A stretch of DNA of 64,000 nucleotides from Cladochytrium replicatum (taxonomy: Eukaryota > Chytridiomycota > Chytridiomycetes > Cladochytriales > Cladochytriaceae): contig JAHLKD010000111.1 of the NCBI GenBank assembly GCA_025526935.1, forward strand, positions 107,772 to 171,771. The letters run 5' to 3'. Positions 1 through 64,000 of the stretch are shown in pieces. The notes beneath the pieces are model-generated. The model saw only the letters and a list, made by a program, of their open reading frames with translations, did no database searches and was not told the origin of the DNA. Each line of letters starts with the position of its first letter. Position 1 is the stretch's first letter. The translations under genes and the position numbers were made by a program.

Positions 1-340
1 TGGTCATGATGGTATGTGGAAGCGGGATGGTTTCGAGAAATATTGGCTAAAACTGAATTGTACGGAGGGTATTTGTTTGCACAAGGGGATTCGAATAGAT
101 TAGGTAATCTTCTGTGAACAATCATGGCCCAAAACCAATCCCAATTCCTTACGTCTTCGATTCTTGTCTCAAAGCGGAGTTCCACACACATGATATGATT
201 CTGCCAGATTCTTTGAAGTAAGCCGTATGTGCTTCGCGAACATAGGGTCGAAATTCTCAAAATAGTTGTCTTTCCATGGTGGGTTGAACGACATTACTGA
301 TTTCGCGTCGCAAGGACGATCAAATCGGCATCACACCTAG
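1..340. other. left edge, no gene resolved
   Basis: No convincing exon could be placed here. If the gene ending at 741 is real, its upstream exons or its promoter should lie here or beyond the window edge. Confidence 0.3.
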
Positions 341-741
341 GAAACGACGGTGGAAGACGGACTCCCGTGGGACTTCTTCGCCCACCTCACAACCTCAACG
401 AACGGCGCTCGCCCCCAGTTCCTCCGCAAGTTCCGGCGCAATCTGCCGCACGTATCAACTCGGTAGTCGTCCTACCGCCACCACGTCCCAACCTCCCTTA
501 GAAACTAAACCTGGCGAGTTGTTTGGACATGGAGGTCGGGATACACGCGCCGTACCGGACCCGGCTCTCGCGCTGGGCGTTACGCGACGTTGACGCCGTC
601 GCGGCGCTCGTTGCCGTAGATGCAGCTGTGACGGGGAAGAATATTTGGAAGGAAGTGCATGTGGAGCTGGCGGGGACGCATAAACAACAACTTATGATGG
701 CGTCGGATTGGTTTGCAGAGAGCGAGGCAGTGGATGTGTGA
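341..741 (+). CDS. 3' part of a possible nucleoside hydrolase (two exons seen)
   Basis: Two exons can be joined in frame: 341-462 (after a TAG acceptor) and 519-741, with an intron 463-518 that contains the branch-like CTAAAC. The joined peptide runs from ETTVEDGLPWDFF to the stop after AESEAVDV, about 114 residues. Its last third (DAVAALVAVDAAV, then VHVELAGTH, then a terminal SDW) resembles the C-terminal end of inosine/uridine nucleoside hydrolases, which hydrolyse the N-glycosidic bond of nucleosides; there a [HD]D-x-AVA helix is followed by V-x-VEL-x-G and VDW. The substrate-binding histidine expected before that helix is replaced (RDVDAV), so it may be divergent, inactive or misassigned. 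The 5' exons would lie before 340 or outside the window; I could not define them. The family call is tentative. Confidence 0.35.
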
Positions 742-816
742 TGGTTATGGCTGGGATCGATAGGGAGTACGTCAAGAAGATGTATCTGGATGCGTTTGTC
801 GCTTAGATCATGTACT

Positions 817-893
817 GTAAGTTAAATATGTTTTTTGTTTTGTTTTCCTGGAACTCTTGGTCACGTGCACAAGAGAAACTAAACCTTCGGCAG
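817..893 (+). other. probable 5' UTR intron of the Y14 gene
   Basis: A strong donor (GTAAGT at 817) and an acceptor (GGCAG ending at 893) flank a 77-nt stretch containing GAAACTAAACCT (875-886) as a branch-site candidate. The acceptor lies two bases before the Y14 start codon at 896. The same CTAAACCT motif occurs in the two neighbouring introns, at about 505 and 1001, which supports its being a splicing signal. Confidence 0.45.
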
Positions 894-895
894 CC

Positions 896-1801
896 ATGGC
901 CTCAGAAGAGATGATCGACCTGGAGCCGGGAGCAGACGAAGTCGACGACGCTATGGCAGTAGATGAAGGTAATAGAGAGATGGTTTCTTACCGTAGGAAC
1001 TAAACCTTGAAATTCACATGGTTGCTGTCACGAAATATTCATTCCGCAAACTGAACGAAACTATCAAATCGAACGACATAGACCATACGAGTCGCGTAAA
1101 AGGACAGGCTACGAAACGAAAAGGACGTGGTTTCAACGACCGCGGAGGTATGGAAATCTGGAAGATAGTGTGTAGATGGGGCCAATTAACATGGATGCTC
1201 GTTCTTTCAGGTCACGACCGGGACTTCCATAAAGATGATTTCGAAGCACTGGATGAGTCGGAGAGCACGGGGCGTGCACAGCGCTGTATGTATACACTTT
1301 CTTTCGGTTTATGTCGAGCGGCTCAAAATCAACTTTGCAGCTGTGGAGGGTTGGATTGTACTAATTACTGGCGTGCACGAAGAAGCCACGGAGGAGGACG
1401 TGAAAGAAAAATTGGCTGACTTTGGGGAGGTCAAAAACTTCCACATGAACTTGGATCGGAGAACGGGATTCGTCAAAGTATGGCAGCTTGATTGACACGA
1501 TTTGAGAGAACAGTTTTGACCTTGAAAAATTAGGGATATGCTTTGGTGGAATACTTGACGGCAAAGGAAGCAAAGAATGCTATTGACGCATTGAACGGGA
1601 CTGAGCTCCTTGGGAAGAAGATTGGAGCCGATTTCGCGTTTGTAAGGGGACCTGGAGGATCTCGAAGTGTGCAACATGTTGGAAAGAGGTGCGTCGTCGT
1701 TGCCACATGTAGTTGATTTGGCTGACTTCAAAATTAGCAGGTCGAGCCGTGGAGTTAGGGGAGGTGGAGGTGGGGGCGGCGGAGGCAACCGGAGGAGGTG
1801 A
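896..1801 (+). CDS. RBM8A: Exon junction complex RNA-binding protein Y14 (RBM8A)
   Basis: Six exons: 896-968, 1082-1147, 1211-1285, 1341-1477, 1534-1688, 1741-1801; 188 residues, close to metazoan Y14 (about 174). Y14 pairs with Mago nashi and clamps eIF4A3 on spliced mRNA in the exon junction complex, acting in nuclear mRNA processing and quality control. An acidic N-terminus is followed by KRKGRGF and then one RRM. The RRM has RNP2 in [16 protein letters not shown] and RNP1 in RRTGFVKGYALVEY, both nearly identical to human Y14. The tail is RSSRGVR, a glycine run and NRRR, the RGG-like end typical of Y14. All junctions are GT/AG and keep frame; the exon ends coincide with continuous family similarity. 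Five introns in a gene of under 1 kb show intron-rich architecture. Very secure. Confidence 0.94.
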
Positions 1802-2186
1802 AAAGAGTGCTGGACTTTTGTTTACCTGCTCGTGATAGTATGCATGTTCAGTCTGATAGTATTCGGAGTGCAAGAATTGTTCTTATTGATGCTAATGAAT
1901 CTAAAATGGGACATATAGAACTGTTTGCACTGCTCAACTTGTCTTTAGTGAGAGAAGAGGTTGAGGTGAGTTTGGTTGAAACAATTGATCGTCATGATGT
2001 CTCAAAAAATTTAGGGTTATCCTTGCGGCAACGGTAACGCAACAGCCACCATGACCAGCGACTCGCACGATGTTTTATAAAGTACGTATTATATTAGAGA
2101 TGACTGATTGTGAGCAAGCTTAAGCATTGGAGAGTACGTCCATTCCGTTTGACTTATTCCCCCGCTCCGATGTATTAATTCCGCCG

Positions 2187-2206
2187 CCCTCCGGACTCCC
2201 GGAGGG
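2187..2206. repeat. perfect hairpin, 8-bp stem, 4-nt loop
   Basis: CCCTCCGG and CCGGAGGG are perfect reverse complements around ACTC. It lies about 230 bp before the Myb start codon. Function unknown; it could form in the 5' UTR. Confidence 0.6.
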
Positions 2207-2244
2207 TTTGCCACATTTTTTCTAAGGGGCGCGGCTGCGGATAA

Positions 2245-2262
2245 GGAAAGGCCCGCCTTTCC
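2245..2262. repeat. second perfect hairpin
   Basis: GGAAAGGC and GCCTTTCC are reverse complements separated by two bases. It lies 38 bp after the hairpin at 2187-2206. Confidence 0.55.
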
Positions 2263-2341
2263 GTGATTTATATTATTTTTGTTTTTGCTTTCGTCTTCGT
2301 TTTCTGGGAAACTGGGCACCAGGCCATCGACTGTCGAGCGC

Positions 2342-2375
2342 TCTGCTACTGCTACTGCTGCTGCTGCTGCTGCTG
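2342..2375 (+). repeat. CTG/CTA triplet repeat
   Basis: An interrupted run of CTG (with CTA) triplets lies just before the Myb open frame. Repeat length may vary between strains. Confidence 0.7.
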
Positions 2376-2438
2376 GTGGTCACTAACTGCTGGCTTCACC
2401 ACCGCACCTCCATCAATCGGCACTGTCGGTCTGATAAG

Positions 2439-4133
2439 ATGCCACAGCCAGAAATACAGCTACTCATCAGCCCCTCCGACTCTTCCAATCAGTCCACCTC
2501 GCTGGAGTTCACGCCAACAAGCCCACCAGACTTAGCAATTTCTGTCTCCAAAGAATGCGTCTCAGCAAAACGTCCATCCTTTCGCGCTGCAACACAGGGC
2601 TCTAGGAACTGTCCTGAAACTAATGGGCCAAAAATATCGCTGGACAACCAAACTGGCTCTGGAAGAAGTAACATCGTACCCACTCTGGCCCCCACTCGAC
2701 CCGGAGCTCTCACCGAAAGTTCTAGAGAGTCTCCTTTCTCAGATCGACGTCTTCCCCTCCCACCACCATTCCCCTCAAATCCCTCGGAAGGTGCTCCAAC
2801 AGTATACCGCGGGCTTCCTTTTCAATTACAGCAATCTGAGCCTCCCCGACCACTTCCTCCAATATCTTGCCTTCCGAGCCTGGCTGACTTTGGCATCAAA
2901 CCACTGGAAGGAATACAAGGTGGACCCAGGAGCTATGCCCCTACTTCTGGTCAAAGGGAGGACTTCTTTAACCAGGATTGGTGGAACAGGGGGAGGGGAA
3001 GTGCTCATTCATATCGTGATGGTCCTCTCGATCACCCTTCACGCGAACGACAAACTCGCCTGGCTTGGAATGAGGTGTCCAATCCAGACGTTTCTCGATC
3101 CCTTCAAAGTGATGATCAGCTTGTGGACGTATTGGGCTATAAGTTTGGAGACCGAAACCAACCAACTGCATATGAAAGAGAAGATGCGTACACAGTGCAG
3201 CAGGGTGGTGCACCCGTCCGACAAAGCAGCCGTCCATTTGAGGGTGAAGCACGCTTGAGTGCTTCAAGCGAGCGTTTCAGTCCGTACAACTCCGCATCTG
3301 CTCGTCATCCTCTTGCCGTGCCTTCTCCGTATTCTCGCACAGATGGTGAGCAACTTTCCCGCGAGTTTACGCCGAGGGATCAATCGAACGTCACCTCCAG
3401 CACCTCAGGCTCCCGTATTCGCGCATACCCACCCTCCTCGGACCTTCTTCCGTCAACACTCCCACTCAAGCGCCAGCGGATTGACAGTCTCGGCCGGCGA
3501 GCATGGACAGACGAAGAAGATCGCCTCCTGAAAACCGCAATCATGCGCGAGGGTTTCGGTCGTTGGACTGAGATTGCAAAGTCTGTACCTGAACGTACAC
3601 CTGACGCTTGTCGCAAGCGCTGGGAGAAAGTCCTCGACCCGTCGATCCGAAAAGGACCATGGACGTCCGAAGAGGACGAGTTGCTGACTGGACTCGTGGA
3701 GCGGTTCGGGAAGCGCAAATGGACGCAGATAGCTTCGCAGATCCCGGGGAGGACGGACAAGCAGTGTAGACAGAGGTGGTTTGATCATCTTGTCGCGCCT
3801 ATGGTCAGACGGAGTGCGGTGCAGCTTGCGGCCGCGGCGGCGAGTGCGGCTGGTGGGAATTTGCAGCACGGCTCCCCTGGCGAGTATGGTGCTCAACATC
3901 GCGAGTTTGGTGAAGAGGACCGGCGGGTTGAGATGCCGCCGCGATCTTACAAGGACACATATCCAACAACTCGCCAGGGTCCACCACAAGCACATCCGCA
4001 CACTGCACGACCTGCGTATTATCTCCCGCCACCGAATGCACGTCAAAATGCCAGATCATCGGCATACTCGCCCTATTCTGATCGCCCACCACCTCCAACA
4101 CCCTCAATGCATTCGTATCGCCATGAGGGGTAA
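2439..4133 (+). CDS. Two-repeat Myb/SANT transcription factor
   Basis: One exon. I chose the ATG at 2439 (MPQPEIQ) over an in-frame ATG at 2376, which abuts a CTG repeat; the product is 564 residues. The first 350 residues are low complexity and rich in Ser, Pro, Arg and Gln. Two consecutive Myb repeats follow, at about 352-400 (RAWTDEEDRLL ... RTPDACRKRW) and 404-455 (KGPWTSEEDELL ... RTDKQCRQRW). Each has the three regularly spaced aromatic residues of the helix-turn-helix. Repeat 2 matches the R2 recognition type found in fungal and animal c-Myb and CDC5-like factors. An Ala-rich stretch (QLAAAAASAA) and a Pro/Tyr-rich tail end the protein. Predicted nuclear DNA-binding regulator; the target is unknown. 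Confidence 0.88.
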   Translation: MPQPEIQLLISPSDSSNQSTSLEFTPTSPPDLAISVSKECVSAKRPSFRAATQGSRNCPETNGPKISLDNQTGSGRSNIVPTLAPTRPGALTESSRESPFSDRRLPLPPPFPSNPSEGAPTVYRGLPFQLQQSEPPRPLPPISCLPSLADFGIKPLEGIQGGPRSYAPTSGQREDFFNQDWWNRGRGSAHSYRDGPLDHPSRERQTRLAWNEVSNPDVSRSLQSDDQLVDVLGYKFGDRNQPTAYEREDAYTVQQGGAPVRQSSRPFEGEARLSASSERFSPYNSASARHPLAVPSPYSRTDGEQLSREFTPRDQSNVTSSTSGSRIRAYPPSSDLLPSTLPLKRQRIDSLGRRAWTDEEDRLLKTAIMREGFGRWTEIAKSVPERTPDACRKRWEKVLDPSIRKGPWTSEEDELLTGLVERFGKRKWTQIASQIPGRTDKQCRQRWFDHLVAPMVRRSAVQLAAAAASAAGGNLQHGSPGEYGAQHREFGEEDRRVEMPPRSYKDTYPTTRQGPPQAHPHTARPAYYLPPPNARQNARSSAYSPYSDRPPPPTPSMHSYRHEG

Positions 4134-4990
4134 AGCCCTCGCACAAGTGGGAGAGACCTGGAGGATGATGATGCTCATTACCATCAACACAGAAACAGAA
4201 ACAAGTTCGCCGCTGGGCCGAATCGAGAGCGGTGGGGAACAAGCGGGATGTGATCCGATGCTGCACGTTCAGTCGCTTTAACCCAATATCCCAAAAGCTT
4301 CAAATTATGTTCTTTCTCATTATGGTTGCATGTTTGAATACAGTAAATTGACTGACGGCAAATACTTTGAAGAAGTTTGGCTCCTTATCTCACCTATGTT
4401 ACAGACCACATTACACTACTGGAAAGAAAATAGACATGAGCAACTGGAATGAATTCAACACCTAGCCCACGGATTTCCTTTATCGGACCTGGAGAATTTC
4501 CGAAAGTGTGCATATGATCGATTCCCATTCGTGCTCCATTTTTCCATGTATACGTACACTCAGATGCACGAACCAGATTCATCCGACAGCATCAGAGATC
4601 GTCAGCTGCTCAGCTGATCGGGTATTTTTTCTTTCAAGCACTGAGCCAAGAACTTTGCCCCCGAACAAAAGTTTCGCAAATGCTTCCGGCACAGCCCCCT
4701 GTTTTGTTGGTTCGATTACTCTATGAGGCCGAAAGCACAACGAGGTAGAGAAGGACTGCACGCGCTGATCTGAACGAAGCTATAGCGCATAGCATCGTTT
4801 GACAGCAATCGGAGCAGTTCACAAATGAGGATCAAGGCAAGAAACGAGCGGCAGTAAATTTTTATATGAACCCGTGAGTCAAGTTGCAAGTTTTCATCTG
4901 CGCATCACGGACACTTTTATATTCGGGGATGATAAATAAACGGTTCAGGGGTAGCCCCATGAACAGGCTGTTCGTTTAGGATATCATAGA
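4134..4990. other. intergenic with probable GH30 promoter
   Basis: No coding potential with family resemblance. An AT-rich TATA-like stretch (TTTTTATATGAA near 4859) and GATAAATAAA near 4931 lie 60-130 bp upstream of the GH30 start and are promoter candidates. Confidence 0.4.
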
Positions 4991-7900
4991 ATGATGCTAA
5001 CAGCATTTATAGCAGCAGCTGTTCTTGCGTCGCAAGTGGCAGCATCTCCGGTAATTGCGTAGTGTTTCCATGCTCGGATTTAGCTTTGTTTAGCATAGTT
5101 GACCTCTTTCTTCAAATGGCAGGTCTTGGTTGCAAGGCAGAATGCTGGAAGCTCAGTAACCGTGACAATCGATCCCTCTTACCAGCAACCTGAATTCCAA
5201 GGCTGGGGAACCAGTCTTGCATGGTTAGGAGTGAAGACTGGTGGGTACTCCGACGAAGTCCGCACCAAGTTGGCCGACTTGCTTTTCGGCCCGAACGGTC
5301 TCAACCTCAACATTGCTCGCTACAACGTTGGGGGTGGCAATGCCCCAACTGTGAAAGACTACTTGCGACCCGGTGGTGCTGTACCCGGTTGGTGGAAGGC
5401 CGACAAAGCGTACGGACCCAACGACAAGGACTGGTGGAACCCCGCGAACGCATCGCACTGGGACTTTGATGCTGATCCTAACCAGCGATGGTGGATCGAC
5501 CAGATCAAGGACAAGGTGACTATTTGGGAAGCGTTCAGTAACTCGCCGCCGTGGTTCCACACCGTCAGCGGATACGTCTCGGGAGGTTTCTCTTCCACGG
5601 CGGAACAGATTCGTGAGAACAAGCTCGATGAATTTGCGACGTACATGGTGAAGGTTGTTGAGCACCTTGAGAAGACCCACGGGATCAAGTTTGCGACGAT
5701 CGAGCCTGTGAACGAGCCAAACACAAACTACTGGGGCACCAACCTTGGATCCGATGGAATCCCTACAGGTGGTCGCCAGGAGGGATGCCACGTTGGTCCA
5801 TCGATGATGAGCAAGCTGTTCTTGGCATTGAAGAAGGCTCTTGCTACGGCCGCCACCAAAGCTGTTATTAGCGCTCCGGATGAGACCAACCCGACCACAT
5901 TCTTGACTGTTAGTGAAACAGTTGATCATTTTGAGCTGTGCTGACTGCCATTTTTGTAGGACTTTTACGGATTCAGCTCGGACGCAGTCAACGCGATTAC
6001 CCAGCTGAACGTCCAGTAAGTCTCGGATGCATTTTCGTGTAGTTTTCCTTCTGACGATGGAATTAGCACCTATGGAACCTCTGGTCGTATCTCGGCGCGA
6101 GATGTTGCAAAGTCTGCTCAAAAGCCCTTGTGGATGAGCGAAATCGAAGGAAGCTGGGGAAAAACCTTCACCGGGATGGATTCCGGTCTCGGTATGGCTC
6201 AGCAGATTGTCAATGATATCCGTGAGCTTGAGCCCTCCGCATGGGTTCTTTGGCAGCCGATTGAGGGTACGAGGTCAACAAATCCGATAGAACCCAAACT
6301 CAATGATCTTCCACAGACTTTTACAACATGATCGCCGAGGGTAACCTTCAATGGGGTGAAATCCACGTTCCTTTCAACTGCTCTTCCACCGACGGGTTGG
6401 ACGCCTGCCCCATCAAAACCAACACCAAATTCCACACTATCCGTCAATTCACCCACTACATTCGCCCTGGAGATCGTATTGTCAAAGTCAGCGACACAAG
6501 CAGCTTGGCCGCAATCAAGGGTGATGGTACTGGTGCTGTCCTCGTGCACGTTAACAACCAGAACACCACACGCGAGGTGTCGCTCGACTTGTCCAACTTT
6601 GGTTCGATCAACAGTGGCGCTACCATCACGCCAATCACCACAAGCGATGCTGGTGCCCTGGTCAAAGGCTCTCCCATTTCTGTATCGGGCAACAGTGTAA
6701 AGATCACTGTGCCCATGTTCTCAGTCACGACGTTCTTAGTCAGCGGCGTTTCGGGTGTTAGCGACGCAGCTCCGCTCGCCCAGGACGGAAAGTACTACTC
6801 GATCAAGGGTGTTCAGAGTGGAAAGGTGCTGCAGGTATCAAACTCGGGTACCGCACTTGTTATCAACACCGCCAGTGGAAGCAACAGGCAATTGTGGACT
6901 TTCCGAAGCCTCGACTCGAAGTTCTCCAACCGCAACCGTTACGCGATTGTCAATGCTGAGACCAAGACTCGCCTTGCGGTAACCAGCAACGGAGGTGTCA
7001 TCATGCAGGCAGACAGCGGGTCTGTTCCCGAATCTGCTCAGTGGATGGTGTCGACTGGAGGTGATGGGACTTACACACTCGTCAGCATTGGTGTCCGTGC
7101 TGTCATGGACGTCGGAGGTCAGGCAACTGGAGACAACTCCCCTGTGGGAACGTATCAACCAAACACCGGCACAAACCAACGCTGGACGTTCTCTGTCGGC
7201 ACGCTCGCACCAACCACCACTACCCCTGCTCCTACTGGAACCCCAACCACTTCGCTCACCGTGCAAGTCGACCCGTCGTACCAGCACCCCGAGTTCCAAG
7301 GATGGGGAAGCAGTCTTGCCTGGCTCGGTGTCAAGACCGGTGGCTACGCAGACGAAGTGCGAACCAAGTTGGTCGACTTGATCTTTGGAGAGAACGGATT
7401 GAGGCTCAACATCGCCCGTTACAACGTCGGCGGAGGCAACGCGCCAACCGTGAAGGACTACTTGCGTCCCGGAGGAGCTGTCCCTGGTTGGTGGCGTGCT
7501 CCTCAAGCGTACGGCCCCAACGACAAGGATTGGTGGGATGTGAACAATCCGGACCATTGGAACTTCGATGCGGATCCGAACCAGCGATGGTGGATCGACC
7601 AGATCAAGGACAAGGTCACTCGCTGGGAGGCATTCAGTAACTCTCCACCGTGGTTCCAGACCGTAAGCGGATACGTTTCTGGAGGCTTTGACGCAACGTC
7701 GGAACAGATTCGCGACGAAAAGCTTGATGACTTTGCGGCTTACATGGTGAAGGTGGCTGAACACCTCGAGAAAGCCCACGGCATCAAGTTTGACACAATC
7801 GAACCTATTAACGAGCCAAACACCAACTACTGGTCGACCAAGCTTAACGGTGACGGTGTTCCCACGGGAGGTCGGCAGGAGGGTTGTCACGTTGGGCCAG

Positions 7901-9953
7901 AAATGCAAGGAAAGGTGTTCTTGGCAACCAAGCGCGCTCTTGCCAACTCGACTCTTCGTGCTTCTCTCAGTGCTCCCGATGAAACTAACCCCGGCACATT
8001 CCTTAAGGTATTGGAGCCGACAGAGCAAAATAGTGTAATTCTGACCAAAATTCTGATTAGGATTGGTATGGATACACTTCTCAAGCAATCGATGCTGTTA
8101 GCCAGCTCAACGTACATACATACGGTACTGAGTCGCGTATGCCGGTTCGTGATCTCGCAAAAGCTGCTCTGAAGCCGCTATGGATGAGTGAGGTCGAGGG
8201 CAGCTGGGGAAGCGACTACACCAGCATGGACTCTGGTCTTGGAATGGCCCAGCTCATCGTGGATGACCTTCGAGAGCTCGAACCCCACGCATGGGTTCTC
8301 TGGCAGCCGGTTGAAGGTAAGTGACAAACAGTTTGAATACCAAACTGGGGATTTAGTAATTCCTTTTTCATATCTAGATTACTATAACATGATTGCTGAA
8401 GGTTTCCTTCAATGGGGGGAAGTTCACGTACCGTTCAACTGCACATCCACAACCCCATCTTCAGACTGCCAGATCAAGACAAACACCAAGTTCAACACTA
8501 TTCGTCAATTCACGCACTTTATTCGCCCAGGTGACCATGTCATCAAGAACTCTGACGGATCTACCACTGCCGCAATCAAGGGTGATGGTTCTGGTGCCGT
8601 GGTTGTGCATGTTAACAACCAGAACGCCGTCCGCCTTCTTACTCTGGACCTGACTGGCTTCGGTGTGATCGCAAGCGACGCACAAGTTACTCCATACAGC
8701 TCAAGCGAAGCCGGTGCTTTGGTTAAAGGTACCTCTGTCTCTGTTGTGAACGGAGAGGCCAGGATTTCCGCACTTCCGAACAGCGTCACTACTTTCGTCA
8801 TCAGCGGTGTTTCGGGAGTCAACGAAGCTGCTGCACTGGTCAAGCCTGGTGGCTACTACACCATCAAGGGTCTTCAGAGTGGAAAGGTTCTTCAGCCCTC
8901 TGCCGACAGCAAGTCTCTGGTCATCTCCACCAGCAACGGATCGCCTTCGCAGAACTGGGTTTTGCGCGGATTGGACACAGCGTTCTCGAACCGCAACCGC
9001 TACGTTGTTGTCAATGAGGCGACCAACAAGCGCATTGCTGTTGACGCTAACGGCAACATTCTCCTTGAGGATGGCAGTACCGCTGCTGGAGCTGCTGCTC
9101 AGTGGATCTTGTCCACGGACGGTTTTGGAACGTACTCGATGGTGAGCGTTGGAGCTCGCGCAGTTATGGATGTTGGCGGACAATCGACTAGCGACAACTC
9201 GCCAGTCGGGACATACCAACCCAACCAGGGAGCGAACCAGCTTTGGACTTTGAGTCTTGTCAAGGTGTCACTACCTGGTACGACCACAACCGCCGCAACC
9301 CAGGTGGCCACTTCGACCAATGCGCCCACTCCATCTCCCACTAGCGCTTCTGAGACCACCATCTCTGCCGGTGGATACAGCACCACCGCAATCCCGAGCT
9401 CGGCTGACGTTACCGGTGCTGCCACAAGCGCTGCGGCAACAAGCGGAACGGCCACAACCGGAGCTGATCCGACAGCTATTACTACCCCAACAGCAGCAGC
9501 TACAACATCTGCATCGGCAACTGTTTCCACCTCGGCGAACGCGTCCCAGACTACAGAGTCGACGAACGAACCGACGACCACTCCTACCTCCACCCCGTGC
9601 ACCACTACGACGTCCACTGCTGGAACAGTTTCAGGGGCAGAGAGCACTTCAACCCCCTGCACCACCACTACCGACGGCGTCCACAGTACTCCCACAGCTT
9701 CCGGTGCGGAGAGCACTTCCACTCCGTGCACTACAACTTCAACTGATGTCCACACGACTCCTACGGTGTCTGCAGCCGAGAATACTTCAACTCCATGCAC
9801 GACATCTATTTCAGTCGTTGTTTCAGACCCGGTGGTGTCCACAACTACTCCGCTGAAATGCCGACCACGGTAAGATATTTGTTTGGTTTGCAAGGCTCGT
9901 TTGACTCACTATATTGTGCGAACAGACCCTCAGGTTACAAGCCCATGCCCTAA
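4991..9953 (+). CDS. Secreted tandem GH30 glycoside hydrolase with two ricin-B modules
   Basis: Eight exons: 4991-5050, 5123-5908, 5960-6015, 6067-6266, 6317-8007, 8061-8316, 8378-9869, 9926-9953; 1,522 residues. Signal peptide MMLTAFIAAAVLASQVAAS. Order: GH30 copy 1 (about 30-600, including its beta-sandwich part), a ricin-B/beta-trefoil lectin (YYSIKGVQSGKVL ... QRWTFSVG), GH30 copy 2, ricin-B copy 2, then a Thr/Ser-rich tail with repeated STPCTTT units, suited to O-glycosylation. GH30 enzymes retain configuration; the acid/base Glu is visible in both copies (IEPVNEPNTN, IEPINEPNTN), as is the nucleophile Glu (LWMSEIEGSWG, LWMSEVEGSWG), so both domains look active. The closest fungal relatives I recall are endo-beta-1,6-galactanase-like; the substrate cannot be read from sequence. 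Role: extracellular polysaccharide breakdown with carbohydrate-binding help. Confidence 0.92.
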
Positions 9954-10190
9954 ACATGTAAAACGACTAATGGGACAAAAGCACATTGTTGAGATTGCAT
10001 GTTTTTTGATTAGATAATGTTCAAATGGTTGAACAATACGAATACAATTGGTTGGTCACTTTCTGATCCTACATGTGTGTTCACAGTCATCATTGCAGTG
10101 GTTTTGTTCGTGACTTCGGCTGAACAGGTGGGGTTTTAAGGTTTCAATGCCGAGCTGGCCGGGAAAAGTCTTCCCACGATGTGTTTGATC

Positions 10191-13100
10191 TCACCGGCGG
10201 CGTTTCTCGGCCCCGTCCATCAAGGCCTGCAGTGAGTCCGAATAAATGTTGCATATCGCCCAGTTCTTGGAAATCCCTCTCAAAACCCTCAAAATAACCC
10301 GTACTCCATCTCGCACTTCTCTACTACGACGACCTACTGTGCCCTCGGCATCCTCCCCACGATCTACCATCATTAGATCAGCCCACCCATGCTGATTAAA
10401 GAAGCCATGACAAACGACCAAGACGCAACCACAGATGTAGAAGTAAAGGCAAAGCACTCCCAGAAATCCAGAAGTTTGATCCACATACGGCGTTCCCGAG
10501 CCCCGAGACGGGTGCCCCAGCGACAATGCTGACTCGGATTGTCTTTCGCCCCACATTTCCCCGAGGATCTCAGATATACGCAGCGCATGACGAGAGCTGA
10601 GAACCCCTCCGTAATCTGAGCTCGCCCATCGAGCCAGTATTCCATAGTCAGATTCCGGGAACAGTTTTGGTGAACGGGGTTCGGCAGGTGGATCATCGGG
10701 TTCCTGAGTCGGCAATCCGGTCACGAATCGCACAAATTGCTCCACGATCATGATGGGTGTGTGGAGGATGACCCATGCGTGGTGGTAGTGTATCAAGCGG
10801 AAGAGGCCGAACTGTCTGCCGCCCGTCGCGGCGGAACCATCGCCAACTACGTGGAATTGGGCATCGACCATTCGGAAAAGACGCAGAAGGTTCCGTTGCT
10901 TCCGCATGAACTCGGCAGCTTTCTTGTTCTTGAAGATAAATGCCTGGTGCATAATTTGCGGATTCTGAGTTGGGGCTCGTCTGAGGTAATCCTCCGGATT
11001 GCCAGAATAGGGAACTATTTCGCTCGCTACGCTGTCGGCAGTGCTGGCGCGGCCCCGGAACTCCGATTTGGTTCTTCGGCGACCGAGCAGACTCCACTTC
11101 TTGTTGAAGATAGGGAGCCATGGCTCAAGTCGCAAGTTGGAATTTTGGCGGGACATCTCTTCGCTGTTTTCGAGCACAGTGACTACGATCCCTATGCGAA
11201 CGTTGTAAGGCCGAGCAATGGTGAGTTTCTGAGCGATTGCTGCGAATGGAACTTGACGTCGCTTTGATAGAGAATATATCTTCCTCTGGCAGCCATACAG
11301 CACCGAATTGAGGAATGGTTCTGATGCATCAACAGGAAGACCCGGAACCTCAAGCCCGTCGCTAGAGTCGTCCAGGAAGGGTCTTTTTATCAACGTTTTA
11401 TTCCACTTGGAATCTTTGCGCGGCGTTCCGCCATCGTCGTCGCTAGACCCATCTCCTCTTTCGTTAGATTCTTCACCATCATACTGTCCATGGGCCTCGA
11501 AGATCATGTGCACGTCGGACATGAAAGGTGGCATTCGGTCCTCAGGTGGGCGATCTTCCGTTGGTGTCATCAACCAAAAAGAATCATCGGTAAGTACACG
11601 AACGTTTGACTCCTTCATTGACGCAAGACAATTGTTCGCGCGATTTCGCAGAGGTGAAATATTATCAATGGTCCACAACCCCCACCTGAGCGGAAGTCAG
11701 CACGCAGAGAATTCCACTTGCAACTTCTTACCATATTCGTCTGCGCATTGATAGTTCAGTCCAGCTTACGCTGGATTCGTCTGGAGGTTCGTTGTTCAAG
11801 CCAAGCCCTCTGGCAGTGACGACCGCTAACGCCAGCCAGTTCTTCCCCATAGTTCGCTCGGCTGGGTCTGACGACATCGACAGATAGTACAAAACGTGAA
11901 CCATCCCAGACAGCGCAAACAGTTCAGCTGGATATCCAAATTCACTCTGGGATCGCCGTCTTGTGACGACCGAAGGATTTTTGGGGTCGATCGTCGATCC
12001 TTCGGGCGAGCCGGACGATGATGAGCGAGAGGAGTCTGTGGTGCTCCAACCGTCTCTCGTTCTATGCGCCGACTCCATCAGTATCGGAAGCATCTCCTGC
12101 TGCGCACGCACAAGAAGGACATTGCTGCCGAGCGATACGTCGTCACGATCCCCGGTAAATCGCGCCGCGAGGGTTTGGAGAGCCAGCAGTACGAATGGTG
12201 GAAGTTTAAGTTTGCTAAAATGCCTGTTTTGAGATCCACATGACAAGTAGAGGCGACTCATCAGCAGGAAATGTTAATGTGAATCTTCTCCGAAGTCCTT
12301 ACCGCGAGTTGAAGATAGGAACAAGCGAGCTTCCTTCCCCCGTTAGAAACAATTGGAGAAGGTTGTTCAACTTGCTCTCTGGCGGGAGACGTGGCAAGTT
12401 GTCGAGGTATGACGGACCCATTCGAAGGCCGCTCCCCAGTTGAACGCGAGTGTCACATCCTAACTCCACTACTTCGTTAGTATCTGTTCCCAACTGGTTG
12501 GAGTTCTCTCGCTTCCTTCGAAGTTTTTTGCGTGGATCGTAGTCACTGCTCTGCGAAAAGCTCTGAGTGATTGTGCCACTTGAAGTCAGGCTAGTCAGTA
12601 TATTGGATTGGTGAATCGGGAAGCCTCCTGATTTCGAAGGAACGAATTCAGGTCGCCCAGCGGGGAAACTCGAGACATTTAGCAACGGCGGGAACTCCGT
12701 TCTGCTCGACACATGCAAAGGGTTGTGCGAGTTGTAACCTACTGGTTGGGCAAGTGACGAAAGCCCTGGTTGCCAGCGAAGTGCTGCATTAGTCGTCTGG
12801 GATAATGTTGTTCCAGGTGCTGATGATCCAGTCGTTGCCTGTGCTCCCATGTTGAAACTTCCAATGGTTTTTCCCACATTCTCATGAGCAACTTCGTGCG
12901 GTTGCATGAACGATGGGGGATTGAAACGGCCATCCAAACTTCCAAGTTGGATCGTTGACGTATCAAACGAAGAGTTTTGATCACCGAATTGTAGAGGAGT
13001 CTTTGATGGGCCTGAGAAAGATGTGGTGGTGAGTGGAGCGGTGCTGGTGTGAAGAGCAGGATTAAACATGCTGGTGGACGTGGCCGTTGTATTCTGGACC

Positions 13101-13684
13101 AGATGTGGTGGTGTGTTCAGAAACGAACTGGGATCCATTCCGAGACTCTCAACCATCCCCGCAAAGTCGAGCGTTGGGGGCAATGTCCTTCTATTTGAAG
13201 TCATGGGTGTTTCCATATTCGTATCACGGGTTAAATAAACGCCGCCGGGTTTGGCGGTGGAAGGAACCCCCGTTAGGTATGTGGAAGGTACGGGCTGATT
13301 TGCCAAGAGCTGAGCACCAACGCCTCTGGCCAATGACATGGGATACGATCCGGCGGTAGCAACGTTGTCGTGCTGACTTTCATAATTTGGAAGGGATGTG
13401 TGTGGAATAGAATACGTGACGTCGGGAAGTGAGACTCTAATTGCAGAGTCGACAGCATCAGGTTGATGATGAGCATTTTGGAGACGACCGTCCAACTGCT
13501 GTATGAGCCTCTGACGATCTTCCTCGAGCTGCTCCTCCATGCGGCTTATGAATTCCAGCCTGGCGCGCATCGATTCATCCATGCCGGCTCGTATCAAGTT
13601 CTGAACTGGGACGATGGATGGTTGGGGTATCTGGTTGTTGTCTGGGTTGCGCGGGTTGGTGGTTTTGTGTCTCTGGTCTTGCAT
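10191..13684 (-). CDS. Fungal-specific transcription factor (no Zn cluster seen)
   Basis: Three exons on the minus strand: 13684-12303, 12223-11732, 11685-10191; 1,122 residues. The middle homology region of fungal zinc-cluster factors is clear: NNLLQLFLTGEGSSLVPIFN, then PPFVLLALQTLAARFTG, then MRRRIWWGLWTIDN across the second intron, matching the LFF..PLFP, LLL.A.CALAARYS and MRRR.WW signatures. An N-terminal coiled coil (RLEFISRMEEQLEED) is where the linker and dimerisation helix usually follows the Zn2Cys6 cluster. I searched the 250 bp upstream in all frames of this strand and found no CxxCx6C cluster; a stop precedes the ATG in frame. The factor may have lost its zinc cluster, or it may be encoded by a more distant exon. 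Nuclear regulator; target unknown. Confidence 0.8.
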
Positions 13685-14102
13685 TCTCTACCGGGAAAGT
13701 GGGGGGTGAATTTTGTGGGCAGCGGGCCTGGCAAGCCAAGTCTGTGGATTGCCAAGATTTGTTTGGTGTAGGAAAGCCCGATCTGAATCTAGATGCCCGA
13801 TCCACACGCGTAAACACCGCGGTTGGATCTGTGACTCATCTTGACGCCGATTCCGAACAAGATCAGCCATATGTGATAATTGTAGGAACAATTCGAGGTA
13901 TGCAGTTTGATATCTTTCTCAAAGGGTATTAAATGAGTACATTGAACAACGGTTACAAGAGAGGAAGAAGGAAAACCTCATCTGGCAGCAGCAGAACCAC
14001 ACAATCCTTCCAGAAACCTCTCCAAACTGATAAAAGCAATAAAATCAAAAAAAAGTTCGTTGGAGCATATTGTGGAGTGTGTCATAAATCCCAGTCGACC
14101 AT
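13685..14102. other. intergenic, cyclin 3' side to transcription factor 5' side
   Basis: Both neighbours read on the minus strand. Short open frames here show no family motif, and no zinc-cluster exon was found. Likely holds the cyclin 3' UTR and the transcription factor promoter. Confidence 0.4.
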
Positions 14103-15068
14103 TCATCTACCAGAAGACCCTTCATTAATTGCAGAAGTCGGTTTGATTGGGACCTGGCAGTCCTTTTTTAGTGCAGCACCACGAGAGGTGTGGTTGACAA
14201 GCATACGTGTTGCTCCTTCTACGGTCACTACGTTCCCTCTTGACGAAACGCTTGCACCGGAACCGAGCCTGAGCGTCGAGCTGTACCACGCAACAGTTGA
14301 TGTAATTTCAGATCGCCAAGCGTCAACGTCATCCATTCTCAAATTGAAGTCAACGGCGAGAAGGAACTGAATTAAGGGGAAGCGGATTAACATCATGGCG
14401 GAGAGGGAAGTACAATGAGGAGAAAAAAGCCCTCCACACTGCGTTTGCCCCCAAAGCCAACGGCTTACCTCCACCTCCATGTCCAAAAGTTGGCTGGGTT
14501 CGAATCCAGTTGCTTCGGACCAGCAGCTATTCGTCAGAACGTGATCTTCGTGCCCGTACATTTTCTGGGCAAGCACGAAAGCCGATGTGAACACTCGCTG
14601 GTCGAACAATTCTCCACTATTCTTGGTGCACTGGCTCGAAGTTATGAAACGATCGACGTACTTTAATGCAATCATTGCGAGGGTGGAAACCATGAGCATC
14701 GACTCAGTCAGTCGGTTTGCAATCATAGCCTCGCTGTCAGATGAACGCCTAGCGGAAGATTTCTTGAACGCCTTGTCCAAAGAATCATCTTGCCCATCAA
14801 GACCACTTGAGCCTTTACGATCGAAACCAAGAAATGCGGTCACCGTGACGGTTGACAGAAATAGTCGCTCGCAAAACTGGCGAAAGTGCTTGCGTCGGGT
14901 GCCCGAGATCGCCACGGCTTCCCGCTGAAACCGTGCTTGCAGCTTGTTGGCTCGACTTTGCAGAATGTCGAAGAATACGACTGCAGAGGTGGCAGCTAGC
15001 GACGGGATGGTTTCGGGAGCTTCGACCGCGGGTGGTGAAAGCGACCGGCCATCCATGGCCAAGCCCAT
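14103..15068 (-). CDS. PHO80-like cyclin
   Basis: Two exons: 15068-14469 and 14366-14103, with an intron of 102 nt; 287 residues. The cyclin box runs through MIALKYVDRFI, QRVFTSAFVLAQKMYGHED and, across the splice, LLDMEVEFLLAVDFNLRMDD. The last is the classic helix of the Pho80/Pcl cyclin family (LN.LE.EFL..IDF.L), and correct splicing is needed to create it, which fixes the junction. These cyclins activate Pho85-type CDKs in phosphate sensing, glycogen control or polarity. The reading frame stays open 5' of the ATG without another Met. The order VLAQKMYGHED instead of the usual KF..D..Y.N shows some divergence. The partner CDK is not in this window. Confidence 0.85.
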   Translation of the reverse strand: MGLAMDGRSLSPPAVEAPETIPSLAATSAVVFFDILQSRANKLQARFQREAVAISGTRRKHFRQFCERLFLSTVTVTAFLGFDRKGSSGLDGQDDSLDKAFKKSSARRSSDSEAMIANRLTESMLMVSTLAMIALKYVDRFITSSQCTKNSGELFDQRVFTSAFVLAQKMYGHEDHVLTNSCWSEATGFEPSQLLDMEVEVSRWLWGQTQCGGLFSPHCTSLSAMMLIRFPLIQFLLAVDFNLRMDDVDAWRSEITSTVAWYSSTLRLGSGASVSSRGNVVTVEGATRMLVNHTSRGAALKKDCQVPIKPTSAINEGSSGR

Positions 15069-15341
15069 GTCTGTTGCAATCGATTCAGGTTCAGTAGCAG
15101 TGTTTCTCCCGCGTGTGTCCAGACTCTGAGCTTCAACTCCGAGACATTCACTTTCGTCTCGTCTCGGTTCAGCTACTTTTTCTTTTTAATTTGCTGCCAC
15201 CCGTCCACGTGCAAACGCGGCCCAAGCCTCGCGACCCAGCTCCGTGGCTGGTGCTCTGACTCTCCATGCCGGCCCCCGCCTGCCGACAGCGAGACTGACT
15301 GACCGAAACACCAAGGCTAAGGGCTAAGGGCTGCAGCGGAT

Positions 15342-16144
15342 ATGAACCACGCACCGGACAACGTAATCAGCAACTCGCAGTGGCTCATGGGCACCCCAGT
15401 AAACACAGCTCCGCCGGCTTTCGTGCAGCTGGAGTGGTCAACAACCTATCCTACCGATGAGCTTCGGCGGCAGCGGTACGTCACTGGAATCATAGAGTAC
15501 GGTAACTACGCTCACCATGCTGCTCGAACTATCATCGCCAGAGGTAAGCTGCCCTGACGACCAATCTCCGAGTCATGCTAAATAGTCTTGATACGCCTCC
15601 TTGCAATCGAAACCAAGGTGGATACCCATCGGCTTGTATATACTTTGTCGCTGTAAATACGCTTCACCAATCTCCGGAATCTACTATGTCTATTGAACCT
15701 GCGGAGATCGGAGACTTTGTGTCGTCGGGAGAGGATATGAACAACATCACTGTTTACCACCAACGGTGGCAAACCCATCGTGATTGCTTCATCCTCATCC
15801 TGAATGTAAAAACAAACGTGACGGACAATACCCCATCCTCATCACCAGTCACAACAATGGCACTATCCTACCCACCAACTACATCTTTCTCGAGCACAAT
15901 AATGACACAACCGATCGCACCAATATCGGTCAGGCTCTCTTCTTCTCATAGCAACCCAGCGCTCATATCAGGGACAAGTTTTTTGTCGAATTGTCGCCCT
16001 ACGGAATTGTCTGACGTTACAGAAAGGAGGAGATCGTTCGAGGTTTCGCTTGTTTACCGTTTCTTTTATGTGATGAAGACGATCGCACCAGTGATGGGAC
16101 AAACTTTGCATGATATTAATATCCAAACTCTTCCTGGTCAGTAG
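15342..16144 (+). CDS. Unresolved gene, unknown product
   Basis: I do not recognise this gene. An opening exon from ATG 15342 gives MNHAPDN ... ARTIIAR, with a good donor (GTAAGC near 15544). An acceptor at TAG near 15586 continues in frame as VLIRLLAIETKVDTHRLVY before another GTAAAT donor. After that no single frame is convincing. Between about 15800 and 15960 one frame reads HNNGTILPTNY and TNIGQALFFS and then stops; this faintly resembles the end of secreted intradiol-dioxygenase-like proteins, which would make it a relic. The alternative open frame 15575-16144 has biased Ser/Thr composition only. Treat as a gene of unknown structure, possibly decayed. Confidence 0.25.
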
Positions 16145-16305
16145 ATTCATTTACAATTTGCCAAGAAGAATGCACCTGTCTACCAAATAATACCGTTCCT
16201 GTTTTAAACGCTCAATCGTGAACTGTTCGCTCGTAAAGCTAAACGCCATGCACAGATAAACAAGGTAGTCAGACGTTTATTTACATGCAATATGAGAAAC
16301 GGCAA

Positions 16306-17182
16306 CTAAATAGCTGCATATCCGTTACGGGGCAGGTACTTGGCAAGCACTGGTCGCCTGACCAGCAATGCTTCTTGAATAGAGTTCGCGCCAACAGTCG
16401 CCAGAAGTACGTAAACACACTGAACTGATGTGTTAGATCCTTCCCAAAACCGCAATTTTGGCTCATAAAATCTTACCGTCACTCCGCTTCCCAACAACGC
16501 CAGCAAAGTAAGTGTAGGAACCACAACGACAGCCCTGCATTGTTCGCGAACTAGCACATAAACGGCAGCAACAAGTACGCCCAGGAGGTTGTCAAGGAAC
16601 GTAAGCCAACTAAAGGACACCATCTGTCAGGTTGTTTGACAATGAGTCGACTCCCACAATGTTCCCTCACCTCCATTCATCATTCTTGATATACTCCCAG
16701 CCATCTCCAGGGTTTGGTTGCAACGCGAACGCACGGATCACCGATGCGACGTAAACCGCCAGAACCGCCACCGTAACTGTTCGCAGAATCACCACTCCCT
16801 TCCTATTCGGCGAAGTCCCGGCTCCTTCCGCAAGCGGCAGCAACGACGCAGTCAAAGTCGTCGAGGAGAATATGACAAGAAGCGCGAGCCGGAACATCGT
16901 CACCGGGTTTCCGAGCACGAATACCGCAACGCAGATGATGAGCCCGAAAGGTGCGGGACCGATCACGGCGAAATAGGGGAGTGTCAAGGTGAGTCCGGCG
17001 AGGTAGTCAAAGAGCGCGGAGGCTGCCCAAGGATTCGAGAGGACATGCTTAAGCGCTTCACCCAGGCTCAGGTGTGTCGCGAGGGCATTGAAGAGATGAG
17101 GGAGGAAAGCAATGCCAGAAGCGGTGAAGAGGAGAAAGACGATGCCGCGCAGGGAACGAGAGAGAGCGACGTTGGAATCCAT
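16306..17182 (-). CDS. DUF1475-like multi-pass membrane protein
   Basis: Exons 17182-16671 and 16609-16306. A further in-frame 57-nt stretch (16476-16420: GTAAGA, CTAAC, CAG) is probably an intron, giving about 252 residues. Roughly six hydrophobic helices are visible. Two halves each hold an aromatic-rich motif: SNPWAASALFDYLAG in the first and DEWSWLTFLDNLLGV in the second, the latter created by the splice. This NPW..A.L.D pattern, repeated twice, is how I remember DUF1475 proteins of plants and algae. No function is established for that family. The membrane location is secure; the family call is moderate. Confidence 0.6.
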
Positions 17183-17592
17183 TATGCGGGCGAGGGTGGG
17201 ATTTGTGATCTGTTTAAATAGCGGAACAACTCTGGGGCTTGGATGGAGTGTGGGAACCGGAGATTCTCCGCATTGATTGGTCCATCAACACATCGAGAGT
17301 TTTTATTGGAAAAGACTAATTCAGTAAACAGAAGAGTTGATCCTAAACTCCTTTCTTAGAAAATAACCAAGACCGTCATGACCGACTCAACCCAGCGATA
17401 ATACAATTTGGTAGGAGACTGGAAAAGGGGAACATGCAACAGCATTGAGCTTTCAAACAAGTGTGGAGAAAATGGCTCGGGAAACAAAAGCTCTGACCGA
17501 ATGGGCTTTGAAGTGGGGATGGATGGCAAAGGACATTGCAGGTGCACGAATTTCCGACAAACAAAAAGCTTTGATAGGCACGCTTCAAGCAG

Positions 17593-17937
17593 GACATCGA
17601 ATTCAAAAAGGAGAACAACTGGTCGTCGTTTGACCTCGCTCCAGCATCATACTTGCTTTCCGGTGGAGCCGCTAAAGCAGACTACGTCCCACCGACGTTT
17701 AAAATCACCTCGCAGCCCTATGTCCCAGTAGACGCACCAGTTCCGAATAGTTCTTCTCAGTTCACTCACCGAAGTAGGGCGGTCAACTTCAGCAAACGAC
17801 CGCTCCCGAGCGACGTGTACAAGTATCCGGCCACCAACAGTCAAGAGTATGGATGGAACTATACAAACAAGAACCTGGAAATCTTTGGGAACTTTTCGGC
17901 GAATTATTCGGCGAGTTGGCAAAAGTCTCAAGGATAA
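17593..17937 (+). CDS. Small protein with axonemal-type YP-x-T-x-SQEYGW box (5' exon unresolved)
   Basis: The last exon begins after an acceptor at 17592 and reads DIEFKKENNWSSFDLAPASYL to a stop at 17937, about 114 codons. It is Pro/Ser/Tyr-rich and ends with YKYPATNSQEYGWNY. The KYP-x-T-x-SQE-x-GW pattern resembles the C-terminal box of the ciliary microtubule inner protein CFAP144/FAM183 as I remember it; the rest does not clearly match, so this is only a hint. No ATG lies in the exon's frame upstream. The open frame from ATG 17471 (MARETKAL) is adjacent, but I could not splice it in phase, so the start is unknown. If the ciliary reading is right it supports a flagellated fungus. Confidence 0.4.
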   Translation, partial: DIEFKKENNWSSFDLAPASYLLSGGAAKADYVPPTFKITSQPYVPVDAPVPNSSSQFTHRSRAVNFSKRPLPSDVYKYPATNSQEYGWNYTNKNLEIFGNFSANYSASWQKSQG

Positions 17938-18007
17938 ACACCGATTAACATCATTGATAGTGAATAGAGTACATCGCAATGAAAACTATACCGCTCAAAT
18001 GGACTTT

Positions 18008-20911
18008 CTAAAACTCTTGGATCCAACCGATCAAAACAACTTCGTCAAAACTCAGCTTTGCCACATTACTGTCTTTCCCATCCCGCTCGAATAAACTGTT
18101 GCTTTTTACTGCTTTCACACCAACCTTGGTGCCAACCGTAACATGCGGAAACGTGTTTGCGCTGATCACTTGCACCGCCGTAGTCCCTAACACTTCGCCC
18201 TCTTCACCCCTCAATTGCAAAATCGGGCCATCCATTCGCTTGACTCCAATCGCCATAATATTTCCTTTCTCCCAAATCACGCAGTCTACAACTAAACGCA
18301 CTCCAGGAATCTGGTGTGCCCCCTTCTTCGAACCCCAAAGTGCCCAGAACAACCGGCTGTAGTATCTTACGACCGAATTTTGTCGTATCCTATCCACCGC
18401 TTTCTCATCCGCGTTGCCATTATCTGGTCCAAAGTCGATTGTTCCTAGAACTCCTTGAATGCGGCTGTCCGCTTTACCGTTTTGTGGGATTTCAGCTGAA
18501 TCATAATCAATCTCTAGCCTCTCCCCTTCCGGAAACGCGTTATCGTCACTTGCGAAAAACGCCATCTTGTCGGCGAGACGAGGCAACCCCAGTGTCACAT
18601 GAAACTCTTTTGACTCGATACCGTTTCTGAGTTCTTCCCACAACGAAGCACCGTCACTCGTCGATTCTTCAGCGAAAACGTTCTCAAGTAAGCTGATCAC
18701 CGCTTGTGAATCCAGTTTCACTCCGTAGTAGTATGGAAGTTTCACTTTCTTGACGCTTGCACCCGCTTCGGCTGCCGGTTTAATATTTTCCTTCGCCACT
18801 TTTTGCGCTGCCTTAGCTTTCTTCTCAGCCTTTTGGCCAGCCTTGACTCCCTTAGCTGAAGAACCTGTGGATGGCTCCTCCGGCTGTTCCTTTTCCGGCT
18901 TTGCCACCTTCCTTGCCTTTACGACCGCAAGCGCCTTTTCGAACTCTTCGTCGGTTGGCGATGTCCACCCAAGCGCACGGCATACCGCATCCATGTTTTC
19001 GCGTTCCGAGTTTCTCATGTCCAAATCAATCACCTTTTCAATTTTCGCATCCTGTAGCTGTCTAAGATCGAGCGAGTTGCGTTTGTCGACAAAATTCGAG
19101 ATGGCCGATTGAATATCCTTCACCTTTGCTGGTGTGAGGGTTTGGTGATTTTCCCCTCTGGACGCAAAGTTATTAATTTCGCAAAGAGTTGATTACATGA
19201 GATTGGCTTACCTTGCTTCAACTCGGTCAACTGCAATGTTGATCGCCTCTTCTCTTTCCAGTTGTTCCACATTCCAATCTAGAGCAACTATACGCCCGTT
19301 TGAATAAGCTTTCCTGAATGCTGTTACTAGCTTCAGCCTGTGATCTTTGAGATGGTTGTTGCGATCTGCAAAAACAACCTTTCGTTCCACGAACATTTCG
19401 GTGACGAGGGTCTCGAACTTCCCCCGCTGGTCGTCATTTTGGAGCTGCCCAACTATGTCTGGGAAGAGTTCGAAGAGCAGCGCGCCAAGAGTTGACTTTC
19501 CACATCCGGGACATCCAATAGGGATCAAGAGGATCTTCATATCCCCTGGCGCGTAAACCGGCTTATCGTCTCGCGCTAGCTTGTTAGGATCCACTTTCTC
19601 ATCTACTTCGGTGTCTCCCTCCTCGATCTTCGCCGCAAGGGCTTCTCCTCCTCCACTCTCGTCCCACTTCAATCCAGATTCGTGCAGAAACTGATCCCGC
19701 GCTCTGATGATCCCTTTGCTCTGTAAGTATTCATCAAAGAATACCGGCTCCTCACGCATCTTCTTTCGTACCCACTCGATATACTTCCGAGTATGTTGGT
19801 ATTTGATGTAGTGAGGTTCCTTATGATTTAGAAGCGCCTTTGTGACCTCCCTCCATTCTCGGAACATCAAATATGGCTCGTCGAATTTCACTTTGAAGAA
19901 ATAGACTGGTACTTCGGATGTCGAGTGCTTAAGACGACACCGCACGACAAACCCCTCGACTGGACGACCGTCGTAGAAGCCATTTGCTCTTCGCTCGTCA
20001 GTGAATCTTCTCACATCTGGAAGTCGCAGGAACGTCAAAAATACGTTTCTTGCGCAATCGAGCAGCATTACCATCGAGATTATCAAAGGACAAAGAATCC
20101 ACGCACTTGAATCCAAATTGCTCTGCTACCTTGCGAACCTTCTCGCTTTTTGCAGTCTCAAACTCTGCTGTGTTTCTGTTCAATCCATGAAGGAACAAGC
20201 CCCTCCTCTCCGGCGGGTAACCCAAAATGTGTTCCTCGAAGTCGTCATCACATAACTCAAATACAGCCGTGACATTCTCTTTCCTCAAAAGCTTGATAAA
20301 ATCCTCGGTTGTATTTTTGCTCTCTGAAATGTGTTTTTCCAACCAGGCTTTCCCGGTGTCTGCGTGGGAAAGTCGATCAGGCTGGCTTGAGCCTGCATCC
20401 AAGATATTCGACCCGGTTGCATGCTTGGAAGTTACGAGAAGTGTGCTCTTATCCAATGCCGAAGCGAAGATGATGCAGCCATTCTCCTTCACGGTTACCT
20501 CGTATGGACCCGTCGTTGAAGCCTGCAGAGAGTCCCACTGCGTTTCGGGAATTTCCCCCACTATTTAACGCACCAATGAACATGTGGGTATGAGTCTATG
20601 GGCTCAAAATGCTTACCATTGAAGAACTTATCATACCCGCGGGTAACAATCTGTGGGTCCTGTCTTTTATCACCTTCCCATATAAACAAACCGCGAGCGA
20701 AGGTCGGAAGTTTGTGCCTCAGATCTTTGTAAGCATGTTCGGAGACGTTGTAAGACAAGATGCGGTATGGTGGAACTTTGGGCATTTGCGAGGACACTTG
20801 GTATTCTACGCATTTGACGAGAGGACGATTGTTGCGACCCTCACCCGATCTCTGGGTAAGTTTGGACAGGGAGGCAACCAGGTCTGCGACTGGTGGATTG
20901 CCTCCAGACAT
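18008..20911 (-). CDS. TRL1: Fungal tripartite tRNA ligase
   Basis: Four exons: 20911-20617, 20560-20072, 20016-19212, 19157-18008; 912 residues, near yeast Trl1 (827). The enzyme joins tRNA half-molecules after intron removal and HAC1-type mRNA halves in the unfolded protein response. The ligase domain has the adenylated Lys of motif I in VKENGCIIFAS (about residue 123) and VEGFVVR as a downstream ligase motif. The polynucleotide kinase domain has P-loop GCPGCGKST at about 429. The cyclic phosphodiesterase domain shows the two 2H motifs FHVTLG and HVTVG. The FFN-VGE and DRVEAR-GENHQ joins are formed by splicing and match the family. All catalytic signatures are present, so it is presumably functional. 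Confidence 0.95.
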
Positions 20912-21162
20912 GGGTCCGGTGTCGTGGGATTTATGAACATTTTACTGCGCCTTTTTGGTTTTGTTTATGGTTGCTGGTGCAATAAAATAGATCAAATTTC
21001 TGTTTTAAAGTGACTCGACCAGCTAGCTATCTTTATGATATTGATACATCTTGGCCAGGTGATATCAACATCAGTGGTTATGATTTTTCTTGATCTTTCC
21101 ATTCCCTGTCATCCGAAAGGTATTCCAAAATGAATCTCAGAAAGTTGTGTTTATGTTCCGGC

Positions 21163-23590
21163 TCAAAAAATGTGGCGAACTCGACGACTTGATTGAAGAA
21201 ATCTCAATCGGAGGATTTCCTCCATCTTTATCCTGCGAGTATGATCTTTGTGTAACATCACAGCCAACGCATCGACTGCATCATCCGAAATGTCAACGCC
21301 ACCGTTGCTCCGTCCGAGGTTGCGAAGTCGAGTGATACGCCTTGACAGTTCCATACCCACGACCTCCTCGTCCGTCTTGAAAGGATCCATTTTGAACAGA
21401 AGAACGTACAGAAGTGTTCCAAGAGCCCAAACCTCCTGGGTGGCCGCAGGGTACGGGTCGCCGCTTAGGGCTTCTGGTGCAGCAAACTTTTTGGTCCCAT
21501 AAAAGTGCTTGCATGTTGTTCCCGGACCAAGGGCGGTCGCCGAACCAAAGTCGATCAACTTAACCTGCTTAGTCTTCGTGTTGATCATGATATTTTCATC
21601 TGAAATCCATGATTGTTAGCTAACAATGATCGAGAGCGCGCTAAAAACGCTAGTTTCACCTTTGATATCGTTGTGACTGTATCCGATTCGGTGCAGGTAC
21701 TTTACAGTCTCCACAATTTGCTTGAAAATGATCCGAGTTTCCTCCTCCACGACGGGGCCGTAGAGCTCAATGTAGTCGTAGAGATCGACCCAATCGCCTC
21801 CAAGGTACTCCATGATAATGACATAGCGACCCATGCATTCGTAGTGCTCATAGTATTTGATGAGCCCGGGATGTCCAAGTTCGCTGAACTTTTTCAGAAG
21901 GTGAATTTCAAGCGGGATCTTGCGGCCAGTGTGAGAATCTTGGTGCCAATGCCAAACGGATGCTTGACGGATGAATTTGCAGACAACTTGCTCATCGTCG
22001 TCAATACGCCGTCCAAGACGCACGACGGAGTGTCCACCGGATCCGAGCTTCTTCAATACCTTAACCAACGGTGTGAGTATTGTATGCAAGCTGACGTAGC
22101 GAAACATTACCACCACCACTTACAATGTACTTATTCTCAAACGCTGCTTTTGAAATAGCATCGCGACGAACTTCATCATCACTCTTCCCATCGAGCAACA
22201 AAGCTTCTGATCGTTTCTCAAGTTCCTTTTCCAATTCAAGCTGCTCTTCAATGAATGACTGTGCATCCGGTGGGACTTCTTTTGCGGGAGAAACTTTGAC
22301 GTTGGTATGCGTCCTCGAAGTTGCGTCAATACTAGACACAGGAAGTGCTGCATTTTGGTTGCTTTTCGCACTCAACGAAGCAGATCGTGTACTCGAAGCC
22401 GACGGCACTGGAATTCTGCTTTTGGTCAGTGGGCCAACCAGTTCCGCTTTCGGTTGCTTTGACCCAGGAGATGCGCCAATCCGGTTTTCTTTGGAAACCA
22501 AGAAGCGACCCAGAATGGGAGATCGCAACAGACCCCTTCCAGCCGGTTTTGAAGCTCTGGATACTGACGTGACGTGCTCTGAATGAATGGCTGGTGGTAA
22601 CGAGACAGAAGCGTTTCCAGTCACAGTGGTAGGGCGAGTAGAGAGAACGGATTGTGAATTTGCTGGTTGGGAGTGAGAAACAGTCTTGTCTTTTTCGGCA
22701 TCAGGTGAATAGAGTTTACGTAACATGGGCGGCATATGAAGATCTTTAAACTTTGGCCAGCGTTGTCGAGGAGCAGGAGCTTTGGTGGACTCGCAGTCGA
22801 ACTTTTCGAGTTCATGCCCGTCAATAGCTAGAGTCGACTTTCCAAGCGATACTGTGCTTAGTTCCAGCAGGGTCTGCTCACTTTTCAAAAAGTCGACATC
22901 TGGCACAGAATCATCTGTACTGGCCAGGCGAGCCAATTCAGCGTCAGGTCGAATGACTTCATGATTGAGATTAATGAGGCTCGAGTAGGAACTATAAACA
23001 AACGACTTACTGGTACTGGATATATCCAGTGATTCTTTGCTGGCAGTCTTGTTGCAGACTTTCGTCTCGGGAAGCTTATTCTCACCTTTCCACCGTGCCA
23101 GACTTCCCGCATGTGCCTTTTCAAAAATCCAGCGTTAATACTAGTGCGGTAGGTCTCTGAAATTTGTCCACACCATTTGCGCATTCACATTCACTTCATC
23201 GCCATCAATTGATACCACTCGGTCATTCTCTGATCGGCTCTCATCATCCACCGATCCCGGATACTCTCCAATCTTTTGTTCCGATAGATCACCATCCCGA
23301 GCATCTAGCTCAGCATCTCCAACCGACGCTCGTGGGGTGGCGTTATGGATAGTGGCCTCTGATTCGGCAGTAAAATACTTCCCTTTGTGCGCACTGGCTG
23401 TGCTAGCATTTCCCTGCGAATCTAGTTGTGGAGCTAGAGAATGATCTTTATGACCATTTACTGAATGATTCGGAAGCGGAGATGTGCCCTTGATAATGTC
23501 TGGCAAGAATCCATGCCGACCAACATTGGGGACTGGCTTGACGCCAACGCTTTGCGGATGTGAGTTCCTATTCTGGGCTGCCGCAGACAT
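21163..23590 (-). CDS. PAS-kinase-like Ser/Thr protein kinase
   Basis: Five exons: 23590-23174, 23116-23011, 22956-22124, 22059-21660, 21599-21163; 730 residues from MSAAAQ (an upstream in-frame ATG at 23680 is possible). The first 450 residues are disordered and Ser/Pro-rich, with a Glu/Lys-rich helix (EEQLELEKELEKRSEALL) before the catalytic domain. Kinase: GSGGHSVVRLG glycine loop, VVCKF Lys, YSHNDIKDEN catalytic loop, DFGSA, and APEAL. DIKDENI and KLIDFGSA plus the short W-x-LG-x-LLYVLLF region are those of PAS kinases (Psk1/PASK), which control sugar partitioning and translation. No PAS domain is visible here. The HRD arginine is Asn (HND), so activation-loop regulation may differ. Two joins (KYI-VLKKLGSGG and NDIK-DEN) confirm the splicing. 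Confidence 0.82.
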
Positions 23591-24032
23591 TTCCTTCTTG
23601 TTTCTTCGGTACTTTGTGATGTTCGCGCTGCAAAGAAATGTCAATACCACATTCTTGATATATGAGCAATCTTTGTTCAACCTTTTGGCTATCCAAGAGA
23701 AGCACCCAGGATTTTCCGTGCGTTTTTGTTTCCTACGGTTCAGGCCGATCTAAATCCGTAAGCGAATGATTGAGCGATGATGCTCCGCCAAAGTGCATTC
23801 TTGTTCAATTACCGAAGAGTATTCAACCATGCCTTCGTTGGGAGGTGCAGCTTTCAGATCACTCTGTCCGATAGGACTTGGGATGTGTCAGTTTTGGTTT
23901 GGCCAGACCAGGAGGGTAGGATCTCCAGTGTTTGCGATCTCCAAAGTCTTCCAATCACAACGGGGTGCAACACTTGAGTACGCGCGCTGCGCCACGGCAA
24001 CATATATGGTAAACAAAAGATATATATGGACA
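23591..24032. other. intergenic, MED13 3' side and kinase promoter
   Basis: No gene supported. Both flanking genes read on the minus strand. The open frame entering from 23680 may be 5' UTR or an N-terminal extension of the kinase. Confidence 0.4.
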
Positions 24033-27000
24033 TTAAAAAGCCAGATTCTCCAATGATGGCACCGCACCAAGTGCAAGTCGTGCCCGTTCTACAGTTGAAA
24101 ACATGAATGGAAAAGCGCGAAACTCGTGCTGAAACGAAACTGTGGGGCCAAGTGGGGGAGTGGAAACTGCCCTAATTGGGTATGGTGCGCTCCATGAGCC
24201 TGACCATGTACCATTTGATCTAGCCGCGAAAGGCGTCCTGAATTCCTCGACTGATCGTAGCGGCGTGCGAGCCAAGTATCTAAGTTGATAATACTGCTTG
24301 ATCACATCCCGCAAGACAGATGCGTTGTGTGGTTCGACAGAGTGAGATGTGGGCAGGCTATTTGATGAACCCATGATCGGGGAATTAGAAAACAAGCCGC
24401 TCAACGGGGTACCGACAGAATCATGTTGTCGCATAACAGGGGTACTGGTTCCAGTTGAGGGAGTTCCAACAGAATCACCTCCTTTAGTAGGAGGCAGAGG
24501 ATGCCAGGTTGGGAATTTTGAAGATGAATTGTCCGTCGATGGATTGTAGTGGTGCCAGTATAAGCAGACTTCGTACGCTACTGATCCAACACTTGGCACA
24601 AACGATGGCCCCGTCTCGTGATCCTTTCCATCTGGGGATTGCACATTTTGTCGAGGGGTGTCCACAATCCAGCCATTACACAATGGAATAACAACCTGAT
24701 TGTCATCGTCCTCAAATGTCGACATCTGCGATGATAATATGCCAGATATAACCTCTGGTATTCGATGATTTGTCAACACGAATGAGTGTGAGGTAACATA
24801 ATCTTCAATGATTGAGTCTTTGCCCGTAGAGGAAGTTTTCGCTCCAAATGTTGGTCGGGAGGTCGGTGGGTCGTCAGCAGATGTGTCAGGTTTGGTTGAA
24901 CTTGGCGGTTGATACTTAGGCTCATATATTTGCATCGACGACGATCGACGAAATGAGGTGATCGAAACGGAATTGATTTTCTTGCTAGGTGTAATAACTG
25001 CGTCGAACGAACCAGATTGATCTTGCTCAGTAATGTTTTCACAAAGCTGTGCTTGAAGCTCTATCATAGGGCTGAGTACAGTGTCCCAATCTTCCGAACG
25101 ATAAATTAATGTAAGATAATACGTCATCTATGCACCTCTTACCTCGAAGCTCTGACCGCGCAATTGAACCAAGTTTGCCAAGTACAATCCTCCAGAACAA
25201 GCTGGTGCTGCTGGTGATTTCAAGCGTCTTCTGCCAAATTGTTCGAAAAGCAACCAAACGCCCACCTTGGTCCGTCAATTCAGGCTCATCCATAGTACGC
25301 TTCGCAGTTCTTAAACGGGGAGCTTCATATTGCTGAGGATGATTGAACCTCTGTTGAACTTCGAAAGACGCTGTTTCCACAAGCTCCCCAGCTTGATCGC
25401 ACCAACAGACACTGCACCATCGCCCAAAGAGCACGTAAGCAACATGGAGAACTCGTTCACTTTCGAAAAGCTTCAGAGAGCTGGCATTGATGTCTCGATT
25501 CAAGCTAAATCTGGGGAGTCCGGCCGGGATGTATGCACTCGAGTTAGCAAGAATGTAAGGCGGCAAAAACAGCTTCCGGTTTCGGAGCCCAGGGGTTGTC
25601 GATTGAAGAGCCTTGGGAACAGATTGGCTGGAACTTGTATCCGCCTTTTGTAGGAGCTTTCGACAACGGGTGTATAAGCCAAGACAGAGTGTCTGAACAC
25701 CGTGCGTCTGAAACCCTTCAAAAGCTTCACTGTGCAAGGCGGCTTCAATTGGAACGAGCTGCAATATGACGCGCGATAGTGCTTCGTCGGGAGTGGGCAT
25801 GGTCACACTTGGGTCCAGTCGGTGAGCTTGGGTTTGTATCGCATCAATAACCTTTTCGATCATCCTGGCAAAGCAAAAGCTGAGGTCAAGTGCGGAACGT
25901 GGTCGATTCGGAAAGGGGTCGAAAAGATAAACCGCGAGAAACTGAGAATGATGCGTCGAAAGCCAGCGTGCGATATCAGCGGCTAAAGGGTTGAATAAGT
26001 ACGACTTTTGACTTCTTCTTCCGAGAAGAATTACCAAGATTCTCTAACGATATCAAATAGCTCCTTAGTCTCAGCCCATCATCCGTCTCCGCTCCGCCAG
26101 ATATTGCTTCAGAAAGCAGTTAAATAAGTCGTCGTGGTACATGAAACAATGCTATTAACATACGAGGTGCAAGCGGAACCGGAACCAGCCCTGATCCTCC
26201 TTGCGGTGTGCGTACTCGCGCAGTCCCATGGGTGAAGCCGTGTGCTGGCCTGTGCTCACCGAAATTACAGAATTCGTAAACATGTCCGACAATGCTCATC
26301 CATCGTGAAATAAGTGCATGTAGATCACCAACGCTATCTCGCCGTCCTTGACTCGACCAGCTGACATCGTCGGCAGGACTAGGCGCGGGCGGAATGACTT
26401 GCGGAAACAGTGCTAACCATCTGACGTTCTTTGAACCACCAAAAGGCTCCAATCTTAGCTTGTCCCAGAAGCGCAGTATGGCTGGATTTGCACGCAGCCA
26501 GTTCCTGTTATAGCCAACCAAGATCTCGGGAGGGTTCAATGGTTCAAAGATCGGCTGGTCGGTTCCACGCCGCTTCTTGCGAAGCTGGAACTTTGCGCTG
26601 TACTTCGTGTTTACATTCCGGACGGCATCTGGACAGAAAATTAATCTGAGAAGGGCGATCATTGACATACGTTCACCTAAAATTTACCTTCCAGCTCAAA
26701 GTACTGCTGTATTGTCAAGGGCCCGCGGAGGTTGCTGGAAACATTCGACGCTGCTTCTGAACCGTCTTTGACTCCTGCACCCTTTTCAACCCCAAATTGT
26801 TCAGAAAGAACCTTCTGAATTAGGTTAATGGCACTCAAGCTAGAATCAGGATGGAGGGGTGGTCCGTAGTGTGTCCAAGTTGAATCGTTGTATGACGCCA
26901 AGGTTGAATTCATTGGAAATGATGCTGAGTGAAGATCAACTAGCTTCAACGACGACGCTTGGATTATGTTGCTCTGATCCAACTCAATACCACCACTTCC

Positions 27001-30000
27001 AGCCTTGTTGAAATACGAGTCATGTCGAAGAGACATGCAAGTGCTTTCATTTTCAAGGATAGACCAGAGTCTCCATCGTGCACCGTCATCTTCAAAGTCG
27101 AAAACTTCACTTCCAAAGCCACAAACCTGTTCCAGATAGATTGGGACAGCCTCCAAGAATGTCTTTCTGAGCTTTTCTGTCCTTGCATTTCTCCGAGATT
27201 GCAGTACAGAGGCCTTATCCAAATTAAGTCTGAAGTCATGTGTTATTGGATTTGGCTTCATGGCTGGCTGAGGATTCCAAGTGCTGCCCGCGTCCGGCAT
27301 ATCGGGAAGACCACTTTCTTGATTGGGAAGTAGTTTGGTATGGATTTGAGTGATCGATGGTGATCCGATGCTCACTGAAGTCGAAAGCTTTGTTGGAATT
27401 GAATCCGCCAGGAAGAGCTCGCGAAGCAGTGATCCAAACTTCTGTTGACCATTTGAGTTTCGTACTCGCTGCTTATCAAAAGATTGGGAATCTCTAGTTA
27501 TTTTGCCATTCGACAGGTTCCCATCTTCGGAATCTCGTCGAACCGACCATCCCCACAGAAGATTCGCGCATCTACCCAATCGCAGAGGCACATCAGCAAC
27601 TTGGGCGTAAAGCATCAAAAGGGCACTGTTGAGAACATCGAACCCTCCGAAATTTGGGGGGTTGGTGGTGAGTGGAACGTTACTGGCAGACATCGACATG
27701 GAAGAGTTTTCACCCTCACTATCAGTGCCTTCGCTTGTATCCGAATCCGATGCATCACCTTGGTTGCTCAAACTATTTTGTTCTGGATGATAGCTCCATG
27801 GGCCTCCATTCCCATACTTCTTATTCGGTAAAGGTTGGTGGTCGGCTGACTTCGCCGAGCCAGCAATGACATTTCGAATAACAAAGTCCACGTGCAGTTG
27901 GAGTGCGGTCCACTCGGGAGGCACTAGCCACTTTGACAGGAAAGATGTTGCTTGGTCCTTTGTAATCAGTGGGGCACGGGTCACTGGCGTTGACCGATGT
28001 GCAACTTTTGAATTTGTCAGTTCAGTATGAGATAGTCCAAGGCTGTTCGATTCCAAATTGCAGAATACTTCTGGTGGAAACAGGTCGCTAACATCGCTTT
28101 CAGATGAGTACCCGCGATCATCATCATCGGAATCTGTCTGTCCACTCTCCCTGGTACGTCCCGCAATTAACTTATTCGACAAGTTGGTCTCGGATCCAAG
28201 CCCATCTTTGATAATATTCTTAACCAGTGCCGCATATCCAACCCCACGGAAGTTCTCTGTGATTGCCGCCGCCTTGTCTTCATCTATCCCGCCGACTTCA
28301 TATGCCTCGATGTGCACCGGGATCGGAGGTTGCGATCCGACATCTTCTCGCTGACATCTTGGAGATTCAGTGTTGCTATTGACAGCCATACGGTCAGAGA
28401 TGCCTCCGTGGACGTTTGGAGTGAAAGGCTGAGGGGAAACGAATGAGGGACTTGTAAAGATCTCTGAGGGTGTGAGACTCATTGCTCCAAGTCCACCTGG
28501 TGTTTTGGGCCCACCGGGTGTCGGCTGATGTGGATACAAGCCTGCCTCTCCAACGATCGACTGATCAACTTTGGAAAAAGCGTCCAACTTTTCGATGTCA
28601 AGTTTGTCAACAGAGTCCAGCTCGGGGTTTTGAATCGCTGAGGATAAATTTGATTGGGGGTTCTCTGGGATGCTTTCGGGCAAGTCTGCGGATTGCTTCG
28701 AGTTCGTTGGCTTGTCGTCGAAGAAATCAAACAAACTTTCGTCCATGGACATCATGTTATTGAGATCATCATCCATGTCATCATCCATGTCATGCTTCGC
28801 CTTACTGGATCGCAGTCGAAGATGGGATGGACCTATTGAAGCCGTGTATTCTCCCATCAACGACTTTGATCCATAAAGCGCGTCGAAGCTTTTGTCAATC
28901 TGAGCAATGTCTCCACTTCGATTGCTCACGTTAAATTGCGATGATATCGGTTGGTTTGGTGGCACACTTAACGTTGACGTAGCAGCTGTAGGTGTGGGCC
29001 CAGAAATTTTTGGAAACACGACTATTGATTTAGCGTCCTTGTTAGCACTGGTTGGAGCCAGAGGACCATATCCTTTTGACGCCAAATTTCTGCAACAGTT
29101 TCGTTAATTAGTGTTAAGGACACAGAAGCCCAGAAAATACAAACTTTAGGAATTCCTCGCGGCTTTTGCGGAGTTTTTCACTTCTTGGAATTGCAAACGT
29201 TTCGGCATTTGAAACTCTGATTCGATGCGGAACTCCTCCAGCGTCAGTATTCGAAGGCTCATCCTTCATATTGAGGTCCCGCCAAGTGCTCACTCGAAGT
29301 TCCCGTTCTTGGATGATCGCATCATGCACGCCGAGTTCCCCACCTGTACTCTCCATGAGTGTCCGCTGGGGATCAACAAAACGCCAAAAGTCAATCGTCG
29401 ACTCGTTATCTTGGTCATCGCAATCATCATCACACGGTTCGGATTCAATATCTCTTCGTGGGGCTGTCGATTCTTCTCCACTGATTTCCTCCATCCTCAT
29501 CCTTTTCGCCCACGGGTCGCTTTCGTTCCTTGTACCTGAACGATCCAGTTTCCATCCCCGCCTCATGTTCTTCAGATATTCGGACCATAACTTACTCGCT
29601 TCTGGAATTTCTGGAGGTTCTGGAAATGGAGAGGTACGCTTTTCTGCTACAACCTGGCCCGACTTAGCCTTAGCTGAAGCCAGGTTTCCCGCCGAATACG
29701 AGCGAAACATCCCAGCGCTCATTGCATCCATCTCCGCACCTCCAGTTAGATTTCTCACCCTGCCTTTCTTAGCCGTGGGCTTCGCAGCCACCGCCTGTGG
29801 AAGGTTTGGAGTTGAAAGAGCTCCTGGTAGGGATGTGCCACCGGCTGTCGGGTTCAACACATGAGCTTTCAGCTTTTCGAAAAGCTCTGAACGCTTTCGC
29901 TGTCCACCGTGATTGTACTCGCGATAAATCTCCCGCTTCACGCTGTCTCTCCACGTCCATCGGCGGAACTCTCGCGCAGATCGTTGCAGTGTCCACTGCA

Positions 30001-31736
30001 TTGTCATGTCAATATTTGGAAAGGGAGTGATTGGGGGAGTGGGATTGGATTCTCCAGATAAAGCAGACTCAGGATTTGCGTAAGCGGGCCTGAAAATCAG
30101 TGCAGTTGGATAATGTGCTCTTATGGGGAGATCACCATGAACTGGACATGGTTGGCCGTACTGCACGTCTTTCCTTCCAAAATTTTTCTCTCCAGTATTG
30201 CCCAGTAAGCAACATTGGTAAAGGTCAACGAGCATAACCGGTGGAAGGATGGACGTTGGACGTTCGCTGTACATGGCAGCAGCATCCAAACTCATTCCGT
30301 GCAGCTGAATCCAATGCTTCAGTATTGGATGAAAATTCGTTTGTGCGCGGAGAGTTGTGCGAGTCATATCTTCTTGATTGATAGGAAGCGACGCTGCGAT
30401 CCCGTGTGGTGCCAAAATGACTAGCTCAAAGGATAAATCAATCCTGCTCTTCTCTGAATTGAAAGTTGGTACCATCTATGTTCTGATCGGTCGGACTGCG
30501 ACTCATGCGAGGGCCATCTGTAACTGCATCTCTCTCGTTAATCATCTCGCCATACTTTCGTTTTCGAGTCCCTTGACCAAGATCAAAACCATCATCCCGC
30601 ACTTGTTGCAGGGCGTTCCGCTGCAGAGAACTGACATCTTCAGGAGCAAGTGGCCGCAGTGGACTTGTCGAAATGACAGGCCTGAAAACAAGGCCAGATG
30701 GTGCTAGGTACACATTGATACTGAAAGCTAGCAACCGGTCACTTCATTCACTTTCAGTCGCAAGGACCAGTTAAATTTTTCATCTTTCATCACCTTCGAA
30801 ACCCGAATGTGCTTCTCTTGAACATTTCGAATCTCCAGTCACCATTCGCGGTCCCACATTTCATCATCACAAAGCCCGATCCAACACGAAGTATATTTGC
30901 TTTAGCAAACCACCTTTGAAGCAATTATTTCAAGCAATTGAGACGAGCCAATGCGCATACCTTTCGAATAGATTCAATTGAGCCTTTAAAAATAGCGAAT
31001 AGGGGTGGAACACTGCGGATTGCTTCAATTTCCAATCAATTTAGCCTCCCTTCGGTAACTGACCTGAGTCTGATTTCATGCTTTGCAGCAAATCGTGCGT
31101 AATGTATCCTTCCTCCAATAATCGCAGGCTTCCCAACTCTGGCACTTGCTCCGGAACAAAAGTTAATTCACCATACTGAAAAATCCATAGCTCTCGACAG
31201 ACGCAGTGAACGTCTGATATTGGATCGTCCTTATGTTCGTCTGCATCCATTGCCATTGCCATAGGATCAATCTCTGCTGGTGTCGAGTTTGGTTGAAAAC
31301 GAGAATCATTTCGAAAAGGCGATTTTCTTGCCACGCTTTGCTCCAAATCTTTTGAAAAGTATTGTTTCGGGGAAACCAGATGTGCAAGACCCGAAATGTT
31401 TCCCGAAATCTCCCATCTATCACACTCAGATTTTCTTGTGTCTTTAACGACATGTCCAGTGCTCCACACACATGGAATACCGCGGCTAAGCAAAGTAACA
31501 TGTGCTAAGAGAACCGGGTCCTTTAAAGGAAGCGACGAGGGAGGATCGTTTTCATTCGCCAGCGTCCAGTGAACATCTGAAGTGCGACAGACAGTGCTAT
31601 ACCGATGCCATCCAATCTTCGTGACATTGCTCTTAAAACAACAATACGTGATTTTAGTGATTGTAGGGTTTGTACGAACCCAACTTACGATCACAAAGAC
31701 ATTTGTTGAAGCAGACTCATCACAAGAATCTGCCAT
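24033..31736 (-). CDS. MED13: Mediator kinase-module subunit Med13 (Ssn2/Srb9)
   Basis: About ten exons: 31736-31689, 31631-31064, 31012-30961, 30913-30794, 30720-(donor not fixed, about 30560-30500), 30453-29145, 29089-26688, 26628-26141, 26043-25143, 25090-24033; roughly 2,350-2,400 residues (human MED13 is 2,174). Med13 links the Cdk8 module to core Mediator and is a Ppiwi-like scaffold. N-terminus: IGWHRYSTV, LKDPVLLAHVTLLSRGIPCVW and ELWIFQYGE match the Med13 N domain. Acidic MSMDESLFDFFDD lies in the middle. PPEILVGYNRNWLRANPA, FLAVYLFDPF, then WRIVLGKLGSIARSEL-RDWDTVLSP match the MID/PIWI end. The 26141/26043 junction is the best I could find, not certain. Minus-strand neighbours suggest no operon-like linkage. 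Confidence 0.9.
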
Positions 31737-32107
31737 CAAGGACCGAAGACGTGTTCTTTATGCCAGTGAGCAGTTTTACACGGAATTCCCGTCACGTGAT
31801 GGACGGCAGTTTGTTCTCATCACTTGGGGATTACTGTGGGTTGCTTCAAGGTTTCTGAAGGCTCACGATGTCGATCATCTTAATTGCAAACTGCCTTAAG
31901 TACGGAAGTGCGAAAGGATTCTAATGGGCGATACATGTCAGACTTCATTCTGCATCACCAGGGAGAGGTTGGGACGGCATACCGGCCAGATTCGTTGCTG
32001 TAGCAGGATTTGGCGGTCTTCGTTTCATTTTCTGGGTGTCGAGGTGCAGGACGTTTCTGACGGTAAAAGTGATAAGAATCCTCTAATCATTCTTATTTTT
32101 GAGTAAC
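31737..32107. other. intergenic, MED13 promoter
   Basis: About 370 bp between the MED13 start and the end of the TAF9-like gene, both minus strand. No motif I can name; short plus-strand frames look like chance. Confidence 0.35.
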
Positions 32108-32575
32108 TTAGGTGATATTTGGAAGTTTGTCAGCAGTCAGGCAGTGCCGTTCGGGCCGTAAGCGCGCACCGAGCTTTTCTGAAATGATTGGGAGAGGTAC
32201 ATTGTTTTTGCGCTGAGCGAGCTCAAGAAGAACCTTTAACATGATATTCACATCCTCAACAAAGCAAGACGTGAAGGATTGCATACCTCTTTCTGAGGGT
32301 TGGTAAATGACATCCCAACGCGTCCATCGATGGCCAGCTTGACGTCGTCCAGGTCAACATCTTGGCGATTCGCGTGCTCTGCAAAAAAGCTGTGCATCTT
32401 GCAGAACGTCCAGAATATATCTGTGCACGAATTCGAAGAGTTGGGGGACCACTCGTGGTTCGTAATCAGCAACGTTCGTTTATTGCAGCAACAACGAAAT
32501 GAGTCGTACGTCCCTTGGCACTGTTGAGTTCTCCTGCGTGCTTCCGTTTGCCGATGCTCCCCCAGCTCCGCTCAT
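32108..32575 (-). pseudogene. TAF9: TAF9 (TFIID/SAGA histone-fold subunit), interrupted
   Basis: From ATG 32575 the frame reads MSGAGGA ... VPRDVRLISLLLQ, then a TAA stop (32482-32480), then continues in the same frame as TNVADYEPRVVPQLFEFVHRY and ILDVLQDAQLF. A run of six T (32383-32388 as A on the plus strand) then shifts the frame by one base. AEHANRQDVDLDDVKLAIDG follows, an intact GT/AG intron (32286-32234), and VPLPIISEKL ... LRPERHCLTADKLPNIT. This is TAF9 end to end, with the histone fold and the conserved PLP...GPRLPP.R.CLTA-type tail. No AG acceptor exists that could skip the stop, and no intron can absorb the extra T. TAF9 is normally essential, so either a second intact copy exists or these are sequence errors. 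Confidence 0.8.
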
Positions 32576-33124
32576 TCGCTTCAACCTCCAATTTTAGAGA
32601 GAATTAATTTTCTTCGGTTGGTGGGTAGAAACGGGAGACCCACCGATGCAGTCGCACCTCAGGGAAGTGCATTTGGTAGGTGGATCACCTTCGTTTTGTG
32701 ATTATGTATTGATCAAAACTCTGCTAGCATCTTAAAAGCCAAACTCGATCTTGCACCATCGACTCGCCTTACACCATTAGATAGCATCGTCGCATCAAAT
32801 TTCTCAAGCCCGCGACAGATATTTCGATGAACTATCCAAAATGATCCTCAACTGTGTTATTTGCAATTGTTGACAGCAAGTCGACAGTCAGATATCCAGA
32901 AATGATCATCGAAGCGAACTCCTCGGTCCCGGTCTGATCACGGGTATATATCTGGCAATATCAAAATTACCTCAACCAACTCACCTGTGCAATATTGATG
33001 GACCTACAGTAGCGGCATACCGGACGACTCTCTCGCCTTTCTCATTCCAGGACACCTCTCCAATATTTTATTCACCTCGGGTAAATTTTGAGGTTCCCTA
33101 TCTTGGCCCCACATATCGGCCGCA
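32576..33124. other. intergenic
   Basis: About 550 bp without a supported gene. The TAF9-like gene promoter would lie at its left end; the right end may hold more of the decayed family copy that becomes recognisable at 33125. Confidence 0.35.
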
Positions 33125-33490
33125 GTGTCGCCAACAGGAGACTTTGTGATGGGAGATCGTGCTGGAATTATTTGGGATCGTTCTTGGAGATCCGTTTTCC
33201 ACCGATTCATCGTGTTCCCGTCCCGCATTGATAAATCGAGCTACTTGGCTTACGTTTCTAAGCGGTACAACCTGGAGTTCTTGCGGGACATCTGTTTCGA
33301 TGCATCCGGAAACTGGGTTATTGAGGGGTTCGAAGATAATTTCATTTTCTCATATAGATGGGGATTCCGATGCAAGCGTGAAGCTGGGATCTGGAGCAAA
33401 TGTCGAGACGATAGCCAGCGCAGATTTATCCGACCTTTTCATCCTGGCGGCGAACAGTTCCGATGTATCCTCAAAGTTTCGCATTAATAT
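33125..33490 (+). pseudogene. Relic of the PPxY membrane protein family (C-terminal part)
   Basis: In one frame, GDFVMGDRAGI and then LEFLRDICFDASGNWVIEGF match GIIVMGDKAAI and LNEVVLHSSGKWTLEGFED of the gene at 44908. After a frameshift near 33340 the next frame reads ANVETIASADLSDLFILAA, matching YAVESIASSGSSSVFVVGV of the same gene. About 120 residues of the outer domain's end survive; the tail, transmembrane helix and most of the outer domain are gone. It is closer to the 44908 gene than to the 33748 and 37431 genes, so the divergent branch once had a copy at this end of the array. Confidence 0.65.
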
Positions 33491-33747
33491 TTAACTGCAA
33501 CACTTCAATCCCGTTTTGTCACTTCTGCGGCATTGCCGCAGTAGTTCCATGGAAGGCTAGCCAAGAGCTGTAACGCCAACACTCTGGCTTTTTTATTGAC
33601 ACAGACTATCTGTCAGAGGAAGATCGACTCACGTTCGGTCGAAAATCAAGAGCATGTGCATAAAATGCATTCCGGATACTCTACGAAAATTTAGTACTGC
33701 TGCGCTGTCGAAGATAAATTTTTATGATCACCCACTCTTTCACACAC

Positions 33748-35458
33748 ATGGGGACGCAACAACATGAATCTATCGAGCTATCAGCATCATCTTCCGCAAC
33801 TCGAGCTGAGGAGCTACCACCAGAATACGATGCCGATTCATCAAGTTCCACCCAGCTGTCCATCCCAACATCAAATTCCGATGGCTCGAACAACGCGACA
33901 CCTGAGAATCCCGATGATTTTGTAGGCGGATCTCCTGTCCACGCCTACCCACCTCCGGTTGCAGACGCCATTCCGCCAGATGCGCCCCCACCACCAGGCG
34001 AACTCCTCCCGTCCTACACATACGTGACAGCCCCGCCGCCAAAGTATTCCGAGAAGAACATTTTCAAGCTCTTGCGATCGCGAAAGTTGCAATTGCTCAT
34101 CCTGGGTGAGTCCAAAGCGTAATCAATGAGTAGCGCACAACTAAATCTTTCATGTTAAAACCAGCGCTGTCCTTGCTTGGAATCGCCATCACAATCGCAA
34201 TTGTAGTTCTAACGCAGCTGTCAAAGCAATCAGGACCTTCTCTAACGGTCCTTATTGTGCAAGAGGTGTTCGCGACAAGGTTCCTTGGGGCTGCGATCGG
34301 AGCTGGCAAGTGGAGACATATTGCTGGGAACGAGTACTTTGGGGTCGCAGTAATCGAGCGAGTGTCTTCGTCCTCGAACGGGACAAGCGCCATCGTAGTG
34401 GTACGGAAGAACCACACGCAGTGAGTACACAGGTTTGTGTTGATGAGATAATGTGTTGCTCAGTCTTTTTGTGGGATTTCAGGATTTTCACATTGGAGAG
34501 CGGGGTGACTGTCTCGTACATGGCTCCCTATTCTCCGGACACCTTCTATGCACTCAGTACGACAAACGACACGATGAACTTGGTGCAGTTTGGAATCGGC
34601 CGCGATCATACAGCCAGAGTGGCACCTCTTTCGGTGTTTAATCTGACCAACATCACTTCCCCTGCGTTTCAGCATCCAGTTCTGGAAGCCTCAATGTACC
34701 TGAGCTACAGTATGAACAACTCAAGAATCTTCGTGGCACTGGCGGACAGTAACTCGACCACTTGGCTCTATCGTATTCGATTACCCAGCTACATCGAGGG
34801 GAACTCGACCATACTTGGCTCTACCAGAGGGCATTATCGGTTCGCTGAGTCGACGGGTTTCGCAGATCCGGAGTCGAACGATGTACTTTCGAGTATCCTA
34901 ATGCTTCCTTCCGCACCCGTACCAACGATCTACGACGCCTATGCGATGCTACAGCCAAAGAGTTTGTCGATAATTCTACCGGTCAAGCCCTCAAATCCGA
35001 CATTCCACTTGTTCCTTGGCGCACCCTATCGTGGTTCGTTGAGCCCAGACGGGACAGCAGGGATGGTGATGGGCGACAAGGCCCTTGTAGCTGCGAATTC
35101 TGCGGAGCTCACTAGGAACAGCAGTGTCAGAACTGACTACGGACACTTCTTTGACATTTATCCAAGGGACTGGGGCAAGTCCCCCAACAACAACGTTGGG
35201 GGAAACCTCACCGAGGTATTGGTGCACGTATTGGGAGAGTATACTATTCGCGGAGTGGATCGGGCGGTGGTTTTACGTGGTACAAGAAGCACAGTTTACT
35301 CTACCTCGTCCTCAACTGCAGCGTCATATGGATATGGTGACATCGGGCTCGAGGTTGAATCGCTGGCAAATGCTGGGCCGAATGCTTTCTATGCAATGGG
35401 TGTCAGGGGCGAAGATGTGTTGATCAAAAAGATTAACGTAAGCAAGAGTTCCGCGTAG
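33748..35458 (+). CDS. PPx Y-tailed type II membrane protein, family copy A
   Basis: Exons 33748-34105, 34165-34420, 34483-35458; 529 residues. ATG 33748 (MGTQQHESIEL) was chosen because paralogues start the same way. Residues 1-118 form a Ser/Pro-rich cytosolic tail with PPxY motifs in ELPPEYD and APPPKYSE, plus LPSYTYV. A basic KLLRSRKLQ precedes one transmembrane helix (about 120-139, ALSLLGIAITIAIVVL). The outer part (about 390 residues) has around eight N-glycosylation sequons and family blocks YMAPYSPDTFYAL, FNLTNITS, YRFAES, SSILMLPSAP, FLGAPYRGS, AGMVMGDKALVAANSAELT, VLGEYTIRGVDR and ESLANAGPNAFYAMGV. The positive-inside rule and sequons give an N-in, C-out topology. I do not recognise the outer domain. 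PPxY motifs bind WW domains of Rsp5/NEDD4 ligases; adaptor or cargo function is inference. Confidence 0.82.
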
Positions 35459-35820
35459 TGATCTATTCGAATATTTTCCTCCTTTGTTATTCAACTGAGA
35501 TATATAACATGCCTTTGGTAAAACCTGAACTGTCTTGCCTTGGGTTGGGCCTCTGAGTGTGAGGATGGACGATTCGAAAGGCTGAATGTAAGCTTAGACT
35601 AGGCAGTGACAGTTGTGGTTAAAAAGCCATGTTCAACGGTTGCTGATCGTTGTTGCACACAAAAAATGTATTCCCGATTTTTAATTCTTTTAAAGGCCGA
35701 TCGAATAAATAAAGAGAGCGCTGGTACTAGCGCCGAACGAAATGAGGACGAAAACAGATAGGATGAGACAAAATTTAATTGGTGAAAAAATTAAATCACT
35801 CCACCCGGATTGAATGAAAT
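35459..35820. other. intergenic within the family array
   Basis: No gene seen. It should hold the 3' UTR of copy A and the old promoter of the relic that begins at 35821. Confidence 0.35.
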
Positions 35821-37080
35821 GATGGCAACACAACCACACGAATCTATCGAGCTTACCAACGTCCCACCACCATCATCGACGGAGGCCCTTGTGAACACCT
35901 TCCCCACCTGATGCTGCCACCTGACAATGCGATTCGTCAAGTTCCACCCAAACACCAACATCTACCAATCTAAGATGGCTCGAACAATGAGGATAATTCT
36001 GCGAATTTTGATGCTCCTGCGAGTGAAAATGCTGTGCACGCCTACCCGCCCCGGATGTAGACGCAGTCCCTACAGCTGCACTTCAACCACCAGGCGAACT
36101 CCTCCCTTCCTACACATTCGTGACAGCCCCGCCACCAAAGTACGCCAAAAGAAACTTATTTAAGCTCCTGCGATCGAAGCAGTTACGAATGACAGATTCT
36201 GGGTAAGTCAAGTTGACGTCCAAGCAATCTTCTTATGACCGACCTTCTTTTTGTGAAATCATCAGCGCTCTTGTTGCTTGGAGTTGCCATCACTATCGCA
36301 ATCGTATTTCTGACGCAGAATTCGAAGCAATCTGGATCCTCTTCCCCCATCCTAAATGTCCAAGAGCTGTCCTCGGTGCTTCGATCGGAGCTGGGAAAGT
36401 GGAGGCATATTGCAGGTGGTGAAAACTTTAGAGTTACGGGGTTCTCGAGCGAGTGTCGGCTTTGGACGGGTCGAATCCCATCCCAGCGCTTTGAAAGAAT
36501 GAGACACAGCGAGGACCACCAGTTGTGTTGAGAACAGAATGTGATTCTAAATTTTCTGTTGGGCAATTCCAGGTTTTTATTTTGGAGGGCGGAATGGCGG
36601 TTTCCTACATGGCTCCCTATTCTGAGGAAACCTTCTATGCGCTCACTACGACAAACGACACTGTGAACTTGGCACAGTTTGGCATCGGGCCTGATCGAGG
36701 TGCTAGAGCGACACCTCTTTCGGTGTTCGATCTGACCAATATCACCACCTCCTTCTCATTCATGCATCCGGTATTCGAATCTTCGATATACTTGAGCTAC
36801 AATCTTAACACCACGCGGACGTCACAGAAGTTCTGGTGCATGCATCGGGAGAGCATACAATTCGGGGAGTCGATCGTGCGTCTAATTTGGAAGGAACTAG
36901 AACCACAGTTTGCTTTAATCTGACTACGCCTCCCTCGGCGTCTGGGCATGGATACTGGGTTTGAGGTGAATCTCTGGGAAGCGCGGGGCCCAACGCTTTC
37001 TATGCCATTGGTGTTAGGTAAGAGATGGGAATGTGATCATCAAAAGTTCGGCGTTCGGAAGAGTTCTAACAGTTATCTTT
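35821..37080 (+). pseudogene. Relic of the PPxY membrane protein family, copy B
   Basis: Starts as ATQPHESIELTNVPPP, close to copy A, then hits a stop near 35910. Later fragments in other frames are recognisable in order: TAPPPKYAKRN (about 36125), the transmembrane helix LLLLGVAITIAIVFL (36265-36320), GKWRHIAGGE, FILEGGMAVSYMAPYSEETF (36570) to PVFESSIYLSYNLNTT. After that an internal deletion of about 180 codons joins directly to a frame-shifted EVLVHASGEHTIRGVDRA (36825), followed by GPNAFYAIGV near 36985. Stops, frameshifts and the deletion mean no product of normal form. The old intron positions are still visible. Confidence 0.8.
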
Positions 37081-37430
37081 TCTTCTAACGTCTATGCATT
37101 TTTGCTACATTTTTTTTGGATATTTGTGTTTTATTAGCACCTTTTTTGGGGAACCCATAATAGTATTGAGGTAGTCAAAATGCTAACTATTCATTGCGTT
37201 CCTCATGGTTTTTTATTGTGTTTTTGGTCTTGCCCAACCTCTCTTTAATGTATATAAATAGCCGTCTCTTTGTGAGTGCCTTGAAGTGAAACGTAAGTTC
37301 AGTTGATTGCGGTCGGATGAACAGACTCAGAAACCATTTGACCCGACTGAAAATTTGTGTCGTCAATTATAAAAGTGATGATGAAGTTAAAATTTATTGC
37401 AACCTTAAAATTATCTCCGCACAACACAAT
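37081..37430. other. intergenic within the family array
   Basis: AT-rich, with a TATA-like TATATAAATA near 37251-37260, about 170 bp before the start of copy C; probably its promoter. Confidence 0.4.
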
Positions 37431-39193
37431 ATGCCATCAGCAACCAAACAACAACATGAATCCATGGAGCTCTCCAATGTTTCGCCATCCTCCGCATCGC
37501 AGCCAATAGCTGCAGTCGATCCAAAAACTTCCGTCCCGGCTGTGGACGAGCTGCCTCCTGGATACCTCGTAGATGTACCAAACTCCACTCAAACCACATC
37601 CACACCAAGTTCCAATGGTTCACGAAGAAACGAAACCACTGCGAGCGCAGGTGATTCTCAGGATGCAACTGCAGCTCACGTCTACACCCCTCCTCCGGCC
37701 CTGGACACAGTTCCCCCCGATGCACTCCCACCATCAGGGGAACTTCTCCCGTCTTACACGTACGTCACGGCCCCACCTCCAAAGTACTCCGAGAAGAATA
37801 TTTTCAAGCTATTAAGATCGAGGGAGCTTCGAATGACGATCGTTGGTAAGTCAAACCGGTAAACTCCAAAGTCCAAAACACTGACCGTTATTCAGCACTG
37901 TTCTTGCTCGGAGTGGCTATTGCCGTTGCAATTGTTACCCTATTAAATCAGTCAAGGCAATACGGGCCCAGTCCCACTATTCTGAATGTGCGAGATGTGT
38001 TTTCGATTTCTTTCCCTGGGGCTTCGATCGGGGCGAACAAATGGCGGCATATGGCTGGCAGCGAGTTCTTTGGAATCGCGGTGATCGAAAAAGTGCCGAC
38101 GATTAACGGAGCTAATGCGCTCGTGGCCATTCGGAACAACAACACTCGGTGAGATCCATTGATTATGGTTCTTTTTTCTCTGGGGTTTGTAACTTTACTG
38201 AACTTTGAATCGGCTAGGTTGTTCGGAGTTCCTACTGGAACGACTATTTCGTACATGGCACCGTATTCAGCGGATACGTTTTTCGCTCTCGCAACGACCA
38301 CCAATGGTACAGTAAACCTCGTACAGTATAACATTTCATCCGAGCAAGGAACTCCCATTTCCGTGTTCAATCTGACTAACATCACGTCCTCCGCGTTCGT
38401 CCACCCTGTTGTCGAAGCCTCGATGTACCTGAGCAACAACGCCCTGAACAATTCGTATGTCTTTGTGGCGATGGGGGATAGCAACTCCACGACGTGGTTG
38501 TATCGTATTCGCGTGCCGGCCTACATCGTCGAACGAAACGGGACAATAGGCGCCTCTGCCAGAGGCACTTACCGTTTCGCTGAGACCGTCGGCTTCCCGG
38601 ACTCAGAATCGAACGAGCTCGTTTCGAGTATCCTCATGCTCCCCTCCGCACCAGCGCCGACTATTTTCGACGCCTACGCGATGCTTCAGCCACAAAACTT
38701 ATCCCTGCTCCTGCCGGTCAACCGCGACAGTTCATCATATGTCTTGTTTCTCGGTGCACCTTTCCGCGGTTCTTTGAGCACAGCGGGAACTGCGGGAATG
38801 GTGATGGGCGACAAGGCCCTTGTAGCTGCGAATTCTGCAGAGCTCACTAGAAACTTTAGTGTCGGATCTATCCCTGGATTCAGGTACGGGCAGGTGTTTA
38901 ACATTTATCCGCGGGATTGGGGACAGTCCTACAACAGCTACATCGGGGGAAACCTCACCGAAGTTCTGGTGCATATGTCGGGAGAGTATACGATTCGCGG
39001 AGTTGATCGTACGGTGGACTTACGGGGTACAGCCAATAATTCGACTTCGTCAGCAACGGCGATTGGGAGTGCTGAGATTGGGTTTGAGGTGGAGTCCCTG
39101 GCCAATGCGGGCCAGGATGCGTTCTATGCAATTGGTGTCAACCGGGCAGATGTGGTGATCAAAAAGTTTAAAGTAAGCAAGAGTTCCTCGTAG
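37431..39193 (+). CDS. PPx Y-tailed type II membrane protein, family copy C
   Basis: Exons 37431-37845, 37896-38148, 38218-39193; 547 residues. ATG 37431 (MPSATKQQHESMEL) aligns with copies A and B; an ATG at 37317 in frame adds unrelated sequence. Exon 3 is exactly as long as in copy A (976 nt), and the intron phases are identical. The tail has PPxY in ELPPGYL and APPPKYSE and again LPSYTYV; the helix is at about 139-158 (ALFLLGVAIAVAIVTL). The outer domain shares all blocks with copy A (AGMVMGDKALVAANSAELT is identical) and has many N-x-S/T sites. Conservation of the PPxY motifs amid a divergent tail suggests selection on them. Function unknown. Confidence 0.83.
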
Positions 39194-39589
39194 CTTTTGT
39201 TGCGAGATACAAATATTTTGTATCAACTTTTTGCTTTAAATTCATTTCATTGTTATTTGGCTTGTGACCCCTTACGAATTACTGTCTACTCAGATCACAT
39301 CAACTTCCTTAAGAATGCACAAATCCACCAGTAGCCAAAAATTGTTCTCGCACGATTTCACCAGGTGCAAGTTTGCATGCAACCTGACTTGTATCTTTGT
39401 GGTTTCTATGAATGGAGTTTCCCTCTATTTCTTTTTCTTATTTGTGTGTTCTATTTGAAGGAGTTTTGGCTGAACAACTCTTTATTGTGGTCATTTTCCC
39501 ATTCAACACACTTGTCCGTAAAATCGAGTTCTGCTTTACAATCGGATCCCCTTCGTTCTACATTGGTATGGAGACTTCGAAGAACGTAG
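39194..39589. other. intergenic, AT-rich
   Basis: No gene supported. It separates copy C from the copia fragment; a boundary of the inserted element may lie here, but no LTR or target duplication was recognised. Confidence 0.35.
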
Positions 39590-40370
39590 GGAGGCAAAAT
39601 TGTTTGCCTGTAGTAGGATCAATATCCCACAGTGTTATGAGCCCATAAGCAAGCTCGCGACGAATATCAAGCGGATATTGAAGTGCTTCACTCGCCCGCG
39701 CTCAGTGGGGATTGTGGATATGCGCGATGCATTGCTTGATTATATTCGAGAAACTCCGTTATTGCCGGAACTTCGCGTCGAGTCTTGCAAGATCTGGCGA
39801 ATCCACAGCGCTTCTTGTGCCACTGTACAGAAATCTTGATATTCGGCTTTCAGGCTCGAAAGTGCGACCGTGGGTTGGAGCTTTGACTTCCAGCTAACAA
39901 GTCCGTTAGATATGAACAACGCATTTTCCTGCGGTCGATCAACGCTTCTAAATTGCCACGTTTCTAAATCACCTCGCCGGTTCGCGTCGAGTATCCCTTG
40001 ATTCCTTCGCCGAGACCGTCGTAGTGAAGACCGTAATTTACCGTGCCAGCCAAGGAGCGCAGAATGCGTTTGACCGTCCGTATGTCTTCCTTGCAGTGGT
40101 CGCTCAAATGCCGACTAACTTCCTTAACCGCGTGGCCTGAATCGGGTCTTGTTCCTAACATCGCGTGCATGTAACAGCCGATTTCTCGGTATGGGAACTT
40201 TCCTATCTTCGTCGTCGAGTGGAGTTCGCATGTGCCTTCCATCGTCCTCCATCGGTGTTACGACCGGCGTTGCATTCATGCTGAATCGCTCCACGATATC
40301 TTTGATGTATTTTCGTTACGTCAGAGTGTATCCCTTGCTGGGAGACAACCTCTATTCCCAATAACTGTGA
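39590..40370 (-). mobile_element. Decayed Ty1/copia retrotransposon fragment (RT end and RNase H)
   Basis: Minus-strand fragments in several frames follow copia pol order. First comes YIKDIVERFSMNATPVVTPM (about 40330-40270). Then YREIGCYMHAMLGTRPDSGH and AVKEVSRHL ... VKRILRSLAGTVNYGLHYDG match the conserved R.A.GSLMYL..TRPDI...V...SRF and AVKR.LRYL.GT..YGL. Last is an RNase H block, SNGLVSWKSKLQPTVALSS, KAEYQDFCTVAQEALWIRQIL, then VKHFNIRLIFV. Several stops and frame changes show it is dead. No LTRs were recognised; gag, protease, integrase and most of the RT are absent. It sits between family copy C and relic D and probably truncated the latter. Confidence 0.8.
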
Positions 40371-40387
40371 CACCTTCCCCAGGTCGT

Positions 40388-40620
40388 TCGTTTTAAAATC
40401 TCACCGAAGTATTGGTGCATTTCACGCGCGAGTATATGATCCGTGGATTGGATCGCAGGCTGGACTTGGATGGTACAACTAACACAGCTGACAGCAATTG
40501 GACTGCGAAATCGGCGTATAGGTGTGCTGAGATCAGATTCGTGGTGGAGTACCTAGCTAATGTGGGATCAAATGAGTTATGTGCGACGGAAGTCAATGGA
40601 TCAGGGTGGTGATTCAAAGT
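40388..40620 (+). pseudogene. Relic of the PPxY membrane protein family, copy D (last 75 codons)
   Basis: Starting abruptly at NLTEVLVHFTREYMIRGLDR, it matches GGNLTEVLVHVLGEYTIRGVDR of copy A and continues through FVVEYLANVGSNELCATEV to a stop. Everything upstream in the gene is missing. The first recognisable codon lies about 20 bp from the edge of the copia fragment, so insertion or a later deletion through that element is the likely cause. Confidence 0.75.
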
Positions 40621-40762
40621 TTACCGTGTGGGAGTGTTCCTCATGGGTTTTCTGATTTTCAATATTTTGGATTTCTCCTCTTCACATGGTTTTGGTTGGG
40701 TGGCGACCCCAGGAAGTGAATGGTTGGCTCAGATCTAAATATATTTGCAAATTTACAAAATC

Positions 40763-41495
40763 CTACATTTGAGGATCAGTTTGTCGCTGTTGAGCTATCG
40801 AGGCGAGGAGATCTGGGGGATCTAGCGGTGCAACGTATGATGTGCAATGCGGGCATCGAACTGCTTTTGTAGAAATGTCCCTAAAAACGGAAACAATAAG
40901 GATGATAACCCAACATAAAAGTACTGTCCGAACATCAAGCAGGCTGGACAGTGCCTGATATCGTCGATGGCCAGTTTCCAATTGAAAAAAGCACGAAAGG
41001 CTAATTGAGTGAGAAAATGATGAGCTGTGATCCACCCGCCCCTGTTTATATCAAACCTCTGAAGAACCAGTAGACTGAGTAACCAACGACCAAGAAATTG
41101 ACCAGCTGGTGAATAAATTTGCCGTGATTCACGATGACGGCCCCGCTAGCCAGGGCTTCTTCCGCAGTTTTTGGCTTGTAACCCTTCTTCATGTTTGGAC
41201 CGGGTCTGATCACGATGAAACCGTACTGGCGGACTTTGTATGCTCTGAGGAGCTCAGCGATCGGTGGAGCGACGACATCGTTGACGAACGAGACGATAGC
41301 GGCTTTGAATGAATTTGCTACGATTGTGGCAACGCCTGTTTCGAGGATGCGCGCTTGGACGACAAAGCTTTTGAACTGTCTCCAGTGCAGACTCGCGGGT
41401 GCGACTGCCGCGCGTGCGTGAGCTGACAGTGATGGATGCCGTCTTAGTCTCCTAGCAGCAGCAGCGGCTGCCAACGGCACCGGGTTCGAGTCCAT
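40763..41495 (-). CDS. Eukaryotic MscL-type mechanosensitive channel
   Basis: The main exon is 41495-41046, from MDSNPVPLAAAAAARR. It shows the MscL fold: QFKSFVVQARILETGVATIV (helix 1), NSFKAAIVSFVNDVVAPPI (matching the bacterial F..IV.SLVNDVIMPPIG), the loop, then GAVIVNHGKFIHQLVNFLVV (helix 2, matching INYG.FI...I.F.I). MscL forms a homopentamer that opens under membrane tension. A C-terminal exon is likely at about 40880-40763, reading ISTKAVRCPHCTSYVAPL to a stop; fungal MscL proteins commonly end with such a CPxC segment. I could not fix the splice between them, because the phases do not agree. The Ala/Arg-rich N-terminus could be a mitochondrial or other targeting signal. Confidence 0.83.
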
Positions 41496-41664
41496 CCGAA
41501 AATAGTGAAATATCAACAACGTCAACAATGAATCCGTGAACCAGGACAACGCAACAGTCACGTGTGAGATTTGAACATAAAACAAATTTAAATCGTTGTT
41601 AAATAACTAATATTAACAATAATAGTAATAAATCGGTGTAAATCTGTGTATGTATCCGTGATCC

Positions 41665-42124
41665 ATGACTGAGCAACCCGAACCCGTCAGACTGTCTAAT
41701 GGCACACAACCAGCATCAACGCTGGTGGTGGTGGCCTCCGCTGTTCCACCAGATTACTTGGCCAATTTGAGCAACGAGAATATTGCAAACCTGGATGCTC
41801 CTTTGCACCCCTACCCGCCTCCTGCGCATCCTGTTCCGCCCAGCGATTGGCTCCCAACCTACGCATACCTTACGAGACAGCCGCCAAAGTACCGCCAGAC
41901 GAACATATGCAGGCAATTGCTGTCAAAACAATTAATATTCTTGATCCTTGGTATGGTCCCCAAGAAAATCCTTGCTGTTGTTTTGCTTATCATTTCCGGT
42001 TCTATCAGCGCTAGTCTTGCTCGTGGTCGCGATCCCCATTGCAGCCATAGTCCTCACGCGGCCAAGACAATCAGGCTCTTCTCAATTAAGCAATCACACA
42101 ACTTGGTGTCAAGTGCACTCGTGA
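41665..42124 (+). CDS. Short PPxY tail plus transmembrane helix, family copy E
   Basis: Exons 41665-41950 and 42009-42124; 133 residues. The tail has PPxY motifs in AVPPDYLA and QPPKYRQ and the LPTYAYL block that parallels LPSYTYV of copies A and C. The first intron is in the same place and phase. The helix is ALVLLVVAIPIAAIVLT; after it only about 20 residues remain before a stop, so the whole outer domain is absent. It could be a truncated relic or a genuine tail-only form; the splice signals and both PPxY motifs are intact. It is divergently arranged with the MscL gene (169 bp apart). Confidence 0.6.
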
Positions 42125-42286
42125 ACACACAACACTTCGGTACCAAACAGCTTCTATGGTTCATCTCTGCCCATAATTACTCCTGCAATCTGTGCTGAGA
42201 TTGAATATGATTAAAATATGACTACGTTCTTTTTTCTTTTCAAATACCAACTCCCTGTTGCTCACGTGTGAAATTCTCTTCTCAAA

Positions 42287-43960
42287 ATGCTAGCTTTCAG
42301 ATCTGCTAAATTCCTGCTCGCAGCGGCGGTGGTTCCGCGCTTCGCAGTCGTTGCGGCGTCAGTCGCTGCTGTGCGCTCAACTGCCCTGAACGCTCAGCTT
42401 CTCGCCGAAAGATCGTTCGCTACCGAAGCTGCGAAATCAAAACGTCAAACCTCGCGACCTCAGAGGTCCCCTTCCCAGAAGCTCTCCACGACTCCCGCTG
42501 AGCCCCAAACGCCTCTGGTCGCATTCAGAAAGCACGTCGACTCAAACCGTGCCCGCTCAGCTTACCGCGAATACGAATCCTTGAAGGCATCCAACGAGCT
42601 ATCTTCCCTCGACACCGACCACTTCAACTACATCATCAAAGCCATCATGGTCGGCCAGCTCTCGCGCCGCTCTCGCGTCGTTCGCCTCAACAGCTCGAAG
42701 CGTATCTACGAAGATCTCGTCGGAGCGAGAAAGACCCCGAACGTGGAGACTCTCGCGTTGATGTCTCGCGCCTACAGTGCGCAAGGTGACATTGCGTCGA
42801 TGGAGTCGTTCCTGGAGAGCGTGAAAGGTTGCTATGGCGTAGAAGTTTCCGGCCAGATCCTCGAGGAGCGCTTGATAGAAGCCCACGCTTCCAACGGCAA
42901 CCTCGAAGCTGCCATGGAACACTTTGAAAAGTTCAGCGCGCTTCCGGACGTCAAACCCGCGGACGTCAACCGTCTCGCCATCCTCCTTCTGAATCGTGTC
43001 GCGGTCCGCGGCGACACCGAGTTGTTCGAAAAGGCAAAGACTCTGTTGCTGGCAAAGGGTCTCAAAATCGAAAAGGACCTGTACCTCCCGCAATTGTCGC
43101 TTCTCCGCACCCAGGGCAATCCGAGCGGCACCTACGAGCTCGTGAAGGAGATGTGCGAGAAGAAAGAAGGCCTCTCGATCGCCATCGCCCGTGTGGTCAT
43201 CGACACCTTCGCGGACGCAAAGGACTGGACGACGTGCCGCAAAGCCATCGAACTCATAATTCGCACAAAGATGGTCCCGCGCAGCATTTTCTACACGACC
43301 GATTTCATGATCGAGACTGCAAAGAAGGACATCGAGATGAGCTCTGGAGCCTACACTAACATGTACAAGTTCTCCATAAACGAGCGCATGGCGGTGCACC
43401 GCGAGGGCGGCCCGCTTCTTGCCGAGATGATTGGTCCGTTGGTCGGCGAGGGGAGCGACAAGAGCAAGCTCGACTTTGCGCGGTTCTTTGACCCGCTCGA
43501 GACTAAGGTGCGACACAACGCGTACATCACGCTGGCGACGGGGTACCTGATGAAAGGTGATTTTGACTCCGCGGCCGAGGTCGAGACCATCGCGATCGAA
43601 GACAAGTGCGAGCACTTCCAATCGGTCTCATACCTCCGCAGCAAGATCGTCCCGATCTTTGATACCGAGTCTGTCGGGAAGGAACAAGCATTGATGGGAT
43701 ACGATGTGTTTGTGGCGTTGGCTGGAAAAGCGGGGGATTCGAAGCCGTTCGAGTCGAGCACTGGGTTGAGGCTGTTGCTGAACGGGTTGGCAAAGCTGCC
43801 CGGCACGGAGGCCGAGCAGGTGTTGAGCAAGGTCGCGGAGTGGGTTGAGAAGAACCCTGGGGTCGAGGTGAAGGAGCAGAATTACAAGGCACTTGCGGAG
43901 AAGTTTGGAGAGGAGCACGCCGCTTTGGTTGAACTCAAGAAGCACATTCCCTCCCAATAA
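42287..43960 (+). CDS. Mitochondrial helical-repeat (PPR/TPR-like) protein
   Basis: One exon, 557 residues. The N-terminus MLAFRSAKFLLAAAVVPRFA is basic and amphipathic, a typical mitochondrial presequence, with a likely cleavage region near RSFATEA. The rest is alpha-helical. Degenerate 35-residue helical repeats can be seen, for example TPNVETLALMSRAYSAQGDI and SGQILEERLIEAHASNGNLE, consistent with PPR-type repeats of organellar RNA-binding proteins. I cannot name the orthologue. The codon usage is strongly GC3-biased toward its middle, unlike the neighbouring family genes, suggesting high expression. AATAAA overlaps the stop region (43958). It is convergent with BLOC1S2. Confidence 0.6.
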   Translation: MLAFRSAKFLLAAAVVPRFAVVAASVAAVRSTALNAQLLAERSFATEAAKSKRQTSRPQRSPSQKLSTTPAEPQTPLVAFRKHVDSNRARSAYREYESLKASNELSSLDTDHFNYIIKAIMVGQLSRRSRVVRLNSSKRIYEDLVGARKTPNVETLALMSRAYSAQGDIASMESFLESVKGCYGVEVSGQILEERLIEAHASNGNLEAAMEHFEKFSALPDVKPADVNRLAILLLNRVAVRGDTELFEKAKTLLLAKGLKIEKDLYLPQLSLLRTQGNPSGTYELVKEMCEKKEGLSIAIARVVIDTFADAKDWTTCRKAIELIIRTKMVPRSIFYTTDFMIETAKKDIEMSSGAYTNMYKFSINERMAVHREGGPLLAEMIGPLVGEGSDKSKLDFARFFDPLETKVRHNAYITLATGYLMKGDFDSAAEVETIAIEDKCEHFQSVSYLRSKIVPIFDTESVGKEQALMGYDVFVALAGKAGDSKPFESSTGLRLLLNGLAKLPGTEAEQVLSKVAEWVEKNPGVEVKEQNYKALAEKFGEEHAALVELKKHIPSQ

Positions 43961-44102
43961 ATATATTTATCTTTATTTATCCAAGGCATTCGAATGTACG
44001 GTAGAGTCGGAGGGACATGGTGTGAGTTAAGATGGTTTCTTTTTCCGCCTGCTGAGGTCGCTCTCTGCACGTCACATAAAAAACATGAAGTCATAACTTG
44101 TA

Positions 44103-44784
44103 CTACATATATTTTCTTGAGGTCCAGTTACCCAGTCGTTTAGTGTAAGCGTCGAGCTCGATTGCGATCGTTTCGATCTCCGACACCTGCCTCTCAATCT
44201 CATCAATCTGCTTCACGTACGGCTCCATTTCGTCATCTGAAAATCAAGCAGCCATAAATTTGAAGTGTCCGTCGTCGCGGCTTGCCGTTCACATACATAA
44301 CGAACGTAGTTGTGAGGAGAACCCAACGAGATTCTGTGCCGTCAGCTCATACTCTGCATATCGGTCCCGTATCTGAACGTTCATGGCTTCCATCAATGCA
44401 TACTCCTGTCCCGCAGCTGGATACCATCCACCACCAGTCGATTTAGAATTAGTCTGAAACTTCCCCTCAATAACACCTTACAAGTAATCTCAGCTTTCAC
44501 GTCATCGGATACCTACGCTTTGCAAGTGTCAAATGCCAAGAAACCGCGAGCACCACATAAGGGGCAGAAAACGTTTATACCTTTCCCAGCAGCTCGACAA
44601 CGAGATCCTGCGCGACTTTACCGAGCCGTTTGGATTGCTGCTCGGCGGGGGTTGATTCCGAAACCGAGGAGGGTGGAGATGGACGCGGCGGTGTCTCTGT
44701 TAGCGATGCAGCGGCATTGCTGGTCTTTTTCTGTGACGACCGCCCGGTCAGCCTGCTCGGCGACTCTCTGGTTGAGGTTGACAT
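44103..44784 (-). CDS. BLOC1S2: BLOC-1 subunit 2 (BLOS2)
   Basis: Four exons: 44784-44581, 44512-44482, 44416-44297, 44236-44103; 162 residues (human 142). BLOC-1 is an octameric coiled-coil complex of endosome and lysosome-related traffic; BLOS2 is shared with BORC in animals. After a Ser/Thr-rich N-terminus, KVSDDVKAEIT-SAGQEYALMEAMN spans the second intron and matches the GELTATSEDYKLLENMN region of human BLOS2. RYAEYELTAQNL and then the heptad-rich YDEMEPYVKQIDEIERQV and ELDAYTKRLG match the conserved C-terminal coiled coil. The tiny 31-nt exon is fixed by frame and similarity. Divergent from the gene at 44908 (123 bp). Confidence 0.85.
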
Positions 44785-44907
44785 TTAGTGGATTTTTGAA
44801 CTTTAACTTTGTACCACGTGACTGGCTGCACCGCACACAAAAAATTTCAACCGACGAAAAATAAAATTTGACACTCCGGCCACCCCCAAAACTTCATCAC
44901 AGCACTG

Positions 44908-46704
44908 ATGGCAGACGAGAAGCGAGCCATCGCTGGATCTCAGAACCCGTTCGAGAGCCCCCTGGATAGACCCGGATCATCGCAGCAAATTCCGCCATCA
45001 CGCCCATCATCGTCCACTGACCAACCACAAAACCCCTTCGCGAGCCCCGAGGACGTCCTTGCTTCACCAGCACCCGCGATCGAAGCTCCACCTGCCTACA
45101 CCCTCGGACGAAGCAGCGCCCTTTCAACTTTAAGCTCGTCCCAGAATGCCGTTGTGGTGTCGGACAGTATCTTGATGGCGCCGCCCCCGATAGCTGAGCA
45201 GAGTCACACTCCATTCAATAGCCCTCCGAGGTACACGATTGCGATCGGGGAGCGGTTCCAGTTGCCGCAGTTTGTGGATAAGAACATGAAACAAGCGCGA
45301 AGACCGCGAAAGCTGCTCATCATGGCTGTTCTCTGTGGTATGTTCTTCCGAAAGACCACCCTATTTGATACAGCCTTTATTCAACATCTGTAAATACCCC
45401 CAGCTATACCCGTCATCATATTCTCTGTTATAGTCGCAGCAGTGATGATGCGTCCAGGCTCAAGTCCTAATGCAGCCGGCAATGGGAACGGAAACGGCAC
45501 CAATGTTCCAACAGGATTGAATCTCAAACAACTAAATTCTTACACGTTTGCCGGTGCTAAACTCCCTACGGACACAGGGCGCCATGTAACCGCAAGTGAC
45601 AGCTTTGCGGTCGCTACTTTGGACAGTGTTGCTTCTTTGAACGGCGCGAGTGCGTTAGGTGGAGTCAGTTTCACTGGGGACAAAGTCTGGTAAATTTGTC
45701 TTGATCATTCCATGATTTATGACCAAACTGATCAGAAAATTAGGCTTCAAGAGATTGAGCCCGGAGTGAAGATCACACATCTGACACATTACGTCAACAA
45801 TACCTTTATCGCAGTCAACACAACGTCCGCGGGCGTCTGCATCGTTCTCTTGAATCTGGACGGTTCTAGTGGCAAACTAATCGCCTTCAAATCTCTGAAT
45901 ATCACAAGGACCTTCCCACAGGATTTCCGTCGTCCGGTGATAAACACGTCCATCTACCTCACGAAAAAATATGCGGAGCACACTTTATACGTCGCCATGG
46001 CAGACAGCGGATCGACCACGTACATCAAGCGCATGGACGTTCCTGGCCTCGAGATAGACGCCGAGTCGATCATCAAACCAAACAACCTGGGCTACTACCG
46101 CTTCGCCGAGACCGTTGGAAACGCAGACATGGCGTCCATCAACCTCAACTCTGCAATTCTAATGCTTCCCTCCGTCGCGCCGTCGATCGCCGAGAGATCG
46201 ATTGCGTATTTCATCCCGAATGCATTGGACGTGGTTTTCCCGGCCCTCACCCCGCCCTCGCCGTTCCGGTTCCTCGGCGCGCCGTTCCGCGCATCGAGTG
46301 CGCCGAATCTGGCTGGGATCATTGTGATGGGAGATAAAGCCGCGATCGCGGCGGATGCAACTTCGGCTTCATCGTCGCCGCACGAGTATATGATCTACCC
46401 GGCGGCGATCAACGACACGTTTTCGTGGTACTACGGGCAACAAAGCTACAGAAATGAAAAACTGAACGAGGTCGTGCTGCATTCGTCTGGGAAGTGGACA
46501 CTGGAGGGTTTTGAGGACCATGTTTTGTTGAAGGAGTTTGTAGATAAGACGACGGCGGCGGGAAGCGCAAGCAGGCCGGTGTACAGATTCGCGACGGATT
46601 ACGCGGTTGAGTCGATCGCGAGCTCGGGAAGCTCGAGCGTTTTTGTGGTGGGAGTGAAAGGTTCGAGCGTTGTTGTTTCAATCTTGAACGTGGAGAGCCC
46701 GTGA
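44908..46704 (+). CDS. PPx Y-tailed type II membrane protein, divergent family copy H
   Basis: Exons 44908-45337, 45404-45689, 45744-46704; 558 residues. The cytosolic tail has two NPF motifs (SQNPFESP, PQNPFASP), which in yeast and animals bind EH domains of endocytic adaptors. It also has PPxY in EAPPAYTL and SPPRYTI. A basic QARRPRKLL precedes the helix LIMAVLCAIPVIIFSVIVAA. Outer blocks shared with copies A and C: GYYRFAETVG, ILMLPSVAPS, FLGAPFR, GIIVMGDKAAIAAD, LNEVVLHSSGKWTLEGFED and YAVESIAS. Same intron count and phases as copies A and C. The NPF plus PPxY combination points to endocytic or ubiquitin-sorting contacts (inference); the outer domain is unidentified. Confidence 0.82.
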
Positions 46705-46895
46705 ACGTTCACTGATGCCTGTTGTTTTCAGCTGCAACACTCTTCAAATTAGATCCCTTCTTTTTGGTTACGAAGTTTTCAAAGTGCATTTAGTGATCAT
46801 GTTCAAGAGACGAATCAAGAAAAAAAGCCGTCACAAGAAAGCAATACGATTGCAAAAATCATTGGATTTGCTTCAGATCAAATCTTATCCTCTTT

Positions 46896-47850
46896 CTACA
46901 GCTCGTCATGACCGTGCTCTTCCGCCTCCACGGCGACATACTCCCCGCCATCTTCATCCCCTGAACCATACGACGTCTCCACGTCCGCAGGCGGCACGCC
47001 GAACTTCACCCTATCATGCACGATGTCGTCTGCTTTGCTACGAACGTAATCCCACAAACTCGTGATGTCGTGCTCGCTCTGGTACTCCTCAACGAGCTTA
47101 CCCTTGTGGTAGAACAGAATGGTTGGGTATCCGTCTGAGCCCTGTTCAGCACAAAAGTTGTGGATTTCGGTACAGTCCATCTTTGCGATTCTGAGACGGT
47201 GGGTCGCGAGAACATTGTACTTCTTGGCCAGATTTTGGATCTGCAGCCATTTAGGCGTCAACCTGCGAAAAAGAAAATAAGCACAATCAGATGTAGCAGT
47301 AATGGAAATAATACCTCTTGCAGAACCCGCAAAACTTGTCCCCAAAGAACACAATCCAGCTAATCCCGCTCTCTGGATCCAGTACCTCCTTCTCAAAGAC
47401 CTCGTCGTCCACAAACTCGATGGAAAGGTCCGCTTGCTCCGCACGGTCGTCGATTTCGTCTAGCGTCAACCGACGCTTATTGAGCACTTTCGGCTGCGTT
47501 AGCGCTGGCGGGGGTGGTGGTGGGTGAGCGTCCAAGATCGTCGAAGCTGGGGTTGCCGAGCTCGAGATCCCCGGCGTCGGGGATTGAGTGACCGCACTGG
47601 TTGGGGTTTCTGCCGCTGGAGCATCATCAACCGCTGTGGTCACAACAGGTGCGGTTATTGCGGTTGCGGCCATGTTTGCACTCTGCTTTGGCAGTAAGGT
47701 CTCGACCTCTCTCAACGAGGTCTGCTTGACCCTCGCAGCCTTTTTCGTGACAGCCTTGCGCTTCTTTGAAGCAGCAGCGAGTGCCGGATCAGCGCATGCG
47801 AGGATTACCAGGACCAGAAAAACGACGAGGAAGACGCGACGAGCGAGCAT
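46896..47850 (-). CDS. ER thioredoxin-like (PDI-family) protein with HDEL
   Basis: Exons 47850-47315 and 47262-46896; 300 residues. Signal peptide MLARRVFLVVFLVLVILACADPALA, then a Lys-rich and Thr/Pro/Ala-rich linker of about 120 residues. One thioredoxin fold follows: ISWIVFFGDKFCGFCKRLTP with a CGFC redox centre (the second exon supplies LTPKW), AKMDCTEIHNFC and DGYPTILFYHKG, which contains the cis-Pro. The protein ends in HGHDEL, the fungal ER retention signal. Predicted soluble ER oxidoreductase that forms or exchanges disulfides. Classical PDI has two such domains; the single domain and long linker make this a short PDI-like member. It is divergent from the kinase gene, with only 38 bp between start codons. 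Confidence 0.9.
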
Positions 47851-47888
47851 TGGGAAATCGCGTGCCACGAACAGGAAATTTGAACGAG

Positions 47889-50800
47889 ATGACTGGAGAG
47901 ACAAAAGAGGAGAGGAAGGGCAAGGGACAGCCGGTCGAACCTTGGGAACTGAACAGGAGCGAGGTGGAGGCGGACGAGAATGACCCGTCAACGCTGCTGG
48001 GCGAAGGCTCGTTCGGCCAAGTCAGAGCTGGTGTATGTGTTCTATCACAAATAGCTGCCATTGCAACTGATGGGAATTATTGCTAGAGATGGCAGGGACA
48101 CAGTGTAGCTATTAAACGGCTACTGCCCAAGCACCATGGCAAGGAAATGATCGATGCATTCGTCAACGAGATCCGTGTGTGGCATCCGCTGCGACATCCG
48201 AATGTGTTGCTGCTCTACGGAGCATGTGTATACAATACCAAGGATCCCATCATGGTGATGGAACTCATGGACACGAATTTGCTTACCGTACGATCGTTGC
48301 CTAATGATTCACAGTTCCCTCCTTAACACTAAAAATTGCAGAGACTTCAAAAGGGTCCAGCGTTGCCATGCAAAGACGTTCTCCGCACCATCCACGAGAT
48401 CGCACTCGGAATGAACTTCCTCCACACCCGATGGAAGCCCGTCCTCCACGGCGACCTCAAAACAGCCAATATCCTTCTCAACTCCAAAGGCACCGTCAAA
48501 ATCTCCGACTTTGGATTCGCACGCCTCAGAGCCGCTTCCTCCGCCCTATCTTCCGGAATTGGCCTCTCATCGTCATCAGCCCCGCTCGCGCGCGCATCTT
48601 CCCGGGATCCGAACGCCATCACGACGAGCGGGGACCCATCCCAGAATCCAAGTCCAACAACGCGGCCCGTACCCACCCCGCAAAACGCGCAGGCGAACAA
48701 AGGAGGGGGAACCTATTTTTGGATGTCGCCCGAGAGACTTAAAGGCGGGCTTTTGAAACCGGAAGTCGACATCTACGCGTTTGCGATGACTTGCTACGAG
48801 ATCATATCTGGTGGGAGGATCCCTTTCGCCGACAGCGTGTTTGATCTTGCGCAGTTAGTGGATTACGTGGTGTACCAGTCACGACGGCCGGCTCGACCTC
48901 CTCCGCGTGAGGGAGACGATACCCCGCCGCATATTGCGCGACTATTGTGGACGATGGTGGAACGGTGTTGGGACCAAACGCCGGCGAATCGCCCCCCGTT
49001 TGTGGATATCATTTGGTTCGTCGAGTGCTTGCAATCGAACACCGACCCATTCACGCATCCGAATTTACAAAACACGCATTTCATTCATGTACAGGCTACC
49101 CAAACACCGCAACAACAGACAGCGCAGCCACCTGGGCAATCCGAGTCCGTGGCACGGCAGGCGCGCGCGGTCCTGGACGCGCTGATTCGGACAAACTCGC
49201 AGGCGGCCGACGCTTGGATCTCGTGTTTCGGAGCGGAGACCTGGGAGGTGGACTTCACGTCGTTCTTTGCAGCGATGGATCTCGAATTGTTGCCCGAGGG
49301 TGTGACGGTGGACAGAAGGGTGCTGAGAGCCCACATTGATCCTGAGGAGCGCATGCCTTGCATGACACTTGGATTGTTTCGCATTGTGACGCAAAAGGCT
49401 CGAACCCTCAAAGACGCCTTCCAACGATTCTCAAAGGTAAGATTTGCTGGAGCAATATTTGTCCGTTGAAACCTGCTAAGGCGTTACTTTCGCATTTTAG
49501 CCCCTCACGCCGTCCCCTAAACCATCTTCGCCACCGGGACGTACCAATGCACCACCAGCGCTCAGCACGTCATCTCGACTCGCGCTGGACCAACTTAGCA
49601 GAGAAAACCGCGCCGCCTATGATTTCTGGGTATCAAATTTCGTAGATGGGCAGGAACCGACGTGGCATGAGTTTCTGCTTGCACTTTCGCAGGAGTTTGA
49701 TTCGATGAATGCTGTTGGCGGGTCACTCGATCGGGACGCGGTTCGACGGTACATGGATCCCGATGGTGCTGTGGATCGGGTGTCGAGCACTTTGTTCCGC
49801 ATCGTGACCCGAAAGTCTCGGGATTTATCTGGCGCTTTCCGGAGATTCATAGCTGGGGTGCGTTTCGATTGTTTCGAATCATGGTAGAAGTTGATTAATA
49901 GGTTTTGTTTCAAGGGTGAAGGTGTGCCAGGGTCACAACCGGCAACGCCGGCATTGCCAGCTTCGAATAGGCGACCGGGTGAAGAATCTGGGTTCGTCGA
50001 CGACGAGTTTCGGTCGAGCGCATTGAACAGCATGATGGTCGATAGCTTGAATCTTGGCTCCGGTGCTGCGTCGACATCTGCCTCTGGCGCCATCCGGAAC
50101 AATGATAGAGAAAAGGACATACTGATCGGGATTTCGTGTGGAGGGCTGTTCTCAGCTTATCGCGACATCATCAGATTAATGCGAGAACAGGTGGGCACGC
50201 TGATTGAATAGTTTTGATAACCTACATCGCTGAGTATGCCATAGAACCTCTCCATTGCTCGAGTCGGTGAATACCTCCGAAAATTGGTGGCGACGTTGAT
50301 CTCGTCGGAGGTCCCCCGTTTCGAGACGTTCTTGCAACGGGCAGTTCCGGGCTCCATCGCTGCGGAAGCCTTGGACGCACTCAACTCGTCCATGATACCT
50401 TTCGAGCTCCATTGGCAAGACCCTGACATCCATGTTGCGTCGGCGAGGATCCTGGTCTCGCATTTGAGGGCGAATGAACGTGCGCACGCCGCTCGTATAT
50501 CTGAGCTTCTTGAGGTAAGAAAATGGAAAGCGGAGCAAAGAAACGAGGTTCACAGGAATCTGCTTTAGCACGAACTCAGCTCCGTGCTTTCTACAGCTTT
50601 GACTGCACGAGCGTCGACAACATCCCCGCTTCCCCCGCCAGGTTCATCGCTGACCGCCGGCGGCACGGTATCCGTTCTATCTTCTGTTGGTTCACCAAGC
50701 GCTGTCACATCCACCACCATCACCACGACCGCGGAACAGGTTATCCGCGCATATTCCCTAATTCAGCACATGCACTCCGAGTTTGCGATCATTTGGGAAA

Positions 50801-52754
50801 AGTTGGAGGAAACACTTACGAGAAGTAATGTGGGAGACGGCAAAGGAGGCATCGAGCTTGTCGCAGAAACGATTGCACAAAATGTATACCTTACTTGCAC
50901 TTCACTTTTGGATGTTTCGATGGAACTTACGATGACGGATTTCTAGATTGCATTGTGGGAGCCGGTAATGTGCTGGCTGGACGCGTGGCGCGATGCGTTT
51001 GTAACGGAGTGGGGGTTCAACGAAGCTTGGGGACGGCTCAATATTCCTACTGGTTCCTCGGTGAGAGCACCTTCTTCAGACGAAAGCGGGAGCTCGAATG
51101 TGAGAAAACCGCACCACAGTCTCGTTTTCTCTTGTCTCTGAAATATGTTGTGTTTTAGGGACCAGGGTACCCCTCGCGATTCCACAAGATACCGCTTTCG
51201 TTTTTCTCCCCCATTGCGCACATTCTCAAAATGCGGATGCTCCTGCAACAACTTGTCAGCCAAGCCGGGACCGTTTTGAGTGATGCTAGTACCTTTGTCG
51301 ATCTTCTTGCAAACATGGCATGTGGAACGTTTGTGGATATTTTTGCTGCGCGTCGATGTGCGGAACTCGTGTGGTTCACGTACTCTGATCCGGGATCAAT
51401 GGACGCGTGCTCGGTGAGGCTGCATGTTGATGATGGTGACGCAACCAATTAACTTGTCCATTTAGACAATCTACGCACCTTCTCGGTGCCTTCTTGGCCA
51501 CTTTGCAGTGTCGATTGCAACTGACGTTGAAGCAGGATCTGATGCTACGGTTGGAGCTACATCGTTGGTTGCAGCCCACTTGCTGTTATACTCTGATGTG
51601 CTGGTGATTCTCGACGATTTGGGGCAGGATGGCACTGGTGTTGAGGGAGGTGGATTGCGGTGGAAGATACGCTCGATCTTTGATCTTTGGAACATTGTCG
51701 TCAGAGACAAAGATGATTATGTTGGCAGCGTGAAAAGTTTGTTCTTGACCCGGTCTTTCCCTCTGCCGAAACTGACTCGTTTTGCAATTTTACATCTGCA
51801 GATCCGAATGCGGACGATTACACCCTCGAAATCAGAGGTACACAATCACTGTACAGCTCCAAGTCGATGACGATTGTCTACGGGAACTGCAGCGATCGAT
51901 CAAATGACAGCCCACGAGATGGATCGATTTTCTTACAATTACAGATGTCTCTAAATTGTGGGCGGGCGTTTGCATCTGCATTCAGGGCTGCGAAACGACG
52001 CCTCAACGAGTGTGTCGGCGAGTGGGACGGCGGTGGATGGCTTTTGAAACCACCCGGGACTGTTCGTTCTTTCCGGACGGAGAGCATGGTTGGAGACGGC
52101 CCATCGTTGGTTGGACGAGTGGTTCGGGTTTGGGGTGAGTTCAATGTTGGGTCAACATGGCAGCTATCACTTCGAAAGGGGGATTGGTGCGAAGTCGTCA
52201 ACAGGTATACGCAGCAAGAAGGCACAGTATGTTTTCTAAACAAGTTCTCAAGATTCAACGACTCTCTTGGACGATATTGGGTAGTTGGACGATCGACACG
52301 CACGAACCGGGTTGGACTTGTCCCCATTACTCGACTTAGCCCTGCATATGGACACCAACGCTTAACAGTCGCCCCTGCGTCTACGGACGGAATCTACACC
52401 GTCCACGCCGCATATCCCAAAACGTCCCCATCGAGTCCTGCAAACCTGACACCTGAGCACCCACTGCATATGTCATTGGCAGTGGATGAGCAAGTTCATC
52501 TTCTATATCACAGCATCCGCAATCATCTCTATGTATACGGCCGGAAAGTATCGACACTTGAAGAAGGCTGGTTCCCAATATTTGGAACGGTTAAGGGAGC
52601 GTTCAAGGTCGTTGGGCGACTACCTGATGCGGAGGTTGGTAGCTGGATCGATGTGGATGCTGTGTATGGATTTGAGCTTGTGCGGGGTACAAAGCGAGGC
52701 GGTTCCCGGAAAGTGAAAGTTCCCCTTTTCAAATTGGACGCTGTGGTGATTTGA
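47889..52754 (+). CDS. Tyrosine-kinase-like (TKL) kinase with repeats and C-terminal SH3 domains
   Basis: Twelve exons: 47889-48032, 48087-48287, 48342-49436, 49501-49857, 49915-50190, 50245-50514, 50569-50883, 50947-51099, 51159-51413, 51466-51736, 51802-52204, 52253-52754; 1,413 residues. Kinase (about 30-330): LGEGSFGQV, VAIKR, HGDLKTANILL, DFGFARL, WMSPERL and RPPFVDI, of TKL type, with a 60-residue Ser-rich insert after DFG. Two copies of an unnamed ~100-residue unit follow (WEVDFTSFFAAMDLEL ... LFRIVTQKARTLKDAFQRF and TWHEFLLALSQEF ... LFRIVTRKSRDLSGAFRRF). A long helical region comes next, then VGSVKNPNADDYTLEIRG, possibly the end of a PH fold. Two SH3-like domains close the protein (GRVVRVWGEF ... 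GLVPITRL and YTVHAAYP ... GWFPIFG). Splicing out 52205-52252, which is in frame, restores the first SH3. Likely signalling kinase; pathway unknown. Confidence 0.82.
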
Positions 52755-53293
52755 TAATGTTAAGGATGTGAATACCGAAGTGACGATCGATCGATCTATC
52801 TGAACACAATCCCATGGGAGACTTGGGTGACACTGTCTGGTGATTATACGGAAGGGGCAGTCGGCATCCCCCATTACGCTTTGCACTTCCCCCGCATCCC
52901 TCTTTCTCAAGATCCACCGACCTAAACTCCAGGAAGATTTGCGCTGTTGTTTACATATTATGCAGCCAGATTTTGTTTCGTTGGATACTTTGGTTGTTTC
53001 CGCTATTCCTCACTCGTTTCTATTGCTGATGTAACCATTACAGCCGCATTTTTATCTCATTTTCGTCATTTGTATGACTTCTTACTCTATGTTTATTATC
53101 TTTGTTAGCATTGTTTCAGTGCAGTTTCTTGGAATACAACTCAACTTAATATACAATGCCATTGTTGAAGTTTTGCATTTCAACAAGGTACTTTTGAGAT
53201 ATTCATTGTGTGTGTGTGTGTGATGGGGTGTAGTTATTGGCAGTAATTCCCCCATAATATGTGGTCTTTTTGGTTGCATCGCCTCACTTTGTA
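52755..53293. other. intergenic between kinase gene and LINE array
   Basis: No gene supported. It holds the kinase 3' UTR and a (TG)n microsatellite at 53206-53222, about 70 bp from the broken 3' end of the first LINE. Confidence 0.5.
53206..53222 (+). repeat. (TG)n microsatellite
   Basis: Eight TG units next to the truncated LINE end. Confidence 0.85.
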
Positions 53294-55725
53294 AGCCTGA
53301 ACTCAAATGTAGGAATTTGCGCAAGCAGCAACAAGCCAACATGTGAAACTATATGGGCAAGCGAAAATAGATGACACAGTGCATGGCTCAAGCACTGGAG
53401 CTGAGCAGCAGAAGGCCGAATAAGTGCTAAACCAAACTCAAGTGAAAGTTGAATAAAAGACAGAAACACCGACCTGGCAACACGAGGAGCAGACCCACCA
53501 TAAGGTGCAAAAGATGCAATGAGGCACAAGCCTTATCTAAGGGATGATCAATAGTTGCAGCAAGATCAAACCCTGCAATGGTAAAACAGTGACCAAGGTA
53601 CCTAAAAGAAACCTCGACAGGGAGGGCAAGCAAAGTCTTAGCAAATTTTAAATGCACGTTGGGCTTGCTCGGGGTGGCTTGCTCGGGGTGGCAGAAAACA
53701 AAGCTGTCTTCAGCAAGAACCAACGAATTGAAGAGCAATGATCAAACATACTCATCAAAACAGAGATCGAACGGTTTGGAATTCTAGGAAATTGACGAAT
53801 ACGTCCCCACAAAAGAGGCCTATGCACAGTATCATACGCTCCGTTAATATCTAAGAAAACAACACAATAAGGCAGAGCAGTGCGGGAAGCCTGTCGAAGG
53901 GAGTATCTAATGCAAAAACACACTCAACACCTGAACGATTGGCCTGGAAACCAGCTTGGGCAGGATCAAGTTTACCAACATAAGCTACAAGCATAGGAAG
54001 CAGGATACGCTCAAAGATTTTTCTATCAACATTGGTTAAAGTAATGGGGCGGTACTGACTAATATCACCAATAGAACCCTTATTCTTCCAAACAGGCAAC
54101 AACAAGCCAGCATTCCAGGCAGAGGGCGACAAACCTGAACGGAAAATAGCGTTTGAAAGTTGAACAAAAAGGATAGCAACATCAGAAGCTAACGGCTTAA
54201 ATAACTCAGCTGGAATATGGTTTGGGCCAGGAGCAGAGTTGTTTGGGGAAGAACGAATAGCACAAACAAAGTCACTAACACTAACTGACACAGAATCATT
54301 CAGCGCATGTAGACAAACGTGTTCTGCACTGGCAGAGGATTGTGCAAACTGAGTCTGATAAACGGAGGCAAAGTGATTGCGATAATGAGATAAAGAGGCA
54401 GGATCAGAGAATAAACCACTTGCAGCTGAGCGCCGTTGATGACACCTACGCGCAGTGGAAAGAACTTTGCTAACCTCGGTTAAAGAACTAGGAGAAGAAC
54501 TAAACATATTGTCGCCAGAAGCCTCTCGAGCTCGCTGAGAGAGGGACCAAGTACGAAAAGCTTTGACACGCTCACGCGATAGCCGGTCACGCTCCAAGCG
54601 GCAATACTCAACTAAAACAGGATCTGGATCATCACAGGAAGAAACAGCTAAATAGTGCTTATGAGCAAGTAAGTAGCTCCGTCGCAAGGCCACTAAATGC
54701 GGCGGCAACAATGGCAGGGCAGGGCGACGGCGAACTAAACTGGGGGGTCCAATGACACAAGCAGCACAGGAAGTAACAAAGGACAAAATAATATCCAATG
54801 CAGAGTCAATACATCCCTGTGCAACATCCACAGACATTTGGGCAAAGGCGGGAGCTTCTAAAATTGGACTGAGTGCAGCATTGACATCAGCAAGGGTGGG
54901 ATCAAAAAACAAATGTCCCACATCCTCCATTGCTTGAAAGACAGCAGGTTCACGCAACAGATGAGCAGCCCAGCGCTTGTGGGGGGGTGCAGCAGAGGTG
55001 GCATTGGGAGGAGCAAATGAAAAAACAGCTGTAACCGGAAAATGGTCAGAAGCCCAAGGCATAAACTCGCCGTCGGCTAGACGACTATGAACTATGTAAG
55101 AAATAGGATCACATTGAAGCAGAGGATTGACAAACAACAAATCTATAATGGAGTCACCATTGCGAGAAGAAAATGTGGGGTTATGACAGGAAGGGTGCTT
55201 AACTAGAGAGAAACTAGCAGCAGAAATAAATTGCTCAAACAACCTACCCCTACGATTTGAAGAATGATCACCAGTAGCTAAAAAACGGGCATTGAAATCG
55301 CCCAACAAAAGAACAGGGCACAGAGACGACGGGACATGTTGAGGAAGTGAAGCAATAAACTCTTCAAGGAAGGGGTCCTGAGCAATAGCACACGGAGGCA
55401 AATAATACCCTCCAACCAAAAGCCCACGAAATGTAAACCATAGAGAGGTGCCACCATAACTAGAAACGAGACGGAAATCAGAAGCTCTACAAAGACTGCG
55501 ATTGATCAAGACTCCCACACCAGCCCGTCGTGTACCCGATGACCCAGGAGAAAAACGAGTGTCAAAAATCAAATCTGGAGAAGGCAGCGGGTCTAAAGGA
55601 AAAAGGTGTGTTTCAGTCAGGAGCAGAAAAACAATGTGATTTGCGCGCATAAAGCGAAACAGTGAATCAAGAACTCCAAAGCTCAAATTGCGACAATTGA
55701 AGGTACCAACTCGAACACTAATCAT
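53294..55725 (-). pseudogene. LINE copy 1 ORF2, broken endonuclease-reverse transcriptase
   Basis: The endonuclease and the first RT blocks are open from ATG 55725 to 53851 (VGTFNCRNL, LTETHLFP, LGDFNARF, ASDHFPV, QYRPITLTNVDRK, AQAGFQANRSG). A one-base deletion near 53910 shifts the frame. FLDINGAYDTVHRPLL follows in another frame, and a further deletion removes the stretch that carries the catalytic FADD box of copy 2. Isolated fragments (LPVEVSFRYLGH, LEFGLALIRPS, AQIPTFEFRL) appear in changing frames down to the truncation at 53294. The protein cannot be active. Confidence 0.9.
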
Positions 55726-57119
55726 TGACGAAGATGGGTTGAGCGAGGCTGACGCGCAATCCCGCGGGCACTGTCCAGCACAATTTCCTGAGCATCCATG
55801 GGGAGCTGACCCCGGACATACAGGAAAATAGCAGGATCAGTAACTGAACTGAGGATATGTGCATATCTCTTGTGAACAACTTCCCTGACCGCAGCCTCCC
55901 GCTGCTCCAAAGGCAGAGTAGAGGCTCGGCGAAGAAAATCAGGGTTTGATTCGTCAGTGGAAGCTTCCTGGGTGGAGAAGTGCGCACGGAGAGCAATTGC
56001 GGTTGAGCGAATACAGATAAAGGAAGCAATGTTGCGACCAACGAAACTGATGTGGCGGATACCACGCACCACCTCATCGCCCAAGAGAGCCCTCAGCATG
56101 GTCCGCACAAAGCCGAGCCGCTGTCTCATGATGTCCTTGATGTACACAGTGGTCAAATCATCCACACGGGCCTGAAGATCAGCAGGTGGGGAGACCAGCA
56201 GCGGAGAGGTCGGAGGATAGAATACGACAGGCCGAGGGCCACGAAGGCTGACATTCGAAGTGGGGTCACGACCAGCAAGGGCAGTCCTGACAGCTTCTGT
56301 ACGAGATTCAGCACTCAGTGTGGGGAGACTCTCAAGCACACGGGCACGGGCATTGGCAGCAGCAGCGGCATAAGTGCGTGGACCACGAGGTCCACGTGGG
56401 GCAGGTCGACTAGATGGGGGGCGAGGGCCAGGAGCACCAGAGTTCCCAAGATCGTCCTGAATTGAAGGATTACCATGCAGTTGTCTAGGGGGAAGGCACA
56501 CAGGCGCAGCCACATCATCATGGCGGGAGACAGGGGCAACCGGAGGTGAAGGCGAAGGCAGCGGCCTCCCAAAGCGACCCACCAGATCCTCGGCCATATC
56601 ACGACAAACACTAAAAAATTCAGCAGGAGTGTCCCTCGGCAAATGTGCAAGCATAGGATCCAGCATCGCCAACGGATCAAAGGTTGCACAAACAGATCGC
56701 ATCTGAGTGAGAACGACACGGAGATCGGCCAGAGATGCAACACTCGATGGAGCAGCCACAGCAGCAAGAACCCGGACACCCGGCAGATGTGATCGGGAAC
56801 GAGAACGGGAGCGACCACGGGGCAATTCATGTTCAGCAGGTCTTTTGGCGCGTCGGTCACGTGATCGGAAGTCACGTGATTCGACATTTTCATCCTCCCC
56901 CATATTCACATCATCAGCCCAGTGAATTGGAGAGGCAGGAGCGGAGAATGGAAGCTGTGGAGCGGAATTTTCAACAGAGGAGGCACAGGGGCGCGAACGG
57001 GCCTCAAAAATCACGGTGCCACCAGAAAGTCCATCAGGGGGCACAGCGGGGGGTGCGGCGGGCGGCGCGGCATGCGGCGCATCAGGCGGCTGCGCATGCG
57101 GAGCGCTGGGAGGCAGCAT
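55722..57119 (-). CDS. LINE copy 1 ORF1 protein
   Basis: 465 residues from MLPPSAPHAQ, just after the (CT)n tract. Pro-rich N-terminus, then Arg/Ser-rich RGRSRSRSRSHLPG (RNA or nuclear signal), then an Ala/Pro/Arg segment and a compact C-terminal part (VYIKDIMRQRLGFVRTML ... ISFVGRNIASFICIR) suggestive of an RRM-like fold. No zinc knuckle. Expected to bind element RNA in the retrotransposition particle. Its stop TGA overlaps the ORF2 start (ATGA). Open and intact in this copy, even though ORF2 is not. Confidence 0.85.
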   Translation of the reverse strand: MLPPSAPHAQPPDAPHAAPPAAPPAVPPDGLSGGTVIFEARSRPCASSVENSAPQLPFSAPASPIHWADDVNMGEDENVESRDFRSRDRRAKRPAEHELPRGRSRSRSRSHLPGVRVLAAVAAPSSVASLADLRVVLTQMRSVCATFDPLAMLDPMLAHLPRDTPAEFFSVCRDMAEDLVGRFGRPLPSPSPPVAPVSRHDDVAAPVCLPPRQLHGNPSIQDDLGNSGAPGPRPPSSRPAPRGPRGPRTYAAAAANARARVLESLPTLSAESRTEAVRTALAGRDPTSNVSLRGPRPVVFYPPTSPLLVSPPADLQARVDDLTTVYIKDIMRQRLGFVRTMLRALLGDEVVRGIRHISFVGRNIASFICIRSTAIALRAHFSTQEASTDESNPDFLRRASTLPLEQREAAVREVVHKRYAHILSSVTDPAIFLYVRGQLPMDAQEIVLDSARGIARQPRSTHLRQ

Positions 57120-57128
57120 TGATTTTTG

Positions 57129-57137
57129 AGAGAGAGA

Positions 57138-57170
<33 letters not shown>
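57129..57170. repeat. (GA)n/(CT)n tract at the 5' end of LINE copy 1
   Basis: About 20 GA units with one interruption on the plus strand, directly followed by GTC and then the poly(T) that is the poly(A) tail of LINE copy 2. The same kind of tract begins copy 2, so it belongs to the element. Confidence 0.85.
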
Positions 57171-57330
57171 GTCTTTTTTTTTTTTTTGAACTTCATAATA
57201 TGTATTTATTGTCCAACCAATACATATCACCCGCTGGTGCAAAATCCAAATACAAGTGTAAAAATACACGTAAATTGGCAGCACATGGGGAGCCGTGCGA
57301 GCCGTAGGAAAAGTAAAATGTTTCAAAACA

Positions 57331-60300
57331 CTAAGGCATATCCAAATCAACAAAAGCAGACAAGATACAATCAGGAGCTGGAGACAAAACTAACTCATAA
57401 CCAAGACAGTTTGACCAAATGCGGTTAAGTGCACGAAGAACAAGAACCCACTGGGAAAAGGCAGGGGAAGGATAAAAAGGCCGTGGTGAAAGCATATCAA
57501 TTGCAATGTCAAGAGGTAGGCGGGGATCGTCAGGCGGGCCTAAATCAAAACTAGCAGACAAACTAGCACGCAAATGTAGACACACAGAGACATGGGCACG
57601 CGACACTTCAGGGGCATCATGACAGTTCCTACAATAAGGTCGGGGGTTTGGAAACAGGCGGCCAAGCCGATATAGCAGGAACAAACGAAGACATACTGTT
57701 GGGAGATGTTGGTGTGGGGGTAGCAACAAAGGGTGGCGAAGTTTCAAATTGCGGACAGGGGCAAACGAAACTGCAATTGGTCCATTATGCGCAACAGCTA
57801 AAGACTGAAAATGCAACATCAACGGATGAAGTGGGAGCACAACAGGCATAGGAACAATGAGATCATTGTGACAAGTGGAAAAATAAGGAGATGAACCATA
57901 ACCGACTGGAGATGACCGATAGAATTGCAACACAGCAGCTGGTAACAGAGGGCTGGAATCACTAGACCAGCGAGCAAACATACGTGCCTGAAGGTACTTC
58001 AGCCTGAACTCAAAAGTAGGAATTTGCGCTAACAGCAACAAACCAACACGCGAAGTGGTATGGGCTAACGAAAACAGACGACACAGTGCATGATAACAAA
58101 AACGCTCGAGTACCTGAAGCTGAGCAGTGGAAGGCCGAATAAGTGCTAAACCAAACTCAAGTGAAGGTCTAATAAAAGACAAAAACAACAACCTGGCAAC
58201 ACGAGGAGCAGACCCACCAAAGTACGAGACATAAGGTGCAAAAAGATACAATGAGGCACGAGCTTTCTCTAAGCGATGATCAATAGTTGCAGCAAGATCA
58301 AACCCTTCAATAGTAAAATAGTGACCAAGGTATCTAAATGAAACCTCTACAGGGAGGGCAGAGCCATGAAGCTTCAAAGGGGTGGGTAACCGTTGAGAAG
58401 ATAACACAGCACACTTTGAAGGTGAAAACACAAAATGAGAAGCTAAAGCAAAATCTTCACAAATTTTCAATGCACGTTGGGCTTGCTCAGGGGTGGCAGA
58501 AAACAAAGCTATGTCATCAGCAAAAAACAACGAATTGAAAACAGGAGTGTTATAAGAAAACCTAGCAAAATGAGAAGATTCACGACGAAGGAGCTGTGCT
58601 AAAGGATTGATGAAAACTGAGTACAAGAACGGAGACAAAACAGAACCTTGAAAAAGACCTCGTGGAAGCGAAAACAAATCAGAAGAACGATTCTCTATAA
58701 CAACCTGAGAAGAACAACGATCAAACATACTCATCAAAACAGAGATCAAACGGTTTGGAATTCTGGGAAATTGACGAAGACGTTCCCACAAAAGAGGCCT
58801 ATGCACAGTATCATACGCTGCTTTAATATCTAAGAAAGTAACACAATAAGGCAGAGCAGTGCGGGAAGCCCGTCGAAGGGTAGCATCTAATGCAAAAACA
58901 CACTCAACACCTGAACGATTGGCCTGGAAACCAGCTTGGGCGGGATCAAGTTTACCAACATGAGCTACAAGCATAGGAAGCAGGGTACGCTCAAAGATTT
59001 TTCTATCAACATTGGTTAAAGTAATGGGGCGGTACTGACTAATATCACCAATGGAGCCCTTATTCTTCCAAACAGGTAACAACAAGCCAGCATTCCAGGC
59101 AGAGGGCGACAAACCTGAACGGAAAATAGCGTTTGAAAGTTGAACAAAAAGGATAGCAACATCAGAAGCTAACGGCTTAAATAACTCAGCTGGAATATGG
59201 TTTGGGCCAGGAGCAGAGTTGTTTGGGGAAGAACGAATAGCACAAACAAAGTCACTAACACTAACTGACACAGAATCATTCAGCGCATGTAGACGAACGT
59301 GTTCTGCACTGGCAGAGGATTGTGCAAACTGAGTCTGATAAACGGAGGCAAAGTGATTGCGATAATGAGATAAAGAGGCAGGATCAGACAATAAACCACT
59401 TGCAGCTGAGCGCCGTTGATGACACCTACGCGCGGTGGAAAGAACTTTGCTAACCTCGGTTAAAGAACTAGGAGAAGAACTAAACATATTGTCGCCAGAA
59501 GCCTCTCGAGCTCGCTGAGAAAGAGACCAAGTACGAAAAGCTTTGACACGCTCACGCGATAGCCGGTCACGCTCCAAGCGGCAATACTCAACTAAACCAG
59601 GATCAGGATCATCACAGGAAGAAACAGCTAAATAGTGCTTATGAGCAAGTAAGTAGCTCCGTCGCAAGGCCACTAAATGCGGCGGCAACAATGGCAGGGC
59701 AGGGCGACGGCGAACTAAACTGGGGGGTCCAATGACACAAGCAGCACAGGAAGTAACAAAGGACAAAATAATATCCAATGCAGAGTCAATACATCCCTGT
59801 GCAACATCCACAGACATTTGGGCAAAGGCGGGAGCTTCTAAAATTGGACTGAGTGCAGCATTGACATCAGCAAGGGTGGGATCAAAAAACAAATGTCCCA
59901 CATCCTCCATTGCTTGAAAGACAGCAGGTTCACGCAACAGATGAGCAGCCCAGCGCTTGTGGGGGGGTGCAGCAGAGGGAGCGCTGGCATTGGGAGGAGG
60001 AAAAGAAAAAACAGCTGTAACCGGAAAATGGTCAGAAGCCCAAGGCATAAACTCGCCGTCGGCTAGACGACTATGAACTATGTAAGAAATAGGATCACAT
60101 TGAAGCAGAGGATTGACAAACAACAAATCGATAATGGAGTCACCATTGCGAGAAGAAAATGTGGGGTTATGACAGGAAGGGTGCTTAACTAGAGAGAAAC
60201 TAGCGGCAGAAATAAATTGCTCAAACAACCTACCCCTACGATTTGAAGAATGATCACCAGTAGCTAAAAAACGGGCATTGAAATCGCCCAACAAAAGAAC

Positions 60301-60711
60301 AGGGCACGGAGACGACGGGACATGTTGAGGAAGTGAAGCAATAAACTCTTCAAGGAAGGGGTCCTGAGCAATACCACACGGAGGCAAATAATACCCTCCA
60401 ACCAAAAGCCCACGAAATGTAAACCATAGAGAGGTGCCACCATAACTAGAAACGAGACGGAAATCAGAAGCTCTACAAAGACTGCGATTGATCAAGACTC
60501 CCACACCAGCCCGTCGTGTACCCGATGACCCAGGAGAAAAACGAGTGTCAAAAATCAAATCTGGAGAAGGCAGCGGGTCTAAAGGAAAAAGGTGTGTTTC
60601 AGTCAGGAGCAGAAAAACAATGTGATTTGCGCGCATAAAACGAAACAGTGAATCAAGAACTCCAAAGCTCAAATTGCGACAATTGAAGGTACCAACTCGA
60701 ACACTAATCAT
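57331..60711 (-). CDS. LINE copy 2 ORF2: endonuclease-reverse transcriptase
   Basis: 1,126 residues, uninterrupted. The APE-type endonuclease (about 1-235) has FNCRN, LTETH, LLLGDFNARF, SIIDLLFV and ASDHFPV, with the metal-binding and catalytic Asn, Glu, Asp and His. The reverse transcriptase (about 480-800) has QYRPITLTNVDRKIFER, AQAGFQANRSG, FLDIKAAYDTVHRPL, GLFQGSVLSPFLY and the catalytic FADD in SLFFADDIALFS. A CCHC-type motif lies near the end (YCRNCHDAPEVSRAHVSVC). It nicks target DNA and primes reverse transcription from the nick. All key residues are present. Confidence 0.95.
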   Translation of the reverse strand: MISVRVGTFNCRNLSFGVLDSLFRFMRANHIVFLLLTETHLFPLDPLPSPDLIFDTRFSPGSSGTRRAGVGVLINRSLCRASDFRLVSSYGGTSLWFTFRGLLVGGYYLPPCGIAQDPFLEEFIASLPQHVPSSPCPVLLLGDFNARFLATGDHSSNRRGRLFEQFISAASFSLVKHPSCHNPTFSSRNGDSIIDLLFVNPLLQCDPISYIVHSRLADGEFMPWASDHFPVTAVFSFPPPNASAPSAAPPHKRWAAHLLREPAVFQAMEDVGHLFFDPTLADVNAALSPILEAPAFAQMSVDVAQGCIDSALDIILSFVTSCAACVIGPPSLVRRRPALPLLPPHLVALRRSYLLAHKHYLAVSSCDDPDPGLVEYCRLERDRLSRERVKAFRTWSLSQRAREASGDNMFSSSPSSLTEVSKVLSTARRCHQRRSAASGLLSDPASLSHYRNHFASVYQTQFAQSSASAEHVRLHALNDSVSVSVSDFVCAIRSSPNNSAPGPNHIPAELFKPLASDVAILFVQLSNAIFRSGLSPSAWNAGLLLPVWKNKGSIGDISQYRPITLTNVDRKIFERTLLPMLVAHVGKLDPAQAGFQANRSGVECVFALDATLRRASRTALPYCVTFLDIKAAYDTVHRPLLWERLRQFPRIPNRLISVLMSMFDRCSSQVVIENRSSDLFSLPRGLFQGSVLSPFLYSVFINPLAQLLRRESSHFARFSYNTPVFNSLFFADDIALFSATPEQAQRALKICEDFALASHFVFSPSKCAVLSSQRLPTPLKLHGSALPVEVSFRYLGHYFTIEGFDLAATIDHRLEKARASLYLFAPYVSYFGGSAPRVARLLFLSFIRPSLEFGLALIRPSTAQLQVLERFCYHALCRLFSLAHTTSRVGLLLLAQIPTFEFRLKYLQARMFARWSSDSSPLLPAAVLQFYRSSPVGYGSSPYFSTCHNDLIVPMPVVLPLHPLMLHFQSLAVAHNGPIAVSFAPVRNLKLRHPLLLPPHQHLPTVCLRLFLLYRLGRLFPNPRPYCRNCHDAPEVSRAHVSVCLHLRASLSASFDLGPPDDPRLPLDIAIDMLSPRPFYPSPAFSQWVLVLRALNRIWSNCLGYELVLSPAPDCILSAFVDLDMP

Positions 60712-61994
60712 TGACGAAGATGGGTTGAGCGAGGCTGACGCGCAATCCCGCGGGCACTGTCCAGCACAGTTTCCTGAGCATCCATGGGGAGCTGACCACG
60801 GACATACAGGAAAATAGCAGGATCAGTAACTGAACTGAGGATATGTGCATATCTCTTGTGGACAACTTCCCTGACCGCAGCCTCCCGCTGCTCCAAAGGC
60901 AGAGTAGAGGCTCGGCGAAGAAAGTCAGGGTTTGATTCGTCAGTGGAAGCTTCCTGGGTGGAGAAGTGCGCACGGAGAGCAATTGCGGTTGAGCGAATAC
61001 AGATAAAGGAAGCAATGTTGCGACCAACGAAACTGATGTGGCGGATACCACGCACCACCTCATCGCCCAAGAGAGCCCTCAGCATGGTCCGCACAAAGCC
61101 GAGCCGCTGTCTCATGATGTCCTTGATGTACACAGTGGTCAAATCATCCACACGGGCCTGAAGATCAGCAGGTGGGGAGACCAGCAGCGGAGAGGTCGGA
61201 GGATAGAATACGACAGGCCGAGGGCCACGAAGGCTGACATTCGAAGTGGGGTCACGACCAGCAAGGGCAGTCCTGACAGCTTCTGTACGAGATTCAGCAC
61301 TCAGTGTGGGGAGACTCTCAAGCACACGGGCACGGGCATTGGCAGCAGCAGCGGCATAAGTGCGTGGACCACGAGGTCCACGTGGGGCAGGTCGACTAGA
61401 CGGGGGGCGAGGGCCAGGAGCACCAGAGTTCCCAAGATCGTCCTGAATTGGAGGATTACCATGCAGTTGTCTAGGGGGAAGGCACACAGGCGCAGCCACA
61501 TCATCATGGCGGGAGACTGGGGCAACTGGAGGTGAAGGCGAAGGCAGCGGCCTCCCAAAGCGACCCACCAGATCCTCGGCCATATCACGACAAACACTAA
61601 AAAATTCAGCAGGAGTGTCCCTCGGCAAATGTGCAAGCATAGGATCCAGCATCGCCAACGGATCAAAGGTTGCACAAACAGATCGCATCTGAGTGAGAAC
61701 GACACGGAGATCGGCCAGAGATGCAACACTCGAGGGAGCAGCCACAGCAGCAAGAACCCGGACACCCGGCAGATGTGATCGGGAACGAGAACGGGAGCGA
61801 CCACGGGGCAATTCATGTTCAGCAGGTCTTTTGGCGCGTCGGTCACGTGATCGGAAGTCACGTGATTCGGCATTTTCATCCTCCCCCATATTCACATCAT
61901 CAGGCCCAGTGAATTGGAGAGGCAGGAGCGGAGAATGGAAGCTGTGGAGCGGAATTTTCAACAGAGGAGGCACGGGGGTGCGAACGGGCCTCAA
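60708..61994 (-). CDS. LINE copy 2 ORF1 protein
   Basis: The open frame 61994-60708 covers 428 codons; the first Met shared with copy 1 is at 61889 (MGEDENAESRDF), giving 393 residues. The Pro-rich N-terminal 75 residues seen in copy 1 are out of frame here because of one extra base in the GGC-rich stretch near 62050 and one in CATCAGGCCC near 61905. The body (RGRSRSRSRSHLPG, GPRTYAAAAANARARVLE, ISFVGRNIASFICIR) is nearly identical to copy 1. The stop overlaps the ORF2 ATG. Confidence 0.85.
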   Translation of the reverse strand: MRPVRTPVPPLLKIPLHSFHSPLLPLQFTGPDDVNMGEDENAESRDFRSRDRRAKRPAEHELPRGRSRSRSRSHLPGVRVLAAVAAPSSVASLADLRVVLTQMRSVCATFDPLAMLDPMLAHLPRDTPAEFFSVCRDMAEDLVGRFGRPLPSPSPPVAPVSRHDDVAAPVCLPPRQLHGNPPIQDDLGNSGAPGPRPPSSRPAPRGPRGPRTYAAAAANARARVLESLPTLSAESRTEAVRTALAGRDPTSNVSLRGPRPVVFYPPTSPLLVSPPADLQARVDDLTTVYIKDIMRQRLGFVRTMLRALLGDEVVRGIRHISFVGRNIASFICIRSTAIALRAHFSTQEASTDESNPDFLRRASTLPLEQREAAVREVVHKRYAHILSSVTDPAIFLYVRGQLPMDAQETVLDSARGIARQPRSTHLRQ

Positions 61995-62115
61995 AAATCA
62001 CGGTGCCACCAGAAAGTCCATCAGGGGGCACAGCGGGGGGTGCGGCGGGCGGCGGCGGCATGCGGCGCATCAGGCGGCTGCGCATGCGGAGCGCTGGGAG
62101 GCGGCATTGATTTTT

Positions 62116-62151
62116 GAGAGAGAGAGTGTGTGAGAGTGAGAGAGAGAGAGA

Positions 62152-62191
<40 letters not shown>
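62116..62191. repeat. (GA)n/(CT)n tract at the 5' end of LINE copy 2
   Basis: A longer and more interrupted GA run (with GTGT and GTGA interruptions) than the one in copy 1. Confidence 0.85.
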
Positions 62192-62194
<3 letters not shown>

Positions 62195-62216
62195 GGGTCC
62201 GCAACTGGGAGCGAAG

Positions 62217-62514
62217 TTTTTTTTTTTTTTTTTTTGAATGTTATAACATGTATTGACAATGCTTAATCAGTACATGTCACCCACGTGTACTTCAACCAAG
62301 ATTTGGAATCTTCAGTACTTGGGGAGCCGTGCGAGCCGTAGGAAAGAGGAGCGAAGGCAATGGCGAATCGAAGGAGGTGTGGCGCGGTACTTGCACGTGA
62401 CACGATATTGCGAGAGATATATTTCGTAGGAAATTCGAATCCAGTCCCCTATAGGATTCGAACCGCGGAGTTTAGCTTCGAAAAGTCGCATTCGTACCGA
62501 CTGAGCCACTATGA
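62217..62514 (-). mobile_element. tRNA-derived SINE with LINE-related 3' end
   Basis: Read 62514 to 62217. The 5' head TAGTGGCTCAGTCGGTACGA carries a Pol III A box and, 32 bp on, a perfect B box, as in tRNA genes. The middle is an unrelated body. The 3' part contains CTACGGCTCGCACGGCTCCC followed by an AT-rich end, ACATGT pairs and a poly(A) of 19, matching the 3' UTR design of LINE copy 2. About 298 bp in all. SINEs of this structure borrow the reverse transcriptase of the LINE whose tail they share. It is bounded by poly(A) tracts on both sides. Confidence 0.8.
62454..62508 (-). promoter_or_regulatory. internal RNA polymerase III promoter (A and B boxes)
   Basis: On the minus strand, TGGCTCAGTCGG (62508-62497) fits the A-box consensus and GGTTCGAATCC (62464-62454) the B-box consensus. 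Stems around them do not close into a proper cloverleaf, so this is a tRNA-like promoter, not a functional tRNA. Confidence 0.75.
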
Positions 62515-64000
62515 TTTTTTTTTTTTTTTTTTTTTTAACAATATTATTATTTATTTTGCACATACAGTGCATAACAAAAAACAACACCCAAAGTGCCTTA
62601 CAAGATGGTCATGGACCAGCACATAGGGAAGCGTGCGCAGCATAAGGAAAAGCAACAAAGCAAAACAGAGAATGTAAACTCAAACCTGTGGCAACCCGTC
62701 AGATACTGCTAAGGTGCCAAAAAACAGGTGAGTAATAAATAATGAGAAAAGAAAACGTTAAAGATCCACAAATGCAGGGCCAAAGAGGGAGTCTGGAGGA
62801 GAAACTTCTAATGGCAGACCCATACAGTGAAGCCAAATCTTATGGAGACAACGAAAAACTAGATACCACGGTGCAAGATTCGCTGGGTTGACAATGCGAA
62901 GTGGACGAAGGCTATCAATTGCAACGTCAAGCGGAAGTTGTAAAACAGGAACAGGAACAGGAGGCAACAATAGGTCAAGACGCAAACATTCTGAAACATG
63001 AGATCTAGAGAGAGTTGCAGTGCGGCAGTGACAACACTGCTTGCGGGGGTGATAAAACAAACGTCCAAGGCGATACTGCAGAAGCCTCAAGATTGACGAA
63101 ATAGGGAAGCATGGAGGAGCAATTGCTAGCGCATGAGGGTGTGCAGATGCAAGGGGAGCAAAGCTAGCAGCTATAGAACCATAGGCAGGATGAGGCTACT
63201 TGGTGAAAGTGATTTGCGATAACATCAGAAGGTTTGGGAACTACAACATTTGCAGCCGGGAAGAGGAAGTGATTGTTGAAAGGGACAGGAGAACAACGAA
63301 AGTGCTTTCCCTGGTGAAGAAAGAATGACAACATAGAGTGAACCATATCAGGGGCATCATCATCCAGCCAACTTTGAAACATCTGAAACTGCAGATATTG
63401 AAGCCGAAACTGAAGGTCAGGAAACTTAAAAAACAGTAAAACCCCAGCAATTGAAGTGGAAATGAAAGGCGAAGAAATCGACACAAACATTGGTGAATAA
63501 AAGTCCGAACTGGTTTGCAAACAGCAACAGAGGGAAGAATAAAATATAAACCAAATTCAAGCGTAGGTCGAATAAAAGACAAAAACAAATGACGAACCAC
63601 AACCAGAGAATGAGAACCAAACATCCTTGAAAAGAAAGCAAAGCAAAAGAAGCTGTGCGCGCTTTGGCAGTCGATGGGAAATAGTCAGTGAAACATCAAA
63701 TCCAGTATCTCCAAAAAAAAGCAACCCAGATAACGAAATGAAGGCTTGACAGGCAGAGGTTGACCATGAAGAAGCAAAGGCGAATGAGCAGGAATAGGAA
63801 TTTTTGTGAGAATCACAGACTTCAAAGGAGCAAAAGAAAACCACGAGCTTGGGCAAACTGGTCCAAACAGAGAGAAAACCTGCATAGCATCCAAAGTAAT
63901 TGCAAACAAGGCCAAATCATCTGCAAATAAAAAGAATTATATCGTGGTTTGGCAGGATGAAAGAGTGTTATAGGTGGGGCAAATGGTCGGAGGAGCCCAG
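62515..64000 (-). mobile_element. LINE 3, older decayed relative (runs off the window)
   Basis: Read 64000 to 62515; a poly(A) of 22 ends it (62536-62515). Its 3' UTR keeps a diverged form of the family tail (TTATGCTGCGCACGCTTCCC). Coding fragments in several frames align in order with ORF2 of copy 2: LFAITLDAMQVF and LPVKPSFRYLG (63915-63700), SFIRPTLEFGLYFILPS, FPDLQFRLQYLQFQMF, then an open end (63090-62758) with YRLGRLFYHPRKQCCHC ... HVSEC and a final FVDL. The CCHC motif is kept. Frameshifts show it is dead. The endonuclease and RT core lie beyond 64000. Confidence 0.88.

Follow-up and report, generated by a model that had tools for sequence, protein, structure and literature searches.

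A predicted family of membrane-anchored beta-propeller proteins with PY-motif tails, possible ubiquitin-ligase adaptors, in Cladochytrium replicatum

The gene cluster and its exon plan

The window, a stretch of 64,000 nucleotides on contig C111 of the Cladochytrium replicatum genome, contains at 32.7-46.7 kb three full genes (A, C and E), one copy consisting of tail plus helix (D), and three relics, all on the plus strand. Gene A (33748..35458), established from GT-AG splice models and alignment, encodes 529 aa in exons 33748-34105, 34165-34420 and 34483-35458; its tail carries PPEY, LPSYTYV and PPKY, followed by a transmembrane (TM) stretch at residues 116-134 and a predicted outer propeller. 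Gene C (37431..39193; exons 37431-37845, 37896-38148 and 38218-39193), based on splice models and a predicted structure of exon 3, encodes 547 aa, with PPGY, LPSYTYV and PPKY in the tail, a TM at residues 137-155, and again a predicted outer propeller. The divergent gene E (44908..46704; exons 44908-45337, 45404-45689 and 45744-46704) encodes 558 aa, with PPAY, PPRY and two NPF motifs in the tail, a TM at residues 136-154, and an outer propeller predicted from the exon 3 model. Gene D (41665..42124) reads as 133 aa if spliced like the family (exons 41665-41950 and 42009-42124), its tail carrying PPDY, LPTYAYL and PPKY; its first intron is that of the family, and the single TM stretch (residues 93-111) is followed by 22 residues and no outer domain.

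One relic (32739..33466; tblastn 32797-33385) is an outer domain with in-frame stops, whose nearest relatives are L018 and L016 on contigs C2 and C94. Relic B (35819..37024) comprises tail, exon 2 and outer-domain pieces, is interrupted by stops and has lost part of its outer domain, and a third relic (40397..40630) is an outer-domain C-terminal piece only. Shortly before the latter lies a minus-strand open frame (39740-40114) resembling the end of a Copia-type RNase H; an insertion may have broken the family copy left as this relic. Comparison of 12 family proteins with the whole window by tblastn recovered relics at three sites, with no hit starting outside 32-47 kb. Together with the splice models, this bears out the first-pass annotation, which had counted three full genes, one tail-only gene and three relics in 13.6 kb.

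Other genes are found alongside. A plus-strand gene (42278-43957) encodes a 560 aa TPR/PPR-like protein, assigned from weak Pfam matches, and has a duplicate on contig C94 with 82.8% nucleotide identity. Pieces of a thioredoxin/PDI-like gene, in which a CGFC motif and a start resembling a signal were recognised by eye, lie on the minus strand at 46896-48021, and a tyrosine-kinase-like protein kinase (PF07714, E 2.9e-26) with a C-terminal extension is encoded on the plus strand at 48333-49469.

Genes A, C and E each have three exons with GT-AG junctions, intron 1 being in phase 1 and intron 2 in phase 2, so the shared intron phases proposed earlier for the full genes are confirmed. All 12 scripted models have three exons: the tail comes from exon 1, the membrane helix together with the beginning of the outer domain from exon 2, and the remainder from exon 3 (about 315-330 aa). 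With phase unconstrained, a phase-2 junction was found for intron 2 in all 15 loci, E additionally allowing phase 0. The equivalent search for intron 1 returned only phase 1 for eight members (A, C, E, L009, L012, L015, L017a and L017b), phases 0 and 2 only in L010, which has a disrupted tail, and no junction in L011, L013, L014, L016, L018 and L020, with the same result when these six loci were searched again. Models for L011, L013, L014 and L018 were obtained once phases 1 and 2 were required and the ends loosened. For L020, which has no scripted splice model, the tail reading was made by eye, hence tail statistics are given on 12 members and presence counts on 13; C94b (L010), C94c (L016) and L021, whose tails are disrupted, do not enter the tail statistics. 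Two alignments, A1 and A2, cover 14 of the 15 open outer domains, leaving out L017b, which is nearly identical to L017a. The blocks YRFAE, ILMLPS, GAP-[YF]-R and VMGDK, picked out from the window's genes in the first pass, are present in A1.

Distribution and history of the family

Searches of the whole 50.5 Mb genome (198 contigs) gave 26 protein matches with A as query, 21 with E, 9 with L020 and 20 with L018. Thirteen members appear intact (A, C, E, L009, L011, L012, L013, L014, L015, L017a, L017b, L018 and L020), with L020 counted as such on a partly by-eye reading. Damaged copies include L010, with an open outer domain and a disrupted tail; L016, also with a disrupted tail; L021, with a stop within the outer domain as well as a disrupted tail; and several fragments. 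A copy on contig C11 retains an open PPDY/LPTY/PPKY tail, with no TM exon seen and the outer domain in pieces only. The proposal of a multigene family with adjacent copies is supported by these searches and by the cluster in the window, and the history of the family looks like birth-and-death evolution.

In the tree, A, C and C94a are grouped (94/97, below star level), and L015 joins L017a and L017b (98/99); five of the 12 inner branches are starred, and the branch leading to L020 is very long. Contig C94 holds an inverted counterpart (C94:114-129 kb; L009, L016 and L023) of window segment 22260-49439, with nucleotide identities of 82.8% (42401-43960), 81.8% (47880-49439) and 71.2% (22260-24113), and the relic at 32739-33466 matches C94c at 70.3%. 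Gene E survives on C94 as a remnant of about 250 bases, and the place beside the shared neighbour gene is taken by the full-length C94a on C94 and by the truncated D in the window; different members therefore appear to have been lost from each copy of the segment. On the window side, A, B and C look like tandem copies. Beyond this genome, phage records gave no relative of the family, contigs from viral and from prokaryote sources yielded 2 and 29 pattern stretches with none confirmed, and among the papers listed by literature searches we recognised none as describing such a family.

Members L015 and L017, on contigs C10 and C23, share the same minus-strand neighbour gene upstream, in which a PPPY precedes an apparent PH-like start, as judged by eye.

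Membrane layout, outer domain and tail

A hydrophobic stretch with mean hydropathy of 2.3-3.2 provides a membrane anchor in all 12 models. In each, the 15 residues before it contain 4-6 K/R, compared with 1-4 in the 15 residues after it, and sequons number 6-16 outside and 0-4 in the tail. The type II layout suggested in the first pass is supported on both counts, and a single-pass family is predicted, with a tail that would be cytosolic and a propeller that would be luminal or extracellular. A and E have additional, weaker hydrophobic windows (>1.6) within the outer domain.

The outer domain went unrecognised in the first pass, but structure prediction gives it a recognisable fold. Exon 3 of C and of E was modelled as an all-beta propeller with repeated four-strand blades (pLDDT 84.5 and pTM 0.84 for E), and comparison by Foldseek and VIA-align matched these models to propeller structures. 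Both models span exon 3; the first blade would come from exon 2, and a complete domain would be expected to have seven blades. The outer domain is thus assigned, to predicted-fold level, as a beta-propeller, giving a predicted fold to a family with no Pfam match here. Sequence comparisons were largely silent: Pfam searches with 14 outer domains, at E up to 10, returned only two single-member hits (E 0.17 and 0.18); a PDB sequence search with C, at E up to 1, gave no match; and a PDB search with the family profile gave three hits (E 0.31-0.58), the best being SMU1 at E 0.31. A known enzyme or transporter as the outer domain was rejected, as none was found by the Pfam or PDB sequence searches. 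Structural look-alikes among viral proteins appeared generic, as judged by their names.

All four tails in the window (A, C, D and E) carry two PPxY motifs, as first reported, and in A, C and D an LPxY, absent from that earlier list, lies six residues before the last PPxY in addition. Across the genome the claim that every tailed copy keeps PPxY fails, the motif being common and not universal: among the 13 intact members PPxY is kept by seven and [PL]PxY by nine (7/12 and 9/12 of the scripted tails, respectively), and L015, L017a, L017b and L020 have no [PL]PxY at all. The motif is therefore not required in every member, and its loss or primary lack belongs to the family. In L015, L017a and L017b the tail is 55-56 aa long and contains no PY motif.

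Where present, the motifs are well beyond chance. In the 12 tails, PPxY occurs 11 times against 0.66 expected (maximum 5 in 5,000 shuffles), [PL]PxY 18 times against 0.93 (never more than 5 in 5,000 shuffles), and [PL]PxYxx[VLIA] nine times against 0.23 expected from shuffles; the PY motifs reported for the window can accordingly be regarded as real. A paired module, LP[ST]YxxV followed after 3-5 residues by [PL]PxY, is found in five of the 12 tails (A, C, L009, L011 and L013), with an expectation of 0.00 and a maximum of 1 in 2,000 shuffles. Its LPxY lies six residues ahead of the second [PL]PxY (eight in L013), and the second motif ends 14-17 residues ahead of the membrane stretch in all five members; D shares the module, as LPTYAYL followed by PPKY. 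Each of the 12 tails contains 2-5 lysines. NPF, presumably an EH/Sla1 endocytic signal, occurs twice in E and once in L011 (NPFRD), three observed against 0.12 expected, with no excess of YxxΦ (7 against 5.4) or dileucine (1 against 0.76) in the same tails.

Both partners carry [PL]PxY in four pairs with only 24-33% tail identity (A/L011, E/L018, L013/L014 and L011/L012). The tails had been considered otherwise diverged, which is not clearly so relative to the outer domains in A, C and C94a (57-68% compared with 60-69% identity). In the three pairs of these genes the tails give dN/dS values of 0.23-0.42 and the outer domains values of 0.18-0.24, with several dS values near or above 1, suggesting that all three are under purifying selection. 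The near-identical L017a and L017b give an outer-domain dN/dS of 1.34 from very few changes. For the tail of D the value is 0.31 in comparison with A and 0.35 with C94a, and saturated with C. Despite these values and its 133 aa reading, D was not taken to demonstrate that a functional tail-only protein exists; the C11 copy, with its open tail in a broken gene, indicates that open tails can outlast a gene.

Proposed ligase docking and competing readings

Candidate loci for the NEDD4/Rsp5-type ligase that the PY motifs had implied are present in the genome. WW and HECT matches co-occur at three loci (C32:148339-150308, C32:154753-156738 and C55:182558-184539; L026 and L027), and nine of the 37 WW matches genome-wide fall inside these, the other 28 lying elsewhere. 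The C55 locus has the apparent order C2-like, three WW, HECT; both C32 loci can be aligned to it, at 78-80% in their longest pieces. Two of the three loci lie near each other; yeast has a single Rsp5. Bsd2-family (PF10176) matches fall at two separate loci, one having an open frame with PPSY immediately upstream.

The arrangement of PY motif in the predicted cytosolic tail (9/13) and membrane anchor (12/12) resembles that of NEDD4/Rsp5 transmembrane adaptors. The yeast Tre1 and Tre2 proteins are likewise type II with an N-terminal tail, but are transferrin-receptor-like, in contrast to the predicted propeller without Pfam match described here; no transferrin-receptor-like domain was matched by Pfam in the 14 outer domains. 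Bsd2 and NDFIP (PF10176) are PY-motif membrane adaptors with several TM, whereas the present family has one, and Ear1 and Ssh4 contain a SPRY domain; Pfam matched neither PF10176, SPRY nor WD40 in the tails of A, C and E or in the 14 outer domains. WD40/YVTN-like propellers such as Sec12 (4h5i), also close comparisons, differ in this respect; the propeller of Sec12 is cytosolic, and the one here is predicted to lie outside. PPXY and LPXY are the motifs read by the WW domains of Rsp5, whose membrane adaptors include Tre1/2, Bsd2, Ear1 and Ssh4 (PMC2810449); Tre1/2, PPxY-bearing adaptors for Smf1, act with Bsd2 to trigger manganese-dependent Smf1 ubiquitylation (PMC8050425). The first-pass comparison with Bsd2, Ear1 and Ssh4 holds in that these are PY membrane adaptors, but is less apt than that with Tre1/Tre2. 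Motifs of the LPxY and/or PPxY type that interact with Nedd4 or Rsp5 are also carried by Commissureless (Comm), PRRG4 and Rcr1, all short proteins with a single TM; Comm and PRRG4 have an extended LPSYxxA[LV] and further PY motifs (PMC5578492). Gene D is much like the Comm/Rcr proteins in shape (133 aa, PPDY, LPTY, PPKY, one helix); these lack a propeller, and the likeness is one of motifs and shape. The two-residue gap required for the strongest synergy of the KIBRA and MAGI WW tandems (PMC6744271) differs from the gap of 6-8 found here, and that model was rejected.

Computation gives the layout, the exon structure, the predicted fold, the excess of motifs and the ligase loci. Building on these, an adaptor function is the leading reading, at a probability of roughly 0.45, in which cellular topology, binding to WW domains, ubiquitination and cargo are inferred. 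The cytosolic PY tail would be bound by the WW domains of a NEDD4/Rsp5-type ligase, and the outer propeller would bind a ligand or partner membrane protein, whose state could control ubiquitination of the bound cargo and of the family protein itself; ubiquitinated proteins would then be sorted to the vacuole, in a manner close to that suggested for Tre1/Tre2 in yeast. The earlier suggestion of a ubiquitin-adaptor family is plausible in light of the candidate ligase genes and PY statistics, the adaptor role itself going a step beyond them. Docking is weakened by the absence of a PY motif in 4/13 intact members, by the 28/37 WW matches away from HECT loci, and by the poor prediction of partners from PY motifs alone: about half of Nedd4 interactors lack one, and motif screening is reported to be insufficient (PMC8509885). 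Also against it are the ligase-independent roles of PY-motif membrane proteins, reported for Comm at the midline and, in chitin deposition, for Rcr1 (PMC5578492), the gap of 6-8 residues between the paired motifs, and the outer-domain dN/dS of the L017 pair. No function can be deduced from a propeller fold alone, which also counts against the adaptor reading.

It is possible, if doubtful, that each family protein is its own cargo, a surface receptor or adhesin whose built-in PY site sets its endocytosis and serves no others. The tail lysines and the NPF excess in E and L011 would suit this, as would a sequon-rich outer propeller evolving by birth and death as in surface families; the membrane-proximal paired PY module is perhaps more than self-turnover requires, and D retains tail and helix without a receptor domain. 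Sequence alone cannot separate self-cargo from adaptor. That the tails bind a non-ligase WW protein (scaffold, signalling or cytoskeletal), the family being receptors with a signalling or anchoring tail, is distinctly improbable: most WW matches do lie outside the three HECT-linked loci, but Rsp5 recognises just this mix of PPxY and LPxY, and the tails resemble Nedd4-binding Comm and PRRG4. Far less credible still is a decaying array of little function, with motifs persisting through recent common descent only. Many relics, the disrupted tails of C94b and C94c, and open tails outlasting the outer domain in D and the C11 copy fit such decay; dN/dS of 0.18-0.42 in the A/C/C94a pairs, and [PL]PxY shared by partners 24-33% identical in tail, speak against it.

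The adaptor reading would place an outer propeller and a probable ligase-docking tail in one polypeptide, such that outside or luminal signals could decide which membrane proteins are removed, and would amount to a many-member system for sensing and remodelling membranes in C. replicatum. We consider it unlikely that the family is a lineage-expanded repertoire of propeller sensors, mostly PY-wired to NEDD4-type ligases and coupling outside or luminal ligands to selective membrane-protein removal, with the PY-less members and D as modulators or decoys. With paired-, single- and no-motif members and several ligase loci in one genome, the idea is directly testable.

Other matches in the genome include IFT57, above cut-off, with three archaeal controls matching below it; Radial_spoke_3 had zero matches in genome and controls alike. 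Chitin-synthase-type sequences were matched in the genome and also in four bacterial controls; these matches and that to IFT57 point tentatively to a fungus with a flagellum. Identity is 84.7% between two chitin-synthase-like loci, on C94 and C111, and about 80% among the ligase loci of C32 and C55; such further gene pairs hint at genome-wide duplication or a hybrid origin.
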